Source of the DNA: Paraflavitalea sp. CAU 1676 | GTDB taxonomy: Bacteria > Bacteroidota > Bacteroidia > Chitinophagales > Chitinophagaceae | Assembly (NCBI RefSeq): GCF_029223285.1 | Contig: NZ_JARHUJ010000002.1 | Span: 868,001 to 932,000, forward strand | DNA length: 64,000 bases | Reading direction: 5' to 3' | Shown here: positions 1 to 64,000 of the stretch, one piece after another | Layout of the letters: each line of letters opens with the position of its first letter | Position numbering within the stretch: the stretch's first letter is position 1 | The notes under the pieces: model-generated | What the model saw: the letters and a program-made list of their open reading frames with translations, nothing else | Database searches by the model: none | Told to the model about the DNA's origin: nothing | Program-made: the position numbers and the translations under genes

Positions 1-53
1 TTGTTTCTATTGAAAAGGTTGAGGCTTTATAGATAAAGAAATACATTAGTATC

Positions 54-88
54 AGCCCTGCAAATTCATGCGGGGCTTCTTTATTTTT
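54..88 (+). terminator. Intrinsic terminator of the gene upstream of the window
   Basis: A 9-bp stem with one G-T pair (AGCCCTGCA at 54-62, TGCGGGGCT at 69-77) encloses a 6-base loop and is followed by a T-rich run. A short open frame ending in TAG at 31-33 could be the tail of the gene it ends, but too little is present to name it. Nothing else is visible in 89-227. Confidence 0.65.
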
Positions 89-227
89 TAGGTGCTTGCA
101 AGCGATTAACGCGCATATGTGGCGGCTCTTTATCAGGCAGTCGCCCTTCGAAATAATTTAGTACTAGAATTGCTTTTAACCGAAAGTTTACGTATAATAG
201 TGGTAACTACACCGACAAGAATCTTAT

Positions 228-1130
228 ATGGAATACATTTCGACATCAGCGCTCGCAAATGAACTAGACATAAGATCAAGTGACTTGTTTGACAAACTGA
301 AAGCGTTTGGTTGGATAGAAAGGAAGAATGATAAATGGACGCTTACCGAGCTTGGAAAACATAAAGGCGGACAGGTACGAAGCAGTCCAAAGTTCGGAGA
401 CTACATCGTTTGGCCCGAAAACATTGTCCTAGACAATGGGCAACAACAAGAAAAACCAAAACTGCTTAATGCCACAGCACTTGGCAAGTACTTCAACGTT
501 TCTTCCCAACGAATGAATTTGATTCTATCGGAATTTGGGTGGATAGAAAAAGATATTGCAGGCTGGATAATTACTAAACTCGGCAAAAATGTTGGAGGCA
601 GGCAACTTGAACATGAAACTTCGGGCGGCTCCTATGTTTTATGGCCTGCGAATATTTTGCAAAACAAAAGTTTAGCCGGTGTTTTCAATGAAACTCCGCT
701 AGAAAAAGAAACAACCAAGCCTGTTATATCAGTCCAGCAGCAACAGACACAGGTGCCTGTTTCAACCTCAAATAATTTCAGGGACAAGTTTGAAGCTAAA
801 CACAGAACCAAGGATGGCCATTTTGTGCGTTCAAGAGCCGAAGTAATCATTGATGACACACTGTATGACTATGGCTTGGTGCATGCCTATGAAAAGAAAG
901 TTCCGATTGAAGAGGAATTGTATACCGACTTCTATTTACCAAATGGTAAAGTCTACATCGAATTTTGGGGCATGGAAAGTGATCCACAATATGTAGAAAG
1001 GAAGAAAATAAAATTAGAGATTTATAAGAAATACGATTTGAAACTAATTGAGCTCGACGACAGCGACATCGCCAACCTTGACGACCATTTACCGAGAAAA
1101 TTATTAAAGTATGGAATCAAGGTATATTGA
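228..1130 (+). CDS. Two-module winged-helix-like protein with C-terminal PD-(D/E)XK nuclease-like domain
   Basis: This is a 300-residue protein I cannot name. Residues about 3-68 and 79-148 are a tandem duplication: each has a helix-rich start, a central FGWIE motif, a conserved LGK..GG stretch and an ending of the form Y-[IV]-x-WP-x-NI. The modules read like small winged-helix or antirepressor-type DNA-binding units. After a Q/T-rich linker, residues about 190-300 carry RSRAE, then TDFYLP, then YIEFWG, the E...D...E-x-W order of PD-(D/E)XK nucleases of the Vsr/DUF559 type. This suggests a DNA-recognising nuclease acting in the cytoplasm, for repair, restriction or a mobile element. ATG start. 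It converges with the XRE gene on the opposite strand. The nuclease reading is inference from motif order only. Confidence 0.75.
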   Translation: MEYISTSALANELDIRSSDLFDKLKAFGWIERKNDKWTLTELGKHKGGQVRSSPKFGDYIVWPENIVLDNGQQQEKPKLLNATALGKYFNVSSQRMNLILSEFGWIEKDIAGWIITKLGKNVGGRQLEHETSGGSYVLWPANILQNKSLAGVFNETPLEKETTKPVISVQQQQTQVPVSTSNNFRDKFEAKHRTKDGHFVRSRAEVIIDDTLYDYGLVHAYEKKVPIEEELYTDFYLPNGKVYIEFWGMESDPQYVERKKIKLEIYKKYDLKLIELDDSDIANLDDHLPRKLLKYGIKVY

Positions 1131-1144
1131 CGGAAGCAACCACT

Positions 1145-1480
1145 TTATTTTTCCTTCAGCAGATTAAGAATTTCCTGATTTTGCTGGATCATCTTCTCAA
1201 CCTGTTGATTAAGGCGCTCAACAGTTTTGTTAAAGTCTACCTTCGCCCCATCAATACAGTCTTTACCCTCCAATAGTCGGATTAGGGGTGCTTGTAAAAC
1301 CTTTGCGATGTCGAGTAACTGGTTAATGGAAAGGCTTGTGCGGCCACTTTCTATAGCACAGTAGCCGCCTTGTGTGATACCCAGCTCAAAAGCCATATAT
1401 TCCTGGGTGAAATTTTGTAACAGTCGTTGTTCTTTGATACGTTGAATAATGAGTCGGCTTTCAGTTTTCGTTGTTTGCAT
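1145..1480 (-). CDS. XRE-family helix-turn-helix transcriptional regulator
   Basis: This 111-residue regulator has an N-terminal Cro/C1-type HTH at residues about 10-68: IKEQRLLQNFTQEYMAFEL, then GITQGGYCAIESGRTSLS as turn and recognition helix, then LLDIAKVL. Residues about 78-111 are a heptad-like, E/Q/L-rich helix (VERLNQQVEKMIQQNQEIL) likely to form a coiled-coil dimer. It is typical of small Bacteroidota XRE proteins that control their own or adjacent accessory genes. The stop lies 15 bp from the end of the convergent nuclease-like gene. The target is unknown; the hairpin and promoter around 1676-1727 on the other side are possible operators. Confidence 0.85.
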   Translation of the reverse strand: MQTTKTESRLIIQRIKEQRLLQNFTQEYMAFELGITQGGYCAIESGRTSLSINQLLDIAKVLQAPLIRLLEGKDCIDGAKVDFNKTVERLNQQVEKMIQQNQEILNLLKEK

Positions 1481-1675
1481 GACAGCATCCCTTTAATGTT
1501 AAAAAAACGAATCGCCCACTGTGGCGACTACATGCCATGCTGTTCAATTATCTGTGGAGCATTCAAATATAAGTCAGCCAATCGAGCTGACAATAATTTA
1601 ACGCAGAAATCACCACCCGTGAACTTTCACAATCAGTAGGCTGCCTGGCAACTACTCCGCGGGCGGGCCGCGTTC

Positions 1676-1727
1676 ACCCTTATCTTCAGGCCCTCGTTTT
1701 GAGATAAGGGTAACTTGTGTATATTTA
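1676..1727 (+). promoter_or_regulatory. Inverted repeat and Bacteroidota-type promoter
   Basis: This sits in the 330-bp gap 1481-1810. ACCCTTATCT at 1676-1685 pairs perfectly with AGATAAGGGT at 1702-1711. Within and after it, TTTG (1698-1701), an 18-bp spacer and TATATTTA (1720-1727) match the TTTG / TAnnTTTG promoter pattern of Bacteroidota. The 16 bases AACTTGTGTATATTTA (1712-1727) recur exactly at 24172-24187 upstream of another accessory gene. The inverted repeat overlaps the -33 element and could be an operator or the terminator of an older transcript. The rest of the gap shows nothing recognisable. Confidence 0.45.
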
Positions 1728-1810
1728 AGAATTGAGCAACCCCAACCTTATGCAGAACATTGACAAACCAGGGTTATAATATTACCCTTCATTTCAAACA
1801 AGAAGCGCTT

Positions 1811-2080
1811 ATGAAAGTACTTACTGAAAAACTGGCTGAATGGACTGATATCGATGGCGCGGAACATCAATTGGCATTGACAATGGGATTAATTAAAGAA
1901 GAAGTCGGTTCGTTTCAAGTAGATTTCAAATGGATCTACTGGACCAACAACAGGTATGGCAACGCACTACACGACATACTTATGAAAATGGTTGAAATTG
2001 GATTGCTCGAATATGATGTGGAGGAAATGAGGATCAGAGCTGTTCGGGACTTCAAGCTTAAGGGGCAGGGACAAGCATAA
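1811..2080 (+). CDS. Hypothetical small protein
   Basis: This is an unrecognised 89-residue protein, soluble and helix-rich, with no signal peptide or membrane segment. I prefer the ATG at 1811 over the in-frame TTG at 1760 because the extension is short and TTG starts are uncommon here; the TTG start would give 106 residues. It lies about 85 bp downstream of the promoter-like element at 1720-1727 and 111 bp upstream of the helicase-like gene, so the two may be co-transcribed. No function is proposed. Confidence 0.5.
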   Translation: MKVLTEKLAEWTDIDGAEHQLALTMGLIKEEVGSFQVDFKWIYWTNNRYGNALHDILMKMVEIGLLEYDVEEMRIRAVRDFKLKGQGQA

Positions 2081-2191
2081 ATAGGCGAACATTCTACATA
2101 TCACGCCTGGATACCCGCCACCAACAAATACTTGGAGCCATAGCAGTAATGCTGCGGAGAAAACAAACACAAAACAAACACGAGGAATAAA

Positions 2192-4156
2192 ATGACAAGA
2201 AGCTATTATTCAAATTCAATTTTCAACTTCTTGACAGATGACAGTGACAGAATACTGGGACAACTAATCAGAAACCACCATTTCGCAGCAGAAAACTTGC
2301 AAAGGAATGCTTGGATAAAGCAAATTGAAATCCTTAAGACTGCGCTAACACCCTTTGAACGGGGGAAAATCTACTTCGAATTCTCCATTCCGAGAATGGG
2401 CAAACGCGCTGACAATATCCTCATCATTGAAGATACTATATTCGTGATTGAGTTTAAGATTGGAGAAAGTGAATACCCCAAATATGCCCTAGAACAAACC
2501 ATTGACTACTGTTTGGACCTACAAAATTTTCACGAAGGGAGTCATCATGAAAAGATAGCACCATTACTTATTTCCACTAAGGCTCCAGAGGTAAATAATA
2601 CAATTGAATTAAAAGACAACTTATTCGATCCCCTAAAAGGAAACCAAAGCAATATTGCTCACATAATCACTCAAACACTTTCGTTAAAAAGAACAAAAGC
2701 AATTAACCCTACGCTTTGGGAAAACTCAATTTATAAGCCAACCCCGACAATTATTGAAGCATCTCAGGCACTTTATAGAGGACATGCTGTTTCTGAGATA
2801 TCAAGAAGTGATGCGGGGGCGATAAATCTTTCAAAGACGACTGAATGTTTAAATCGCATAATCGAGCACTCAAAAGTAACTGGCGCAAAGTCTATTTGCT
2901 TTGTTACAGGGGTTCCGGGAGCTGGCAAGACTTTAGCAGGACTAAACATAGCAAACGAAAGAAGGAAAGCTCACAAAGATGAAAATGCAGTATTTCTATC
3001 TGGCAATGGTCCGTTAGTTTACGTTTTGAGAGAAGCATTAGTTAGAGACGAAGTTCAACAAGCAAAAGAAAAAGGAGAGAGATTAACGAAGCGGGAATCC
3101 GCAATAAAAGCCAAGGCCTTTATCCAGAACATTCACCACTTCAGGGACGATAATTTAATTTCCACCAAAGCTCCAGATGAAAAGGTTGTAGTTTTCGATG
3201 AAGCTCAAAGAGCTTGGTCAAAAGACAAAGCAACATCATTCATGAAATCGAAAGGAAAAGACTTCACCATCTCTGAACCCGAGTACTTAATAGAGGTAAT
3301 GAATAGGCATGAAACCTATTGTACTATAATCTGCTTGGTGGGAGGCGGACAAGAAATCAACACAGGGGAAGCAGGCCTATCAGAATGGGTAATTGCATTG
3401 AAAAGCAAATATCCTGATTGGAATATATTTTATTCAGACCTAATTACTGAAGACTCCAATTATTTAAATGATGAATCACTAAAAAAGTGGATAAAGGATA
3501 AAGGGTCCCCAGAGAATGATCTTCATTTATCAGTATCAGTTCGTTCATTTCGTTCGGAACAAATATCACATTTTGTCCATGCAGTTATCGATGGCGATGC
3601 GTTGCGGGCAAAATCAATTTTATCTGAAATTGACAACCTATTCCCAATACATGTAACAAGAGATTTTAATATTGCAAAAGATTGGCTACGTAAAATGGCA
3701 AAGGGCACTGAAAGAATTGGACTGATTGGTAGCTCTGGCGGCAGAAGACTAAAGCCTTTAGGCATAGATGTAAAAAATGAGATTACAGCAGAAGATTGGT
3801 TTTTGAATGGATCTACCGATGTCCGTTCTTCCTATTATTTGGAATTAGTGGCGACAGAATTTGATATACAAGGACTGGAGATTGACTATGCTTGTTTAGC
3901 ATGGGACATAAACTTCCATTTCGAAGATGGGAAATGGAATTGTCAAACTTTCGAAGGCACAAAATGGAAGAGGATTAATAGCGAAATCGACAAATCATAT
4001 TTAAGGAACGCTTATAGGGTTTTAATGACAAGAGCAAGACAGGGATTGGTTATCTTTATTCCGCACGGTAACAAAACAGACCATACAAGGCCAATCGAAC
4101 TCTACGACAGTATATTCAAATTTTTAAGGTCATGTGGTGTAGCTGAAATAAAGTAA
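2192..4156 (+). CDS. DUF2075/Schlafen-3-like DNA/RNA helicase with N-terminal nuclease-like domain
   Basis: This is a 654-residue cytoplasmic NTPase. Residues about 60-100 contain RADN, then FVIEFKIG, a PD-(D/E)XK-type D...E-x-K signature. At about residue 240 is a Walker A motif (TGVPGAGKT), and at about 330 a Walker B (VVFDEAQRAW). Later blocks include SVRSFRSEQISHF near 450 and NAYRVLMTRARQGLVIFIP near 615, the superfamily-1 helicase C-terminal motif VI region. This layout matches the DUF2075 / Schlafen group 3-like DNA/RNA helicase family, often found in defence islands. A GAGGA ribosome site (2182-2186) precedes the ATG. The neighbours (nuclease-like and XRE genes) suit a defence or mobile-element patch. 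A role in phage defence is inference. Confidence 0.85.
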   Translation: MTRSYYSNSIFNFLTDDSDRILGQLIRNHHFAAENLQRNAWIKQIEILKTALTPFERGKIYFEFSIPRMGKRADNILIIEDTIFVIEFKIGESEYPKYALEQTIDYCLDLQNFHEGSHHEKIAPLLISTKAPEVNNTIELKDNLFDPLKGNQSNIAHIITQTLSLKRTKAINPTLWENSIYKPTPTIIEASQALYRGHAVSEISRSDAGAINLSKTTECLNRIIEHSKVTGAKSICFVTGVPGAGKTLAGLNIANERRKAHKDENAVFLSGNGPLVYVLREALVRDEVQQAKEKGERLTKRESAIKAKAFIQNIHHFRDDNLISTKAPDEKVVVFDEAQRAWSKDKATSFMKSKGKDFTISEPEYLIEVMNRHETYCTIICLVGGGQEINTGEAGLSEWVIALKSKYPDWNIFYSDLITEDSNYLNDESLKKWIKDKGSPENDLHLSVSVRSFRSEQISHFVHAVIDGDALRAKSILSEIDNLFPIHVTRDFNIAKDWLRKMAKGTERIGLIGSSGGRRLKPLGIDVKNEITAEDWFLNGSTDVRSSYYLELVATEFDIQGLEIDYACLAWDINFHFEDGKWNCQTFEGTKWKRINSEIDKSYLRNAYRVLMTRARQGLVIFIPHGNKTDHTRPIELYDSIFKFLRSCGVAEIK

Positions 4157-4223
4157 CAATAATTGCATTTGCAAATCACCCAAACGTCGCAGCTGACCTT
4201 ACATAAGGGTAATAAAAGAATTC

Positions 4224-4622
4224 ATGCTCAACAAACATATACTTGCACCAGATAAGCTGAACCTGATTATCAAACGATTAACGGCCCTCCTGAGAATCAT
4301 TTTGATAATCTGCATTTCCTTGTCAATGGCAAGTTTGGTTACCATCATTATCACAGGGGCACAATTCGATGGGGGTTCCGACACGTTTACCTACCTGGAC
4401 GGCATAGCAATCATCACAGTATTTGCTGGCTTCTATTCATTGTGCTACGGAACTTTTCCGGCTATTTTTGTATTAATTGCCCTCTACTTTCACAATAAAC
4501 TTAATAAAAACGATTCCTTTCAGCCTATTAAGACGGAGGCAAAATTATTGATACTTAATATGATAATTGTTCTAATGGCAGGATCTGTAATGGCATTCAA
4601 ATACTATACCCTCCTGGAATGA
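4224..4622 (+). CDS. Small integral membrane protein, unknown
   Basis: This 132-residue protein appears to have four membrane helices: about 18-43 (LLRIILIICISLSMASLV), 55-75, 76-93 and 108-128 (LLILNMIIVLMAGSVMAF). The N-terminus is short and positively charged. No family is recognised. It lies 67 bp after the helicase-like gene on the same strand and could be its membrane partner or an unrelated gene. ATG start at 4224 with no strong Shine-Dalgarno, as is usual in Bacteroidota. Confidence 0.6.
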   Translation: MLNKHILAPDKLNLIIKRLTALLRIILIICISLSMASLVTIIITGAQFDGGSDTFTYLDGIAIITVFAGFYSLCYGTFPAIFVLIALYFHNKLNKNDSFQPIKTEAKLLILNMIIVLMAGSVMAFKYYTLLE

Positions 4623-4800
4623 TAAACAGATCGGCTCAAGCGCCCTTCGTTTATAGTTATCAAATTCTGCGCAACCGGTTGAACGCCGCTTTCAATCGAT
4701 TGCGTGCTGTTACAACGCGCATGGCTACCAGCGTTCGCTATCCATGATCGGTTTTCTTTATTTATCTTATGGTACATTAATAACCAAAACCTATCTGCTC

Positions 4801-5223
4801 ATGAAAAATCTTCAACCCTGCATAGCAGCGTGCCTCCTGCTGCTTTGTACGGCATTTTCACAACGCCTTCACGCACAACAACCCGACAGCACCAAACTTC
4901 CCAACTGGGTCAAAATGATGGACGATCCCAAGGTCAATTACTTCGAAGCCGTAAAAGCTTTTGAAACGTACTGGAAGGATAAAACCAAACCCGTAGAAGA
5001 AAAAGAGGTCTTCAGCAATTACACGCAAAAGAAGGTAGTAACCATCCGTAAAACCGAGCGGGAAGCCAAAGAGTATGCCTTCGAGTACAAAAAATTCCTG
5101 TTCTGGCAACAGCAAACCCTGCCTTATGTGCAGCCCGATGGCAGCATCCTCTCTACAGAAGAAAGACTCCGCATCTTTGAACAGGAAAAGAAAGACCGCC
5201 AACGTCGCAGCGGCGGTTCCTAG
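4801..5223 (+). CDS. Small secreted hypothetical protein
   Basis: This 140-residue protein begins with a clear signal peptide (MKNLQPCIAACLLLLCTAF, probable cut after LHAQ), so the ATG at 4801 is chosen over an in-frame ATG at 4744 that would bury the signal. The mature part is highly charged and helix-prone (K/E rich, ending RRSGGS), with an NWVKMMDDPKVNYFEAVKAF segment typical of small Chitinophagaceae exported proteins found just upstream of large VPS10/sialidase-like surface proteins. It precedes the 1163-residue BNR protein by 132 bp and is likely functionally linked to it. The biochemical role is unknown. Confidence 0.7.
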   Translation: MKNLQPCIAACLLLLCTAFSQRLHAQQPDSTKLPNWVKMMDDPKVNYFEAVKAFETYWKDKTKPVEEKEVFSNYTQKKVVTIRKTEREAKEYAFEYKKFLFWQQQTLPYVQPDGSILSTEERLRIFEQEKKDRQRRSGGS

Positions 5224-5355
5224 TTAATCACCAACATACCCATTCCTTACATCATCAGGCCAGGCGCTAAGTCTGTTCACCTGCCCTGTACGCATTGCCG
5301 GCTACCTGCCGGGAATCGGTATCTCCATTCCTTAACGGTTCAAAACAATTCAACG

Positions 5356-8300
5356 ATGAAACTTATTGCTTCGATACTCTTGTTATGCCTGCTGTCGTTC
5401 CACCATTCCACCCTGGCCCAAACCTGGTCGGAAGTAGGCCCTAAAGCGTTCCCCACCAATATCTCCGGACAAATACATGGCATCGGCCGCGTATGCCAGC
5501 TTAAATTTCACGCCACCAATGCCAACCGGTTATACGCCGTAAGTGCCTCCGGTGGCCTATGGATCAGCAATGACGCCGGCGCCAACTGGGTGCGCACCGG
5601 CAGCGATACGCAAATACCACAAGGCAGCTCCGCTTCGGTGTGCATCGATTATACGAATGATAATATCCTCTATCTCTCCAGCGGCGATCCCAATTACTAC
5701 GGTAATGGCTTCGGCATCTGGAAAAGCACCGATGGCGGTACCACCTGGGCTGCTTCCAACGCCGGCATCGGCAACAGGATGGCCCTGGAAATACTCATGA
5801 GCCCCACCGATCACAATACCCTCATCGCTGCTACCACCGATGGCATCTGGAAATCGACCGACGCCGGCGTTACCTGGACCGTCAAAAAAAGCGGAGGTGC
5901 TTTTAAAGACATGATCTATAAATCCGGTTCCTCCACCATCCTGTATGCAGCAGACAATGCCAGCTTCTGGCGATCGGCCGATAACGGCGAAACCTGGAGC
6001 CAGATCACCAGCGTGGCGCCTGCCGCAGGAAATGGAGGCCGCATCGCCGTATCGGCGGCCAACACCAATGTGGTCTACGTTGGCTTTATCGGGTCTAACA
6101 ACAGTGTGGGAGGTATCATTTACCGGTCTACCGACGGCGGCCTGAACTTTACCCTGCGTAAGGGAGATGTGTCGCCCAACCTGGTAGGTTATGATGCCGG
6201 CTCGGGCGGACAGGGCAACTACAATTTTACCATCTTTGCCGACCGCGCCAATGCCGATATTCTTTACCTGGGCGCCCACTGCAACTGGAAAAGCACCGAT
6301 GGCGGTGCTACCTGGACCAAACTCACCAGCTGGTGGGAGAAATGCCATACCGACATGCACCACATCGTTACCTCGCCCTACAACAACAGCCGCTTATTCA
6401 ATGCCAACGACGGCGGTGTCTTTTTAAGCACCGATGGCGGTGTAAGCTGGTCTCCCTCGGCCAATGGGTTAAGCGCTACAGAGATCTATCACATGGGCAG
6501 CAGCAAGCTGTCGCGCAACATCATCGGCATTGGCACACAGGACAATGGCGAACTGTATTACAACGGCACCACCTGGTATTGCAACCGCGGGGGCGACTGG
6601 GGTTCGAAATACGAATTCGACTACGCCAATACCAATGTCGCTTATTATATAGAGAATGCCACACGCCGCGATCTCGTGCTCAATGGTGGTTCTACCGGCA
6701 TTGGTCTAAGCGTACCGTCGAATAATGATGTATATGCCGTAACGGCCCTCAATACGAGCCTCGCATTTGTGGGACAGGCTACCGCGCTCAGGCGCAGCAC
6801 CAACCTGCTGACCGCTTCCCCCACCTGGAGCAACCTTGCCACCTTTACCGCCAATATCAAGGCCATTGCTATTGCACCCGACAACAACAACGAAGTATAC
6901 GTGCTGACCAGCGATGCCAAACTGTATTACTCCAGCAATGCAACAGCAGGCAGTCCGAGCTTTGCACAGGTGTCTACCGTACCCAATAGTGCCGCTACCT
7001 TTGGCAACCTGCAGGTGATCAACAGCAATACCAGTATCGTGTACGCAACTGCAGGGGCCAAAATTTACCGGTCAACCAATAAAGGCGTAAGTTGGACAGA
7101 TGTGAGCGCCGCCTTGCCCAGTGTGAATATCATTGACCTGCAGCACGACAAATTCAGCACCAATGAAAGCATCTACATAGCCACCGCCAAAAGCGTGCAA
7201 TACCGCAACAGCACCACGGGAACCTGGCAAAACATCTCCGCCGGACTTCCCTCTATTGCCAATATCACCAATCTCCGGCTATTCAATACCACCGCCAACA
7301 ACAGCGTATTGCGTGTATCCTTCTACGGGCGGGGCGTATGGGAACTGCCGGTCAACAACGATGGTTCGGGCAATCAGCCACCAGCAGTAAGCATTACAGC
7401 GCCGGTCAACAACAGTAATTTTGCAGCGCCCGCCAACATTAATTTCACCGTGAATGCCACCGATGCCAATGGCACCATTGCCAAAGTAGAATACTACAAC
7501 GGGGGTGTAAAGATCGGCGAGAGCAGCACCGCGCCTTTTTCATTTACCTGGAACAACGTAGGCATCGGCTCTTACAGTGTAACAGCCTTCGCCATCGACA
7601 ACGGGAATGCAGGCACCAACTCGGTACCGGTCAATATTTCGGTGAGCGAATCGCAGGAGCCGTGCCACGCCGCCATTCCCCGCACACAATATAGCGTATA
7701 CCAGTTCGACAGCCAGGAAACCGTCGGCGAAACAGCACCCGCCACCAATGCGATCGATGGCGACAACAACACGGTCTGGCATACCCAGTGGTACAACGCC
7801 ACGGCTGCTATGCCACACCATATCTCTATCGACCTGGGGGGCACCTATAACCTCACCAAATTGAGGTACCTGCCACGCCAAAGCAGCTCCAACGGGCGCA
7901 TCAATGCTTACCAGGTACATACCAGTATCAATGGCAGCTCGTGGACCCTCGTGGCGACCGGCAATTTCACCAACACATCCGCAGCGCAGGATGTTGTATT
8001 GAGCGCACCGGTACAGTCTCGCTATGTACGACTGACTGCCACCTCCGAAGTAAGCGGCAATGCCTTTACTACCGTTGCAGAACTCACCTTCTTCGGTTGT
8101 CTGGTACCTGCCACCTGCACCACCACCAGCATACCGCGCAGCAATTACAGCGTGAACGGGTTCGACAGCCAGGAAACCACCGGCGAGTCGGCGCCAGCTA
8201 CCAACGTCATCGATGGCAATAACGCCACCATCTGGCACTCGCAGTGGTATGGATCAACAGCGCCCATGCCGCATTACATTACCATCGACCTGGGTGCCGC

Positions 8301-8847
8301 CAACCAGCTCACCACCGTAACTTATGTGCCCCGGCAAAGCAGTGCCAACGGAAGGATCAAAAATTACAAGATAGAAGTGAGCGTATTGGGGCAGGCATGG
8401 TTTACCGTAGCACAGGGCACCTGGCCCAACAACGCCACTACCCAAACGGTAAGCTTTGGCGCTATACAGGCCAGGTATGTACGATTAACGGCCACTTCCG
8501 AAGTAAATAACAACCCCTGGACCTCCGTAGCAGAGTTGTCCTTTGCAGGATGCGGCGCAGCTGCACCGTCGGCGCCTATTGTGTTCAGGACCGTGAAGGG
8601 GGACGACCTCGTTTCTTATCCCGTTCCCACGAAAGGTATGGTTACTGTTAAGCTACCTTCTTTACCCGGACGGCGCATCGACCTGGAAGTATTTGACATG
8701 CAGGGCAAACTGATGAAAAAAGAGTCGCTGGGGGCAACCAGCCCTACTGTGCAGGTAAACCTGAGCAATATGGCCAGCGGGCAATATATACTGGTGGTAA
8801 AAGATGAAAGCGGTACTACTTATACTACGAGACTGCTCAAAGAATAA
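5356..8847 (+). CDS. T9SS-exported BNR/sialidase-like beta-propeller with Ig-like and two discoidin domains
   Basis: This 1163-residue surface or secreted protein starts with a signal peptide (MKLIASILLLCLL, cut after LAQ). Residues about 25-665 are a beta-propeller region with many W-K-S-T-D-G-G-x-T-W or W-x-R-S-A-D-N-G-E-T-W loops, as in VPS10/sialidase BNR and xyloglucanase-type propellers. Residues about 676-767 are an Ig-like (Big) domain starting PPAVSITAPVNNS. Residues about 769-915 and 919-1062 are two very similar F5/8 type C (discoidin) domains, which bind carbohydrate. The last 80 residues are a T9SS type A sorting domain (YPVPTKGMVTVKL, then LEVFDMQGKLM). Binding or hydrolysis of an extracellular glycan is likely, but no catalytic set was verified. 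Confidence 0.9.
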   Translation: MKLIASILLLCLLSFHHSTLAQTWSEVGPKAFPTNISGQIHGIGRVCQLKFHATNANRLYAVSASGGLWISNDAGANWVRTGSDTQIPQGSSASVCIDYTNDNILYLSSGDPNYYGNGFGIWKSTDGGTTWAASNAGIGNRMALEILMSPTDHNTLIAATTDGIWKSTDAGVTWTVKKSGGAFKDMIYKSGSSTILYAADNASFWRSADNGETWSQITSVAPAAGNGGRIAVSAANTNVVYVGFIGSNNSVGGIIYRSTDGGLNFTLRKGDVSPNLVGYDAGSGGQGNYNFTIFADRANADILYLGAHCNWKSTDGGATWTKLTSWWEKCHTDMHHIVTSPYNNSRLFNANDGGVFLSTDGGVSWSPSANGLSATEIYHMGSSKLSRNIIGIGTQDNGELYYNGTTWYCNRGGDWGSKYEFDYANTNVAYYIENATRRDLVLNGGSTGIGLSVPSNNDVYAVTALNTSLAFVGQATALRRSTNLLTASPTWSNLATFTANIKAIAIAPDNNNEVYVLTSDAKLYYSSNATAGSPSFAQVSTVPNSAATFGNLQVINSNTSIVYATAGAKIYRSTNKGVSWTDVSAALPSVNIIDLQHDKFSTNESIYIATAKSVQYRNSTTGTWQNISAGLPSIANITNLRLFNTTANNSVLRVSFYGRGVWELPVNNDGSGNQPPAVSITAPVNNSNFAAPANINFTVNATDANGTIAKVEYYNGGVKIGESSTAPFSFTWNNVGIGSYSVTAFAIDNGNAGTNSVPVNISVSESQEPCHAAIPRTQYSVYQFDSQETVGETAPATNAIDGDNNTVWHTQWYNATAAMPHHISIDLGGTYNLTKLRYLPRQSSSNGRINAYQVHTSINGSSWTLVATGNFTNTSAAQDVVLSAPVQSRYVRLTATSEVSGNAFTTVAELTFFGCLVPATCTTTSIPRSNYSVNGFDSQETTGESAPATNVIDGNNATIWHSQWYGSTAPMPHYITIDLGAANQLTTVTYVPRQSSANGRIKNYKIEVSVLGQAWFTVAQGTWPNNATTQTVSFGAIQARYVRLTATSEVNNNPWTSVAELSFAGCGAAAPSAPIVFRTVKGDDLVSYPVPTKGMVTVKLPSLPGRRIDLEVFDMQGKLMKKESLGATSPTVQVNLSNMASGQYILVVKDESGTTYTTRLLKE

Positions 8848-8874
8848 GCAGCTACCGATCGCAGCATAACGTTA

Positions 8875-8917
8875 TTGAACGTTTGTGCTTTGATTCATTG
8901 CACAAACGTTCAATTTC
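8875..8917 (+). terminator. Strong hairpin terminator after the first BNR protein
   Basis: A perfect 14-bp stem (TTGAACGTTTGTGC at 8875-8888, GCACAAACGTTCAA at 8900-8913) with an 11-base loop is followed by TTT. It sits 27 bp after the stop codon and separates the two BNR genes into different transcripts. The symmetric stem could act in both directions. Confidence 0.75.
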
Positions 8918-9014
8918 CATTCGCATTACTGATCACGATTTTCGGAATTGATAACACCGGCCCGTATCGTTTATGAGTATTTGTTAGTATATTATGTTTC
9001 CAAAACCAAGTCAC

Positions 9015-11981
9015 ATGAGAAAATTAACCTTACTCCTCCTGATGGTGGTGCTATGCGGTACTGCCTATTCCCAAACAGACATTTTCACCTTGATGGAAAG
9101 AACCGGTTTGCCGCTGCATGTCATTGAGCGGCTGGCGAATCGTTATTTCGACAGCGTAGGCACCGGCAGAGGTACCGGGTATAAACAGTTCCAACGCTGG
9201 CTGTATGAAAAGAAATTCCATACCGACGATAAAGGATTTCTCATCGATGCGGAAACGGAAGCCGAGCGCTACAAAGCAGCAAAGGCCATAATGAAGACCC
9301 GCACGCAGCAAGCTGCGAGGGGTACGTATGGCACCTGGCTCGAACTGGGCCCCAAAGGCTGGACATACACCAGCGGCTGGAACCCCGGCGTAGGACGTAT
9401 CACCTCCGTAGCCGTTCATCCTTCCAACCAGAACGTTATTTATGTAAGCTCACCGGGTGGGGGTATCTGGAAAAGCACCAACGCAGGCTCGACCTGGACA
9501 TCGCTGGTCGATTTTACCTCATCGGCCTGGATGAACATCTTTCATCTTCATATCGATCCCTCCAACCAAAGCAATGTGTACGCAGCCCTGCAGGGTGGAG
9601 CCGTCATTAAATCAACCAACGCCGGCGTTAGCTGGTTGGCAACAGGAACCGGCCCTACCTCCGCGAAGAAAGTATTGGTGCATCCTACGAATTCATCTAT
9701 CGTTTTTGCTACCGGCAGCAACGGTATATTCCGCTCCACTGATGGCGGCACCAACTGGACCACTGTTCATACCGAGGCAAAAGAAGACATCGAGTTTCAT
9801 CCCACCAATCCCAATATCATGTATGCATCCGGCTCGGGAGGAACAAGCTGTGTATGGCGGTCGACGAACAATGGCGTAACCTGGACGGCCATCACCGTAG
9901 CCAACGGTATCACCAACACCGGCCGCACATTGATTGGCGTATCGGTTGCCAATACTGCCGTCGTATATGCGGTGCAGGCAAATGGCAGCCTGTTTGGCAG
10001 GATGTATAAATCTACCGACACCGGTAAAACTTATATTACCACTGTAGTAGGCAGCCCGGGCAGCGGCACCAATTATTTTGGCTACGAGACCAATGGCACC
10101 GGCACATCGGGCCAGGCTACTTACGATATGGCCATCTGCGTAAACCCTTCCAATATCAATGAAGTGATGATCGGCGGTATCATTTGCTGGAAGAGCACCA
10201 ATGGCGGCACTTCCTTCGTAGCACAAACCGCCTGGAGTTATCCCAACAGCACGGGCTATAACCACGCCGATGTGCACGCGCTGGAATGGATTGGTACCAC
10301 CATTTTCTCCGGCAGCGACGGCGGCGTTTATAAAAGCACCAATAGCGGCGGCGACTGGACCGATCTTTCGGCAGGCCTGGGCATCCGGCAATTCTACCGC
10401 ATCGCCTGCGCCAAAACCGATGCTGATGTTATTACGGGCGGGGCGCAGGATAATGGCTCTTCGTATCGAAGAACAGACAGCTCCTGGAAAGACTGGCTGG
10501 GCGCCGATGGCATGGATAATATCATTAGTCCCACCAATGCCAATATATCCATCGGCACATCGCAAAATGGTTCCATTTACAAAACGACCAATGCAGGCCA
10601 AACCTATTCCAACCTCACCAAGCCTTCCAACGGCAACTGGGTTACCCCGCTGGTAATGCACCCCACCAACCACAATACGGTGTACGGCGGCTGGACGGGC
10701 ATTTACAGGTCTGCTAACGGCGGCAGTAGCTGGACAAACATTTCCGGTGGGGTTATCACCGGCATGTTAACCACCCTGGCGGTGGCACCCAGCGATACGC
10801 AATATGTGTATGGTTCCATTGGAGCCACGCTATACCGTACGCACAACAACGGCGCTACCTGGGTTACCGTTACTGCTCCTGCCACGATCAACGCCATTTA
10901 TGTAAGCCCGGTAAATCCCCGGAAAATTTACCTGGCCTGCAACAGCACGACCAACCGGGTGTATGTATCGTCCGATACGGGAAGAACCTTTCAGAATATA
11001 TCTGCCGGCTTACCAGCGCTTAGTGCGCGATCGGTGGTGGTAGATGACAATGTGCTGGAAGGCATTTATGTGGGCATGAATGTGGGCGTCTATTACCGCG
11101 ACAATGTCGATACCAATTGGGTAGAACATGCCAGCGGATTGCCCCTGGTAGCCGTGAATGAAGTGGAGATACAAAAATCATCCGGCAAATTACGGGTGGC
11201 TACCTATGGCAGAGGCGTTTGGGAAACCAACCTGTGGACGCCCATCCTGGCAGGCACTGTCGATATCACCGACGATGGTGGCATACTGGATGCGCAATAT
11301 ACCAGCGGCTCACCGGCAGGCGAAGAGTTTACCAAAGTGATCGATAACAACAATGCCACCAAGTACCTCACACCCAATTGCTCGGCCTGGATACGCTACA
11401 CGGCCACGAACAATTATATACCCAAAGGCTATAGCATTGTATCGGGCAACGACTTCCCCGATAGGGACCCGAAGAACTGGACCTTGCAGGCATCTACCAA
11501 TGGCAGCACCTGGGTAACACTGCATACCGTTACCAATGAGTTCTTCCCTGGTCGCGGGCAGGAAAAGGTGTACACCTTCAACAATACCAATACCTACAAA
11601 TATTACCATATTACTTTCACCTGCAAAACAGGCAGCACCCTCCAAGTAGCAGAGCTGAAGATCTATGGCGTGCAACAGCCATCTCTGCTGGCCAGGGGAT
11701 CCACACAGCCCAGCGAGATCGTCGTAGCGCAAAACGAGGCATTGGCAGCATCCGGCATCAAAGCATTCCCCAATCCGGTATCGGGCAGATTAACGATCAC
11801 CGGATTGAAAGATGCCCGCATGATCGCTTTGTACGACATACATGGTAAGCGCCTGAGGACGGAGCGGGTAGCAGGAACTACTAAAGAACTGGATATGCGC
11901 AGATTTGCGACAGGCACTTACCAGTTGATCATTACAGGCCATGACCAGCAGCAAACCAGTATCAGGATTGTAAAGCAATAA
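9015..11981 (+). CDS. T9SS-exported BNR/sialidase-like beta-propeller protein
   Basis: This 988-residue protein starts at ATG 9015, giving a compact signal peptide (MRKLTLLLLMVVLCGTAYSQ); an in-frame ATG at 8994 would add seven residues. Residues about 85-740 form a BNR/VPS10-like propeller with repeated W-K-S-T-N-x-G-x-S-W motifs. Residues about 755-890 resemble a discoidin-like carbohydrate-binding domain (TDDGGILDAQYTSG, then VAELKIYG at its end). The C-terminus is a T9SS type A sorting domain (FPNPVSGRLTITGL, then IALYDIHGKRL). It is related to the upstream 1163-residue protein in its propeller but not in the rest. It lies 24 bp before the TonB-dependent receptor, so co-transcription is likely. 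Confidence 0.9.
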   Translation: MRKLTLLLLMVVLCGTAYSQTDIFTLMERTGLPLHVIERLANRYFDSVGTGRGTGYKQFQRWLYEKKFHTDDKGFLIDAETEAERYKAAKAIMKTRTQQAARGTYGTWLELGPKGWTYTSGWNPGVGRITSVAVHPSNQNVIYVSSPGGGIWKSTNAGSTWTSLVDFTSSAWMNIFHLHIDPSNQSNVYAALQGGAVIKSTNAGVSWLATGTGPTSAKKVLVHPTNSSIVFATGSNGIFRSTDGGTNWTTVHTEAKEDIEFHPTNPNIMYASGSGGTSCVWRSTNNGVTWTAITVANGITNTGRTLIGVSVANTAVVYAVQANGSLFGRMYKSTDTGKTYITTVVGSPGSGTNYFGYETNGTGTSGQATYDMAICVNPSNINEVMIGGIICWKSTNGGTSFVAQTAWSYPNSTGYNHADVHALEWIGTTIFSGSDGGVYKSTNSGGDWTDLSAGLGIRQFYRIACAKTDADVITGGAQDNGSSYRRTDSSWKDWLGADGMDNIISPTNANISIGTSQNGSIYKTTNAGQTYSNLTKPSNGNWVTPLVMHPTNHNTVYGGWTGIYRSANGGSSWTNISGGVITGMLTTLAVAPSDTQYVYGSIGATLYRTHNNGATWVTVTAPATINAIYVSPVNPRKIYLACNSTTNRVYVSSDTGRTFQNISAGLPALSARSVVVDDNVLEGIYVGMNVGVYYRDNVDTNWVEHASGLPLVAVNEVEIQKSSGKLRVATYGRGVWETNLWTPILAGTVDITDDGGILDAQYTSGSPAGEEFTKVIDNNNATKYLTPNCSAWIRYTATNNYIPKGYSIVSGNDFPDRDPKNWTLQASTNGSTWVTLHTVTNEFFPGRGQEKVYTFNNTNTYKYYHITFTCKTGSTLQVAELKIYGVQQPSLLARGSTQPSEIVVAQNEALAASGIKAFPNPVSGRLTITGLKDARMIALYDIHGKRLRTERVAGTTKELDMRRFATGTYQLIITGHDQQQTSIRIVKQ

Positions 11982-12005
11982 CAAACAAACCACTCAATCA
12001 ACGAC

Positions 12006-14234
12006 ATGAAATATTATCTGCTCATCCTGGCAGCAGGATTGTGGGCGCCCGTCTATGGCCAGCAAACATCTGCCGACACCACCGGATTATTGGAAGAAGT
12101 GATCGTGACAGCCAATAAATTCCCTGAAAATAAAAAGTACGTGGCGCAGCAAACGATCGTGATCGGCAATAAAGAGATTGCCGGGTCGCTCTCGAACAAT
12201 ACGGCCGGACTGCTGGAGCAATCCGGAAAGGTATTTGTGCAACGAAGTCAATTGGGAGGGGGAAGCCCCGTCATCAAAGGATTTGAGGCGAGCCGGATTG
12301 TGCTCGTGGTGGATGGCGTGCGGATGAACAATGCGATTTATCGTACAGGGCATTTGCAGAACGTGATCACCATCGATGATGATATACTCGAAAAAGTAGA
12401 GATCTATTCCGGCCCGGCCTCTACCATCTACGGTTCCGACGCATTGGGAGGCGTGATCTATTTTCAAACGAAGCAACCGGAATTGGGCCAACTGCGCACC
12501 CAGGTATCTTCCCGTTACAGCAGCGCCATGAAAGAGTTTACAGGCCATGTGGATGTAAATGTGGGGACGCGCCGGTTTGCCTCGCTCACATCGTTCAGTT
12601 ACAGCAACTATGGAGACCTGCGGCAGGGGAGTCACCGAAGAAAAGAATACGGCGAACTGGGGTTGCGCAGGCAATATATTACACCGATCAACGGCATCGA
12701 TTCCATTATACAAAACGACAATGTCAATCTTCAAAAGTTCAGCAACTACCGCCAGTACGATCTGCTGCAAAAATTCCTGTGGCAGCCGCAGACCGGGCAA
12801 TCACACGAATTGAACTGGCAATATAGCAATAGCAATGATATACCACGGTACGACCGTTTAACGGACGTGAGGAACGGTAAACTACGGTGGGCGGAGTGGT
12901 ACTATGGGCCGCAGGAACGATTGATGGCATCGTATCAATTTAATACCCAACACCTGCAGGGCTTCTTTGATCAGCTGAGAACGGGCGCCAGTTACCAGCA
13001 CATAGAAGAAAGCCGGATGCAGCGAGCCTACAGAAACCCATTACGCGAGAACAGGATAGAGAAAATAGACGTATGGGCATTGAACCTCGACCTGCACAAG
13101 ACCGCCGGAAATCATGACCTGAGCGTGGGCGCCGACGGTCAGTTCAATTTCCTTCGTTCAACCGCCTTTAACTACAATGTAGCTTCGGGGGCCAAAACGA
13201 CCGGTATCACCACCCGGTACCCCGACGGAAAGAACAATATGAACTATGCCGGCATCTACGCACAACATGCGTACAGGATTGTACCAGGCAAACTGATCCT
13301 TAACGATGGCATACGTTTCAACTACAGCAGCCTCGATGCTAATTTTAAAGATACCTCGTTGCTGCACCTGCCGTATACGAAAGCAACGCAACGTCATTTA
13401 ACGTATAGCGTCAATGCAGGATTGATCTGGTTGCCCGACGCAGGCAGCAGGATCTCGTTGAATGTCTCCACCGGTTTCCGCTCGCCCAATATCGACGACC
13501 TCGCCAAAGTGTTTGAATCTGCCGGCGGCGTGCAATTGGTGGTGCCCAACCCCGACCTCAAGCCGGAGCATACCTGGCAGTTTGATCTTGACCTGAGCAA
13601 ACGATGGGGGAAATGGCTGGAGCTGGAAGCAAATGCTTTTTATACGATCTTCCGGGATGCCGTAGTGATGGACAGGTTCACGCTGAATGGAGCGTCCAGT
13701 ATCCTGTATGATGGGAAAATGACGCCTGTTGTAGCCAACCAGAATAAAGCCAAGGCATCGTTGTACGGCGTTCAGGGAGCAGTAAGTCTGCGGCCCGCGC
13801 CCTGGCTCAACCTGTATTCTCACCTCACTTTTACCCATGGGCGCTATGAGCAGGCCGGTAAAGCGGAAGTGCCCCTCGATCATATACCGCCGGTATTCGG
13901 GAAAACGGGCATTAAGGCCGGTTACAAGATCCTGGAGGCCGAAGTCTATATGCTCTACAACGGAAAGAAGGAACTAAAAGATTACAATCCTTATGGAGAA
14001 GATAACCTGCAATACGCCACCCCCGAAGGAATGCCTGCCTGGCAGATACTGAATATAGCTGCCAGTCTGCACCTGCCCGGACAATGGACCTTGCAGTGCG
14101 CTGTTGAAAACCTGTTCGACCAGCATTACCGCGTATTCGCTTCCGGTATCAGCGGCGCCGGCAGGAACCTGGTGGTGAAGGTGAAAAAGTCATTTGGTGA
14201 CCCTGAACCCAAACGACGCAGGACAGAACCTTAG
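12006..14234 (+). CDS. TonB-dependent outer-membrane receptor
   Basis: This 742-residue outer-membrane receptor has a signal peptide at residues 1-19 and a TonB-box-like EEVIVTA near 30. The plug follows to about 155: GGGSPVIKGFEASRIVLVVDG, then YSGPASTIYGSDALGGV. A 22-strand-type barrel fills the rest. The pattern resembles the haemoglobin/haem/siderophore class rather than SusC: there is no N-terminal carboxypeptidase-like domain and no SusD gene beside it. The barrel's usual C-terminal phenylalanine (VVKVKKSF) is followed by an unusual charged tail of 12 residues (GDPEPKRRRTEP). It sits 24 bp behind the second BNR gene, so uptake of something released or bound by that exported protein is plausible. 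The ligand is unknown. Confidence 0.92.
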   Translation: MKYYLLILAAGLWAPVYGQQTSADTTGLLEEVIVTANKFPENKKYVAQQTIVIGNKEIAGSLSNNTAGLLEQSGKVFVQRSQLGGGSPVIKGFEASRIVLVVDGVRMNNAIYRTGHLQNVITIDDDILEKVEIYSGPASTIYGSDALGGVIYFQTKQPELGQLRTQVSSRYSSAMKEFTGHVDVNVGTRRFASLTSFSYSNYGDLRQGSHRRKEYGELGLRRQYITPINGIDSIIQNDNVNLQKFSNYRQYDLLQKFLWQPQTGQSHELNWQYSNSNDIPRYDRLTDVRNGKLRWAEWYYGPQERLMASYQFNTQHLQGFFDQLRTGASYQHIEESRMQRAYRNPLRENRIEKIDVWALNLDLHKTAGNHDLSVGADGQFNFLRSTAFNYNVASGAKTTGITTRYPDGKNNMNYAGIYAQHAYRIVPGKLILNDGIRFNYSSLDANFKDTSLLHLPYTKATQRHLTYSVNAGLIWLPDAGSRISLNVSTGFRSPNIDDLAKVFESAGGVQLVVPNPDLKPEHTWQFDLDLSKRWGKWLELEANAFYTIFRDAVVMDRFTLNGASSILYDGKMTPVVANQNKAKASLYGVQGAVSLRPAPWLNLYSHLTFTHGRYEQAGKAEVPLDHIPPVFGKTGIKAGYKILEAEVYMLYNGKKELKDYNPYGEDNLQYATPEGMPAWQILNIAASLHLPGQWTLQCAVENLFDQHYRVFASGISGAGRNLVVKVKKSFGDPEPKRRRTEP

Positions 14235-14428
14235 CGTATCTCTACTTAACAACATAGGTAGTTCCACGGTAGGTGATACTGAAAATATTAAGAAGCTTTA
14301 CTAACCTCGTACCTTGTTTATCGAAATAATCAACTACCCCCCTTTGAAACTGTGTTTGCAGAAATCCAGTTCCTGCCCAATCGCTTATTCTTTTCATGCA
14401 ATAATAGATCGTATTAAAATGGACTGCT

Positions 14429-14860
14429 ATGACCAGGGAAGTCACTTGTTATATTACCAATAACACGTCTCAGCAAATCAATCTCTTGAACACCAACCTT
14501 CAGCATGGTGAATTCAACAATGGAGGGATCAGCCCGCAAACGATTAGCCTAAATGCTGCTGATCAGGAAGTTTTTTACGCGCATAAAACTACAGGATCGG
14601 TGTATGGTGTAACCGGGTCGGTTACTTATTCTTTGCCAGATCAGACGCAGATGCAGCTTACTTTCAATTGCCCATTTGCGTCGCAGGGCCCTAACGGCAA
14701 TTCCAATTGCTGGTTTTATGCGGGATTGCTATTGAACGGTAATTCCTGGACATCTTACTTTCTCACCTGCAGCGTGTTGATCGATGGCCAACCTATGAGT
14801 GACGGATTGCCTATCGATGCCTCGTCCGTTGTTGCCAATATAACTATTAATACCAATTAA
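14429..14860 (+). CDS. Aegerolysin-like small beta-sandwich protein
   Basis: This 143-residue protein has no signal peptide and is almost all beta-prone. The order of conserved features (TCYITNNTSQQINLLNTNLQ, HGEF, then GVTGSVTYSLPD and LTFNCPFASQGPN) resembles aegerolysin/ET79-type lipid-binding proteins, which have an N-terminal V-x-N strand, a G-x-x-G-x-x-x-Y segment and a CP..G turn. It is followed 10 bp later by a paralogue and then 9 bp later by a giant SpvB/RHS protein, so the three look like one operon. Aegerolysins usually bind membrane lipids and help larger pore-forming or toxin partners. Such a helper role is inference. The family call rests on pattern, not alignment. Confidence 0.55.
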   Translation: MTREVTCYITNNTSQQINLLNTNLQHGEFNNGGISPQTISLNAADQEVFYAHKTTGSVYGVTGSVTYSLPDQTQMQLTFNCPFASQGPNGNSNCWFYAGLLLNGNSWTSYFLTCSVLIDGQPMSDGLPIDASSVVANITINTN

Positions 14861-14870
14861 CTTTCCTGAC

Positions 14871-15314
14871 ATGGCAGAACCTATATCGGGCCCAGCGAGT
14901 ATTACCGTAAATGTTACCAACAACACGGGCGGCTGTATCACTTTTAACACGTTGTCTTTTCTATCCGGCAACAATGAGTTTAGCCCCTCGGGCTATCCCC
15001 CCATCGTACTCAATACGCTCCAGGCAGGAGGCAGCGCCACGATCTTCTACGCAAATTCCCTGTCAACCTTAATTTTCGTCGGACAGGGCACGCAGGAACA
15101 AAATGCTAATCCTATTACAAAAGGTACGGCTACTTTCAACCTGCCGAACGGTTACCCACTGACGATCGATTGGGACCTGGACGCGTCTCAGCCCGAGAGT
15201 CCAACGCCAACTATTTCTTCTACCACAACCGATTATGCGTTCACCGGCCTTACGGATCCGGTTAATGAAGGAAGTACCTTCATTTTCAATGTGAGCATCT
15301 CAGTGCAGAGCTAA
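14871..15314 (+). CDS. Second aegerolysin-like beta-sandwich protein
   Basis: This 147-residue paralogue of the preceding protein has the same start (VTVNVTNNTGGCITFNTLSF after a short leader), a similar central part (GTATFNLPNGYPLTIDWD) and a similar end (FNVSISVQS). No signal peptide. The two paralogues have diverged strongly, keeping mainly strand spacing, which suggests a heteromeric pair rather than a recent duplication. It ends 9 bp before the ATG of the SpvB/RHS protein, so it is almost certainly co-transcribed with it. Lipid or glycan binding as an accessory to that toxin is a hypothesis. Confidence 0.55.
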   Translation: MAEPISGPASITVNVTNNTGGCITFNTLSFLSGNNEFSPSGYPPIVLNTLQAGGSATIFYANSLSTLIFVGQGTQEQNANPITKGTATFNLPNGYPLTIDWDLDASQPESPTPTISSTTTDYAFTGLTDPVNEGSTFIFNVSISVQS

Positions 15315-15323
15315 TCAGGAACC

Positions 15324-18300
15324 ATGTCAATCAATACATCGAACTGCTGCCGCATGCTGCTTTTCTTAGGGGCGTGCGGACTCGTTACTATTGCCAATGC
15401 TCAGCCAAAGAAAACCGTCCCGCACACCTCAACCATTTACAGAGGCCGGGTAAATGGTGATTTCTCTTACAATGCCAACGGCGCTGCCCAATACACCATT
15501 CCGCTTCAAATACCCCCTGGTACGGCAGGGGCTCAGCCAGACCTTACCATCACGTACAGTAGCCAAAACAGTAATGGCCTGCTCGGTATGGGTTTTTCTT
15601 TAACCGGCTTGTCGGCTGTAAGCCGTACCCGGGCTTCCATAGCAGAAGATGGTTTTGCAGGGGGCATCAATTACGATTCCTGCGACCGGTTTTCGCTGGA
15701 TGGAAATCGTATGATGAATACCGATCCGGGTGCCGCGACTTATGCTTCGCCAGGTTCGGTATTTATGACCGAACTGCAAACCTGGACAAAACTACAGGCA
15801 TTCGATAGCTTGGGCAGTGGACCGGCTTATTTCAAGGCATGGCTTAAAAACGGTGCGACTGCCAGTTATGGCGCTACGGCAGATGCCAGTGTTGAGGCCC
15901 AGGGGCCTCGTTTTGTTAACGGCCCGCTTACGGGATCTATTAAGAATTGGCTCATCGATCAACTGACAGATCGCAACGGGAATACCATTCGATACACCTA
16001 TAGCTATTCGCCCACCAATTTAACAGGTAATTTGTTGACGGGTAGTTCAAACAACAGTACTGCCTACCCCAATGCCATATACTACAGTGGAAACCTGTAT
16101 ACCTCATCCAGTGAGCAAAGAAAGATCCAGTTTTATTATGAACCGAGGCAGGACACTTTGTTGTATGGTAGCGGCGGAGCCGAAACGTCGGTGTATTTGC
16201 GCTTAAAGGCCATCAGGACCTTTGTTGTGATCGCCAATGATACCGTACCGGTATCGACTTATCTGTTAGGCTACGATAATACGAATTCCGACAAAGTAAG
16301 CCGTGTCACATCCATCTACCGGGTAGGGCAGAGGGGCGATTCCACCGTGCCGTTATCGTTTAAGTGGTCGGATGGACCCGATGGTTTGGTGCAGGCGCCC
16401 GGTCAATGGACAGGGCCTGGCGCAGCTACCGGAGGATACGTTGCCGACTTAAACCGTGATGGTAAAACAGATCTGATACCTGCTCAGCAAAACATGATCA
16501 ATGCCATCTATTTATCGACAAGCCGGGGATTCTCCCAAGTTTCATTAAGTCAGCCGTTGCTGGTTAATAAGACCAGTTACCTCGCCGACTATAATGCTGA
16601 TGGCTATCCCGACTTATTGGTGGCCACCGGCGGAGCCGGCAATATTTATTATGGCAACGGTGCGGGTTTTGCTCCTGGCGTTGCAGTGAACGGACTGCAA
16701 ATAGACCCTGCTTGCACCAATTGTACCTGGACGGCCGATTTCAATGGAGATGGCAGGGCCGACGTGCTGACAGTTTCCGGTAACCTGACCACGCTACACC
16801 TGGCAGATACCGTAAACTTTCTTCCTCCCATCAATATCAGCGGCCTGTCATTGACCCCATCGCAGATATGGGTGGCCGATTTCAACGCAGACGGGCAGGC
16901 AGACGTTTTGTCTACCGGCGTGAATGCCGGTAACCTGTATCTGTCGGATTTTTCACATTCGGGGAGTTTCAGGCCTGTCATTGCTACCGTGTCCATGAAT
17001 GTGAGCCCACAGCCTGCCAATAACCTCGTGGCCGACTTTAACGCCGACGGCCTGGCAGATATACTCACCCATGTAAATAACCTGTACAGTCTCTATTTAT
17101 CGAACGGGTATGGTTTTGATTCAGCGCGTTCTATCACCAACGTTAACCTCAATATCAGTCAAAACTGGCTGAGCGATTTTAATGGCGATGGCTGCATGGA
17201 TTTTTACGCGTTGATGGGCGATTCCGCCGCTATTTATTATTACTACGGAACCGGTTTTACCCGCCGTAATGCGTCGTCTCCAGCCTTGATCGCTACTGGT
17301 ACCTGGTCGGGCGATTTTAATGGTGATGGCATTGCCGACTTATTTGCAGCCAACACCAATACCATGTACTTTGGTGCGGGTACCCAATCGGCAGAGCCCG
17401 CACTGGTTAACCAGGTGCCTGGTTTACTTACCCGGATTGACAATGGTATACATGGCTCCATTAAATTTGAATTCCGGCCCATGTCCGATTCCCTGATCTA
17501 CCGCCCGACCGGCATACAACAAGCGAGCGGATTGGAAGGACTTAGTACACAGAATAATTTTAATGCCGTGCCGCTGTCTCCGGTGCAGGTAAGCCAGTAT
17601 CCATATGTTCAAACACAGAATTCGCTGTATTTGCTGGCCGCCTATCGTCTTTCCGATGGTTACCATGACAGTTATCACTATAAATTCAATTACCAGGGGT
17701 CGCTGCAGGATCTTGACGGGTACGGGTGGCTGGGGTTTTCATCAGTCACCGAAGTTGACAGCGCCGCCAACAATATTTTCCAAAACAACTACCTGCAACC
17801 TTACCCATTTACCGGAAAAAAAGCTTCGAAGGTCAAAACGGATCTCAGCGGCCAACTGCTTCGCGTGGTGCGTAACCAGTACAGCAGTTCGAATAACCCG
17901 GTTTATAGTGGTTCTCCCGTTTACCAGGTTACGCAAAGCCAGGCAAGGCAGGATTTTTATGAAAACGGCGCGTTTGCCTTTACGCTCGGTACCAATTACG
18001 GCTATGATCGTTTTGGCAATGTCGTCCGGGAGGCCCTGTTGAATGATACCTCCGAACCCCTCAATACGATCTATACCAACTCCATGTATGTGAACGATAC
18101 CCTGGGTTGGCATATCGGGTTTACAAAGTCGTCTGTTAAATCGCCCGATAGCCTTGGCGCAACGCCGCTGCAGCAATCGGCATTTCAGTATGATACGGTA
18201 AGGTATAACCTGCTGGCAGAAAACCAGTGGCTCAATACCAATAATTCCTGGCTATCGCATCAATACCAGTACGATGCCTATGGCAACCGGAGCTGGCAGG

Positions 18301-21300
18301 TGAATGAATCGGGCGACACCACCTGGATGTATACGGATTCTATCTATCACAGTTTTACCGATAAGGTCGTTTCTCCGCCCGATGCATCGGGCAAGCGGCT
18401 GGTGATGTATGCAAGATTTGATCCGGCTTTTGGCGTTATGACGCAATCTGTGGATGCAAATGGCAACCTCTTTACCATTGGGCTCGATCAATTTGGCCAG
18501 GATAGTTTGCGCACCGGGCCTGCGCCATCGGGAACGCAAAAAGTGATCACCCGGGTGATCTATCAATTGCGGGATACCGCAGGATTTATAGTGCGGTCGT
18601 TGTCCAGGAGACATTGGGAGGGGAATAGCTGGGATTCTACCTATAAAATCTATGACGGTTTGTCGCGGGAAATTGGCTATGGCTGGAGGGGAAGCCAACA
18701 GCAGGCAGTTTTTGAGAAAAAAGAGTACAATAGCAATAACCTGGTTACCCGCCATAGCTTACCTTATTTTGCCGGCGCAAAACCGAAATGGGTTACCAAT
18801 ACCTACGACCCGAACCAACGAATACTTACCACCAGGATCCCCTTCACGGATAGTGCCGATGTAACAACCCAATATGCCTATAGTGGGAAGCAGATCAGCA
18901 TGACCGAAGCGGCCGGAACAAAAGAGGCAGCACAGAGCAGCCGGGTTTTTGATTACTTCAATGGCAACCAGGCCATCGTTCAGGTGAAGGATGCCAACGG
19001 TTTGTTGACGGTGCTGAACTATGATCTGCTGGGCCGCCTTTCCATGGTGACCGACCCCGGGAAACTTGTCACCGGTTATGGCTATAATTCTATTGGTGAC
19101 ATGGTCAGTTTATCAAATCCTGCTTCCGGCAATACAGCCGTACTCTATAATTATGCAGGGCGGCAGCGAACCGTTGTTATGAACGCCGGTGATAGCATTT
19201 GGCTGGAGTACGATGCACTGAATCGAAAAACAGCCTGGTATAGCCGGTCAGGGGCCTATTATTATCAGTATGATCTTGCCGGGTCCCAAAACGGAAACGC
19301 CAACCTGTGCAGGGTATACATGCCTGATAGCAGTTGTTATTATTCTTTTGGGTACAATGCATTTGGTCAGCTTACCAACACCCGAATGCATATTGCCGGT
19401 AAGGTATTTGATCAAAAGATGCGCTACCTGCCGGATTTGAGTCCCGATCATTTGATCTATCCCGACAGTTCGCAGTTGACGTATCACTATTATCCCTATG
19501 GTTTTCTGGAGAAGGTGAAATGGAAGCAAAAACTTCCCCATGCGCAAAGCGAAAAGGAGATATTCCGGTTGAATAAATTCGATGCAGCAGGAAACATCAC
19601 CAACATGGTGTATGGCAATGGTGTTAGAAAGATTGCCGGATTTTATCCATTTGGGATACTCAAGGCGTACCAGGTGCTGTCGCCTTTCGGTATGCCGGTC
19701 ACCAGCATGAAATACCGGTGGAACTTTCTTCATCAATTGAGCGGCATTGAAGATCAATTGGATCATAGCAAATCCGAACACTATCACTTTCAGCCCAATG
19801 GTCAGCTCGACAGTGCCCGGGGACCTTATGGGCTGGAGACATATAGCTATGACTCCTCCGGCAGTTTGGTGCAAAAAGGGGCCGACCAGTTTATCTACAA
19901 CAATTACCAGGTTCAATCGGGCATGCGGGGAGGCAAAACGTTCTTTAACCTGACCTATGACGGCAATGGTAACCGTTATCAATTAACCAGGACCGACAGC
20001 AGTAGTCCGGCTACGACCCGCTATGTCTTTGACAATTGGAACCGGCTGAAGGCGCTTGTGTCCAATGCCGATACGATCTTTAGGTTTACGTACGATATGC
20101 AGGGTCGACGATTAAGCAAAACGGATGTCCGTTCCGGGACCACCACCTACTATATATCGCCCCAATTTGAATGGAATGCAGGAAGCCAACGCAGCTCCCA
20201 GACCGCCTATATATCGACGGGAGGAGGGAGAGTGGCAGAGATATCCAGCAGTTATCCTGCCTTACCGGCAGCAAAAGGGAAACAATATAGGATCTCCGAT
20301 GGCCTGTTTTATTACCACCAGGATTTTCTTAATAACACGAAACAGGTAACGGATGCCACCGGGAAAACGCGGTACAAAGTTTCTTATAAGCCCTATGGAA
20401 CACAGTACGGGGAAAGCGGTAAAAACCTGGTACGTTACCATTTTGGCGGAAAGGAACTGGATGAAAGCGGTCTTAATTATTTTGAGGCGCGCTATTACGA
20501 TACACTGACCGGTAGGTTTATATCGGCCGACGACCGTACGGGTGGATCTCTTGGAATGCCGGGCATCTATAATCGCTATGCGTATGTTTCCAATAATCCG
20601 GTCCAGAACATGGATCCTACCGGTCACTTTTTAAGTACTGTAGCTATTAACGTGCTAATGGGGATTGTGGATCTCGCAGATCCGGAGGGAGCCCTGGCCC
20701 TTACCGCCATCGAACAAGACCTGACCTGGCATGAATTGGAGAATATGGGTCGTCACGAAATCGGCCACGATTTTTACAATGAACTTAGAGCTACTTCGCT
20801 CCACGCACCGCAGGAAATGCGTGGAACGTACAGAGAGGCATACATGGCGCAGCGGGCGATCTTGCACGATATAGCCAATCTCCCCGTTGCGCCAATGGAT
20901 CACGGTTACCTGAATGTAGCCAGATATGGGAGAGATGCCTTTGGAACCAGGGTGTTTTTTAATACCGCGCCAAATAATTTGGAGGCCGAAATATTGACCA
21001 GGAACATAGGGTTACATAATCCCGGTAACATTTGGCTGCACAATATAGAGGAGGTAGGACAGGCGATCAACACCGGCAACCAGTTCAAGTTTACGCTTTC
21101 GACAGAGGATTTCAGGATCAAGATTAGCAATGATTTTATGACTCACGCGGCGCTGGAAGGCAATGGCGGGCCAGTGTATACAGCCGGGATGGTACAGCGG
21201 GTGGGCAATGTATTAAGGGTGCTGAATCACAGCGGACATTATCGACCAACCCTGGAGTCTTTACGGATGGCGGATGCCTGGTGGAATGTGATGAGACAAA

Positions 21301-21347
21301 ATGAGGATTTGCAATTTCAAATTATCGAGCATGCACTTCATAACTAA
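15324..21347 (+). CDS. SpvB/FG-GAP/RHS polymorphic toxin (Tc-toxin B+C-like)
   Basis: This 2007-residue protein has a signal peptide (cut near ANAQ, residue 27). Residues about 40-330 are an SpvB domain (NANGAAQYTIPLQIPPGTAG, GLLGMGFSLTG). Residues about 370-690 contain seven FG-GAP/VCBS-type calcium loops of the form ADFNGDGxADxL. Residues about 900-1700 are YD repeats, and 1705-1765 the RHS core (GGKELDESGLNYFEARYYD, GRFISADD, NNPVQNMDPTGH). Residues about 1766-2007 are a variable tip I cannot name; it contains GRHEIGHDF and ends with GGPVYTAG, then NHSGHYRPTLE, a motif seen in various secreted effectors. The order SpvB, FG-GAP, RHS cage, tip is that of fused TcB and TcC. No TcA is visible here. 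Confidence 0.9.
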   Translation: MSINTSNCCRMLLFLGACGLVTIANAQPKKTVPHTSTIYRGRVNGDFSYNANGAAQYTIPLQIPPGTAGAQPDLTITYSSQNSNGLLGMGFSLTGLSAVSRTRASIAEDGFAGGINYDSCDRFSLDGNRMMNTDPGAATYASPGSVFMTELQTWTKLQAFDSLGSGPAYFKAWLKNGATASYGATADASVEAQGPRFVNGPLTGSIKNWLIDQLTDRNGNTIRYTYSYSPTNLTGNLLTGSSNNSTAYPNAIYYSGNLYTSSSEQRKIQFYYEPRQDTLLYGSGGAETSVYLRLKAIRTFVVIANDTVPVSTYLLGYDNTNSDKVSRVTSIYRVGQRGDSTVPLSFKWSDGPDGLVQAPGQWTGPGAATGGYVADLNRDGKTDLIPAQQNMINAIYLSTSRGFSQVSLSQPLLVNKTSYLADYNADGYPDLLVATGGAGNIYYGNGAGFAPGVAVNGLQIDPACTNCTWTADFNGDGRADVLTVSGNLTTLHLADTVNFLPPINISGLSLTPSQIWVADFNADGQADVLSTGVNAGNLYLSDFSHSGSFRPVIATVSMNVSPQPANNLVADFNADGLADILTHVNNLYSLYLSNGYGFDSARSITNVNLNISQNWLSDFNGDGCMDFYALMGDSAAIYYYYGTGFTRRNASSPALIATGTWSGDFNGDGIADLFAANTNTMYFGAGTQSAEPALVNQVPGLLTRIDNGIHGSIKFEFRPMSDSLIYRPTGIQQASGLEGLSTQNNFNAVPLSPVQVSQYPYVQTQNSLYLLAAYRLSDGYHDSYHYKFNYQGSLQDLDGYGWLGFSSVTEVDSAANNIFQNNYLQPYPFTGKKASKVKTDLSGQLLRVVRNQYSSSNNPVYSGSPVYQVTQSQARQDFYENGAFAFTLGTNYGYDRFGNVVREALLNDTSEPLNTIYTNSMYVNDTLGWHIGFTKSSVKSPDSLGATPLQQSAFQYDTVRYNLLAENQWLNTNNSWLSHQYQYDAYGNRSWQVNESGDTTWMYTDSIYHSFTDKVVSPPDASGKRLVMYARFDPAFGVMTQSVDANGNLFTIGLDQFGQDSLRTGPAPSGTQKVITRVIYQLRDTAGFIVRSLSRRHWEGNSWDSTYKIYDGLSREIGYGWRGSQQQAVFEKKEYNSNNLVTRHSLPYFAGAKPKWVTNTYDPNQRILTTRIPFTDSADVTTQYAYSGKQISMTEAAGTKEAAQSSRVFDYFNGNQAIVQVKDANGLLTVLNYDLLGRLSMVTDPGKLVTGYGYNSIGDMVSLSNPASGNTAVLYNYAGRQRTVVMNAGDSIWLEYDALNRKTAWYSRSGAYYYQYDLAGSQNGNANLCRVYMPDSSCYYSFGYNAFGQLTNTRMHIAGKVFDQKMRYLPDLSPDHLIYPDSSQLTYHYYPYGFLEKVKWKQKLPHAQSEKEIFRLNKFDAAGNITNMVYGNGVRKIAGFYPFGILKAYQVLSPFGMPVTSMKYRWNFLHQLSGIEDQLDHSKSEHYHFQPNGQLDSARGPYGLETYSYDSSGSLVQKGADQFIYNNYQVQSGMRGGKTFFNLTYDGNGNRYQLTRTDSSSPATTRYVFDNWNRLKALVSNADTIFRFTYDMQGRRLSKTDVRSGTTTYYISPQFEWNAGSQRSSQTAYISTGGGRVAEISSSYPALPAAKGKQYRISDGLFYYHQDFLNNTKQVTDATGKTRYKVSYKPYGTQYGESGKNLVRYHFGGKELDESGLNYFEARYYDTLTGRFISADDRTGGSLGMPGIYNRYAYVSNNPVQNMDPTGHFLSTVAINVLMGIVDLADPEGALALTAIEQDLTWHELENMGRHEIGHDFYNELRATSLHAPQEMRGTYREAYMAQRAILHDIANLPVAPMDHGYLNVARYGRDAFGTRVFFNTAPNNLEAEILTRNIGLHNPGNIWLHNIEEVGQAINTGNQFKFTLSTEDFRIKISNDFMTHAALEGNGGPVYTAGMVQRVGNVLRVLNHSGHYRPTLESLRMADAWWNVMRQNEDLQFQIIEHALHN

Positions 21348-21906
21348 ATCACTTCCCGTACAACGGCTTCCGGTCATAGGGCGTGGCGCCCATGGAGTAG
21401 CCTTGGATGCAGGAGCGGCCGTGCTTAAACTCACCAACAGTGAGAAAGAATATGCAGCAGCGTGTCGGCTCATGGAAGAAACTCCGTCATGGTCATGTCG
21501 CATCTTCGATACCTGGCGCTATCAAACTGACATGTATGGAGTCTTAAAGGAAAAGGTAACTCCGGTTAAATTTGGAACCAGCTATCCATCAGACGAAGGT
21601 TGTTTTCATGGTATGCCCTGGCATGCCGGTGAATTTGAAAACCTGGCGAGTTGCCCGGCGGAGTACAATGGAGAGCCCAGACGGCATCTGGGGAACCGTG
21701 TTTTCTCTATTCAGCGGCTGGAAGCCGAAAAAATAGATTTTCTGGCATCTCTTTACCCAAGTGAAAATGAGCAGGCCTGTTTTCGCTGGTTTGTGAACGC
21801 ATTCTGGCAGGTAAAAGAGGCCGGCTATGCCACGGGCGATCTCTGGTCCAACATCGCCCGGACGGATGCTGGAACATTTGTGTTCTATGATATCATGCTG
21901 TTGTGA
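21331..21906 (+). CDS. Kinase-fold protein, candidate immunity or accessory to the RHS toxin
   Basis: This 191-residue protein starts at ATG 21331 inside the last 17 bp of the RHS gene; an in-frame ATG at 21301 would add ten residues. It reads like a minimal protein kinase fold: a glycine-rich loop GRGAHG (residues 17-22), VLKLT with Lys33, a helix with Glu40, a hinge near YGVLKEKV, and near the C-terminus GDLWSNIARTDAGTFVFYDI, placing D...N of the catalytic loop and a later D of the metal-binding motif. The usual HxD histidine is replaced by glycine, and there is no room for a full C-lobe. The overlap with the toxin tip gene makes it a good immunity candidate, though a modifying enzyme is also possible. 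Confidence 0.65.
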   Translation: MHFITKSLPVQRLPVIGRGAHGVALDAGAAVLKLTNSEKEYAAACRLMEETPSWSCRIFDTWRYQTDMYGVLKEKVTPVKFGTSYPSDEGCFHGMPWHAGEFENLASCPAEYNGEPRRHLGNRVFSIQRLEAEKIDFLASLYPSENEQACFRWFVNAFWQVKEAGYATGDLWSNIARTDAGTFVFYDIMLL

Positions 21907-22027
21907 TCATTACCGTATCCTCAACTCTTCAAACTTTCTCCCCAATCCATCCCAACTTATCATCAATTAGTGCATCTTGCGCCCAAATGGGGGTAATAGG
22001 AATTATCTTGCCCCCCGCGCGCGAGAC

Positions 22028-23086
22028 ATGGCATGGAAACTTCCTCAATATAGTGGCAAAGATTACTTCGTACTGGCTTTGTGCGTGGCACCCTTTGCCG
22101 TGATCATCAACGCCCTCATGCTGGGCACCCGCTATTTTACCGACTACAGGATCCTGCTGACGGCCACTCCGCTCGCCGCCGCCGATTTTTCGATCGGCTT
22201 CGTACTGTGCTGCATCATCGGCGTGTGGCTGCGCCGCCAGTACAAGCAGGAAGAAGGCATCAGCCACCGGATGCTCGTCATGATCGCCCTTTTCATGGTC
22301 ATGACCGTCATCTTCCTCTTCATGCTGTTCAAGGTCTATGAGCAGATTGCCCTTTATCAATACCATTTCGACCTCACCGACTTTGTTTGGGCCTGCATCG
22401 GTACCGGCATCTTCGTCATCTTCATCACCTTCGTGCTGGAAGGTATTGCCCGCTACGAGATCTGGAAACTCAAGATGGAGGAGAACGAACAACTCAGCAG
22501 GGCCAGCACGCAAAACAGGCTCCAAAGCCTCAAAAGCCAGGTGAACCCCCACTTCCTGTTCAACAGCCTCAACTCCCTCTCGAGCCTCATCGATGAAGAC
22601 GAAGACAAAGCCGAGAAGTTTCTCGATGAAATGAGCAAAGTATATCGCTACATGCTGCGCAATGAAGAAGGGGAGATGGTGACCCTCAGCGCGGAACTTC
22701 GCTTTATCAACTCTTATTACTACCTGCTGAAAACAAGGTATGGCGATGGCCTGCAGATCGTCGTTGATGCAGGTAACGAACAACTTCACCAATGGCTGCC
22801 GCCGTTGACGCTGCAAACCATTGTCGAAAATGCCTTCACCCAAAACGTGATGACCCGCCAGCATCCGCTGCGCATCGACATCACGACGACCAATAATACC
22901 GTGATCGTGCGCAACAACGTGCAGCCCAAACTCAGGACCAATGAACACGATACCGAAACCGGCATCGACAACCTCGTAACCAGGTATCAATTGCTGCACC
23001 AGGCCCAGATCGACATTACCGACAACGACCAGGAGCGGATCATCCGCCTGCCCCTGTTCGATCATCAACAGGAGGTGCCCCTATGA
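22028..23086 (+). CDS. LytS-type membrane histidine kinase with altered N-box
   Basis: This 352-residue sensor kinase starts at ATG 22028 (MAWKLPQ); an in-frame TTG at 21977 would add 17 polar residues. The N-terminal half has four membrane helices (about 12-33, 40-66, 80-102, 118-140). Residues about 160-240 form the His_kinase (PF06580) dimerisation domain: LKSQVNPHFLFNSLNSLSSL with phospho-acceptor His175. The ATPase domain follows, but the N-box reads IVENAFTQN where ENAxKH is usual, so Mg-ATP binding may be weakened. It overlaps the next, similar kinase by 4 bp (ATGA). Such kinases normally act on a LytTR response regulator, but none is adjacent. Confidence 0.9.
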   Translation: MAWKLPQYSGKDYFVLALCVAPFAVIINALMLGTRYFTDYRILLTATPLAAADFSIGFVLCCIIGVWLRRQYKQEEGISHRMLVMIALFMVMTVIFLFMLFKVYEQIALYQYHFDLTDFVWACIGTGIFVIFITFVLEGIARYEIWKLKMEENEQLSRASTQNRLQSLKSQVNPHFLFNSLNSLSSLIDEDEDKAEKFLDEMSKVYRYMLRNEEGEMVTLSAELRFINSYYYLLKTRYGDGLQIVVDAGNEQLHQWLPPLTLQTIVENAFTQNVMTRQHPLRIDITTTNNTVIVRNNVQPKLRTNEHDTETGIDNLVTRYQLLHQAQIDITDNDQERIIRLPLFDHQQEVPL

Positions 23087-24147
23087 GCCTGAAACCCTTA
23101 CCTCGGCTGAAGCTATACACCTTCCTGCTCTCTATGCCGGTGATAGACCTGGCGATCAACCAGATACTGTACGGCGCCCGGCTCTGGAGCGAGTGGCGCA
23201 TATGGGCGCTTTCGTTTCCGCTGGTCTTTGTTTTGGGTGGCCTCTCCTGGTATTCCCGCATCACGGCTTCAGGTAGGATCGACAAACGATTTCCGGAACT
23301 TGACCAAACCTGGAAACGCCTGCGCTATAAAATGTTGCTGAGCGTACTGTCGATGATGACCTCCGTAACGGTGGTGCTTACGCTCTACAGCCTCTTGCAC
23401 ATTCATGGTTATCATTTCCGTCCGGCCGATGTATGGAAGGGAGCGATCCTGGCCCTTTCCGTAAATATTCTGTTTGAGACCCTCTATGATGCCGACCATG
23501 CGATTGCCCGCTACAAAGCGGCGGAAGAAGAAAAAGAAATGCTGCGGCAAGCCAATTTCCGGGAAGAGCTGGACGCCCTGAAGAACCAGGTGAACCCCCA
23601 CTTTCTGTTCAATTGCTTCAATACGCTTTCGTCACTGATCCACGAAGACAAGCCACGGGCCGACCGCTTCCTGAATGAACTCAGTAAAGTATATAGGTAT
23701 TTGCTGAAGAATAACGAGGTAGGGCTCAGTACCGTAGCCAGTGAACTGCGTTTTGTGGACTCGTACTTCCAACTGCTGCAAACCCGTTATGGAGAAGGTA
23801 TACAACTACAGGTGGAGCCCGATGCCCGCTATACCAACTGGCTGCTGCCTTCGCTGAGTCTGCAATTGCTGATCGAAAATGCCGTCAAGCACAACATCGT
23901 TTCCAAAACACAACCCTTGCTCATCCGACTATATTTCCGCGACAGCCGCCTCATAGTAACCAACAACCTCCAGCGCCGTATGGCCAAGATGCCGAGCAGC
24001 AAGATCGGCCTGCGAAACATTCAACTCAAGTACGCGTTGCTCCAATACCCCAGCTTTACACTCACGGAAACCGAAGGTGCCTTCACCGTGAGTCTGCCCC
24101 TGTTGCCCGAACAACTGGGCCTGGCCCTGGGCAGTCAGAAAAAATAA
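23083..24147 (+). CDS. LytS-type membrane histidine kinase
   Basis: This 354-residue paralogue of the upstream kinase overlaps it by 4 bp and is surely translationally coupled. It has four membrane helices in the first 145 residues, then a coiled-coil helix (AAEEEKEMLRQANFREELDAL), the phospho-acceptor segment LKNQVNPHFLFNCFNTLSSL with His173, and the ATPase N-box LIENAVKHNIV, which is canonical. The C-terminal G-box region reads KIGLRNIQLKYALL. Because this copy has an intact N-box and its partner does not, the two may form a heterodimer. The partner regulator is elsewhere in the genome; the LytTR-like repeat arrays near 34.8 and 36.5 kb are candidate downstream targets. Confidence 0.92.
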   Translation: MSLKPLPRLKLYTFLLSMPVIDLAINQILYGARLWSEWRIWALSFPLVFVLGGLSWYSRITASGRIDKRFPELDQTWKRLRYKMLLSVLSMMTSVTVVLTLYSLLHIHGYHFRPADVWKGAILALSVNILFETLYDADHAIARYKAAEEEKEMLRQANFREELDALKNQVNPHFLFNCFNTLSSLIHEDKPRADRFLNELSKVYRYLLKNNEVGLSTVASELRFVDSYFQLLQTRYGEGIQLQVEPDARYTNWLLPSLSLQLLIENAVKHNIVSKTQPLLIRLYFRDSRLIVTNNLQRRMAKMPSSKIGLRNIQLKYALLQYPSFTLTETEGAFTVSLPLLPEQLGLALGSQKK

Positions 24148-24155
24148 TTGTCCTC

Positions 24156-24187
24156 TTTCGGAGCATTGGAGAACTTGTGTATATTTA
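24156..24187 (+). promoter_or_regulatory. Promoter of the small-gene (immunity-like) cluster
   Basis: TTTC (24156-24159), a 20-bp gap and TATATTTA (24180-24187) approximate the Bacteroidota TTTG / TAnnTTTG promoter. The 16 bases at 24172-24187 are identical to 1712-1727. AGGAG at 24187-24191 then gives a Shine-Dalgarno 9 bases before the ATG at 24201, which is uncommon in this window. Confidence 0.4.
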
Positions 24188-24200
24188 GGAGTTGGTGGCT

Positions 24201-24935
24201 ATGCAGATGGAACATTCGAAGAAACATAATAAGACAATACAGACAGTTTTCTGGACAGCAGTCATATCCTCCTGGGTGATGTTCCTGTTTTTCTTTTCCA
24301 TTCCGTTCGGCCTTTTGATCTGGATTGGTGCATTGATTTGTTTGTTCATCAAAAAAAGCAAGCTCAAATGGTATTTACTGCTGATATCTTCATGGACACT
24401 TATACCCGTTTGGAGTTTTGTATCTGGGACTAGAGACTACTTTCAAGGTAATGCAGCTATTGAAACTTTCGGACTGCCAGGTAGAGAATTTTATAACCTT
24501 GACCCAGACTTAAGAGTATGGAATTCTACTTCCGGTTGTATTGTTATGGGGTTTGAACCGTTTACACAAATACCGAATAATTTAGCCGTAAGGTTTTGGA
24601 CATCATTGCTAGGGATACAGAAAGGAGCTTACACAGGGGCTTACCCGACAAAGGAGCAGGCAAAAGAAATGGTAAGCAATGGCGAACAGGCAAGTGTGTC
24701 GAAACAGGTTGATGTTTACGTTCTTTCCTATAAGAACCAATATTTAACTTTGCGATCGCATCATTATAGTGACATAGTCGTGCTTCAAAAAACTTCGACT
24801 GTAAGAGCTACTGTTGTCAATAACGAATGCTTGCTAATAGAAACAACACCTGATAGCACTCAACGAGTAATCATGCTTGCCGAAAAAAGCAACGGAAGGA
24901 TATTTGCAAGGTATTATGAGAATCAAACACGCTAA
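24201..24935 (+). CDS. Membrane-anchored hypothetical protein
   Basis: This 244-residue protein has two membrane helices near the N-terminus (about 14-43, VFWTAVISSWVMFLFFFSIP onward, and 50-72), then a soluble domain of about 170 residues with no motif I recognise. The ATG at 24201 is favoured by AGGAG 9 bases upstream over the TTG at 24192. Its stop overlaps the next start by one base (TAATG), so it is translationally coupled to the Tdi1-C-like gene. In that setting it could be an immunity-type membrane protein, but the sequence itself does not show a function. Confidence 0.6.
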   Translation: MQMEHSKKHNKTIQTVFWTAVISSWVMFLFFFSIPFGLLIWIGALICLFIKKSKLKWYLLLISSWTLIPVWSFVSGTRDYFQGNAAIETFGLPGREFYNLDPDLRVWNSTSGCIVMGFEPFTQIPNNLAVRFWTSLLGIQKGAYTGAYPTKEQAKEMVSNGEQASVSKQVDVYVLSYKNQYLTLRSHHYSDIVVLQKTSTVRATVVNNECLLIETTPDSTQRVIMLAEKSNGRIFARYYENQTR

Positions 24936-25429
24936 TGTGTAAACACCGCCACACCATGCAATTTACGGTTGACCAATTAACAAAGAACATAACCAACGTC
25001 GACATCAGTGAAATACTCACTTGCTGGCGTTGGAAGGTGGCAGACATGAAAGCTGTAGTTTCCATTTCGTGCCTGGGCGACATTTTCTTTTTGGGGAATG
25101 ATGACAATCTATACTGGCTTCAAACGGACACGGGCGACCTCACGAAAATTGCCAACTCGATCGAACAGTACCAACAGTTCCTGGGCGACGAAGAGAAGAT
25201 TGACAATTGGTTTCTTCCCTTGTTTATTGGAGAACTGCAATCCGCCGGGAAGACCTTACAGGAAAACGAAGTTTACAGTTATATAAAACCTCCCGTTTTA
25301 GGCGGTGAATATTCAATCGACAATATTGAAGTGACCGACATGAGTGTCCATTTTGCTGTAACCGGACAAATATATGAGCAGATCAATGATCTGCCGGACG
25401 GAGCTCGCGTTAAAATCAAATTCGAATAG
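24935..25429 (+). CDS. T6SS Tdi1 immunity C-terminal (DUF1851)-like protein
   Basis: This 164-residue cytoplasmic protein has residues about 40-160 carrying the pattern of the Tdi1 C-terminal/DUF1851 family: CLGDIFFLGNDDNLYWLQT, TGDLTKIANSIEQYQQFL, a WFLP segment and the hallmark KPPVLGGEYSIDNIEVTD followed by HF..TGQIYEQI. Members include the immunity protein of the DNase effector Tde1 and many orphan immunity genes. The start overlaps the stop of the upstream gene (TAATG); ATG 24956 is an alternative. No cognate toxin lies alongside, so it may protect against toxins of neighbouring strains or be a GAD-like domain with another task. Confidence 0.75.
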   Translation: MCKHRHTMQFTVDQLTKNITNVDISEILTCWRWKVADMKAVVSISCLGDIFFLGNDDNLYWLQTDTGDLTKIANSIEQYQQFLGDEEKIDNWFLPLFIGELQSAGKTLQENEVYSYIKPPVLGGEYSIDNIEVTDMSVHFAVTGQIYEQINDLPDGARVKIKFE

Positions 25430-25474
25430 TGAAATTGTGTCGCATAACTACTTAATTTCAATTAAACCATAAAA

Positions 25475-25876
25475 GTGATTCAAAAACAAATATTTACTTT
25501 TCTTCTTTTGCTATCGGCAACATTGTCATTTGCCCAGGATTCGGGAATACAAAAAAAGTTAATAGGAAGTTGGATTTATAATGGACTCGAATATCCGGAA
25601 TCTCTTGACCTAACTGATAAAGTCAAACTTGAAAAAGCTGACATGGATAATCGAAATTTGATTTTGACTTTCTCCAACGACGGCAAGTATGTAGTATGGA
25701 ATAAAACTAAAGGAAAAGACCGTCCTTTCGCAAAAGGTATATTGAAGTTGACCAACAAGGGACGACATCTGAAGATCGATGGATTGGAAGGCGATATCGT
25801 GACCATAGACCAGGAGTTTCTTACATTAAGTCACCCTGATCGACCAAATATGAAATTTAAAAGATATACGCCTTAG
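25475..25876 (+). CDS. Secreted lipocalin-like hypothetical protein
   Basis: This 133-residue protein starts at a GTG, which gives a clean signal peptide (MIQKQIFTFLLLLSATLSFA, cut before QDSG). The mature part begins with IQKKLIGSWIYNG and continues with alternating strands (NLILTFSNDGKYVVWNK, GILKLTNKGRHLKIDG, LTLSHPD), the pattern of small lipocalin-like / DUF4488-type periplasmic beta-barrels in Bacteroidota. The ligand is unknown. It lies 45 bp after the Tdi1-C-like gene and 21 bp before the DUF4262 gene, in the same direction. Confidence 0.65.
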   Translation: MIQKQIFTFLLLLSATLSFAQDSGIQKKLIGSWIYNGLEYPESLDLTDKVKLEKADMDNRNLILTFSNDGKYVVWNKTKGKDRPFAKGILKLTNKGRHLKIDGLEGDIVTIDQEFLTLSHPDRPNMKFKRYTP

Positions 25877-25897
25877 AGCCTATTTAATCATTAACAT

Positions 25898-26665
25898 ATG
25901 TCGACCAACCACGAACACAACTGCAATGACAATAAAGATTTCGGCTCCGACATTGAAAAATTCGGCTGGGTAGTTATAATGATTGAGGCAACAGACTATC
26001 TGCCTTCCTTCGCTTACACGATCGGACTTTGGAAGAACTACCGTCACCCGGAAATTATTTCGTTCGGACTAACGATCCGGACCTTACACCTAATTCTCAA
26101 TGATGCAGGAGCCATAGCAAAAGCAGGACAGGCAATAGAGACCGGCAAATCCTATAGCGACTTTTTTAAATGCGGCGAAACTCAATTCTTACAAGTTGAC
26201 AACAGAAATATTGCCGACTATTTTGGTCAGGCAATAAACCTTTACAATACTGAAGACTTCCCGGCCTTACAACTTGTTTGGACCGACAGAAACGGCAAAT
26301 ATCCCTGGGAAAAAGACTATGAAGAGGAATTTGAGTTCAGACAACCACTGCTTGATAGAAATGCTGACTTCAAGTTCCGTGAGGCAAAAAACCTGGGCAT
26401 TTTTACGACCCGTCAGTGGTTGGATCTTAAGCGCCCAATTCTTCGGGTGGTGCACGATCACGACGGCGACTGGCAATTCCTGACAGACGACCAAATGCCC
26501 GAGGATGCAAGACTAGTTGCATTGGAGCAAATGACCATTCGCGACAAAACGCTCAATGAGGTTTTCAATCTTGACTATGGAGAATCAGCAGAGAGAGAGT
26601 ACATCGGCGGAGAATGGACTCGTTCAAAAACTGAGGAGGATGAAGAAGAGGAAGTCGAAGAATAA
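25898..26665 (+). CDS. DUF4262 domain protein
   Basis: This 255-residue cytoplasmic protein begins with a polar segment rich in N/D/H. The DUF4262 signature follows: DIEKFGWVVIMI, PSFAYTIGLWKNYRHPEIISFGL, then HLILNDAGAIAKAG. The middle contains LQLVWTDRNGKYPWEKDYE. The last 20 residues are almost all acidic (EEDEEEEVEE). DUF4262 has no established enzymatic role and occurs in small clusters of unknown or immunity-type genes. Position among the Tdi1-C-like and zinc-binding-like genes suggests the same sort of store here; that is inference. ATG start 21 bp after the previous stop. Confidence 0.8.
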   Translation: MSTNHEHNCNDNKDFGSDIEKFGWVVIMIEATDYLPSFAYTIGLWKNYRHPEIISFGLTIRTLHLILNDAGAIAKAGQAIETGKSYSDFFKCGETQFLQVDNRNIADYFGQAINLYNTEDFPALQLVWTDRNGKYPWEKDYEEEFEFRQPLLDRNADFKFREAKNLGIFTTRQWLDLKRPILRVVHDHDGDWQFLTDDQMPEDARLVALEQMTIRDKTLNEVFNLDYGESAEREYIGGEWTRSKTEEDEEEEVEE

Positions 26666-26747
26666 GTGGGCAACCCGAACAACTGGACTGGGCTGCTTCC
26701 CAAATCCCTCTTGATTTTTTAAAGACCACATCTTAATTTAGACATCA

Positions 26748-27152
26748 ATGTCAAAACTTGGTTGTGTTTGCGGACACACAATTGCTGATACATCAGACAA
26801 TATCTCTTACAAAGCTGTATTTTATAGAGATCAGGACCTCAATACGCTATCGGACGAATACGCCTCCGACATAGATTCGTTCATCGAAGCAATAAAAAAT
26901 AACAGAAGGGAGGACTGGATTAGAGCATATTTTTCTGATCGTTATCCAGTGGACCTACTTAATTCATCTATTATTGTTGATATTATTTCAAAATGCGCCA
27001 GGCCTTTCGAGAGCGACATTTATCAATGCGAGCATTGCGGGCGTATAAAAATTCAGGTGCAGGACAAAAACCGGTTTACATCGTTTTTGCCAGAAGACGA
27101 TCATCATCGGGACATTTTCAAAAGTTTTAGAAAAGCTGGTGACGCAACTTAG
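26748..27152 (+). CDS. Putative zinc-binding small protein
   Basis: This 134-residue protein has a paired-cysteine start (GCVCGHTIADTS) and a second pair near residue 99 (YQCEHCGRIKI), consistent with one structural zinc site joining both ends. The middle contains a helical DEYASDIDSFIEAIKNN segment. It resembles a small family of unknown function in Bacteroidota that I know only as hypothetical. It follows the DUF4262 gene by 82 bp on the same strand and converges on the minus-strand peptidase gene. No function is assigned. Confidence 0.6.
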   Translation: MSKLGCVCGHTIADTSDNISYKAVFYRDQDLNTLSDEYASDIDSFIEAIKNNRREDWIRAYFSDRYPVDLLNSSIIVDIISKCARPFESDIYQCEHCGRIKIQVQDKNRFTSFLPEDDHHRDIFKSFRKAGDAT

Positions 27153-27317
27153 TTCGCCTTTTACGAACTGGGCAATAATTTGTTGGGAGTCTACCAGAGC
27201 GACAATGAACAATTATAGCCTCGCCCCCGGCAGCCATAAAAGTGATCACCTACCATACAACCCTGCATGGCTATATCAACGGGAGGTGATCCTGAATAAC
27301 AAATTGGTCGCCGTCAG

Positions 27318-28979
27318 TTACTCACAACCCCAGAGCAATCCGCTCCGCTTATAATCGCCCATTTTGTAGGTGATGAGGTTTTTGAGGATATGATAGTTCG
27401 ACCCGCCAAAAGGAGCACGGTTGAAGTTGAGCAGATCGTCGGGATGCATGGCCGTCATCACCGTCATCACTTTTTGGGTATTCCAGGGGTTTACCCAACT
27501 GGAGAGCAATGCATAACCTTTACCCTCGTACATTTTTGTCCCGATGACACCTTGTTCGGTGATCTTGACCGGCAGCTGCTGCATCACCTTTTCCACGATC
27601 GAATTGCCCGAAGGGGTGCCCACTACAAACAGGTTGTACTGGCTCAGGTCATAGTGCTGAACCTCGGCATCGGTGATCAGGGTTCCTTTGGCCATATTGG
27701 GGATGATCTTTACAAAACCTTTGATAAAGGTCTTCAGCCGCGCATCGGCCGCTGTATCGCTTTCGTGCGATGAGAGGATGATCAATACGCTGTCTTTCCT
27801 GAATACCTCGGAGATCGTAGGTATCTTGTCGACATCCGGTTTCCGGATAGCTTCTGTAGCAGCCATCCACTGGTCGATATCGGCAGGGGTTACTTTCGTT
27901 AGCGCTTCCACAATGCGCGGCATAAAGTCTTCGAGGGTTGGGTAGGTGGCCCTGTTGGCCTCGTATTCCTTCAACGCGTCGAGGATGGGGTACAGGTAGA
28001 TCCAGCGGCGGCCCTTTTGAGGTCGCACATAGTTCTGCTCCGCAAAAGCTTCCCCAAACTTCTGCGCCGCCAGCCGGCAGGCGATGGCTTCGGTTAGATG
28101 TTCTTTAACCACAGCGCCCCAATCGGCATAAGCCTGCGCTTTCATAGATTCTTTGATGGGTTCATGTAAGTGAGAGAGCGCCGCCAATTGATCGGCATAA
28201 GGCTGCTTTTCGCAAGCCGGGTTGGCAAAGGAATGACCAAACTCGTGCCAGATGAGGTTGTACAACCTCGACTGATCGAAAGTAGGTATGCGCATATAAC
28301 TCTTCTGTGGCGCGATCACCGCATACAATTCCCGGCCTTTGGCCGTGCGCATACGGGGACCGAAATTGCCCCAGCCAAAGAAATTGAGGATGAGGTTGAA
28401 CTGCACCTGCTCCTTTGAGTTTACGCCATAGTAGTTGAGCACCCGTTCCTTTTCTTTGAAATTGTCGAGGTTGAATTGCAGGTTGCGGAGACTGATATTG
28501 TAAAACGCTTCATTGCTATTGAAGAATTGTACATAGCTGGTCTCTTCCACAAATTGCTTCATCAACAAGCGGAAAGAATCGAGCTTGCTATCATTGCGCC
28601 GTTCGTACACCAGGTCGCTGCGCCATTCGAAAGTATTCGTGAGGTGCAATAAGAACCAGATGGGCGCGTCGATGGTATTGAACAGTTTACCGCTCTTCAG
28701 GTTTTGCTCCGCATACACCATTAAGGGATGTGTTTTGTATTTCGATAGCTCCTGGTCTACCTTCAACTTATAGTCGATGTCGACATAATTGGTGAGCGGC
28801 ATACCAGAGGCCAGTACAACGGCCTGGTACAATTCGATACGCGGATCGACACTGAACTTCACCCCGCCATAGTCGAAACTAAAACTCTTGAAACGCTCCC
28901 TTTGACCGGGATCCGAAAACACCGGCCCTGATAATGCCAAACAAAGGGCCATGGCCAGCCAGTTCCTGAAATTGTTCAT
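27318..28979 (-). CDS. DUF4932 secreted metallopeptidase-like protein
   Basis: This 553-residue exported protein has a signal peptide at residues 1-22 (cut near VFSD). It has the DUF4932 layout: a start with FSVDPRIELYQAVVLASG and the motif IWHEFGHSF at residues 243-251, an HExxH-type zinc site (His245, Glu246, His249 by my count). A downstream LTEAIACRLAA near 298 could supply the third ligand glutamate. A C-terminal domain of about 150 residues contains DSVLIILSSHESD and LFVVGTPSGNS, resembling a flavodoxin-like or amidase-like unit. A periplasmic or surface peptidase is likely; the substrate is unknown. It is transcribed alone from the minus strand, and the 165-bp gap to the convergent gene holds a long inverted repeat (GATCACCT / AGGTGATC). 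Confidence 0.85.
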   Translation of the reverse strand: MNNFRNWLAMALCLALSGPVFSDPGQRERFKSFSFDYGGVKFSVDPRIELYQAVVLASGMPLTNYVDIDYKLKVDQELSKYKTHPLMVYAEQNLKSGKLFNTIDAPIWFLLHLTNTFEWRSDLVYERRNDSKLDSFRLLMKQFVEETSYVQFFNSNEAFYNISLRNLQFNLDNFKEKERVLNYYGVNSKEQVQFNLILNFFGWGNFGPRMRTAKGRELYAVIAPQKSYMRIPTFDQSRLYNLIWHEFGHSFANPACEKQPYADQLAALSHLHEPIKESMKAQAYADWGAVVKEHLTEAIACRLAAQKFGEAFAEQNYVRPQKGRRWIYLYPILDALKEYEANRATYPTLEDFMPRIVEALTKVTPADIDQWMAATEAIRKPDVDKIPTISEVFRKDSVLIILSSHESDTAADARLKTFIKGFVKIIPNMAKGTLITDAEVQHYDLSQYNLFVVGTPSGNSIVEKVMQQLPVKITEQGVIGTKMYEGKGYALLSSWVNPWNTQKVMTVMTAMHPDDLLNFNRAPFGGSNYHILKNLITYKMGDYKRSGLLWGCE

Positions 28980-29094
28980 GCTATACTTTTTTTTGAAAAT
29001 GAAAAGATGCCGGCATTGGTTGCAGTAATGCCAGTAAGACCGGTCGCAAATGTAGCCGATACACCAGGGCTGAAATTGTAAAAATCATGCATTT

Positions 29095-29931
29095 TTACCC
29101 GCGTGGTATCAGGATCAGTTCGTTTTGCACCAGGGTGGTGATTTGGGGAATGAGGCCCGGATTGTAATCGGCGAACAAGGTGAAGTCTTTGATAAAATGC
29201 GATTGATCGTAATAGCCGAGCTCATGCGCCAGGTCGGTAAGGCTGCGATAGCTACGCTGCTGCAGGGCCCGAAGCGCCCGGCGGAACCGGATCACTTTGA
29301 GGTATTCTTTGGGCGCCTGACCAACATACTGTTTAAACTGCCGGTATAAGGTGGAAGTGTCTTTGTATTCTGTGGCCGCCAGCGACACCACGCGTGCGTT
29401 GGGTTCCTGGCATTCGAGGTGCAACAAAAAGCGGTCTACATAAGGCTGCCGGTTGCCACACTGCAGCGCCTTGCCTAGAAAGCCATCCAGTATCCCTACA
29501 CGATCATCGGGCTGATCGGTAGCGAAGACTTGCTCTATGAGGTCGTTGGCCAGCCGCCCGAAGATCATCCCCAACACGTCGGTCTCTGGCAACAGCTCCG
29601 CATAGGGGATCTTTGTAAATCGTCGCAGACCACCCGCCGGGAAGATCACCGATACCTGGTCCATTTCGCCTTCTACGAGCACATCAAAGGGTCTTTTATG
29701 AAAACCCCAGAGGCGGCTATGCACCTGCCTGCCTGGTTGTATTTGGCAATGGTTTTCGGTGGGGGAGAGCTGCCGGGTGATCGTATTGGCCTTGTAGATG
29801 GATAAGCAAAGGTTGGCAGCGGGCAAAGACTGGTAGTGGTAGTGTTGAGCAGCCCGTTGGGTAGTAAAGATATAGTACAGGCCCAAATCCTGTAGCGCTT
29901 TCACAGCCGGGTACTTGATGATGATGTTCAT
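29095..29931 (-). CDS. AraC-family transcriptional regulator
   Basis: This 278-residue regulator has an N-terminal sensing half (residues 1-150, starting MNIIIKYPAVKALQDLG; cupin-like, DUF6597 type). The C-terminal AraC DNA-binding domain is at about 175-265: VVSLAATEYKDTSTLYRQFKQ for the first HTH, APKEYLKVIRFRRALRALQ for the linker helix, and LTDLAHELGYYDQSHFIKDF for the second. It is the usual Bacteroidota form that controls small stress or redox operons. It lies 150 bp downstream of the minus-strand oxidoreductase gene, so it may regulate it. The ligand is unknown. Confidence 0.92.
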   Translation of the reverse strand: MNIIIKYPAVKALQDLGLYYIFTTQRAAQHYHYQSLPAANLCLSIYKANTITRQLSPTENHCQIQPGRQVHSRLWGFHKRPFDVLVEGEMDQVSVIFPAGGLRRFTKIPYAELLPETDVLGMIFGRLANDLIEQVFATDQPDDRVGILDGFLGKALQCGNRQPYVDRFLLHLECQEPNARVVSLAATEYKDTSTLYRQFKQYVGQAPKEYLKVIRFRRALRALQQRSYRSLTDLAHELGYYDQSHFIKDFTLFADYNPGLIPQITTLVQNELILIPRG

Positions 29932-30081
29932 GGGTTACGAATCGAGCTTCTGTAAGAAATGCCTTGCCTTTGCTGATGAGGGATTGTTTGCCTAATGACA
30001 GGCTAAAGTAACAAATGTTGCACGGGTATCCATTTCCAATACGCAAACCGGCTACGTAGTGCGCATCACTGGGTTTCTGTC

Positions 30082-30720
30082 TTACATACTAAAGATCTTC
30101 TCCAGTTCAATGACATGTTTACCGTCGCCCAGTACTTTCGGCGCTTTGGCCATTTTGCCGGCAAGCACATCGGTAGGCATAGGTTTGAACTTCCGGATGA
30201 TCCCCACGGCATTCAGGAACTTCAACATACCGGCCATCATCCGCTCGGCCACCCGGTCGGAATCTTTCCGCAGTAACAAGCCTGGCTTGAAAATAATGAG
30301 CTGATCAAAGGCCAGGCCGGTCATCAGATCTTCCAACTGGCCCTTCATGCGGGAGTAAAAGACCTTGCTGCTGGCGGCGGCACCATAGGCCGACAATAAC
30401 ACGGTGCTGCGCACGCCGTTCTGTTTGGCGATCGCGGCAAACCGGGCGGGTATCTCGTAATCGATCTGCCACTGTTTTTCTTTGGTGCCTGCTGTTTTGA
30501 GGGTGGTACCCAGGCAGGAAAACCAAACATCGCCCTTGATGTGGTCCGACACTGCTTCAAGCTGGTCAAAGTTGGTAATGATCTCGCTCAGTTTAGGGTG
30601 CTTCAATCCGCTGGCGCGGCGCACAAACAACACCACGGCCGTGTAATCCTTATCTTCCAATAACACCTTAACCAGGTCTTTTCCGGTGGCGCCGGTGGCA
30701 CCGATGATCAATGCTTTCAT
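30082..30720 (-). CDS. Atypical SDR NAD(P)H-binding oxidoreductase
   Basis: This 212-residue cytoplasmic Rossmann protein begins MKALIIGATGATGKDLVKVL with the GxxGxxG nucleotide loop, followed by VRRASG (likely NADPH-specific arginines). Later it has SCLGTTLKTAGTKEKQW, the STVLLSAYGA strand and FYSRMKGQLED, giving a YxxxK catalytic pair, and IIFKPGLLL. This is the HTATIP2/CC3-like atypical short-chain dehydrogenase group. The substrate cannot be read from sequence. It is at the head of a minus-strand pair with the AraC gene. Confidence 0.88.
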   Translation of the reverse strand: MKALIIGATGATGKDLVKVLLEDKDYTAVVLFVRRASGLKHPKLSEIITNFDQLEAVSDHIKGDVWFSCLGTTLKTAGTKEKQWQIDYEIPARFAAIAKQNGVRSTVLLSAYGAAASSKVFYSRMKGQLEDLMTGLAFDQLIIFKPGLLLRKDSDRVAERMMAGMLKFLNAVGIIRKFKPMPTDVLAGKMAKAPKVLGDGKHVIELEKIFSM

Positions 30721-31418
30721 TCAATTGGTTTTTAGTCTGCTCTTTTCTTTTGAACTCCTCCGCCAGCTTTCCTGACATTTTCCAAATTTCCCACCATTGC
30801 CTCAATAGTGCAAAAATAAACATAGGAGGTTGCTTATGGAATTTTATGGCTGCTGCATCTCATGTCCTTCTTCTACAAACCTCCCTTCCTCGCACAGGTA
30901 CACGTAGTTATATGCTACATTTTTCTTTGTTTTAACAAAAATTGTGTGGTTATTTTTTGAATATATTATTTTTTCTGATCAACTTTATGACGGTATCGAA
31001 AACGTTCATGAACCAACGAAATCCGGCATCAGGCCAAACATATACAACCGCCGGACGCAAAAAATACCCGAATAAGATCAATTAAAAAATAGTTTACTAT
31101 TTCTTATGGATTCTTTCAAGGGCAGCATCTTATAAATAGGACACCGGTATTCTCTACTTGCACCAATCCTTTTGACTAAAGTTTTACGCGTCTCTTCTTC
31201 TCTTCTCTCGCCCGAAGCCGGCAGTTAGCCAGGTTTCAGGCTCATGGCTAAGACTCTCTATTAGTAGCATTTCAGCACAACAGGCGGCCCGCTGCCCATA
31301 GGGCATGCAGCACCGCATCTGACCGATGTAATACCATCTGAGTAAACCGTTGCATAAACAGCGGGGTCGCACTGTTGTGCCTTTTTAAAACACTTTTATT
31401 CATTAAAAACTGTAATGT
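30721..31418. other. 698-bp intergenic region
   Basis: No gene is supported here. The stretch about 30880-31100 is strongly AT-rich (runs such as ATATTATTTTTTC) and probably holds the divergent promoters of the minus-strand oxidoreductase and the plus-strand AbiJ-like gene. A short hairpin, GCACTGTTGTGC at 31369-31380 followed by a T run, could be a weak terminator. Open frames in this interval have no start, composition or motif that would support them. Confidence 0.5.
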
Positions 31419-31907
31419 ATGAACCAACTTCAACCACGCGTTCGCTTGTTTTCTGAAAGACATGGTCTGGCCCCCGAAAAAGCACCCTACCAGGAAGATT
31501 CGCTGGACGATGAGCTGCGGCACGCCTTATGGAATGCTGCATTCAAACACATTTTTTTCCTGTTCGAGCCCGATGTCAAGGAAGAATACAAACACCGTAC
31601 TGCCATCTATCGTGCTATCTTACTCGACTTTCATTGGCACGGAGCACATTGTGTAGAAGACGAATACAAAGATGAAGAGTATGACGAATTAATCGGAGGC
31701 GTTCAGGAGGTGTATTATGATGATGAATGGAACAAGGTGTTCGATTTCATCGAATTCATGATCATCCTGGCTTCCCAATACGAAATAGATGTACTGGCCT
31801 TTATCGAATCCTGCAATGCTGCCCTTGAAAAGGAATGTTCGGTATACCGGGTGGTAGACGGAAAATTGATACGCGCGTGGGAACCGCCGTCGCCGTCACA
31901 GAGTTAA
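31419..31907 (+). CDS. AbiJ-NTD4 domain protein
   Basis: This 162-residue protein has residues about 9-60 reading VRLFSERHGL, then DDELRHALWNAAFKHIFF, the start of the AbiJ N-terminal domain 4 family (FSER-x-G ... LR-x-x-LWN). The part near 145-155 (VYRVVDGKLIRAWEP) matches the usual end of that domain. AbiJ-type proteins are abortive-infection components in which this domain is joined to a C-terminal effector (often HEPN-like). Here no effector follows, so the gene is either a stand-alone regulator or a truncated remnant. ATG start; 54 bp upstream of the RteC gene. Confidence 0.7.
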   Translation: MNQLQPRVRLFSERHGLAPEKAPYQEDSLDDELRHALWNAAFKHIFFLFEPDVKEEYKHRTAIYRAILLDFHWHGAHCVEDEYKDEEYDELIGGVQEVYYDDEWNKVFDFIEFMIILASQYEIDVLAFIESCNAALEKECSVYRVVDGKLIRAWEPPSPSQS

Positions 31908-31961
31908 TGATAGTAGCAACTTCTCCAGGGTTATTTTAATTATTAACTTAAAGAAACAGCT

Positions 31962-32795
31962 ATGATTTTAAGTGTGCCTTTCCTTCAGCAACTCAAAGAA
32001 AGTTTCATTGAACAACTCGATGAAACGGAGCAGCAGGCTGGCGACGAGCTGGATTATGCTGACAGAAGGATCAACTATTGCCAGGATTTTATGGAGCAAC
32101 TAAAGGAGTTGATCCAGACCGGGGAATTCGACGATGAAACTTCCGAAGTCTTTTTCTTTAAAGAGCTAAAATCCTTCGCGTGGGGCCGGCAGATCTTCTA
32201 CATGAAAATGTACAAAATGCACGCACGCCTTCTTACCGGTTGCGCCTCCAAAGAGAAAGAGCAACTGATGGACGCTGTGGGCAAAGAGATCACTTTTCTG
32301 GAAGAACATTACGACCTGCAAGCCTACCACCATACCGGCATGCGGCATTTTGACCGGCTCTATTTTACACGCGGCGCATTCGACTGGAAGACCTGCCTGG
32401 ATCCCTTTCAATACGACAGCGGCTTCTCTACGAGTGCCGATAGTACGCTGGCAGCAGTAATGGCTTCAAGCGATTTCATTCATTACTTGGGTAATCTACT
32501 CCATGAGCCTCCCTTATTGGCTCAAACCGAAGCTGCTAAAAAAAAACGAAAATTAAAGTGGGCCTGCTCACGCGTCGATTTTGTCGAATTGGTGTACGCG
32601 CTTTGCATAGCAGACTGTTTCTCCCACACCAGCATCAAAGAAGCCATGGAAGTTTTGTCCGACGCATTCGGCGTCGACCCTGGCAATTTTTACAAATCCT
32701 TTGACCAGGTTAAAGGCCGCGTAAAGGAAGTCGCCCGGTTTCTCCGGAGTCTCGCAAATACCCTCGAGCGACATGTAGAAACGGCCATTGGCTAA
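31962..32795 (+). CDS. RteC-domain protein
   Basis: This 277-residue cytoplasmic protein matches the RteC family along its length: an N-terminal helical region, FFFKELKSFAWGRQIFYMKM near 65-85, YHHTGMRHFDRLYFTRG near 122, and a C-terminal KLKWACSRVDFVELVYALCIADCF followed by FGVDPGNFYKSFDQVKGR. In the Bacteroides element CTnDOT, RteC drives excision; outside such elements RteC proteins are often orphan regulators. No integrase or transfer genes are intact here, though a primase/helicase remnant lies near 59.4-60.5 kb. The function in this genome is therefore open. Confidence 0.88.
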   Translation: MILSVPFLQQLKESFIEQLDETEQQAGDELDYADRRINYCQDFMEQLKELIQTGEFDDETSEVFFFKELKSFAWGRQIFYMKMYKMHARLLTGCASKEKEQLMDAVGKEITFLEEHYDLQAYHHTGMRHFDRLYFTRGAFDWKTCLDPFQYDSGFSTSADSTLAAVMASSDFIHYLGNLLHEPPLLAQTEAAKKKRKLKWACSRVDFVELVYALCIADCFSHTSIKEAMEVLSDAFGVDPGNFYKSFDQVKGRVKEVARFLRSLANTLERHVETAIG

Positions 32796-33031
32796 GTCAT
32801 TGATAATTCCACACAGGCAATCCGTAGCCTATCTATAGATACTTTCAGCGCAATTTCGTATGACAACTTTCCTCAGGCTGTACCGGGCAACCGGTGCAGC
32901 TTTTTTTATGCCCATACCACCCGGAAATCTGATCACCTGTTGCAAAGAAAAAGTAGTACTCCATCCATATTTCATCTATAAATATAGTTGCGCATATACC
33001 CCAGCTTTGTGATTGTAAAAAAACGAATAGT

Positions 33032-34024
33032 ATGACACACGCAGCAAACATACCCGAACTTGATGGCAACCTGGTGGTACCCGTATTTACCGAACAGGGT
33101 ACCCTGCTAGCCTGCCTGTTGCCTGCGCATAGCCTGGATATGCACAGCAGTTTCCCTCTCATAGAGGCCTTGTTCAGGCAATGTGCAGGCAATATGCAGG
33201 CAATAAACAAGTTTAGCGACATGCACCGGGAAAGCAGTCCGTACGAACGTACCCTGCATACTCCCGCTATACATACCGATGTTCACAGTTGGGCCGGCCA
33301 ACTATTACAATCACTTAAAAAACAAATCAAAATGGCTAACGAACAACAAAAAGGGGTTGCCTCCGACAGGATACTGACCGATCCAGCCTTCGAACGCACC
33401 CGGGAGAACATGTCGGAATTTGGCAGGTCGGGCAAAGCAGCCAGCCTGCTGCGCGAGATCTTTCGCGACATGACAGTCTACGCAAAGGACCAGGTGCTTC
33501 AATCGAGGCTGCTCAAATTCTTTTCGCAGATCATTTCAACTGATGGTATCAACAAGCGTGGCGAACGCACCATTGCCAATGGGGACCCATCGCTGCTAAA
33601 AGGATTCAACTTCAATCAGCGAACAGGTATACGCGACAGCCTGTACGCAAAGTGTCCGGTTTCCATCAATCGTACGACAGGCGTAGCACAGGTGACGATC
33701 CCTTCTTTCGTTCCCAACATAATGGTGAAAGCACCGAGAGGTACCACTCATTATCGCATTGTAGCAGGAGCAACAGCGGTCAACTTCGACACAGAACTCT
33801 ACAGCTATATGCGTACAGATACTGGGGAACTTCCCTGGGGTCAGTTGCCTACGACCGCCAGCAACCTGTTGCTGAACTTCCCGGCCAACTCGCCAGACAC
33901 GGTGATCGTGGCACTCAGTATTGAATTCGGTCAGCAGGTAAATGGACACAGCTATCCTTTGAAAACCACCAGCGCAAATGCAACCACTATCGTGGCAGTG
34001 GACAAACTGGTACTCCCCGGCTAA
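33032..34024 (+). CDS. Bacteroidota conserved protein (DPAFxRTREN-type) with extra N-terminal segment
   Basis: This is a 330-residue protein. Residues about 101-330, from an internal ATG at 33332, match a multi-copy Bacteroidota family of unknown function that I recognise by DPAFERTRENMSEFGRSGKA, SLLREIF and GERTIANGDPSLLKGFNFN. Family members usually begin near here with a short basic leader. The preceding 100 residues (ELDGNLVVPVFTEQ, LLPAHSLDMHSSFPLIEALF) are extra, in the same frame and without a signal peptide; they may be a fused module, or translation may start at 33332. The C-terminal half is beta-rich. It is followed by a hairpin-rich region and a holin-like gene. Function unknown. 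Confidence 0.7.
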   Translation: MTHAANIPELDGNLVVPVFTEQGTLLACLLPAHSLDMHSSFPLIEALFRQCAGNMQAINKFSDMHRESSPYERTLHTPAIHTDVHSWAGQLLQSLKKQIKMANEQQKGVASDRILTDPAFERTRENMSEFGRSGKAASLLREIFRDMTVYAKDQVLQSRLLKFFSQIISTDGINKRGERTIANGDPSLLKGFNFNQRTGIRDSLYAKCPVSINRTTGVAQVTIPSFVPNIMVKAPRGTTHYRIVAGATAVNFDTELYSYMRTDTGELPWGQLPTTASNLLLNFPANSPDTVIVALSIEFGQQVNGHSYPLKTTSANATTIVAVDKLVLPG

Positions 34025-34039
34025 AGCAACACACTCAAC

Positions 34040-34320
34040 CATCGTGGAGCGGCCAGCCCGCAACAGGCTGGGAGAGGCGCCAGGGACCGGCTTACCACTT
34101 CTCCTGAAGTAAAGGTCGCTGTCATTACAACGACCATCAAACAGAAGCCCGTCGTCCTTGAGCGTCTACCACCTGACCATTACCCAACGGTTCGCCCTGG
34201 TGGGTTCGTGCCCCTGCATGCCCGAAGCTTCCATGCAGTGTTCGAGCTCACCCTTTCCGGTTGGCGCCCTGTGCGCAGGGGTGCTGACCGGTAAGCCGCG
34301 GACCGGAAGGATGGGAGAGA
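34040..34320 (+). ncRNA. Hairpin-rich region, candidate structured RNA
   Basis: The 347-bp gap between the DPAFxRTREN-type gene and the holin-like gene has no supportable ORF but many paired segments. CCAGCC (34053-34058) pairs GGCTGG (34066-34071). GGTCG (34114-34118) pairs CGACC (34131-34135). CTGCATG (34214-34220) pairs CATGCAG (34232-34238), apparently enclosed by GGTG/CACC. TTCCGGT (34255-34261) pairs ACCGGAA (34302-34308), enclosing an inner stem of 8 bp with a one-base bulge (34264-34271 with 34276-34284). It is more GC-rich than the flanking intergenic DNA. This could be a trans-acting RNA, a leader controlling the small gene, or an element boundary. Confidence 0.45.
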
Positions 34321-34371
34321 GGCCTGATTAGTAGTTTGGTATCGTTATTCTTAACCAGTCAATCGTTCTTT

Positions 34372-34587
34372 ATGAGTAATATCATCAACCGCGTGCAGAA
34401 CAAAACGCCGAAGTTCTTCAAACTGCTGCGCACCATCGGGATCTCTCTGGCAGCAGCCAGCGCCGCGGTGTTCGCGTCGCCGATAGAACTTCCCGCCATT
34501 GTCAACGAGATCGCAGGCTACGTGGCGGTAGCCGGCAGCGTGATGGGCGGTGTAAGTCAAACTGCGGTATTGAACGAGGAAGAGTAG
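34372..34587 (+). CDS. Holin-like small membrane protein
   Basis: This 71-residue protein starts at ATG 34372, preferred to an in-frame upstream start at 34336. It has a basic amphipathic N-terminus (MSNIINRVQNKTPKFFKLL), two hydrophobic helices at about 24-40 and 44-62 rich in A/G/V, and a short acidic end (NEEE). This size, charge pattern and double helix resemble phage holins and small toxin-like membrane peptides. Similar proteins are, to my knowledge, common in Bacteroidota as hypotheticals. It ends 15 bp before a strong terminator and is preceded by the hairpin-rich region. Confidence 0.65.
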   Translation: MSNIINRVQNKTPKFFKLLRTIGISLAAASAAVFASPIELPAIVNEIAGYVAVAGSVMGGVSQTAVLNEEE

Positions 34588-34601
34588 GGTTTGCATTTTT
34601 C

Positions 34602-34630
34602 AGAGCGCCTCCGTATGGGGGCGCTCTTTT
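34602..34630 (+). terminator. Intrinsic terminator after the holin-like gene
   Basis: AGAGCGCC (34602-34609) pairs with GGCGCTCT (34620-34627) across a 10-base loop and is followed by TTT. It closes the transcript carrying the DPAFxRTREN-type gene, the hairpin region and the small membrane protein. Confidence 0.8.
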
Positions 34631-34847
34631 GGCGAGTGCAGTATGGAAGGCTGTACTGCGATTGAACGGTTTAATACGGTTCAAGCATGAAAAAAGTGGC
34701 TTGCACCGTTATCTACAAACGCATCCGATAAATGTTAATAACTCATTATACAGTCTTAAGGTATATGATCAATTTATCCCTTTACTTTGCGCCCCCATTG
34801 CAGGATTGATACAGTGGCTGGTGATGAGTTGCCTGGATGAATGGCTG

Positions 34848-34939
34848 CACATTTATCGGCGATTTCGACACACTTATCGGTTATTCCTGCACAGTTACGA
34901 GGTTGTGCTAGGTGCATTGATTGGAATTACTGTTCTTTG
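34848..34939 (+). promoter_or_regulatory. LytTR-like triple direct repeat and promoter of the OmpA gene
   Basis: Three 12-bp direct repeats occur exactly 21 bp apart: CACATTTATCGG (34848-34859), CACACTTATCGG (34869-34880) and CACAGTTACGAG (34890-34901). A -7-like box GTTCTTTG (34932-34939) starts exactly 42 bp after the third repeat. LytTR regulators such as AgrA are known to bind 9-bp direct repeats with 12-bp spacers, that is a 21-bp period, so this looks like an activator array placed two helical turns per site. A matching array lies at 36481-36572. The ORF overlapping this region on the plus strand (34629-35048) is therefore rejected as coding. Confidence 0.7.
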
Positions 34940-35025
34940 TGTTCACTATTTCCAGCACTACCGCTACCCTGGGATTCATTTACATGATATACTAATAATT
35001 ACCTCACCTAAACCCGGTTGCGTTT

Positions 35026-36459
35026 ATGGGATTACCATATGCGTATAGAAAATTTTGTGCTGCTTTAAAATTCAAATTCATGGATTTACCTGTTTTTGAA
35101 TGTTTGATGTGCCCGCAACTCCGCGCCGGCCTGGTTTCAATCTTTATTTTCCTTTGTTCAACTTGTTATAGTCAATCCGATAACCAATTACAAAATCCGG
35201 TTTTCGGGGTTCATTATATATTAAATGATTTCAAATCGGCCCAGGCAATTCAGGCTACTTCTTTGCGAACAGCCTTGCGCAATAAGCAATTCGGTCAGTT
35301 GCGGCATATGTCGCAGGGACTCGCCTTGAATTATTTTACCGGAGTGGGCCGGCACTTCGATCTCAGTTCCACGTTAACCGGCTCTTTTCCCGACTATGCG
35401 GTTAAAAACAATTCGCAAGCCGGGAAAGGCAGCCTGCTCATTGAATTGGACGCCTCCATCAGGGCCAGGCTATTTAGTTGCCGGTATTACGTGACTCCCA
35501 TTTTTCAGGCTGGTGTCGGCGGGTCATATTATAAAGGATACTGGGGAGGCTTTATTCCCCTTGGTATAGGATTACAGGCAGAAATAATACCCGAAACTTT
35601 CCTGATAGCCAATGCCCAATACCGAATGGGTATTGGCGATAAAGGAAGTCATCATTTCTTCTACAGCATTGGTCTGGCCGGCACCATAGGCAAAAAGAAA
35701 AGCCCAGCCAGGGCTGTTCCTCTGCCGCCTACGCCTATGCCTATCCCACCATTGGATGCTGATGGCGACGGCATCGTTGATAGTGCAGATCATTGTCCGT
35801 TTCAAAAAGGGCTGGTGGTTTTTCATGGCTGTCCAGACCTGGATGGCGATAGTATTCCCGATAAAGATGACCATTGTCCGCACGAAAAAGGATTGCTTAA
35901 ATACCAGGGCTGCCCTATACCCGATACAGATGGCGACGGCATTCATGATGAAGCCGACAAATGTCCGCAGCTGCGGGGCCTGGCAGCATACCAGGGTTGT
36001 CCGCCCCCGGATGCTGACAATGACGGCGTTCCCAATGACCAGGATAAGTGTCCCGAACTTGCGGGAACAACCGGCAATCAGGGGTGCCCTGAAGTGCGGG
36101 ACGACATTCGAAGGAAGATCAATGTTGCGGCGCAGCATATTTTCTTCGGTACGGGGAGCGCCACTTTGCTTCAAAAATCTTTTAAATCGCTCGATGAGGT
36201 GATCAAGGTCATGACAGATGACCCACTCATCAAAATAGATATCGAAGGCCATACCGATAATATTGGTACAGCGGTCAGCAACCTGTTGCTAAGCCAACGG
36301 CGAGCTATGGCAGTGAGGACTTATTTTATTAATAAAGGAATAGCCGTAGAGCGCCTTAGCGCCAGCGGTTTTGGGGAGGATAAACCAGTGGCGGATAATA
36401 ATACGCCCAATGGTCGAACAGCCAACAGAAGGGTAGTGCTGAACCTGCGCTACCAATAG
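35026..36459 (+). CDS. OmpA-family outer-membrane protein with thrombospondin type 3 repeats
   Basis: This 477-residue protein begins MGLPYAYRKF and has a hydrophobic export signal ending near TCYSQ (residue 46); ATG 35080 (MDLPVF) is an alternative start. Residues about 55-235 form a beta-barrel-like region (GVGRHFDLSSTLTGSFPDY, AGVGGSYYKGYWGG). Residues about 243-350 carry four calcium-binding thrombospondin type 3 repeats (DADGDGIVDSADHCP and three variants ending GCP). Residues about 360-477 are an OmpA domain that binds peptidoglycan (IEGHTDNIG, ANRRVVLNL). It is an envelope-anchoring protein. It shares its control region and its first residues (MGLPYxYR) with the next gene, so the two are co-regulated. 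Confidence 0.92.
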   Translation: MGLPYAYRKFCAALKFKFMDLPVFECLMCPQLRAGLVSIFIFLCSTCYSQSDNQLQNPVFGVHYILNDFKSAQAIQATSLRTALRNKQFGQLRHMSQGLALNYFTGVGRHFDLSSTLTGSFPDYAVKNNSQAGKGSLLIELDASIRARLFSCRYYVTPIFQAGVGGSYYKGYWGGFIPLGIGLQAEIIPETFLIANAQYRMGIGDKGSHHFFYSIGLAGTIGKKKSPARAVPLPPTPMPIPPLDADGDGIVDSADHCPFQKGLVVFHGCPDLDGDSIPDKDDHCPHEKGLLKYQGCPIPDTDGDGIHDEADKCPQLRGLAAYQGCPPPDADNDGVPNDQDKCPELAGTTGNQGCPEVRDDIRRKINVAAQHIFFGTGSATLLQKSFKSLDEVIKVMTDDPLIKIDIEGHTDNIGTAVSNLLLSQRRAMAVRTYFINKGIAVERLSASGFGEDKPVADNNTPNGRTANRRVVLNLRYQ

Positions 36460-36480
36460 TGCTGTCGTTTTTTATGTTGC

Positions 36481-36572
36481 ACAGTTATTGCCGATTTCGA
36501 CGCACTTATCGGTCAAAACTGCACACTTACGGGTTTGTGCTTGTTGAAATAAAAGGATTGCCCGTTATTTGT
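36481..36572 (+). promoter_or_regulatory. LytTR-like triple direct repeat and promoter of the RHS operon
   Basis: This second array has the same geometry as 34848-34939: CACAGTTATTGC (36481-36492), CGCACTTATCGG (36502-36513) and CACACTTACGGG (36523-36534), each 21 bp apart. GTTATTTG (36565-36572) starts exactly 42 bp after the third repeat. The segment GATTTCGAC-R-CACTTATCGGT is shared with the other array. It stands in front of the outer-membrane barrel gene that heads the giant-protein operon, implying joint control by one regulator. Confidence 0.7.
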
Positions 36573-36620
36573 GCCCGCAACTTACGAATAGCAACTCCCC
36601 ACTTAGCGATTCACTTACCG

Positions 36621-36640
36621 TTATGACATTGTTGTCATAA
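36621..36640 (+). promoter_or_regulatory. 5' leader hairpin before the RHS operon
   Basis: A perfect 8-bp stem (TTATGACA at 36621-36628, TGTCATAA at 36633-36640) with a 4-base loop lies in the leader, between the -7 box and the ATG at 36684. The OmpA gene leader lacks it. It may be an mRNA-stability or attenuation element, or an operator. Confidence 0.4.
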
Positions 36641-36683
36641 CCCCTAATCATTATTGTTAACTCAACCTAAACCGGCTGCGTGT

Positions 36684-39080
36684 ATGGGACTGCCATATCC
36701 GTATAGGATATCATATTGTTTAATCGTTCTGTTGATCAGTGTGCTGACTTCTGTCGGCGTGATGGCTCAACAGGGTGGCACGGTTGATACCTTGAAGAAG
36801 GCTCCCAGGTCCTCGCATACGGTAAGCGATACGCTACGTTCTGTAAAAGACTCCACGGTTAAGGCTGTCAAGACGCTTGCAGGTTACCAACGCAGCCAAT
36901 TGCAATCAACGCTCACCCCTAAAAAACAAGAACTCACTTCTCTTCCGGGTAAGGCAACTGCTGGTTTTACAGATTCCAGCGGACTGAACTTTAAGAAAAC
37001 CTTTAAAGGTATTTTGAAGGGCAAGCCTTCTTTATTACGTGACGACTCGCTGCGTATCAGCCTCAAAAATCCCTTCAATGATCTGCTGAAGGCCAAACCC
37101 TTGGTTAAACTGAACAGTGGATATGTTAGCTACCAGTTCAACTACCGGTCGGCCATCGATACCCCCTTTGTAGAGAAAGATATTACACAGCACAATTTAA
37201 CAGGCCACTTAAATGTATCGGTGGCGGGTCACCTGCCCGTGCGGGTTACCTTTTGGTCGCGCCAAAGCAATTCGAGTGTATTTCGGGATATTACTGATGT
37301 GCAGGCCTCTTTCGATGGTGCGGCCTTTCAGCAGCAGTTACAGAGCAGCCTGAAGAACCGCCTGATGGTGCTGGCGCCCAGCCTGCGCGACTCGCTGGCT
37401 GGCAGACTTTATGCGTTGAAGAAGATGGATCTTAACGGCCTCAAGTCTGATCTGCAGCAATTTAAGCCACAAGACCTCGCCGAAGCGCATGAGATAATAA
37501 ATGTACCACGTATTACCTGGAACCCTCAGTTGCCCGACAGCCTGAACCGGGCGCGGGAAGACTCGCTGAAAGTAGCCGCCAAACTACTGCTCGATCTGTA
37601 TGGTAACACCAAGGGCGCCTATGATAGTTTGTCGAAGAAGGTGGACTCGCTGAAGACGGTGTATGATGAGAGCCTGGCCAAAGTACAGCGCTTCAAAAAC
37701 ATGCTCAACGGTAAGTGGGACGAGCTCATCAACACCCGTCAATGGACGGACCGTTTGAAAGACTATGGCATGAGCAACGTGCAGGTACCCGCTAAATACC
37801 AGTGGCTGATGGGGCTGCGGCAGTTCAGCCTGGGACGGAATGTTTCCAACTACAGCGAACTTACTATCAAGAACACCAGTATCAATGGTATCAATTTCGA
37901 GTACAATTCCTGGTATTACCTCGCGGTGACAGCCGGCCTGGTCGACTATCGCTACCGCGATTTTGCCATCAATGGGTTTAATAAAAAGCCCCAATACTTT
38001 GCGATGCTACGGGCAGGTGTTGGCCGGCTGGAAAACAATTATCTTATTGCTTCGGTTTTCCAAGGGCAAAAACAGTTGTTCCCTTCCAACGGCTCTAAGA
38101 TCTCCAGCATCACGGTTACGGGCATCAGCCTGGAGGGACGTATGCGGCTCAACCCCACCACTTTTGTAACGGCTGAAGTGGCTAAGTCTTTATCCCCGGA
38201 TTTTCGTCACACGCCTTCACAAGGAAGTACCAAATTGTCGCTCGGCGACAACAGTAATCTCGCTTATGCTTTCAAAGCACAATCGACTTTGCCCGCTACG
38301 GGCACCCGGTTGGAAGGCTATTATAAACATACCGGCGCCAATTATCAATCCTTCAGCAGCTTCCAGACCAATGCGGCGCTGGAAAGCTGGAGTGTAAAGG
38401 CAGAACAAGGTTTCTTCAAACGCAGGTTGCGTCTTACGGCTTCGCTGCGAAGGAACGAATTCACTAACCCTTTCCTGCAACAGGATTACAATAGCAATAC
38501 GGTGTTCAAAAGCCTTACCGCTTCGTTCCGCATGCGGAAATGGCCGGTGATCACGATCGGTTATCAGCCGATGAGTCAGCTGACGGCTATCGATAGTCAG
38601 GTGGTGGAAAATAGATTTCAAGTTTTGAATGCTACCGGATTTCATACTTACAAGCTGGGTTCGTTCCGCACGGCTTCCACGCTGGTGATCGGTCGCTTTT
38701 ACAATACCAGCCGCGATACGGGTTTCGTGTATTACAATGCCACCAATGTGTTCTGGGCGCAACAGTTCTTCTTCACTGCTTTTGCCGCGCAGACGTCGGT
38801 GTCGTTTACGCAGAACTCGGGTTACCGACTGGTGGTGCTGGAGGAGGGAATTCAATTGAATCTTAAAAAGCTGGGTTCGGTAGGCCTGGGTGTCAAGATC
38901 AATAACCTCAATGATGAGGTCTTTAAATCGGGCGCCTATGTCAATGCCAATATCCGGGTCTATAAACAGGATTTTATCACCTTGAGTTATGACCGGGGTT
39001 ATTTGCCGGGCTTTCATAAAAATCTAGTCCGCAACGAGATGGCAACGGTTCAGTTTGTCAAGAGTTTCGGCTTTCAATAA
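36684..39080 (+). CDS. Large outer-membrane beta-barrel-type protein heading the RHS operon
   Basis: This 798-residue protein starts at ATG 36684 (MGLPYPYR), matching the start of the OmpA protein; an in-frame TTG at 36654 is less likely. The signal peptide ends near GVMAQQ. Residues about 40-130 are Ser/Thr/Lys-rich. Then come a beta domain (SGYVSYQFNYRSAIDTPF, HLPVRVTFWSRQS), an alpha-helical hairpin of about 150 residues (KKVDSLKTVYDESLAKVQRF), and a long beta-strand-rich C-terminal half whose last strand ends in phenylalanine plus one residue (FVKSFGFQ), as outer-membrane barrels do. I know no characterised homologue. Its place ahead of the giant RHS genes makes it a candidate export channel or surface anchor for them. 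Confidence 0.75.
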   Translation: MGLPYPYRISYCLIVLLISVLTSVGVMAQQGGTVDTLKKAPRSSHTVSDTLRSVKDSTVKAVKTLAGYQRSQLQSTLTPKKQELTSLPGKATAGFTDSSGLNFKKTFKGILKGKPSLLRDDSLRISLKNPFNDLLKAKPLVKLNSGYVSYQFNYRSAIDTPFVEKDITQHNLTGHLNVSVAGHLPVRVTFWSRQSNSSVFRDITDVQASFDGAAFQQQLQSSLKNRLMVLAPSLRDSLAGRLYALKKMDLNGLKSDLQQFKPQDLAEAHEIINVPRITWNPQLPDSLNRAREDSLKVAAKLLLDLYGNTKGAYDSLSKKVDSLKTVYDESLAKVQRFKNMLNGKWDELINTRQWTDRLKDYGMSNVQVPAKYQWLMGLRQFSLGRNVSNYSELTIKNTSINGINFEYNSWYYLAVTAGLVDYRYRDFAINGFNKKPQYFAMLRAGVGRLENNYLIASVFQGQKQLFPSNGSKISSITVTGISLEGRMRLNPTTFVTAEVAKSLSPDFRHTPSQGSTKLSLGDNSNLAYAFKAQSTLPATGTRLEGYYKHTGANYQSFSSFQTNAALESWSVKAEQGFFKRRLRLTASLRRNEFTNPFLQQDYNSNTVFKSLTASFRMRKWPVITIGYQPMSQLTAIDSQVVENRFQVLNATGFHTYKLGSFRTASTLVIGRFYNTSRDTGFVYYNATNVFWAQQFFFTAFAAQTSVSFTQNSGYRLVVLEEGIQLNLKKLGSVGLGVKINNLNDEVFKSGAYVNANIRVYKQDFITLSYDRGYLPGFHKNLVRNEMATVQFVKSFGFQ

Positions 39081-39097
39081 CACAGTAACTAAGTACT

Positions 39098-40210
39098 ATG
39101 AAGAAAATATATCTGATGAGCTTATGGCTGCTGGCCTTTCAGTTGGGTTACAGCCAGGTAGTGTTGAATCTGCAGCTGCCGCCAATGGGATTAACGATCA
39201 AACCGCAATTATGGAACCTTTCGCTGGTGAATACTTCGAAGGTGAACATGGAAGTGCGGATCGAAATGGTGATGACCAATGTTACGACCAACCAGCGGGT
39301 GCTCACGGGTACCTCCAAATCGGTGCTGTTGATGAAGGGCATCAAGCAATTTCAGCTGCAGGACCTGATGCCCATCACCTACAATGTGGGAAGTGGCGGA
39401 TATGGAATGGATCCATCTCCGGAAGGCTTTTTGCCAACGGGTGTGTACACGATCTGTTATTCGGTGCTGGCCGTGCAAAATGAAGGGGTCGAAAAGATCG
39501 CCGAGGAGTGTGAAACGATCGAGATAGAACCGATCAGTCCGCCCCAGCTGATGATCCCTATGGATGAAGAAAAGGTAGAGATCACCCGCCCTTTCTTTGC
39601 ATGGATACCGCCATCGCCAATCGCTACTTTAAACTCGATGTTGTACGATTGGGTGTTGGTGGAAGTGCAGCCTACGCAAAGTGCGGCGGATGCGGTGCAG
39701 CAGAATGTGCCGCTGTTGAGCCGGTCAAATCTTTCGTTCACCAATTTTCAGTATCCCTTATCCTCGCCAGAGCTTGACACATCGAAGCTGTATGCCTGGC
39801 GGATTACCGCCAAGAACAACCTGACGCCTGTCGGGAATAGTGAGGTATGGAGTTTTAGAGTGAGGCTGTTTGGCTTCGACAGCACCCTTATCAAAACCGG
39901 TGGAGAATATTTTACCAAACTCAGGAGAGAAGAAGATGCGGCCTATATCATTTGCTCCGGCGTTTTGCACTATGAGTACCTGAACGAGTTGAATGACACG
40001 CAGGTCTCTATCAAGTTATTTGATATCAGCGATGCGCAACGTAGAGAAATTGGACTCGACTCTGCGAGCAGGCCGGTGCAGTTTGGTCAAAACTTCAACC
40101 TGCTCGATCTGCGCCAGCTTTCGGGCATGAAGGATAAACATATGTACCTGCTGGAAGTCATGAACGCCAAAAGAGAGAAATGGTACCTGAAGTTTGAGTA
40201 CCGGGAGTAA
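39098..40210 (+). CDS. Secreted Ig/FN3-like protein of the RHS operon
   Basis: This 370-residue exported protein has a signal peptide (MKKIYLMSLWLLAFQLGYSQ). Residues about 20-150 form a beta domain (SKVNMEVRIEMVMTN, GVYTICYSVLAVQNEGVEKI). Residues about 160-280 look like a fibronectin-III-like module (RPFFAWIPPSP, LYAWRITAKNN, SEVWSFRVRLF). The last 90 residues are of unknown fold. It starts 17 bp after the barrel gene and is likely co-transcribed. Proteins of this type sit between an outer-membrane protein and giant YD proteins in Bacteroidota, and may act as periplasmic or surface adaptor. That role is inference. Confidence 0.75.
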   Translation: MKKIYLMSLWLLAFQLGYSQVVLNLQLPPMGLTIKPQLWNLSLVNTSKVNMEVRIEMVMTNVTTNQRVLTGTSKSVLLMKGIKQFQLQDLMPITYNVGSGGYGMDPSPEGFLPTGVYTICYSVLAVQNEGVEKIAEECETIEIEPISPPQLMIPMDEEKVEITRPFFAWIPPSPIATLNSMLYDWVLVEVQPTQSAADAVQQNVPLLSRSNLSFTNFQYPLSSPELDTSKLYAWRITAKNNLTPVGNSEVWSFRVRLFGFDSTLIKTGGEYFTKLRREEDAAYIICSGVLHYEYLNELNDTQVSIKLFDISDAQRREIGLDSASRPVQFGQNFNLLDLRQLSGMKDKHMYLLEVMNAKREKWYLKFEYRE

Positions 40211-40334
40211 TGGTTTTCTGATATATGGATGAAGAAGATGAGCGCAGGGCGATCGGGCAGGATGTGCTTCCCCTGTGGCAGTCAGTATAATTTAATGAAC
40301 GATTTAGTATTAACTACAGTATAAACAGCATTTC

Positions 40335-43300
40335 ATGATAGTTTCCCTTGTCCGATACCACAAACCGATTGCCTGGTTATTTACGGGCCTCTTTTACCTG
40401 GAGCTGGTACTTACCCCAGTGGCGGCCAACGCGGCTATGCGGAAGTCGATACCGCTGCCGCACCGTTATAGTGCTCCGGCTGCAGACAATCTGCGCATGG
40501 CAAAAGCGAACAGTCCGGCCAATGGCCTGTCTGCTTTAAGCCTTTCTGATCCTTCTGCAGCCATCGAGCCGAAGTCGGCTTCCGCTACCGGGGTAACTAC
40601 ACCAGCTTCTGCTGTGGCGTTGACGCCGCTGACCGGATCCGTTTCAACGGGGCAGCAAGCTCCTGCTGCTGTTCGCCAGCCATTTACAACCGGCCCCACG
40701 CAACCGGAGATGCAGAGCTTTCAATCCGTGAACGCCAGTAATATGGTGGACCTGTTCACCGGAGATTTCTCGTATAATATTCCTCTTTTGGATGTAGGTG
40801 GTTACCCGGTGAACCTGCACTATAGCAGTGGTATAACCATGGACCAGGAGGCCAGCTGGGTGGGGCTCGGGTGGAATATCAACCCCGGCACGATCACCCG
40901 GAACATGCGGGGATTGCCGGACGACTTCCAGGGTAAGGAAGATGCCGTGACAAAAACAGTGAGCATGAAGCCGAACAAGACTTTTGGCGTTACCATCGGT
41001 GGCAACATTGAGCTGCTGGGTAAAAGTCAGTTTGCCGGGGCAAGCAAGGTTGTTGACAGCTCGAAAGGCAGACTGGGTTCGCTGGGGGCATCATTCGGAT
41101 TGTTCCACAACACTTACAAGGGATGGGGCACGGAAACCGGCCTCAACGTGAGCATCAACTCCGGTTTGGGTGCTGCGGGCGGGCTTACCAGTTCTTTGTC
41201 TCTGACCAATAATTCGCAAAGCGGCCTTGATATAAGCCCTTCTTTCAGTTACCATATGGGAAAAAATGAAAGCAAAACGAGGGGGGAGATTTCCATAGGC
41301 ACCAATTATAATTCGCGGCTTGGCATACAGGAGTTACAGATCACCGGGCAGGTGAGGCAGCATATTTTCAGTTACCAATCGCAGAGTAAAAGTACAGGCG
41401 TTGCGCTTCCGTCCTATATTTCATTTGCAAAGCCTTCATATACACCAACAATCACTGTTCCATATACTTCAAACCAGCAGTCTTATACTGCTAAAGTGGG
41501 TACGGAACATTGGGCCCTGCACCCGAACGGTTATATGCGGGGATATCTGTCCAAGCAGGAAATTGATCCGAAGGACAGAGAGCTGGCTGTTCCTTCATAT
41601 GGGTATCTATACTACGACAAAAAAGGAGATGACGCCAATGTGCTGCTGGACTTTAACCGGGAGAAGGATATTTCCTTTAACCAGGAGACGCCGCATATAG
41701 CGATGCCTATTTATACATATGACACCTATTCGATCAGTGGTGAAGGTACGGGAGGCATGTTCAGGCCTTACCGGGGGGATATTGGTTTTGTGCACGACCA
41801 TATCATGTCGACAAAAAGCAAAAGCGACCGCCTTTCAGTGGATATTGGCCTGGGTACGGTGGTGCATGGCGGAGTAGATTTTACGCATAATGACAGTAAA
41901 ACCACCAGCGGACCATGGTTGAATGATAATCATTTGAAAGATGTGGTCCGTTTCAGGGCGCAGGATGCCAAATTTGAGAACGTATACTTTAAGAACCCCG
42001 GAGAGAAAACTGTCGTCAATAGTACATTTCTCAACAGCATTGGTGGTGATAGCCTGGTTCGCGTTGACCTGTCGCCCCTGAATGCACAGCAGCTACCGAC
42101 CTTCCAGGCGACGCGTAACCTGTCGGTGTTCAGCAACAGCAAGCTGGCGCGCAAAGTGCCCATTACCGATACAACCTATCGCCGGGAGCGTGACAAGCGT
42201 ACGCAGGTGATCTCTTACCTGACTGCTTTCGAAGCTTCGAAAGTGGGGTTGGATACGATGATCAAATCATTTGGGTTAAATCAATTTCCCGGAAACACCT
42301 GCAGCCCCAGTTATAGCCTGACCCACCGGGTGGGATCGATACGCAAGGCCCATCACCTTTCGGAGATCACCGTTTTGAATGGAGACGGCAGGCGTTATGT
42401 ATATGGTATTCCTGTGTATAATAAGTCACAGACGGAAGTAACGATGTCTGTGGACAGAAAGGGAAATGCCAGTACAGGGCAGGTTGAATACAATGAAGAA
42501 GAAAATTCAGTCGACAATAAATCCGGCAAAGAGGGATACTACAACAAGGAGTTAATGCCGGCTTATGCGCATTCGTTCCTGTTGTCGGGTATTTTATCGC
42601 CCGACTATGCCGACCTGACCAATGACGGTATTACTGAAGACGATAACGGCGAAGCCATTAAGTTCAACTATACACAGATCTATACGACCGATAATCCATA
42701 CCGGTGGCGGGCTCCTTATGGCTCCGTAGCTATGCAGGCGGCTTACAATGAAGGGCTGAAGACGGATTCCCGGGATGAGCGCGCCAGCTTTTCCTACGGC
42801 GAGCGTGATGTATGGTACCTGAACTCCATCGAGTCCAAAACAATGGTGGCCACCTTTGTGGTGGAGACGGACTCGTTGCGCCAGGATGGGTTTGGTGTTA
42901 AGGGACTGAATGGGGAGCAAGATCTTACTCAAAAATTGTACAGGCTTAAACAGATCAACCTGTATACCAAATCAGATTACTTAAAGAACGGCACCAACGC
43001 CAAGCCCATCAAGACGGTTCATTTTGGCTATAGTTATGATCTTTGCAAGGGTAACCCGGGATCTGCCAATACCGGCAAACTGACGTTGACGAAAGTTTGG
43101 TTTACCTATAATAAGAACAACAAAGGTGCGTTGAACCCCTATGTATTCAAGTACAGCGGTAAAAATCCAGGATTTGCGCCCGGGCAGGCCGACCGGTGGG
43201 GCAGCTATAAAAACCCCGCTAAAAACCCCGGCAATGGCACCGCGCTTACCAATGCGGATTATTCGTATACCCTGCAGGAAAGCACTACCTGGACTGCAGA

Positions 43301-46300
43301 CAGTGCGGCCGCCTATGCGGCTCCGTGGACGCTGACGGATGTGACGCTTCCTACGGGTGGCAATATCAAAGTGAGCTATGAGAGCGATGACTATGCTTAT
43401 GTGCAGAACAAGCGGGCGATGCAGTTTTTCAATATTGCCGGTTTCGGAGCTACACCAACGGGTGTTATTACGCCTAATCTTACTAAATGGGGCGAGACAG
43501 AGGACTACTTCCATGTTTTCATTAATCTCAAGGACGCCGTAAGCTCCAGGGCTGATTTTGAAAGAAAATACCTGGAGGGAGTAAATCAGCTCTACTTTAA
43601 AATAGCCGTAAATGTACCGGGGGATACCTGGGGCAGCGGTTATGAGTTTATTCCCTGTTATGCTGAAATAGAGAATTTTGATATCAAGCCTGGTACTGAG
43701 AATAAAACTGTCTGGATCCAGGTGAAAAAGACGCCGGAAGGATACAGCCCAATGGCAACAGCGGCAGTGCAGTTCCTGCGACTCAATCTTCCGAGTAAGG
43801 CTTATCCCTTCTCCGAACCAGGTGACAATTTCAACCTCAAGAATGTATTGGGTATGCTGGCTTCGGTGGCAGCAAATATCAGGAACACGGTTGCCGGCTT
43901 CCCGGCGGCCGCGCGCCGTGGTAACCGCATGAATGTGGTTGAAACAGATAAATCCTTTGTGCGGCTCAATAACCCGGTGTACAGGAAGTTTGGTGGTGGG
44001 CTGCGTGTGAAAAGGGTAGAGGTGAAAGACAACTGGAAAAAGATGACGGACTCTGCGCAGGTAGAATCGACCTATGGTCAGGACTACACGTATACTACCG
44101 AAGTTAAGGTGGACGGAACGCCGGTGACGATCAGCAGCGGGGTGGCCAGTTACGAGCCAACCCTTGGCGGTGATGAAAACCCATTCCATGTTCCCCTGAA
44201 AGTGTGGAAGGAGAAAACAGGCAAATTGGCGCCTACGGATTACCTGTATTCCGAAGAGCCGTTTGGCGAAACCTTTTTCCCGGCCCCGATGGTGGGATAC
44301 AGCAAAGTAAAGGTCCAAACGATCCACAGGAAGAAGAAGTCGGCCAACGGATTTGATGTGTCGGAATTCTATACGTCGAAAGACTTCCCTACGATCGTCG
44401 AATACACGCCGATCGATAACGAAACCAAGAAGACCTTTAACCCGCCGATCAACAATGTATTCAAGTTCAATGCCCACAATGATGTAACCCTGTCGCAGGG
44501 CTTCAAAGTGGAACTGAATGACATGAACGGGAAGTCAAAATCGCAATCATCCTTTTCGCAAACCGATTCAGTTCGCCCTATTAACTATACTTATAATTAC
44601 TACCGGCTCGAGAACGACAATGCTTTTCAACCGAAATTGTCGAACAGGGTGACGGTGGTCGATAGTGCGAATGGCGTGCTTCGTTCAAATGCAGAAATAG
44701 GCAAGGAAGTGGACATCATGATCGACCTGCGCGAACAGATCTCTGTGGCCGAGGGCGGTAATGTGGAAGCCAATGTGGACTGGGTGCATGCCTGGCCACC
44801 GATCTTCTGGTTCCCGATGGTGCCTTTGCCTACCAAGGAAACCAATATGTACCGGTCGGTAGCTGTTACCAAAGTGGTGAACCGATATGGTATACTGGAT
44901 AGTGTGATACACCTCGAAAAGGGGAGCAGGGTCACTACCCGCGACCTGGTATACGACGCTGAGACGGGCGCTACTTTGGTAAACCAGACCAATAACGAGT
45001 TTGACGATCCGATATACAGTTTTAACTATCCGGCACATTGGGCTTATAGCGGTATGGGCTCGGCCTATAAAAATATCGGGGCGACCCTCACCCCAAAGAC
45101 CGTTAAGCAGGGTATCATGTATAACCTGGACGGTAGCCTGTTTGATGCTGCCGGCTATTTCGAGAGCGGTGATGAAATGTTGGTGGCTGCCCGGGATGAG
45201 CGTAATAGCTCAACGACCGATGACTGCTCACCACTGTATTATATCTACAACAACAAAACCAGTTATAAGCGACTATGGGCTATTGACGCATCTAAAGGCT
45301 ACCAGAACAAGAAGGGGGTTTATTTTATCGACACGGCCGGCAGGCCCTATAACGGCGAGATCGCGACCCTGAAGATCATCCGGTCGGGCAAACGGAATAT
45401 GCAGGCAACAGCGCTGGGGTCAGTGACATCGCTTATAAGCCCCATCAAAAACGTGGGAGGCAAGGACCGTATCGTCATTGACTCAACGGCTGAAGTAATA
45501 GCTTCCAACGCGGTTCGATTCAAAGACCTGTGGAAAGTTGACAATGTGTGGAAGATGTATGATAGCTGTGTAACGGAATATAAGAGCTTCAGCGACGGAG
45601 AATGGTCGAACCGCCACATTAAGACCGTCGCCCTGCTTCGTCAGCATATAAAGGACAGGACGATTACTAACACGATCGACAATAGCTACAATAAGATTGT
45701 CGTCAGCTGGCAACGCTTTAATAAAGATGAGTTCAGGACCAGGAGCCTGATCCAGCTGGACCTTTCTGATGTACCCACAGGGGCTATTATTACCCATGCC
45801 CGACTGGATCTTTTTGGAGACCCTCCGAAAAATATGTGGCAGCACAATCCCTGGGTTAATCCAACTGTTTCCTATGAGGGCATAGGTGAGCGCGTTGAAG
45901 GAAGAGTGTCGCGGTATCCATTCGCGTTCTATGGGAATGAATTGAATTTTCCTTGGGTCACAGAGAAAAGCATCCATGATGCCGCCGGCACCACGGCACG
46001 CCTTCCTTGGCGTGGCTTTTTCAACAACTGCTATAATGATACCGTGAACATTACTTCCATTATTCAGAACATGCTCACGCTTTCTCCTGAATATCAAAGC
46101 CTTATTGTAAAGCTGGATACTGAAGCCCCTATGGGAGATGGCAAGTATCCCGTTCGTTATATGAGTTATAAAGGCAAAACGGCTGTGTGGAACCCCTATA
46201 AATGTAGTCAAGTCCCTTGCGTCGACGCCTGCGGAGCGTCGGTCATACTGAGCTACACTTATCCTGTCCAGAGATGTTACCAGGTATGCCGCTCGGAAGT

Positions 46301-47957
46301 GATCAATAAAGATACCCTGAACCCTTACCGGTATGGCATACTCGGCAACTGGCGGGTAGATACCGCTTTCACGTATTACGGCGCAAGAAAGCAATCTGTT
46401 ACGGCAACCGCTACCAATATCCGGACAGATGGCGCTATTAAGGATTTCCTGCCCTATTGGAAGTTCAACTCCAGTAGTTTACAAGCCGCACCAGACTCTA
46501 CCCGCTGGGTATGGAACAGCAAAACAACGCTGGTGAATGGTAAAGGCGCGGAAATTGAAAGCAAAGATCCACTCGGCCGCTACAATGCGGGACTCTATGG
46601 TTACAACAATACCTTACCGATCGCGGTGGCACAAAACAGCCGTTTGCGGGAAATAACCTTTGAGGGTTTTGAAGACAGGGATTACAAGAGTAATCCGTGT
46701 GTTAACTGCAGCGACAACGGCTGGATCAAGGCAAAGCAGGGAAGCATTTCGCCAAATATCAGTCATAGCGGCAGCGCCAGCTTCCGGGTGAATACCAACG
46801 GCCGGGATACTACAAAGGTTGCCATCGGTACAGCAGCATCGGACACCGTGTCTACCAAAGTCTCTCTGCAGGTTGATTCGATACCAATCGTGAAACAAAC
46901 TGTGACGCCTAAAGGCAATGGTCTTCTTACACAATACGGAACATTTTATGCTTCCTGGGGGCGCAATATAAACAGGTGTGTGGGCCATGATATACCCTGG
47001 AACCAGACTGAATGGTCTTCCCAAACGGCCATATCAACCCCCAACCAGCAATGGCCGGAGAAAAAAGGGCCCGGGCCCCTTTGTGCGGGCTGGTACTATA
47101 CGGTAAAGTGGACGGGCAAACTGCAACCGGAATTAAGCGGCGCATACCGGTTCAAAATCGATGTGGATGACGAAGTGGTCTTTAAAATAAACGGCGCCAT
47201 CATCCTGGCGTATGAAGGAACTGGACCCAAAACTATTGAAACCACTACACGGGTCATGCTCAATGCCGGTCAGTTATATGATGTGGAACTGATCGTGAGA
47301 AACAATCGTGGTCCGGGTGGTATTAATCTGTACTGGGCAAAATCCTGGGTTGAAATAGACCATCCGGTGCCTGTTACTTCCTGGTACCAGAATGCGACGC
47401 AGGCCAACGGTTCGGTGGTTAATGATACGACCTGGTGTGTGAAATTCAGGAACCCGGTACCGGTGAACGCTATCCACCAGAAATTTACTCCTGTGCAGGG
47501 CAGTAAAATGGTGTTCAGCGCCTGGGTAAAAGAGGAAGTGCCTTGCGCGGCCGGCAGCAGCTACAACAGCGGCCAGGTACGGCTCACCTTCAACAACGGC
47601 AGTGGTGTAAGTTATGTGCTGAAGCCTAAAGGTAATATCATCGAAGGATGGCAGCGGATAGAGGAGGTCGTTGATATACCAGCCAATGTAACGGAGATGA
47701 ATGTGTTCCTGGAAACTGGCGGTATAGCAGCCTATTTTGATGACTTGCGCATGCATCCTTTCAGCAGCAATATGAAGTCGTTCGTGTATGATCCCGTAAA
47801 CCTGCGCCTGATGGCTGAACTGGATGAGAATAACCATGCTACCTTTTATGAATACGACGACGAAGGAACGCTGATCCGTGTCAAGAAGGAAACCGAACGG
47901 GGTATCAAGACGATACGGGAAACCAGAAGCGCCACTCTTAAACCTATAAACAATTGA
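40335..47957 (+). CDS. Giant SpvB-like/PA14 surface protein without RHS tip
   Basis: This 2540-residue exported protein begins with a membrane-spanning signal (IAWLFTGLFYLELVLTPVAANAA). Residues about 125-190 read NMVDLFTGDFSYNIPLLDVG, WVGLGWNINPGTITRNM, the SpvB-like start of giant Bacteroidota YD-type proteins. A long beta-rich body follows. Residues about 2195-2350 are a PA14 domain, a glycan-binding fold (LLTQYGTFYASW, GWYYTVKWTGKL, YRFKIDVDDEVVFKINGAII), then a carbohydrate-binding-like domain. It ends with a single YD-type motif (TFYEYDDEGTLIRVKKETERG) and no RHS core or toxin tip. It is followed after 4 bp by a small secreted protein and then the RHS giant, so it may be the shell half of a two-protein complex. 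Confidence 0.88.
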   Translation: MIVSLVRYHKPIAWLFTGLFYLELVLTPVAANAAMRKSIPLPHRYSAPAADNLRMAKANSPANGLSALSLSDPSAAIEPKSASATGVTTPASAVALTPLTGSVSTGQQAPAAVRQPFTTGPTQPEMQSFQSVNASNMVDLFTGDFSYNIPLLDVGGYPVNLHYSSGITMDQEASWVGLGWNINPGTITRNMRGLPDDFQGKEDAVTKTVSMKPNKTFGVTIGGNIELLGKSQFAGASKVVDSSKGRLGSLGASFGLFHNTYKGWGTETGLNVSINSGLGAAGGLTSSLSLTNNSQSGLDISPSFSYHMGKNESKTRGEISIGTNYNSRLGIQELQITGQVRQHIFSYQSQSKSTGVALPSYISFAKPSYTPTITVPYTSNQQSYTAKVGTEHWALHPNGYMRGYLSKQEIDPKDRELAVPSYGYLYYDKKGDDANVLLDFNREKDISFNQETPHIAMPIYTYDTYSISGEGTGGMFRPYRGDIGFVHDHIMSTKSKSDRLSVDIGLGTVVHGGVDFTHNDSKTTSGPWLNDNHLKDVVRFRAQDAKFENVYFKNPGEKTVVNSTFLNSIGGDSLVRVDLSPLNAQQLPTFQATRNLSVFSNSKLARKVPITDTTYRRERDKRTQVISYLTAFEASKVGLDTMIKSFGLNQFPGNTCSPSYSLTHRVGSIRKAHHLSEITVLNGDGRRYVYGIPVYNKSQTEVTMSVDRKGNASTGQVEYNEEENSVDNKSGKEGYYNKELMPAYAHSFLLSGILSPDYADLTNDGITEDDNGEAIKFNYTQIYTTDNPYRWRAPYGSVAMQAAYNEGLKTDSRDERASFSYGERDVWYLNSIESKTMVATFVVETDSLRQDGFGVKGLNGEQDLTQKLYRLKQINLYTKSDYLKNGTNAKPIKTVHFGYSYDLCKGNPGSANTGKLTLTKVWFTYNKNNKGALNPYVFKYSGKNPGFAPGQADRWGSYKNPAKNPGNGTALTNADYSYTLQESTTWTADSAAAYAAPWTLTDVTLPTGGNIKVSYESDDYAYVQNKRAMQFFNIAGFGATPTGVITPNLTKWGETEDYFHVFINLKDAVSSRADFERKYLEGVNQLYFKIAVNVPGDTWGSGYEFIPCYAEIENFDIKPGTENKTVWIQVKKTPEGYSPMATAAVQFLRLNLPSKAYPFSEPGDNFNLKNVLGMLASVAANIRNTVAGFPAAARRGNRMNVVETDKSFVRLNNPVYRKFGGGLRVKRVEVKDNWKKMTDSAQVESTYGQDYTYTTEVKVDGTPVTISSGVASYEPTLGGDENPFHVPLKVWKEKTGKLAPTDYLYSEEPFGETFFPAPMVGYSKVKVQTIHRKKKSANGFDVSEFYTSKDFPTIVEYTPIDNETKKTFNPPINNVFKFNAHNDVTLSQGFKVELNDMNGKSKSQSSFSQTDSVRPINYTYNYYRLENDNAFQPKLSNRVTVVDSANGVLRSNAEIGKEVDIMIDLREQISVAEGGNVEANVDWVHAWPPIFWFPMVPLPTKETNMYRSVAVTKVVNRYGILDSVIHLEKGSRVTTRDLVYDAETGATLVNQTNNEFDDPIYSFNYPAHWAYSGMGSAYKNIGATLTPKTVKQGIMYNLDGSLFDAAGYFESGDEMLVAARDERNSSTTDDCSPLYYIYNNKTSYKRLWAIDASKGYQNKKGVYFIDTAGRPYNGEIATLKIIRSGKRNMQATALGSVTSLISPIKNVGGKDRIVIDSTAEVIASNAVRFKDLWKVDNVWKMYDSCVTEYKSFSDGEWSNRHIKTVALLRQHIKDRTITNTIDNSYNKIVVSWQRFNKDEFRTRSLIQLDLSDVPTGAIITHARLDLFGDPPKNMWQHNPWVNPTVSYEGIGERVEGRVSRYPFAFYGNELNFPWVTEKSIHDAAGTTARLPWRGFFNNCYNDTVNITSIIQNMLTLSPEYQSLIVKLDTEAPMGDGKYPVRYMSYKGKTAVWNPYKCSQVPCVDACGASVILSYTYPVQRCYQVCRSEVINKDTLNPYRYGILGNWRVDTAFTYYGARKQSVTATATNIRTDGAIKDFLPYWKFNSSSLQAAPDSTRWVWNSKTTLVNGKGAEIESKDPLGRYNAGLYGYNNTLPIAVAQNSRLREITFEGFEDRDYKSNPCVNCSDNGWIKAKQGSISPNISHSGSASFRVNTNGRDTTKVAIGTAASDTVSTKVSLQVDSIPIVKQTVTPKGNGLLTQYGTFYASWGRNINRCVGHDIPWNQTEWSSQTAISTPNQQWPEKKGPGPLCAGWYYTVKWTGKLQPELSGAYRFKIDVDDEVVFKINGAIILAYEGTGPKTIETTTRVMLNAGQLYDVELIVRNNRGPGGINLYWAKSWVEIDHPVPVTSWYQNATQANGSVVNDTTWCVKFRNPVPVNAIHQKFTPVQGSKMVFSAWVKEEVPCAAGSSYNSGQVRLTFNNGSGVSYVLKPKGNIIEGWQRIEEVVDIPANVTEMNVFLETGGIAAYFDDLRMHPFSSNMKSFVYDPVNLRLMAELDENNHATFYEYDDEGTLIRVKKETERGIKTIRETRSATLKPINN

Positions 47958-47961
47958 TGTC

Positions 47962-48735
47962 ATGAAAACACTATTATATACCATAGTTACCATCCTACTG
48001 ATCTCCACAGGCGCTACCAGTGCCTGTGGAGCCGACCGGGAACGGCCGCTTACCGATACCACCAGCGCTTATCCTGCACTGAGGGAATTGGAGGCCATAT
48101 ATGAAAACGGTGCGTTCGCTATCGCGGGTTATTACGTTCGGAAAACGACAGATAGTATTGGAGTGACCACTGATTCTATGAGTTATGGTTTTTCAAACTG
48201 GCGTAGCCTGTTCGCTGTGAATCTTTTCAATATCCTGACGCCAGGCCCCAATTATGACATTTATACTATCCAGACTGATCTTGAAAATGCCGTCATAGAC
48301 CGGGCTAATCAATTCATTACGATCAATAAACGGATATCGATCATGGAGGCGCTGTTTCAGTTGAACCTGTTGGATCCTTGGTTCCAGGAAGAACACGTGC
48401 AGCGGATGTATATGGTGGATACGCTGGATGGTTATGCCAGGGTGATCAAGCTAGACTTCAAACCGGAATCACCTTATTCGAAATTTGAACTCTGTTTCAG
48501 CGCCGTAGCTAAACAGCCCTTGGAGCTGACTGTCGTCACGAAAAAGGCAAATGAAAACGGTACGGAAGGTTACGACCAAATCAAAATTACCTATACTTCT
48601 TGGTTCGAGTTCGATGTGGATGGCGATTACTCTTCCGCTTACACCACCGAAGTTTTTTACACCCGCATCAATGGACAATATGTTCTAAAACCTTTTTACG
48701 CGAATTACGATTTCCTGAACACCAGTATATACTAA
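47962..48735 (+). CDS. Secreted protein between the two giants, unknown
   Basis: This 257-residue protein has a signal peptide (MKTLLYTIVTILLISTGATS, cut just before or after ACGA; Cys22 could be lipidated but the lipobox is poor). The mature part is mixed alpha/beta with ELEAIYENGAFAIAGYYVRK and YSKFELCFSAVAKQPLEL segments and no known motif. It starts 4 bp after one giant gene and ends 13 bp before the other, so it is surely part of the operon. A chaperone or connecting subunit for the two giants is a reasonable guess, no more. Confidence 0.65.
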   Translation: MKTLLYTIVTILLISTGATSACGADRERPLTDTTSAYPALRELEAIYENGAFAIAGYYVRKTTDSIGVTTDSMSYGFSNWRSLFAVNLFNILTPGPNYDIYTIQTDLENAVIDRANQFITINKRISIMEALFQLNLLDPWFQEEHVQRMYMVDTLDGYARVIKLDFKPESPYSKFELCFSAVAKQPLELTVVTKKANENGTEGYDQIKITYTSWFEFDVDGDYSSAYTTEVFYTRINGQYVLKPFYANYDFLNTSIY

Positions 48736-48748
48736 TTAAACCTAAGTC

Positions 48749-51700
48749 ATGAAGCGTCTATCTCTATATACCGGTTTGTTGTTGGGTCTTTGCCTTTTGC
48801 TGCAAACCAACCTCTATGCCACCAATGAACCCTATGCTGCCAAACCGCTCAAAGGGAATCAGCTACGGGTTGATTCTTTCAGTATTGTTTCAGATACGAC
48901 TTACATCAGGCCCGAACTAAGGCCAACGCAAACAACCTTCAAGGTGCGCAACCTGATCACTTTTAAGATCAATGAGTTTGCCAACCTGTTGTTGCCTAAT
49001 AGTTTTAGCTGTACGATCAATCTGAAGATCAACTATACCAAAAACGGATCCAATAACCAGCCTGCGTCCGACTCCTTTGTCAATGTTCCCTTGACAATCG
49101 GGTACGACAAGAACGGCGTATACCAGCAGAAGGCCATTTATACCTTTTTGGGCGGCCATGAGGTGAAAGTGAAGATCACCAATATCAGCGCGAACTTTGC
49201 TACGTTGGCGCAAATTGAAAACTCCCTGATGCTGGAGAATGAACTATTCGTTACGCGCGAATATAATTTCAGCTGCACCGACAATGCCATCAAGACCCTG
49301 AATAGCCCTAGCTTTAAAAATGATAAGGGGGAGCTGGAAGTGAGCTGGATGGGTGATCGCAGGGCAGATGAGTATGACCTGGAGTGGACGTACATCGACG
49401 AACTGGCGCTCGCCAATTACCGGAATCCTTCGGATACCACGCAGTATTATCGCGACCAGATATTCAAGAGGAATGCTACCCGGGTAAGTATTACCCAGAC
49501 AAAGTACCTGGTTCCCATGGTCTATGACGGTGCCGGCAGGTTGTGTTACCGGGTACGTGCTGTTCAAACCAAGGCCAACGGACAGCGGATCGAATCTGCC
49601 TGGAGCACGGATTATACGTCGGGCTTTGGCATGTTCCCATTCGGCGGGCATGAAAATAAATACAACTGGCAGGCTACTACCAGTTTTGCAGAGGAAGGTA
49701 AAAGGAAAACCGTGGTGCAGTATTTCGACGGCTCTCTGCGTAACCGGCAAACGGTGACCAAGGACAATACGACCGATACCACGCTGGTGGCCGAGACCTT
49801 TTATGATTTTCAGGGCAGGCCGGCCATCCAGGTACTGCCTACGCCGACCTTGAGCGGCATCATTGGCTTTACGCCCAATTTCAATTCACCCCTTAACGTA
49901 GCGGAGTACAGTAAAGATATGTATGATGGCGATCTGGAAGACTCCTGTTATTGTAAGGAGGGGGCGCCGCAAATGGATACGTTGAAAGGTGCCTCCCGGT
50001 ACTATTCACAGAACAACCCGCTGGTGAATACGGGTATACATAAGAATATTCCGGAGGCGAAGGGTTTTCCTTTTGCGGAAACCCGTTATACGCCCGATAA
50101 TACGGGGCGGTTGAGTATGCAGAGTGGAGTAGGGCCGGCTTTCCGGATCGATTCCGGCAGGGCTACCCGTTATTACTACAGTTCGGCCGAACAGGAAGAG
50201 CTGGATGCTTTGTTCGGGACGGAAGTGGGTAATGCTGCTCATTACTTCAAGAACATGGTTAGGGATGCAAATGGTCAGTACAGCATCAGTTATGTTGACA
50301 TGCATGGCCGTACCATTGCCACGGCGTTGGCAGGTATGCCAGACGCTAAGTTGGATCTGCTGGCATCAAACCAACCCTTGTCCATTAAAAAGAAGTTGAT
50401 CGATAGTTCAACGAATGTAATCAAGGGTACCAGTATCGTGTCGACTAAAGGGTTGATCGTAGCCAAAAGAGGTAAACATGTGTTTTATTATTCCTTATTA
50501 CCCGACAGTATCAATATCAAGGATAAGAACAATGTAAATGTTTGCTACGATTGCAGCTATGATCTGGAGATCACCATCACAGACGACTGCAACAATTCGA
50601 CGCTTCCGAATGATCAGCCATATATTATCAGGGCAAACAACCTGACCCTCGATACGCTTTGCAATCCCAATACACTTTTCCCGGGTGCACAGGGACTTAA
50701 GGATTCGCTGGTCCTGGATCCTGGTAACTATACGATCACAAAGACGTTGACCATCAGTCAGCAATCGATGGACCGTTACCGGGAAATATTCATTCGCCGC
50801 AATACCGTCAAAACCCTCGATCAGTTCATTGCCGAACAAAAGGCCTCTCTTATTCTGCAATGCCAGCCTAGCTGCGAGTCGTGTAAAACGGCGCTGGGCA
50901 CCTGGGATACCTTCAGGCCGGATTATATGCAGCGTATGGGTATTCCTACTGCCGATACTGCCAACTATCGTACGGCCGCCCTGAACGCCTGGACAAATTT
51001 ATCGCTGGCTTGTGAGGACCTTTGCCTTGGTCGCACGATCGACAAAACGTACCGGGCGCAAATGCTGGCAGACATGACTCCGTCCAGTGGGCAGTATATG
51101 GATCCGGCAAATGATGATGATCCATACTCTGTATTATTTGCTCATGGTAAAATGAGTTACAGAAACATCCAATTCAAGGATGAAAATGGTAATCCGGATG
51201 CCCTCAACCCACATAGACTCCCGGTAGCCGACTTTGTCGCAAAGTTTAAGGCTTCCTGGGCGGAATCGCTGTTGACCATACACCCGGAATACCATAAGTT
51301 GACATTGTTTGAAAGCTGGAAAGCCAGCCATGAATGGGATCTTCGATTTGAAAATACGGAAACCTACCAGGCAGCTGTCGATAGTGGCTACCTGAACCCG
51401 GCCAATTTCTCCGGCTTACCTGCACATGCCCGCTACGCCTATGTTTCACAAAGGGCTGATCCCTTCTTTACAAGCTTGCGGACAAGTGCTAAGTCCGTAA
51501 TGAGCGACTCGCTGTTCAATGCTGCGAAAGTAGAAGGTGAACCGGCCATCAGCGCCTGGGCGCTGGCGACCATCATGGCACATTGTAAAGATGGAGATGA
51601 AAGTTGCCGGCAAACATATTCGTCGTTGAGCCAGGCGTTCACGATGGATGCTGCCTGCAGTGGAGAACTGGATGTTGCCTGGCGGTATTTCCGTGAAATG

Positions 51701-54700
51701 TACCTCCAGAAGAAGCGGGAGATCATGGACAATATCATGACAGCCTATGCACTGGATCAACTACGTGGCCAGGACAACTATTACAGCAAGCTGGTGGAAG
51801 CTGGTCACGCCCTTGTATTCCCCAGCAAAGAGATGCTGAAAACTCCGGGTGAAGAACCTATGCCCGAAACGCCCCAGCAGGGCCAGGCAGGCATCGAAGC
51901 TTTCGTGCTTGATAATTGCACTGCTTATGCATTGCAGTGGTGGAATGAGATGAAGCCTTGTAATTTCAGTGTGACCGATTCGGTGAGCATCATCACGCGG
52001 CTCATCCAGGTATGTAAAGAGGGGGGTGATGAGAACCATATGTTTGGCGCCAGTACGGTTAAACCTTCCAGCACGAACCTCGACAGGAGTTTCGAACAGG
52101 TCATGAAAGCTTATGCCGGCAGTAACTACGGCAAAGCCTGTAACGTGTACCTGATCACTGCTCCCTTGCCTTATGAGCGACAACCTATCTTATATGAAAA
52201 GCCGCTGATGCAGAAACCCGACAGCTGCGAATGCGCTACTATCGGCAAGCTGTACGATAAATACCTGGCGGCGGCGGCAGACGCCAATTTCTCCGACTTC
52301 CTGTATCGCACAACCAGTACGAGGATCTACCAGGGTGTGTTGGATACCCTTCGAATGGCTTGCAATAACCAGATCAATTGCAACATGCTGAAGGAGCCGC
52401 TGAGCCTGCCGCCTGTATTGCAGTGTGGCGGTGGTGAGGAAGTTTGCGTAACCTGCGTAGGCATCGACACCCTGTATACAAAATACAAACAGGAGTTCCC
52501 GACTGCTTTGCCGGTGTACGCACCGGCTGATGACGCGCAACGTGCTAATAACCTCTTGTTCGAGCGGTTTATGAATTCCGCCTTGGGATTTGCCAAAAAC
52601 AGCGCGGAGTATCTTGATTTTATAGCCTCTTGCGGACCTATTGCCAATGACGAATACTGTAATGTGGCCCTTGCTTATGGTGGCAATGCTGCCAAGCGCC
52701 GGGTGACCATCCCAGTTCGCAATAGGAGATTAAAACTGGGTAAAGGCGACTTTACCATCGAGGCGCGCATAAAGCCCAAAGCTAATGGTTCCATTAACCA
52801 GATCATGTCGAACCGGACCTATGTGAGCGGTTCCAATGCAAACGGGTTCAGCTTCCTGGTATTAAGCAATAGCCGGCTGTTGTTCCAGCTGCAGGGCTGC
52901 TTCAATTACCAGGTTACGACTACTGCCGGCATTGACATGTATGATGGCAAGCCGCACCATGTGGCAGTGAGCAGGAAAGGAGATTCTTTAGGATTTTATA
53001 TGGATGGCATTAAACTGCCCTATTCCTACGACTGTACGGATGGGGCGCTGACCACACCGCCATCTCAACGGGATATCAGTACGGATGGCCCGTGGTATAT
53101 CGGATTCGATTCTGCCCACAATAGTTCGACCACTTATGGCTTCAATGGCTGGATCGATGAGGTGAGGATGTGGAATGTGGCCCGTACCCAAGAGCAGATC
53201 AATGCAACCAGGAATGTGAAGCTGTCGCCGCAAGCGAACCTAGTGGGTTACTATTTGCTGCGCAGCAAGGATACCTGTACACAAGTGCTTACCGACTATT
53301 CTATTATCGACACTGTACTCAAAAACAATGGTTATCTGGGCAAGTCATCGGCGAAAGACAACTATGATGCCATTTGGCAATCTAAAACGCAGGTGTCGTA
53401 TGTAGCTGCTGATCCTGTAGGAGTTACAAACACCTGTAACTGCAGCGGGCCGACGCCTGATCCTGAAAAGGAAACGTTGCGCTACCTGCTGGATGAGTAC
53501 AAGAAGTACGGTGGTATACCGCATCTTGATGCCAGTGGTGCAGATACCACGCGCTGGAGGCCAAACTTTGGAGGGATCAGGTACAAACTGGGCGTTCCGT
53601 TTGCCGACGTAGTCAGCAATGGCGTATTATCCTTACCCCGGAACTATTCCGATACTTTGCCCGATGCATTCCCATATAAAAATGTTGATTTGGACTTTTA
53701 TGACACGCTGTGTTTCGATCCTGCCGGGTTCGACATTGAATGGCGCATCAAACAGCCAGATAGCGTAGATATAACCAACAGCTATCATGACAAGTTCTGG
53801 CTTTTTGCGATTTCCAAAAATCAGCCTAGTGGCACAGTGTTGGGTTCCATTAAATACGCGGACAATGGGGCTGCCATTTGTACACACCACGGTTTACCGA
53901 GCATGGTCTGTACGCCCGAGATGGTGCCCATACAATCGTTGGAAGACTGGCGACTGCTCAAATTCGAATTCCGGGGAACCCGTTTCCGGTTCTATATCGA
54001 CAATACGTTACTCGGCGAAAAAACACTGGACGCGCCGATGACTGTTTTCGAAGGTCTTTCCACCGTGTGTTATTCGCAGCGTACCCAGATAGACTTTATA
54101 AAGATCAGGGATGTGCAGGGTAGGCTGATCTACAATGAAGAGTTCAATGACCCATGGCACCTGGCGATCCCTACCCGCTCGGTGGAATGTGAAGGTTGCG
54201 AGCCCAATTTTGCGGCTTACTACAATCAAAAACGTAGTACCAGCTTAACGTACAGTCAGATTGCAACGCTGTATCAGCAGGCTGGCATTCGCCTAGCGGC
54301 TTGTACGCCGGAGGAACTCACCCTGTGCGGACGTGCAGAACCTTCCTTCCCGCCGGTGAAGGTGGTGCAGCATACCGCCTGTGATGATTCTACTTTGTTT
54401 GCGGTATCGAAGGGCACTTTGCTGTATGAAGCTTACCGCGATTCTTTGATCGGTAGTTTCAATGACAAGTATCTCGCGAAGTGTCTTAATGCGCGGTATA
54501 ACGAGACCTTTACGGTGGACCAGCCGGTAAGCGAATACCACTACACGCTGTATTACTATGATCAGGCCGGCAACCTGGTGAAGACGGTTTCACCTGCTGG
54601 TGTTGATGTAAGCAAGTTTGCCTGGGCAGCTGCTTACAGCGATACGGTGAGGTTGGCCCGCCGCAACAGGCAATCGAAAACGCCCAATCACAAGCTCTAT

Positions 54701-57700
54701 ACAGATTACCGGTACAATACGCTAAATCAGGTGGTTCAGCAAACATCGCCCGACGGCGGCACAACCAATTTCTGGTACGACAGGCTTGGGCGCCTGGCTG
54801 TATCGCAGAATGCGAAGCAGAAAGCTGTAGGCAGCAGTAATGACCAGGACAGGCAGTATAGTTATACCCAATACGACAATATCGGGCGTATTGCGGAAGT
54901 GGGGCAGGTGAGCAATACGAGTGCCAATGGTGCGATGACGAATGTAAAAAGCCGAAGCCAGGAGCAATTGAATGATTGGATGCTGGCGTTGATCAATCGC
55001 CGGGAGCAGATCACCCAAACGGTGTATGATTTACCATGGTCGGGTTTTGTAGGCTCACCAGATCCAAATACGATCAACCAACGTAATCTCCGCAACCGGG
55101 TGAGCTACGTGAGCTTCACCGACAACAGTAATCCCGCTGCTTTCAATCAGGCTACCTTCTACTCGTATGACATACTGGGCAATGTAGACACTTTGCTGCA
55201 GAACTATGGCCACAGTAGTATGAAGCCCAATATTATGAACAAGAACCTCAACAGCTCGAAGAAGTTTGTGTACCAATATGATCTTATCAGCGGGAAGGTA
55301 AATATGGCCATGTACCAGCCGGGTTGGAATGACATGTTGTTGCACCGCTATACCTATGATGCCGAGAACCGGCTGACGTTGGTAGAAACCAGCATCGACA
55401 GCCTGGTATGGGAGCGGGACGCGCGCTATGAGTATTACCGCCATGGGGGCCTGGCGCGGACCATCATTGGTGATCAACTGGTGCAGGGCATTGACTATGC
55501 CTATACGCTGCAAGGCTGGCTGAAAGGCATTAACAGTACGAAGACCATCGCAGCCAATGATATGGGGGAAGATGGGAATCTGACAGGCATTAACAAGTAT
55601 GTAGCACGAGATGCTCTTGGTATCAGTCTCAATTATTACAACGGCGATTATTCGACGATCAGCAAGCAGGTGACTCCCTTCCCGCAATATGTGGGACTAA
55701 CCAGCGGAGGCCTGCCAGCGACGGAGTACCGGCCATTGTATAACGGCAATATCAGCAGCAGCCTCAATACGCTGCGTTCGCTGGGCAACTATACTTATCT
55801 GTACAATTACCGGTATGATCAGTTGAACCGACTCACGGGGCAGGACGCGTGGAGGGAGCAGAATACTACGGCCAACAACCTGAATAGTCTTGTGGCTACG
55901 CTTTCGTACAAAGAGCGGGTAAGCTATGACGCCAATGGCAATATCCTGAAATACCTGCGGGCCAACCTGGGCGACTGGGATAATGATATGGATAGTTTGA
56001 CGTATAATTATTATCCAAACACCAACCAGTTGAAATATGTGCGGGATGCCATTGCAGACAGCAAATACGGCAGTCAAAGCTATGAGGTGATAGAGGATAT
56101 CGACAACCAACCTGATAGTAACTATGCCTACGATGCGATCGGAAACCTGATCCTGGATAAGAAAGAGCGAATTCTCGATATCAAGTGGAATGTATATGGC
56201 AAGATCGCGGAGATCAAGCGTGATGGCCAGACAACCGAGAAGATGGCACGGCCGATGTACTGGATGAAATACACCTACGACGCGCAGGGCAACCGGATCG
56301 GGAAAACGGCTAAAGTGTACAATAAGGGGGCGAGCCGCTTTGAGCTGGATTACACCTGGTATGTACGCGATGCGCAAGGAAACCTGATGTGTACTTATAA
56401 TGCCACGGGATTGGATACATTGGGCGATGACATGCAGGACCTGTATATGGAATACAGGGACCACCAGATATATGGCAGCAGCCGGTTAGGAGGCATGGGT
56501 GATTATGGAGATGTGAAAAATGGCCCCGTAAGCCGCCAGACGACCATGCCTAGCGGTTACAGCCGTGGGGTGCGAGCCTACGAACTGACCAATCACCTGG
56601 CCAATGTGCTCACCACGATCAGCGATAAGAAAATCGGTGTATCTTCGGGAGGCATCGGTTCTTTGATAGACTATTATGAGCCCGATATGGTGGGCGGGCA
56701 GGATTACTTTCCCTTTGGGATGATCAGCCGGTATGCACCGCCAACGACCGGGAAGGGGTATAAGTATGGGTTTAATGGGAAAGAGAACGACAATGAGGTG
56801 AAGGGGAATGGGAATCAACAGGATTATGGAGCTAGAATGTATGATTCAAGGATAGGTAAATGGCTTAGTGTTGATCCTCTATTTAGAGAGTACTCCCATA
56901 TCAGCCCTTATACTTTCATGTCAAACGATCCCATTAATCGAATTGATCCCACTGGAATGGGTGATTACTACGGGAGAGATGGAAAGAAACTGGGAAGTGA
57001 TGGTAAGATGATTACTGTTGGAAAAGGTAAAAGTGCAAAACAGGTTAGCGATGATAAAGCATATACAACCTCACAATCAATCATAAATCAATTTACAAAA
57101 GATGGAGTGACTGATTGGGATCAGGTGCTTGCAAATTCAGGAACGTCTGAATTAAGTGTGAGTAATTCTACTCTGAACATGTTTGCTAATACTGTTGCTG
57201 GTGAATCATCAGGAGATAAACTGGAATCATATGCATTAGCAAGCGCAGTCGTAAATATATCAAAGCATCGAAATAAAACAATATTGCGAACGCTGCAAAC
57301 CGAAGGTATTTATGGTTATAGAGATGGTGGTAATAGTCCGGCGTATAAAAATAATGTTGAATATGGTATGGAAGCTGCTATAAATGCTCTTACTGGAGGT
57401 TTTGACTATTCATATGGCGCAATTAGATGGGATGGTTTTGATCTAGCTGCAAAAGGTTATAATCATATAAAGCCCACTACTTACGGAGTTGAAATTTCTC
57501 ATGCCCATTATTCAGCATTTAAAAATGCTTGGCCGAATGCAGTTATCAAAGCATTTAGTGGTGGAAAGTATACATCATTTGCCTCTAACTTTTCTTCTGG
57601 TATACATCTTGCGTCTTCCGGCGATAATAAAGGTCGCTGTTTATTGATGTCTACTGCAGTTCATGGCAAAACAATATTTTGGGGAACTAATCGAGATCCT

Positions 57701-57823
57701 GTGCAATTAATTCATGAATCGCCACCGGGCATTCCGCCCTATGAGTTTATGCTAAATTATACTCCTAAAGTGGTGGGAGAAAAACATATTAATGCAGGAT
57801 TTAAGGATTGGAAAGGTTTATAA
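48749..57823 (+). CDS. Giant DUF6443/LamG/RHS polymorphic toxin with SleB-like hydrolase tip
   Basis: This 3024-residue exported protein has a signal peptide ending near NLYATN. Residues about 312-375 carry a DUF6443-type start (VVQYFDGSLRNRQTV, YDFQGRPAIQVLPTP). A Cys-rich middle (CQPSCESCKTA) precedes two concanavalin/LamG domains at about 1316-1505 and 1630-1800. YD repeats run about 1930-2640 and the RHS core about 2651-2737 (GFNGKENDNEVKG, YGARMYDSRIGKWLSVDP, then DPTGM). The tip, about 2738-3024, contains NTVAGESSGDKLESYALASA and YGYRDGG, TGGFDYSYGAIRWDG, like SleB-type cell-wall hydrolases with a catalytic Glu in GES. The tip DNA is clearly more AT-rich than the rest of the gene, indicating tip exchange. 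Confidence 0.88.
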   Translation: MKRLSLYTGLLLGLCLLLQTNLYATNEPYAAKPLKGNQLRVDSFSIVSDTTYIRPELRPTQTTFKVRNLITFKINEFANLLLPNSFSCTINLKINYTKNGSNNQPASDSFVNVPLTIGYDKNGVYQQKAIYTFLGGHEVKVKITNISANFATLAQIENSLMLENELFVTREYNFSCTDNAIKTLNSPSFKNDKGELEVSWMGDRRADEYDLEWTYIDELALANYRNPSDTTQYYRDQIFKRNATRVSITQTKYLVPMVYDGAGRLCYRVRAVQTKANGQRIESAWSTDYTSGFGMFPFGGHENKYNWQATTSFAEEGKRKTVVQYFDGSLRNRQTVTKDNTTDTTLVAETFYDFQGRPAIQVLPTPTLSGIIGFTPNFNSPLNVAEYSKDMYDGDLEDSCYCKEGAPQMDTLKGASRYYSQNNPLVNTGIHKNIPEAKGFPFAETRYTPDNTGRLSMQSGVGPAFRIDSGRATRYYYSSAEQEELDALFGTEVGNAAHYFKNMVRDANGQYSISYVDMHGRTIATALAGMPDAKLDLLASNQPLSIKKKLIDSSTNVIKGTSIVSTKGLIVAKRGKHVFYYSLLPDSINIKDKNNVNVCYDCSYDLEITITDDCNNSTLPNDQPYIIRANNLTLDTLCNPNTLFPGAQGLKDSLVLDPGNYTITKTLTISQQSMDRYREIFIRRNTVKTLDQFIAEQKASLILQCQPSCESCKTALGTWDTFRPDYMQRMGIPTADTANYRTAALNAWTNLSLACEDLCLGRTIDKTYRAQMLADMTPSSGQYMDPANDDDPYSVLFAHGKMSYRNIQFKDENGNPDALNPHRLPVADFVAKFKASWAESLLTIHPEYHKLTLFESWKASHEWDLRFENTETYQAAVDSGYLNPANFSGLPAHARYAYVSQRADPFFTSLRTSAKSVMSDSLFNAAKVEGEPAISAWALATIMAHCKDGDESCRQTYSSLSQAFTMDAACSGELDVAWRYFREMYLQKKREIMDNIMTAYALDQLRGQDNYYSKLVEAGHALVFPSKEMLKTPGEEPMPETPQQGQAGIEAFVLDNCTAYALQWWNEMKPCNFSVTDSVSIITRLIQVCKEGGDENHMFGASTVKPSSTNLDRSFEQVMKAYAGSNYGKACNVYLITAPLPYERQPILYEKPLMQKPDSCECATIGKLYDKYLAAAADANFSDFLYRTTSTRIYQGVLDTLRMACNNQINCNMLKEPLSLPPVLQCGGGEEVCVTCVGIDTLYTKYKQEFPTALPVYAPADDAQRANNLLFERFMNSALGFAKNSAEYLDFIASCGPIANDEYCNVALAYGGNAAKRRVTIPVRNRRLKLGKGDFTIEARIKPKANGSINQIMSNRTYVSGSNANGFSFLVLSNSRLLFQLQGCFNYQVTTTAGIDMYDGKPHHVAVSRKGDSLGFYMDGIKLPYSYDCTDGALTTPPSQRDISTDGPWYIGFDSAHNSSTTYGFNGWIDEVRMWNVARTQEQINATRNVKLSPQANLVGYYLLRSKDTCTQVLTDYSIIDTVLKNNGYLGKSSAKDNYDAIWQSKTQVSYVAADPVGVTNTCNCSGPTPDPEKETLRYLLDEYKKYGGIPHLDASGADTTRWRPNFGGIRYKLGVPFADVVSNGVLSLPRNYSDTLPDAFPYKNVDLDFYDTLCFDPAGFDIEWRIKQPDSVDITNSYHDKFWLFAISKNQPSGTVLGSIKYADNGAAICTHHGLPSMVCTPEMVPIQSLEDWRLLKFEFRGTRFRFYIDNTLLGEKTLDAPMTVFEGLSTVCYSQRTQIDFIKIRDVQGRLIYNEEFNDPWHLAIPTRSVECEGCEPNFAAYYNQKRSTSLTYSQIATLYQQAGIRLAACTPEELTLCGRAEPSFPPVKVVQHTACDDSTLFAVSKGTLLYEAYRDSLIGSFNDKYLAKCLNARYNETFTVDQPVSEYHYTLYYYDQAGNLVKTVSPAGVDVSKFAWAAAYSDTVRLARRNRQSKTPNHKLYTDYRYNTLNQVVQQTSPDGGTTNFWYDRLGRLAVSQNAKQKAVGSSNDQDRQYSYTQYDNIGRIAEVGQVSNTSANGAMTNVKSRSQEQLNDWMLALINRREQITQTVYDLPWSGFVGSPDPNTINQRNLRNRVSYVSFTDNSNPAAFNQATFYSYDILGNVDTLLQNYGHSSMKPNIMNKNLNSSKKFVYQYDLISGKVNMAMYQPGWNDMLLHRYTYDAENRLTLVETSIDSLVWERDARYEYYRHGGLARTIIGDQLVQGIDYAYTLQGWLKGINSTKTIAANDMGEDGNLTGINKYVARDALGISLNYYNGDYSTISKQVTPFPQYVGLTSGGLPATEYRPLYNGNISSSLNTLRSLGNYTYLYNYRYDQLNRLTGQDAWREQNTTANNLNSLVATLSYKERVSYDANGNILKYLRANLGDWDNDMDSLTYNYYPNTNQLKYVRDAIADSKYGSQSYEVIEDIDNQPDSNYAYDAIGNLILDKKERILDIKWNVYGKIAEIKRDGQTTEKMARPMYWMKYTYDAQGNRIGKTAKVYNKGASRFELDYTWYVRDAQGNLMCTYNATGLDTLGDDMQDLYMEYRDHQIYGSSRLGGMGDYGDVKNGPVSRQTTMPSGYSRGVRAYELTNHLANVLTTISDKKIGVSSGGIGSLIDYYEPDMVGGQDYFPFGMISRYAPPTTGKGYKYGFNGKENDNEVKGNGNQQDYGARMYDSRIGKWLSVDPLFREYSHISPYTFMSNDPINRIDPTGMGDYYGRDGKKLGSDGKMITVGKGKSAKQVSDDKAYTTSQSIINQFTKDGVTDWDQVLANSGTSELSVSNSTLNMFANTVAGESSGDKLESYALASAVVNISKHRNKTILRTLQTEGIYGYRDGGNSPAYKNNVEYGMEAAINALTGGFDYSYGAIRWDGFDLAAKGYNHIKPTTYGVEISHAHYSAFKNAWPNAVIKAFSGGKYTSFASNFSSGIHLASSGDNKGRCLLMSTAVHGKTIFWGTNRDPVQLIHESPPGIPPYEFMLNYTPKVVGEKHINAGFKDWKGL

Positions 57824-57836
57824 AAAAAAATATACT

Positions 57837-58490
57837 ATGTATGCATTTATTTCAAAAACGATGTCATTGTGGTTTTTCGTATTAATGTCATTTTCCTGTA
57901 TTAATAGCACGCATGACAGTAGTATACCAAAAGAAAACTTTTCTGTAGATAAAGTGGAAAGTAAGTATGATACATCGTTGTTAAGAGGATGCATCCCTCA
58001 GAGAGATACAGTTGTCGATAAAAATAATTCAATGCAGTATATTATTGTTGATTCTTTTTATACTGTAAAGCTAAAGGTGGGGGGTATTGACACACTTCTC
58101 AGTTATAGATTTGACTGCTCCGTACCAAGAGGGTTGGTGCCGGCTTTTCATTCATACTCAAAAAACATGATTTGCTTAATAAGAGGTTCCGGTCAGCATT
58201 ATCGGGAATTTATAATAAGCTATGCTGAGGATAACAAGATTATTATAAAGCAATTTGAAACGGCTTTAGCTACAGATATGGATAATACCACAGTAGTTTA
58301 TCAGGATTATAGTGAGCGAGAAAAGATAATAGTAGAAAATATTCGGAATGGGCGTAGAAAGACGTTTAAAATACCCTCAAAATATATAACTGATATGCCG
58401 AGGAGCTCTATTTCAAATGGAAAATTGAAACTAGCTTTTTCAGATGAAAATGTAATTAGTTTTTCGCTGCCCCGCAAAGACTTAGAATGA
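57837..58490 (+). CDS. Lipoprotein, probable immunity partner of the RHS tip
   Basis: This 217-residue protein starts at ATG 57837 (MYAFISK), 13 bp after the RHS stop; an upstream in-frame start at 57792 would overlap the toxin gene. The N-terminus is a lipoprotein signal (SLWFFVLMSFSC) with the lipidated cysteine at residue 21. The mature domain is beta-rich (IIVDSFYTVKLKVGG, REFIISYAEDN) with no known motif. It shares the AT-rich composition of the toxin tip, so both probably arrived together. A periplasm-facing lipoprotein is what one would expect to block a peptidoglycan hydrolase, so immunity is the favoured but unproven role. Confidence 0.7.
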   Translation: MYAFISKTMSLWFFVLMSFSCINSTHDSSIPKENFSVDKVESKYDTSLLRGCIPQRDTVVDKNNSMQYIIVDSFYTVKLKVGGIDTLLSYRFDCSVPRGLVPAFHSYSKNMICLIRGSGQHYREFIISYAEDNKIIIKQFETALATDMDNTTVVYQDYSEREKIIVENIRNGRRKTFKIPSKYITDMPRSSISNGKLKLAFSDENVISFSLPRKDLE

Positions 58491-58536
58491 ATAAGAAAAA
58501 AATGGCAATGCCACTTCGATAGGAGAGAATGGTATT

Positions 58537-58680
58537 TGCCGTTTTGGGTTTAATGGTAAGGAAAATGATAATGAGGTGAAGGGGTTTGGAAATCAAATTG
58601 ACTACGGGTTTAGAGTGCACTGCAACCTTCACAGCCTTTTGATAATGAGCCATCCGGATATCCGGATGGCTAAAAAATAG
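58537..58680 (+). pseudogene. Orphan RHS core fragment
   Basis: In the frame starting at 58537 the sequence reads CRFGFNGKENDNEVKGFGNQ then IDYGFRVH, the RHS core motif also found in the 3024-residue protein near residue 2671. It breaks off where a tip should follow and instead runs into the repeat at 58621, ending at TAG 58678-58680. There is no start codon or ribosome site of its own. It is the remnant of an earlier toxin tip or an orphan tip cassette left behind by recombination. Confidence 0.75.
58621..58680 (+). repeat. Palindromic repeat, copy A
   Basis: The unit begins TGCAACCTTCACAGCCTTTT and holds a perfect palindrome of 24 bp at 58648-58671 centred on TCCGGATATCCGGA. The palindrome continues as a terminator-like hairpin module at 58729-58775. 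Copies B (58979-59036) and C (59176-59233) share the start and the 14-bp palindrome core. Confidence 0.7.
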
Positions 58681-58728
58681 GTTTTGATCCTTCAGGGGCA
58701 TTAAGCTAATGCGCCTCTACAAGAAAAT

Positions 58729-58775
58729 AATGACCGGCAAAAAGAGTAGCTACATCTCTTTCTGTCGGTCATTTT
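58729..58775 (+). terminator. Hairpin terminator, repeated module (copy A)
   Basis: AATGACCGGCAAAAAGAG on one side pairs, with small mismatches, with CTCTTTCTGTCGGTCATT on the other and is followed by a T run. The same hairpin recurs at 59283-59330 and in degenerate form near 59091-59136. It most likely terminates the RHS operon. Confidence 0.65.
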
Positions 58776-58808
58776 TGTTTATATCTCGGGATATTAGGGG
58801 CACCTTTG

Positions 58809-58979
58809 TCAGAAACTATGGCAGCAGACCATTTTTTTGTTGGCCTCCATCCGGTTGGCCCTGGCAATAGCGATCTGTTGGTGATACCCTATAAGATCAT
58901 AGCTCTCACCGTGTAGCACCTCCATCGGAGTAAGGCCGTTAAGGACTGATTGTGGCCGATTGTTGTAATCTTCTACGAT
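58809..58979 (-). pseudogene. IS3-family transposase remnant (C-terminal end)
   Basis: The reverse strand reads, from 58979 down to a stop at 58811-58809, IVEDYNNRPQSVLNGLTPME, then VLHGESYDLIGYHQQIAIAR, the C-terminal end of an IS3-type transposase OrfB (rve integrase, YN-x-R-P ... L-x-G-x-TP motif). The catalytic DDE region and the inverted repeats are missing. It lies between repeat copies A and B, and its upstream edge abuts the start of copy B at 58979-58981. Confidence 0.75.
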
Positions 58980-59036
58980 GCAACGTTCACGGCCTGATTA
59001 CAATAGGCGATCCGGATATCCGGAAAGCGAAAAAAT
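58979..59036 (+). repeat. Palindromic repeat, copy B
   Basis: This degenerate copy of the 58621 unit starts GCAACGTTCAC and contains the exact 14-bp palindrome TCCGGATATCCGGA at 59011-59024 followed by an A-rich stretch, as in copy A. The region 59037-59175 after it holds a decayed version of the hairpin module (GAAGAAGAT ... ATCTTTTTC) and no gene. Confidence 0.6.
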
Positions 59037-59175
59037 AACATCGGGCTGGCAATCTCATTCAGAATAACATAGGTTGACAATACAATGGGCGGCGAAGAAG
59101 ATGCGTATGTATCTTTTTCGTCGGTCCTTTTTGAAAGATATGTAAAGGATACTTGGGGATGTGTTGAATAACCTT

Positions 59176-59233
59176 ATGCAACCTTCACAGACTTTTGATA
59201 ATGAGGCTTCCGGATATCCGGATTGCAGAACAA
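59176..59233 (+). repeat. Palindromic repeat, copy C
   Basis: It begins TGCAACCTTCACAGACTTTT, nearly identical to copy A, and holds TCCGGATATCCGGA at 59208-59221. A fourth partial match (GCAACCTTCACAG) occurs at 61141-61153 without the palindrome. Confidence 0.65.
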
Positions 59234-59282
59234 TACGATTTGATCAATAAGGGCGAATAAACTATTGGACCCTTATAAAGAC

Positions 59283-59330
59283 AATGACCGGCAAAAGGAG
59301 TTGCAGGAACTCTTTCTGTCGGTCATTTTT
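59283..59330 (+). terminator. Hairpin terminator, repeated module (copy C)
   Basis: AATGACCGGCAAAAGGAGTT pairs with AACTCTTTCTGTCGGTCATT and is followed by TTTTTG. It is nearly identical to the hairpin at 58729-58775 and sits just before the broken primase/helicase gene. Confidence 0.65.
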
Positions 59331-59388
59331 GTTATTACCAATTTAAGGGAAGCAGTAATGCTTCCTTTTTTTATTTAAAACTGTAACC

Positions 59389-60498
59389 ATGTCAAACAAA
59401 ACTGAACTCAATACAGATAACCCTGAATATTTCATCTGGCAATATGAACAATTGCAAATAGGCATACTGGGAGGGCTTAAAATTGAAGAAATGGACAGGA
59501 TGCGGGTAACCCTGAAAATAGAATGGAAACAACTGGCTGTAAGGCATAACCTGGATTTGTACAATGACACGGCTTTGGATAAGCTGGTGAGGAAATGCGC
59601 GGAAAGGTTTTCTTTAGGCTCTGCTTATATGGCTGACGTATTTGCAATCCTCATCACTACTTTGGAAAATTACCGGCTCCATGAGCTTAAAAAGCAGGTT
59701 AAAACGGAGACCAGAGACCCAATGAGGCTGGAGAGAAGGAGGGAGGTGGAGTTATTCTTGCAGCAGCCGGGATTATTACAAAAGACCAATGACCTGATAG
59801 GGCAGAGTGGAGTAATAGGGTAGGAAAATAACAGGCTCCTGATGTTCCTCGTATTCACCAGCCGGAAAAGGGAACAGCCATTACACATCATCAGTCTGGG
59901 CAGCAGTGGTACAGGCAAAAGCCACCTTCAGGAGAAGATAGGAGAACTGATGCCCCCGGAAGATAAAATCGAGATCACAGCTTTGAGTGAAAATGCTTTT
60001 TACTACTTCGGCAAGCAGGAGCTTAAACACAAGCTGATACTTATAGAGGATTTGGATGGAGCACAGGAGGTATTATATCCCCTCCGTGAACTGCAAAGCA
60101 AGAAGGTGATTAATAAAACAGTAGTGTTTAAAGCTGCCAATGGGGAAACCCAAACCACCACATTAAGAGTGGAAGGACCAGTCTGTGTAGGAGGCTGTAC
60201 CACCAAAGAATCGGTATATGAGGATAATGCCAACAGGAGTTTCCTGATCTATTTGGATGAAAGCCAGCAACAGGATAGCCGGATCATGGATTATCAGCGT
60301 AAAATGAGTGCAGGGAAGATCAATACAGCCGTGGAGAACCAGGTGAAGCAGTTTTTACAGGATGTACAGCGCGTATTACAATCTGTAGCAGTCAGGAATC
60401 CCTATGCAGAAGATTTACAGTTGCCGGTGAGTGTATTTAAACCCCGCAGGACCAATGTTGCTTGGCTTTTAACACCAGGCCACGGCATACTGCAATAG
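59389..60498 (+). pseudogene. Broken primase/P-loop helicase gene of a mobile element
   Basis: Two open segments, 59389-59823 and 59842-60498, are in the same frame and separated only by TAG at 59821-59823 and six sense codons. One G-to-T change from GAG would explain it. The joined product of about 369 residues has a helical N-part (NPEYFIWQYEQLQIGILGG, KIEEMDRMRVTLKI), a Walker A motif (SLGSSGTGKSHLQEKI), LILIEDLDGAQEVLYPLREL as Walker B, and VCVGGCTTKESVYEDNANR. This resembles the C-terminal half of CHC2-zinc-finger primase/ATPase proteins of Bacteroidota integrative elements. The N-terminal zinc-finger and toprim parts are absent, and the C-terminus (FKPRRTNVAWLL) ends early. It is probably a decayed element gene. 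Confidence 0.65.
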
Positions 60499-60609
60499 TC
60501 ACACTCGCAGCCTTGAAGGGTTTGACGGAACTAATGTTTTACTTACCTTGGGAAAGCCCTATATAAAAAATAAGTTGTTTATGCATATTGTCCTTGGAGG
60601 AACTCAACA

Positions 60610-61065
60610 ATGGTATACACAAATTCAATCATTTACGCTTTACTAATGGCTATTATAAGCACTTTATCCTGTAAACAACCCAAGTCGCCTTGTAAATTAA
60701 AGGAGATAAAAACACTTTTTACAACGGTTGGCATACATCCCGGGTATGATACTGGATATGCTCACTATGTATTAGTTAAAGAATATGGAAGGGAATGTAT
60801 GGATAGCGCGGGAATGGTGAAAATGGCTTTGAAATATAAAGACACTGTTTGCATAGGAAATCCTGTGAATGTGATCATGTTTTTCAATTCGGATGAAAAA
60901 TTCATACCCAACGAGACTTCACAGGACATGGAAGAAATCAATAAAAACTGTTTGGTAACCATCATTTTCGAAAAAAAAGCAAAAACTCCCCATCAGTTTG
61001 TTTTTTACGACAAAAATGGGGAAAGAGTATATTGGGGAAGTGAATGGAAATTAACCTCCCGATAG
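60610..61065 (+). CDS. Small lipoprotein, unknown
   Basis: This 151-residue protein has a lipoprotein signal (MVYTNSIIYALLMAIISTLSC, lipidated Cys21). The mature part is rich in Lys, Cys and beta-strand-prone segments (NPVNVIMFFNSDEKFIP, TPHQFVFYDKNGERVYWGSE). It has an unusually good Shine-Dalgarno, GGAGG at 60596-60600, 9 bases before the ATG. No family is recognised. Its AT-rich composition and place next to the RHS tip region fit an orphan immunity lipoprotein, but nothing in the sequence proves this. Confidence 0.6.
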   Translation: MVYTNSIIYALLMAIISTLSCKQPKSPCKLKEIKTLFTTVGIHPGYDTGYAHYVLVKEYGRECMDSAGMVKMALKYKDTVCIGNPVNVIMFFNSDEKFIPNETSQDMEEINKNCLVTIIFEKKAKTPHQFVFYDKNGERVYWGSEWKLTSR

Positions 61066-61226
61066 CCGGCAATGTTTCAATCGCCACCTGCGATAAATTA
61101 AGAGGTGTAAGGGAGTCGATCACCAATCAGCAGCTCCTGAGCAACCTTCACAGTCGCCTATCTTTCGATACTAATTGCATTTCGAAGCTCGTGCGCAGGA
61201 GAATCTCTTATACATAATCGAAAAAG

Positions 61227-61820
61227 ATGATAACCAATAGAATACTATTTATGACTGCCTTATTATTGACTTTGCAGTCTGGCTGGCTCTATGCGCAAGA
61301 ACAATTGCAGGCAAACGCAACCGACTTGTGTGCCCAATCTTTGCCTGCCAACATAAAAGCAGGAGTGAAGTATTCAAATGATAGACTTTATCCAGGATTT
61401 GCCGTTTTACTACGTGACACCTGTACGCCAATGAACAGGTTTACCAATTGCTATATAAAAAGACTAAACAATTGCCCGGTAGAATCCTATTATGCAGCTT
61501 TATCGGCAGACACGAGTAACGTAGTTAAAACTGAGGCCTTTTTGGGTGAATGGCTTAATATTCAAAAAGAAAAGTCTGTAAAGTTTATGAATGTGCGGGG
61601 ATACTCTTTTGCGAATTACATTAGACTTTATGGTGGATGTATGGATGAGCGTGGTGGCAAGTATATCGTAGTACAATTTATTACTAAACAAGAGTATAAT
61701 CGAACCCCATTATATGGCAAGTCCTTCAATTTGTTCGCTAATCGTTTACACGATAAACTTCGTTTTGCAATCATAAAAGTTGAGGAAGGGCAATACACAA
61801 TGAATGGCTATTTTCTTTAA
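61227..61820 (+). CDS. Secreted hypothetical protein
   Basis: This 197-residue protein has a signal peptide (MITNRILFMTALLLTLQSGW, cut after LYAQ) and a cysteine-containing mature domain (DLCAQSLPANIKAG, DTCTPMNRFTNCYIKRL). I recognise no family. It overlaps or abuts the next membrane-protein frame at 61804-61828. Composition is AT-rich like the RHS tip and its neighbours. Position between orphan toxin debris and a membrane gene is consistent with an imported accessory gene. Confidence 0.6.
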   Translation: MITNRILFMTALLLTLQSGWLYAQEQLQANATDLCAQSLPANIKAGVKYSNDRLYPGFAVLLRDTCTPMNRFTNCYIKRLNNCPVESYYAALSADTSNVVKTEAFLGEWLNIQKEKSVKFMNVRGYSFANYIRLYGGCMDERGGKYIVVQFITKQEYNRTPLYGKSFNLFANRLHDKLRFAIIKVEEGQYTMNGYFL

Positions 61821-61827
61821 CCAACTC

Positions 61828-62226
61828 ATGCTGTATAAAACAATAGACATATCCGAGCTTTCGTTAAGAAAACAAAGGCATCAAGCAATGAATTATCGAC
61901 TTCGGACACATTATGTTTTTATCCCCATAATACAAATTGTCTTTTTTATTGCAGCCTATGAATTGACCAACTACATGGCGCATAAAATGGACTTGGTATA
62001 CTCGAGAGGAGTCGCCTGGGGGATATCTGCTGCTGATTATCTCATAAAATATGCGCTGATCATCATCGGATTGACGATCGCTAATTTGGCCATAAACAGG
62101 ATCCATCTTTTGCTATCGGCAGCCGCAGCAATACTATTTACCATTTTTGGTTTTCCCCGTACTATCCAGCTATCCTTATCGGGGTGGTCTGGTAATTTTA
62201 ATCGGAGTATCGGGGATTTCAATTAG
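61828..62226 (+). CDS. Small membrane protein, unknown
   Basis: This protein of about 132 residues has three likely membrane helices (about 30-47 VFIPIIQIVFFIAAYELTN; 73-92 YLIKYALIIIGLTIANLAI; 96-118 LLLSAAAAILFTIFGF). The start is uncertain: ATG 61804 overlaps the upstream stop, 61828 gives MLYKTIDISEL, and 61888 gives MNYRLRTHYVF. I chose 61828. Similar three-helix proteins serve as immunity partners or have no known role. The adjacent secreted gene is the likely operon partner. Confidence 0.5.
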   Translation: MLYKTIDISELSLRKQRHQAMNYRLRTHYVFIPIIQIVFFIAAYELTNYMAHKMDLVYSRGVAWGISAADYLIKYALIIIGLTIANLAINRIHLLLSAAAAILFTIFGFPRTIQLSLSGWSGNFNRSIGDFN

Positions 62227-62296
62227 TTATTTGTGTCGCATCCTGTTCAAAAACAGGCTGGACAGCAATTGATCAGGCGCCGCAGCCGCCGCCCCC

Positions 62297-62584
62297 TCAC
62301 TCCCGGTCTTCCTCCAGGTCGTCATGGTTATCGCCGCCCAGGCTATAGTAGTTGTTTTCTTCATCTTCTTCGCCAATGGCTTCGTCTTCGTCGTCCAGCT
62401 CCGACCCGGGCACATCGAGGTCATTGTCTGCTTCCAGCGGCCTTCCTTTCACCACTTCACCCTGCTCGTCCAGCGGCACTTCCTCTCCATGGTTATAGAT
62501 ATCTTCCTTCTTGTCGTAAATCGGCAAAGGGAATTGCTTATCTTCTTCCGGATTGGCTTCCAGCTTCTTTACTTTCTTGCTCAT
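62297..62584 (-). CDS. Acidic small cytoplasmic protein
   Basis: This 95-residue protein starts at the internal ATG (MSKKVKKLEANPEEDKQFPL) rather than 27 codons upstream, where the frame reads through a non-typical leader. It has a basic start, a conserved LPIYDKKEDIYNHGEEVPLD stretch and a very acidic end (DDEDEAIGEEDEENN, DDLEEDRE). I recognise it as a small protein type seen in Chitinophagaceae but know no function. A -7 element TAATTTTG lies on the minus strand at 62636-62629. A short hairpin at 62242-62257 (CCTGTT/AACAGG) near its end may terminate it. Confidence 0.6.
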   Translation of the reverse strand: MSKKVKKLEANPEEDKQFPLPIYDKKEDIYNHGEEVPLDEQGEVVKGRPLEADNDLDVPGSELDDEDEAIGEEDEENNYYSLGGDNHDDLEEDRE

Positions 62585-62686
62585 AAGGCTCCATTTACTG
62601 GTTAATGAATAATCAGGCTTTCTCGAGTCAAAATTAGCAAAATTGCGGCCTGCCCACCGCCCCATTTGTTGTAGACTTTATCGTAC

Positions 62687-62718
62687 TTGTTGTACATTAT
62701 ACCCCGACCGCTAATTTG
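62687..62718 (+). promoter_or_regulatory. Promoter of the GH43 gene
   Basis: TTGTTG (62687-62692), an 18-bp spacer and CTAATTTG (62711-62718) resemble the TTTG / TAnnTTTG pattern of Bacteroidota promoters. The ATG of the glycoside hydrolase gene follows 78 bp later at 62797. Confidence 0.4.
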
Positions 62719-62796
62719 CCGGCTGTTCCACAAAATCCAATGCCAGAATCAGTTATATTTGGAGACTTATCCTGCTTAATCAATTTCGACACCTGT

Positions 62797-63948
62797 ATGA
62801 AACAACTGATTGCCTGTTGCCTGCTGATGGCACTGCTCAGTCCGGACGCCAGCGAGGCTCAATCCGGCAAAACCACCACCCAACGCACGTTTACCAATCC
62901 GCTGTCCGTCGACTTTGGCGATCCCTATGTTTTGTACGTTAAAGGCGACAAATACTACATGTACGGCACCGGCGCCGGGGCCAACAAAGGTTTTGCTGCC
63001 TACTCATCCACCGACCTCGTAAACTGGAAAAACGAAGGACAGGTCTATTTTCACGACAATAAGAATGGCTGGAGCGACCCGGCTGCCGCCTGGGGCGGCG
63101 CTTACTGGGCGCCCGAAGTATACGCAGTAAAGGGTAAGTTCTACCTGTTCTACAGCGCCCAATGGAAGGAAAACCCAACCAAAGAATTGGAGAACTTCCG
63201 TATCGGAGTAGCAGTAGCCGATAAACCAACCGGCCCCTTCATCGACTTAGCCCAACAACCCATCTTCGACCCGGGTTATCCCATCATCGATGCCAATGTA
63301 CTGTTCGATGCAGACGGCAGGGTCTATCTCTATTATTCCCGCTGCTGTTACAAACATGCAGTAGAAAGCGATGTAGCCACCTGGGCCAACAACAAAGGAT
63401 GGTTCAAGGAGATCGAAGAAAGCTGGGTATATGGGGTAGAACTGAAACCCGATTTCAGCGGTGTGATCGGTGAGCCGGTGCTCTTGTTGCGCCCACCCGT
63501 AAGCATGAACGATAAACAGGCCGAATGGGAAAGCCGCTCGGTAACTTCCCAGGAAGTGAATCGTCGCTGGACGGAAGGCTCTGTCGCCTTCAAAAAAGGG
63601 AATACCTACTTCATGATGTATTCGGCCAACTACTTCGGCGGCAAGAATTATGCCGTGGGTTATGCGACCAGCAGTAGTCCGCTGGGACCTTATACCAAGG
63701 CCGCCAACAATCCGGTGCTGGAGAAGAATGTAGAAAAGGGTGGGGTAGTAACCGGTACCGGCCATAATAGCATCACCTATTCGCCAGATGGTAAAGAGAT
63801 GTTTTGTGTGTACCATGGCCGCACGTCGGCCACCGGCGATCAACGCGTGGTCTTTATCGACCGCATGAAGGTTTCAAAGAACGGGCAACTGGTGGTAGAC
63901 GGTCCAACGACCAAGGCACAGCCAATGCCATCAGGAACAGCCCGGTAA
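62797..63948 (+). CDS. Secreted glycoside hydrolase family 43
   Basis: This 383-residue enzyme starts at ATG 62797 (MKQLIACCLLMALL); an in-frame ATG at 62716 would bury the signal peptide, which is cut near EAQS. It is a five-bladed GH43 propeller from about 32 to 380. The three catalytic acids are visible: the general base Asp42 in FGDPYVLY, the pKa-modulating Asp near 164 in IDANVLFD, and the general acid Glu near 260 in TEGSVAFKKG. GH43 enzymes cleave arabinofuranoside or xyloside units of plant polysaccharides; the exact substrate cannot be read. It stands alone in this window, without a SusC/SusD pair beside it. Only 52 bp follow to the window end and show nothing. Confidence 0.92.
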   Translation: MKQLIACCLLMALLSPDASEAQSGKTTTQRTFTNPLSVDFGDPYVLYVKGDKYYMYGTGAGANKGFAAYSSTDLVNWKNEGQVYFHDNKNGWSDPAAAWGGAYWAPEVYAVKGKFYLFYSAQWKENPTKELENFRIGVAVADKPTGPFIDLAQQPIFDPGYPIIDANVLFDADGRVYLYYSRCCYKHAVESDVATWANNKGWFKEIEESWVYGVELKPDFSGVIGEPVLLLRPPVSMNDKQAEWESRSVTSQEVNRRWTEGSVAFKKGNTYFMMYSANYFGGKNYAVGYATSSSPLGPYTKAANNPVLEKNVEKGGVVTGTGHNSITYSPDGKEMFCVYHGRTSATGDQRVVFIDRMKVSKNGQLVVDGPTTKAQPMPSGTAR

Positions 63949-64000
63949 GATCTCGGAATTACAAATTACCTGATAGATACCGCAGCTGAAGGAGCCAGCC

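Follow-up and report, generated by a model that had tools for sequence, protein, structure and literature searches.

A three-unit repeat array before envelope and RHS genes looks like a recurrent promoter switch in Paraflavitalea and its relatives, probably read by a LytTR-type activator

The window, by which we mean the whole stretch of 64,000 nucleotides analysed from the 8.84-Mb genome of Paraflavitalea sp. CAU 1676, carries two arrays of three repeat units, the first ahead of a gene for an outer-membrane protein and the second ahead of an RHS surface operon. The parts are as follows.

34848..34868, forward strand: array 1, unit 1, CACATTTATCGG with its spacer, a pattern match
34869..34889, forward strand: array 1, unit 2, CACACTTATCGG with its spacer, a pattern match
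34890..34910, forward strand: array 1, unit 3, CACAGTTACGAG, which leads into AGGTTGT at 34900-34906
34932..34939, forward strand: GTTCTTTG, probable -7 promoter element of array 1, from the sequence profile
35005..35048, forward strand: end of the leader and first codons of the OmpA-domain gene, resembling 36663-36706
35026..36459, forward strand: gene behind array 1 for an outer-membrane protein with an OmpA domain and thrombospondin type 3 repeats
36480..36500, forward strand: array 2, unit 1, CACAGTTATTGC with its spacer, a pattern match
36501..36521, forward strand: array 2, unit 2, CGCACTTATCGG with its spacer, a pattern match
36522..36542, forward strand: array 2, unit 3, CACACTTACGGG, with GGTTTGT inside it at 36532-36538
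36540-36543, forward strand: CTTG, a weak -33 candidate of array 2, from the sequence
36564..36571, forward strand: GTTATTTG, probable -7 promoter element of array 2, from the sequence profile
36663..36706, forward strand: end of the leader and first codons of the 798-aa gene, counterpart of 35005-35048
36684..39080, forward strand: gene for a 798-aa protein, an open frame, first behind array 2
39098..40210, forward strand: gene for a 370-aa protein, the conserved next gene, with no Pfam or NCBIfam match
40335..47957, forward strand: gene for a 2540-aa protein with a PA14 domain, by domain match
47962..48735, forward strand: gene for a 257-aa protein with a weak LolA3-like match far below the cut-off
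48749..57823, forward strand: gene for a 3024-aa RHS-core protein with a LamG domain and a weak DUF6443 match, by domain match

A search of PDB sequences found no relative of the 370-aa or the 798-aa protein. The wider neighbourhood holds two sortilin-type T9SS-tailed secreted proteins (5356-11981) followed by a TonB-dependent receptor (12006-14234), and a 2007-aa RHS protein that combines FG-GAP repeats with an SpvB and a TcdB-middle domain (15324-21347), with a Tdi1-type immunity gene farther along (24935-25429). Two tandem LytS-type histidine kinases (PF06580) are encoded at 21977-24147, some 10.7 kb before array 1. No LytTR domain was found in the window, and they are possible sensors for an unlinked regulator.

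The geometry of the two arrays is identical. Units begin at 34848, 34869 and 34890 in array 1 and at 36480, 36501 and 36522 in array 2, the 21-bp steps being exact in both, just as an earlier note on this DNA had claimed; likewise, GTTCTTTG and GTTATTTG both lie 42 bp past the start of the third unit, where that note had placed a GTTMTTTG box. AGGTTGT in array 1 is the counterpart of a conserved GGTTTGT, which array 2 carries unaltered. The distance between the arrays, given earlier as 1633 bp, measures 1632 bp and is not meaningful, since in genome G002 an OmpA-like gene likewise stands between two arrays, there 3002 bp apart (L194). It is the spacing within the array, not the single motif, that stands out. 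With up to two mismatches allowed, the 12-mer matches the window 114 times against 102.4 +/- 9.8 in shuffled sequence, a number that 19 of 100 shuffles reach, so single 12-mer motifs carry no weight. Conversely, CACANTTA repeated three times at 21-bp steps with up to three mismatches is found at 15 places in the genome, against none for the reversed control; one of these (L043) is a shifted register of another (L034), and three (L043, L044 and L045) have three mismatches. Thus, where the earlier note had asked whether the motif is scattered at random or spaced, enrichment is seen genome-wide for the spaced triple and not, in the window, for the motif alone.

The twin arrays are also more alike than most. 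They are 81% identical over 63 bp, whereas 903 pairs of genus arrays average 67% (sd 7%) and 4.2% of those pairs reach the twins' value. The similarity of 35005-35048 to 36663-36706 may be the trace of a duplicated promoter-leader module. Both likenesses would follow from a local duplication whose geometry was preserved afterwards, and the pair probably arose in this way. The earlier argument that preserved spacing speaks for selection and not for chance duplication therefore stands in one respect, in that the geometry is kept across the genus, but the window pair itself looks duplicated.

All five genus genomes, our own included, contain arrays at up to two mismatches (12, 7, 8, 8 and 8; control 0). 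Those of G002 and G004 are identical to arrays of Paraflavitalea pollutisoli (L070) and Niastella sp. BIN41 (L058/L095), indicating that these are the same organisms. Among 195 genomes of the family, searched at up to one mismatch, eight match, as do three for the reversed control (G051, G082 and G180). The eight comprise three of the genus, G177, two of genus g72, and G110 and G176, whose matches were judged by eye to be tandem repeats. Two further genera of the family therefore carry arrays, g72 (two arrays in one genome and one in the other) and the genus of G177, which is distinct from our own; G177, whose arrays are those of a Pseudobacter record, has seven, and two of its congeners have none. 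Across 84,980 species, exact matches occur in 67 stretches, seven of them in Niastella, Paraflavitalea or Pseudobacter; most of the other 60 resemble tandem minisatellites, as judged by eye only. No two-unit promoters emerged from a pattern of two units plus GGTTTGT, all 12 matches of which lie within 11 known three-unit arrays. One array, at C5:27551, shares its position with an open frame, so that its role as a promoter is doubtful. At G000:C17:274240 (L045, L124), two perfect units and a weak first one stand before the gene for a 1102-aa CBM96/PKD protein with a T9SS tail, possibly a degenerate array. Taken together, the arrays look like copies of one promoter switch, present about ten times per genome in this bacterial group.

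Aligning the 43 genus arrays, with the 10 arrays of other genera set aside, gave a profile of the unit and of what follows it. The unit consensus is tGCACAnTTAYnG, with conservation across nearly 21 bp, and in units 1 and 2 the positions +14 to +17 form an AT-tract, 86-100% of the letters there being A or T. Behind unit 3 a GGTTTGT-like element at +10 to +16 takes the place of this tract, with T at +13 in 43 of 43 arrays and TTTG at +12 in 34 of 43 (0 of 10 in other genera). Farther on, positions +41 to +47 are conserved as well, with T at +46 in 93% of the arrays, and neither element was part of the search pattern. The profile contains no fourth unit upstream.

Matches to at least four of the six letters of TAnnTTTG occur at +40 to +43 in 36 of the 43 arrays, compared with a mean of 10.3 and a largest value of 19 in 500 letter shuffles, and the best match anywhere over +17 to +79 falls at +40 to +43 in 18.6 of 43 (ties shared), against 1.9 per four other offsets. 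Bacteroidota sigma-A promoters, as set out in the available text of PMC9723704 and PMC7366714, combine a -33 TTTG with a -7 TAnnTTTG, and the box 42 bp past the third unit fits the latter. The GTTMTTTG box of the earlier note most likely represents the -7 element of a Bacteroidota promoter. Placing it at -12 to -5, the position given in the same portion of PMC9723704, would set the transcription start near +54 of the third unit, with units 2 and 3 centred near -60; in the window, the predicted starts fall near 34944 and 36576. The promoters depart from the published form in a -33 element that is weak or displaced. The GGTTTGT element, including the TTTG found at +12 in most genus arrays, is about 25 bp from the -7 box, beyond the spacing of the named positions, and TTG occurs within +18 to +23 in 20 of 43 arrays.

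The genes behind the arrays recur as well. We compared the frames behind 53 arrays (43 from the genus and 10 from other genera) with 18 reference proteins of our own genome. The giant operon of the window (798/370/2540/257/3024 aa) recurs behind L163, L169, L172, L183, L186, L194 and L197, with first-gene identities of 56-65%, such relatives of the 798-aa protein standing behind arrays in G001-G004 and in G177; a more distant form (22-34%) is found behind L182 and L189. Large RHS proteins follow L114, L117, L119, L170, L178, L184, L195 and L201, and LamG proteins follow L113, L176, L192 and, partly, L196. Viewed from the side of the genes, 16 of the 33 DUF6443/RHS genes of the five genus genomes (one of them below the family cut-off) lie within 20 kb downstream of an array on the same strand, where 0.33 would be expected; one of 33 lies in the reverse order and none on the opposite strand. 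As orthologous loci are not independent cases, the fairer figure is that of our own genome alone, where four of six meet this description, against an expected 0.08. In G177, which belongs to another genus, six of seven arrays precede relatives of the genus targets (L172, L174, L175, L176, L177 and L178), though the cases of L174 and L175, both at contig ends, are weak, and L173 lacks a target relative. The proposal that such an array controls envelope and RHS genes is thereby borne out to the extent that the triple counts, conservation within the genus and the nature of the targets strongly support a conserved operator array upstream of these genes.

Protein-coding genes may not be the only targets. 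Behind six arrays (L116 in our own genome, L167, L177, L185, L190 and L200) no frame of at least 70 aa starts on the array's strand within about 3 kb; each is instead followed by a stretch of 84-92 nt whose middle part is conserved and which is predicted to form a terminator hairpin. We regard this stretch as a candidate small RNA, which in our own genome occupies C6:44547-44638, directly behind array L116. No shared open frame was found in the candidates, and Rfam gave no match in seven loci, including three of these six. A covariance model found the candidate in four of the 195 family genomes, one copy each and always immediately after an array; all four genomes are in the training set, so the search added no copy to those already known. 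Among these 195 genomes it was found in array-bearing ones only, and the model did not find it in the array-bearing g72 genomes. A second candidate small RNA of about 131 nt, with a GC-rich terminator, lies just behind L165, L187 and L198, and at L118 of our own genome a 213-aa frame separates the array from a stretch related to it.

The LytTR repeat consensus is [TA][AC][CA]GTTN[AG][TG], to which the core of the array unit, ACA[CG]TTA, is a near match; its fourth base is C in 60-70% and G in 19-40%, so that many units carry C where AgrA and Pln sites have G, and the conserved unit spans about 21 bp as against a 9-bp LytTR core. As described in the accessible sections of the papers, LytTR sites are 9-bp direct repeats with mostly 12-bp spacers just upstream of -35 (PMC6193735, PMC2714321), TACGTTAAT being a published repeat (PMC2714321), and the AgrA pair is centred near -60 (PMC4227749). 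The arrays share the 21-22 bp period of LytTR promoters (a 9-bp repeat and a 12-13 bp spacer), and their position directly upstream of a predicted promoter, with units 2 and 3 centred near -60 of the predicted start, also corresponds. They resemble AgrA and Pln/LRS-type sites in being direct repeats with this spacing just upstream of a promoter (PMC4227749, PMC2714321, PMC6193735), but those sites have two repeats, another promoter type and often a regulator gene in the same locus, whereas the arrays have three repeats, a Bacteroidota promoter and no linked regulator that we found. Closer in number are the operators of the LytTR proteins RcoM1 and CoxC, which, in the available part of PMC11347149, use three imperfect direct repeats at the promoter, with spacers of 12-13 bp in RcoM1, an arrangement that the arrays match. 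Their repeat, TTCNNGCA/TTNNNGCN, nevertheless differs from tGCACAnTTAYnG with its AT-tract spacers (the array unit does not conform to TTNNNGCN), CoxC has a carbon monoxide sensor of its own in its N-terminal domain, and the arrays, unlike either operator, are dispersed over about ten promoters.

Our own genome encodes 59 LytTR domains. A LytTR gene was present in the flanks of one of 51 strong-array loci (L188, 6.6 kb away), the flanks searched being short and extending, for most loci outside our own genome, some 1 kb upstream; for the weak arrays L123 and L124 such a gene lies 2.7 and 2.9 kb away. Many LytTR promoters, though not all, have a linked or autoregulated regulator gene; linkage was therefore seen in that one strong-array locus, and no autoregulatory array came to light. 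A search near LytTR genes for two units with up to four mismatches revealed no clear array apart from L124: our own loci gave two matches (both at L124, that is C17:274240, one of them perfect), G177 and G153 none, and the array-free G105 and G006 four and one, all with four mismatches. Phylogenetic profiles, in which the LytTR sets of our own genome (59), G177 (32) and G153 (27) were compared with those of the array-free G105 (42) and G006 (29 of 32), gave L021, L233, L247, L014 and the L016/L234/L011 group as candidates. In a family-wide search of four of these, L021, L233, L247 and L016, orthologues of each also occurred in genomes that have no array at up to one mismatch. L021 (C12:548681) separates best, with 75-86% identity in five sampled other array genomes and at most 67% elsewhere, and is a lead only. 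A histidine kinase/LytTR pair 2.3 kb before the window (L022) was set aside, its G105 orthologue being 64% identical and its best G177 match 49% and not reciprocal. In the open-licence literature we found no paper on LytTR direct-repeat binding sites in Bacteroidetes, nor one joining LytTR and Chitinophaga, or Rhs and Bacteroidetes; for Niastella regulons only microbiome papers came up, whereas papers touching on LytTR and binding in Flavobacterium do exist. Because linkage, autoregulation and phylogenetic profiles singled out none of the LytTR proteins, we infer the LytTR identity from geometry and sequence, for which a LytTR-type activator is the best reading. Of the LytTR regulon envisaged in the earlier note, the 21-bp geometry, the sequence and the promoter position fit, and the tie to any one of the 59 domains did not materialize.

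The geometry, its conservation across species and genera, the conserved distance to the promoter box and the target classes are what the sequences show, and we consider the following account of them likely. Each array would serve as an activator operator, with a weak promoter of the Bacteroidota sigma-A type immediately behind it. Three copies of a LytTR-domain regulator, most probably a response regulator encoded elsewhere, would occupy the three units side by side on a single face of the helix, 21 bp being two helical turns, with the AT-tracts between units aiding bending. The third unit and the GGTTTGT element would bring the regulator to RNA polymerase, which would use the TAnnTTTG-like -7 box and start about 54 bp after the third unit begins. 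One signal could in this way turn on a dispersed regulon of about ten transcripts. Within the window these would be that of the OmpA-domain gene and, as a transcript of its own, the RHS surface operon (798/370/2540/257/3024 aa); outside it they would include further RHS/DUF6443 operons, genes for secreted LamG and T9SS-tailed proteins, and the small RNA.

The same operator could be read by a regulator of another family that recognizes direct repeats two helical turns apart, an alternative that we judge unlikely. AraC/XylS-type proteins, for example, use 15-bp boxes with a 21-bp repeat distance; the array unit starts with TGCA, and its conservation extends over most of 21 bp, beyond the 9-bp LytTR core; no LytTR protein could be tied to the arrays; and an AraC-family gene lies in the window at 29095-29931. 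Yet the second block of the unit is an A-or-T tract, more suggestive of bending than of base reading, which gives way to another element behind unit 3, the location relative to the promoter is the one expected of LytTR activators, and the core ACA[CG]TTA resembles published LytTR repeats (TACGTTAAT, in the consulted portion of PMC2714321). Slightly less probable still, in our estimation, is that the arrays are repressor operators. CoxC, itself a three-repeat LytTR regulator, represses from repeats overlapping -35, according to the available part of PMC11347149, and GGTTTGT touches the third unit; set against this, both probable promoter elements, -33 and -7, follow the units, an arrangement in which by the same text most LytTR proteins activate, and the promoter boxes look weak. 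That we are dealing with a scattered minisatellite or mobile repeat devoid of a regulatory role, as the duplicated look of the window pair and the minisatellite-like exact matches outside the three genera might suggest, is highly improbable and was already disfavored, given that units within an array differ while their number stays at three, that the promoter-box distance is fixed and that target genes recur across genera.

We retain as likely the reading of the array as an operator for an activator, probably of the LytTR type, in which 'switching on' would be the role of the three units, and in which the genes under control would encode large surface and toxin-like proteins and a likely small RNA. 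To our knowledge, little is known of how RHS/DUF6443 and giant surface operons are controlled in Bacteroidota. An operator with fixed promoter geometry makes the regulon readable from sequence in this group and its start sites predictable, and provides a direct probe with which to fish for the regulator, while the candidate small RNA, coupled as it is to arrays, hints at control after transcription as well. It is tempting to speculate, and we do so tentatively, that one unlinked regulator acting through three-unit arrays may co-activate a whole contact or attack programme in Niastella-type bacteria, which would take in several polymorphic RHS toxin operons alongside the giant secreted RHS surface operon, together with lectin-like proteins that are secreted and a small RNA of its own.
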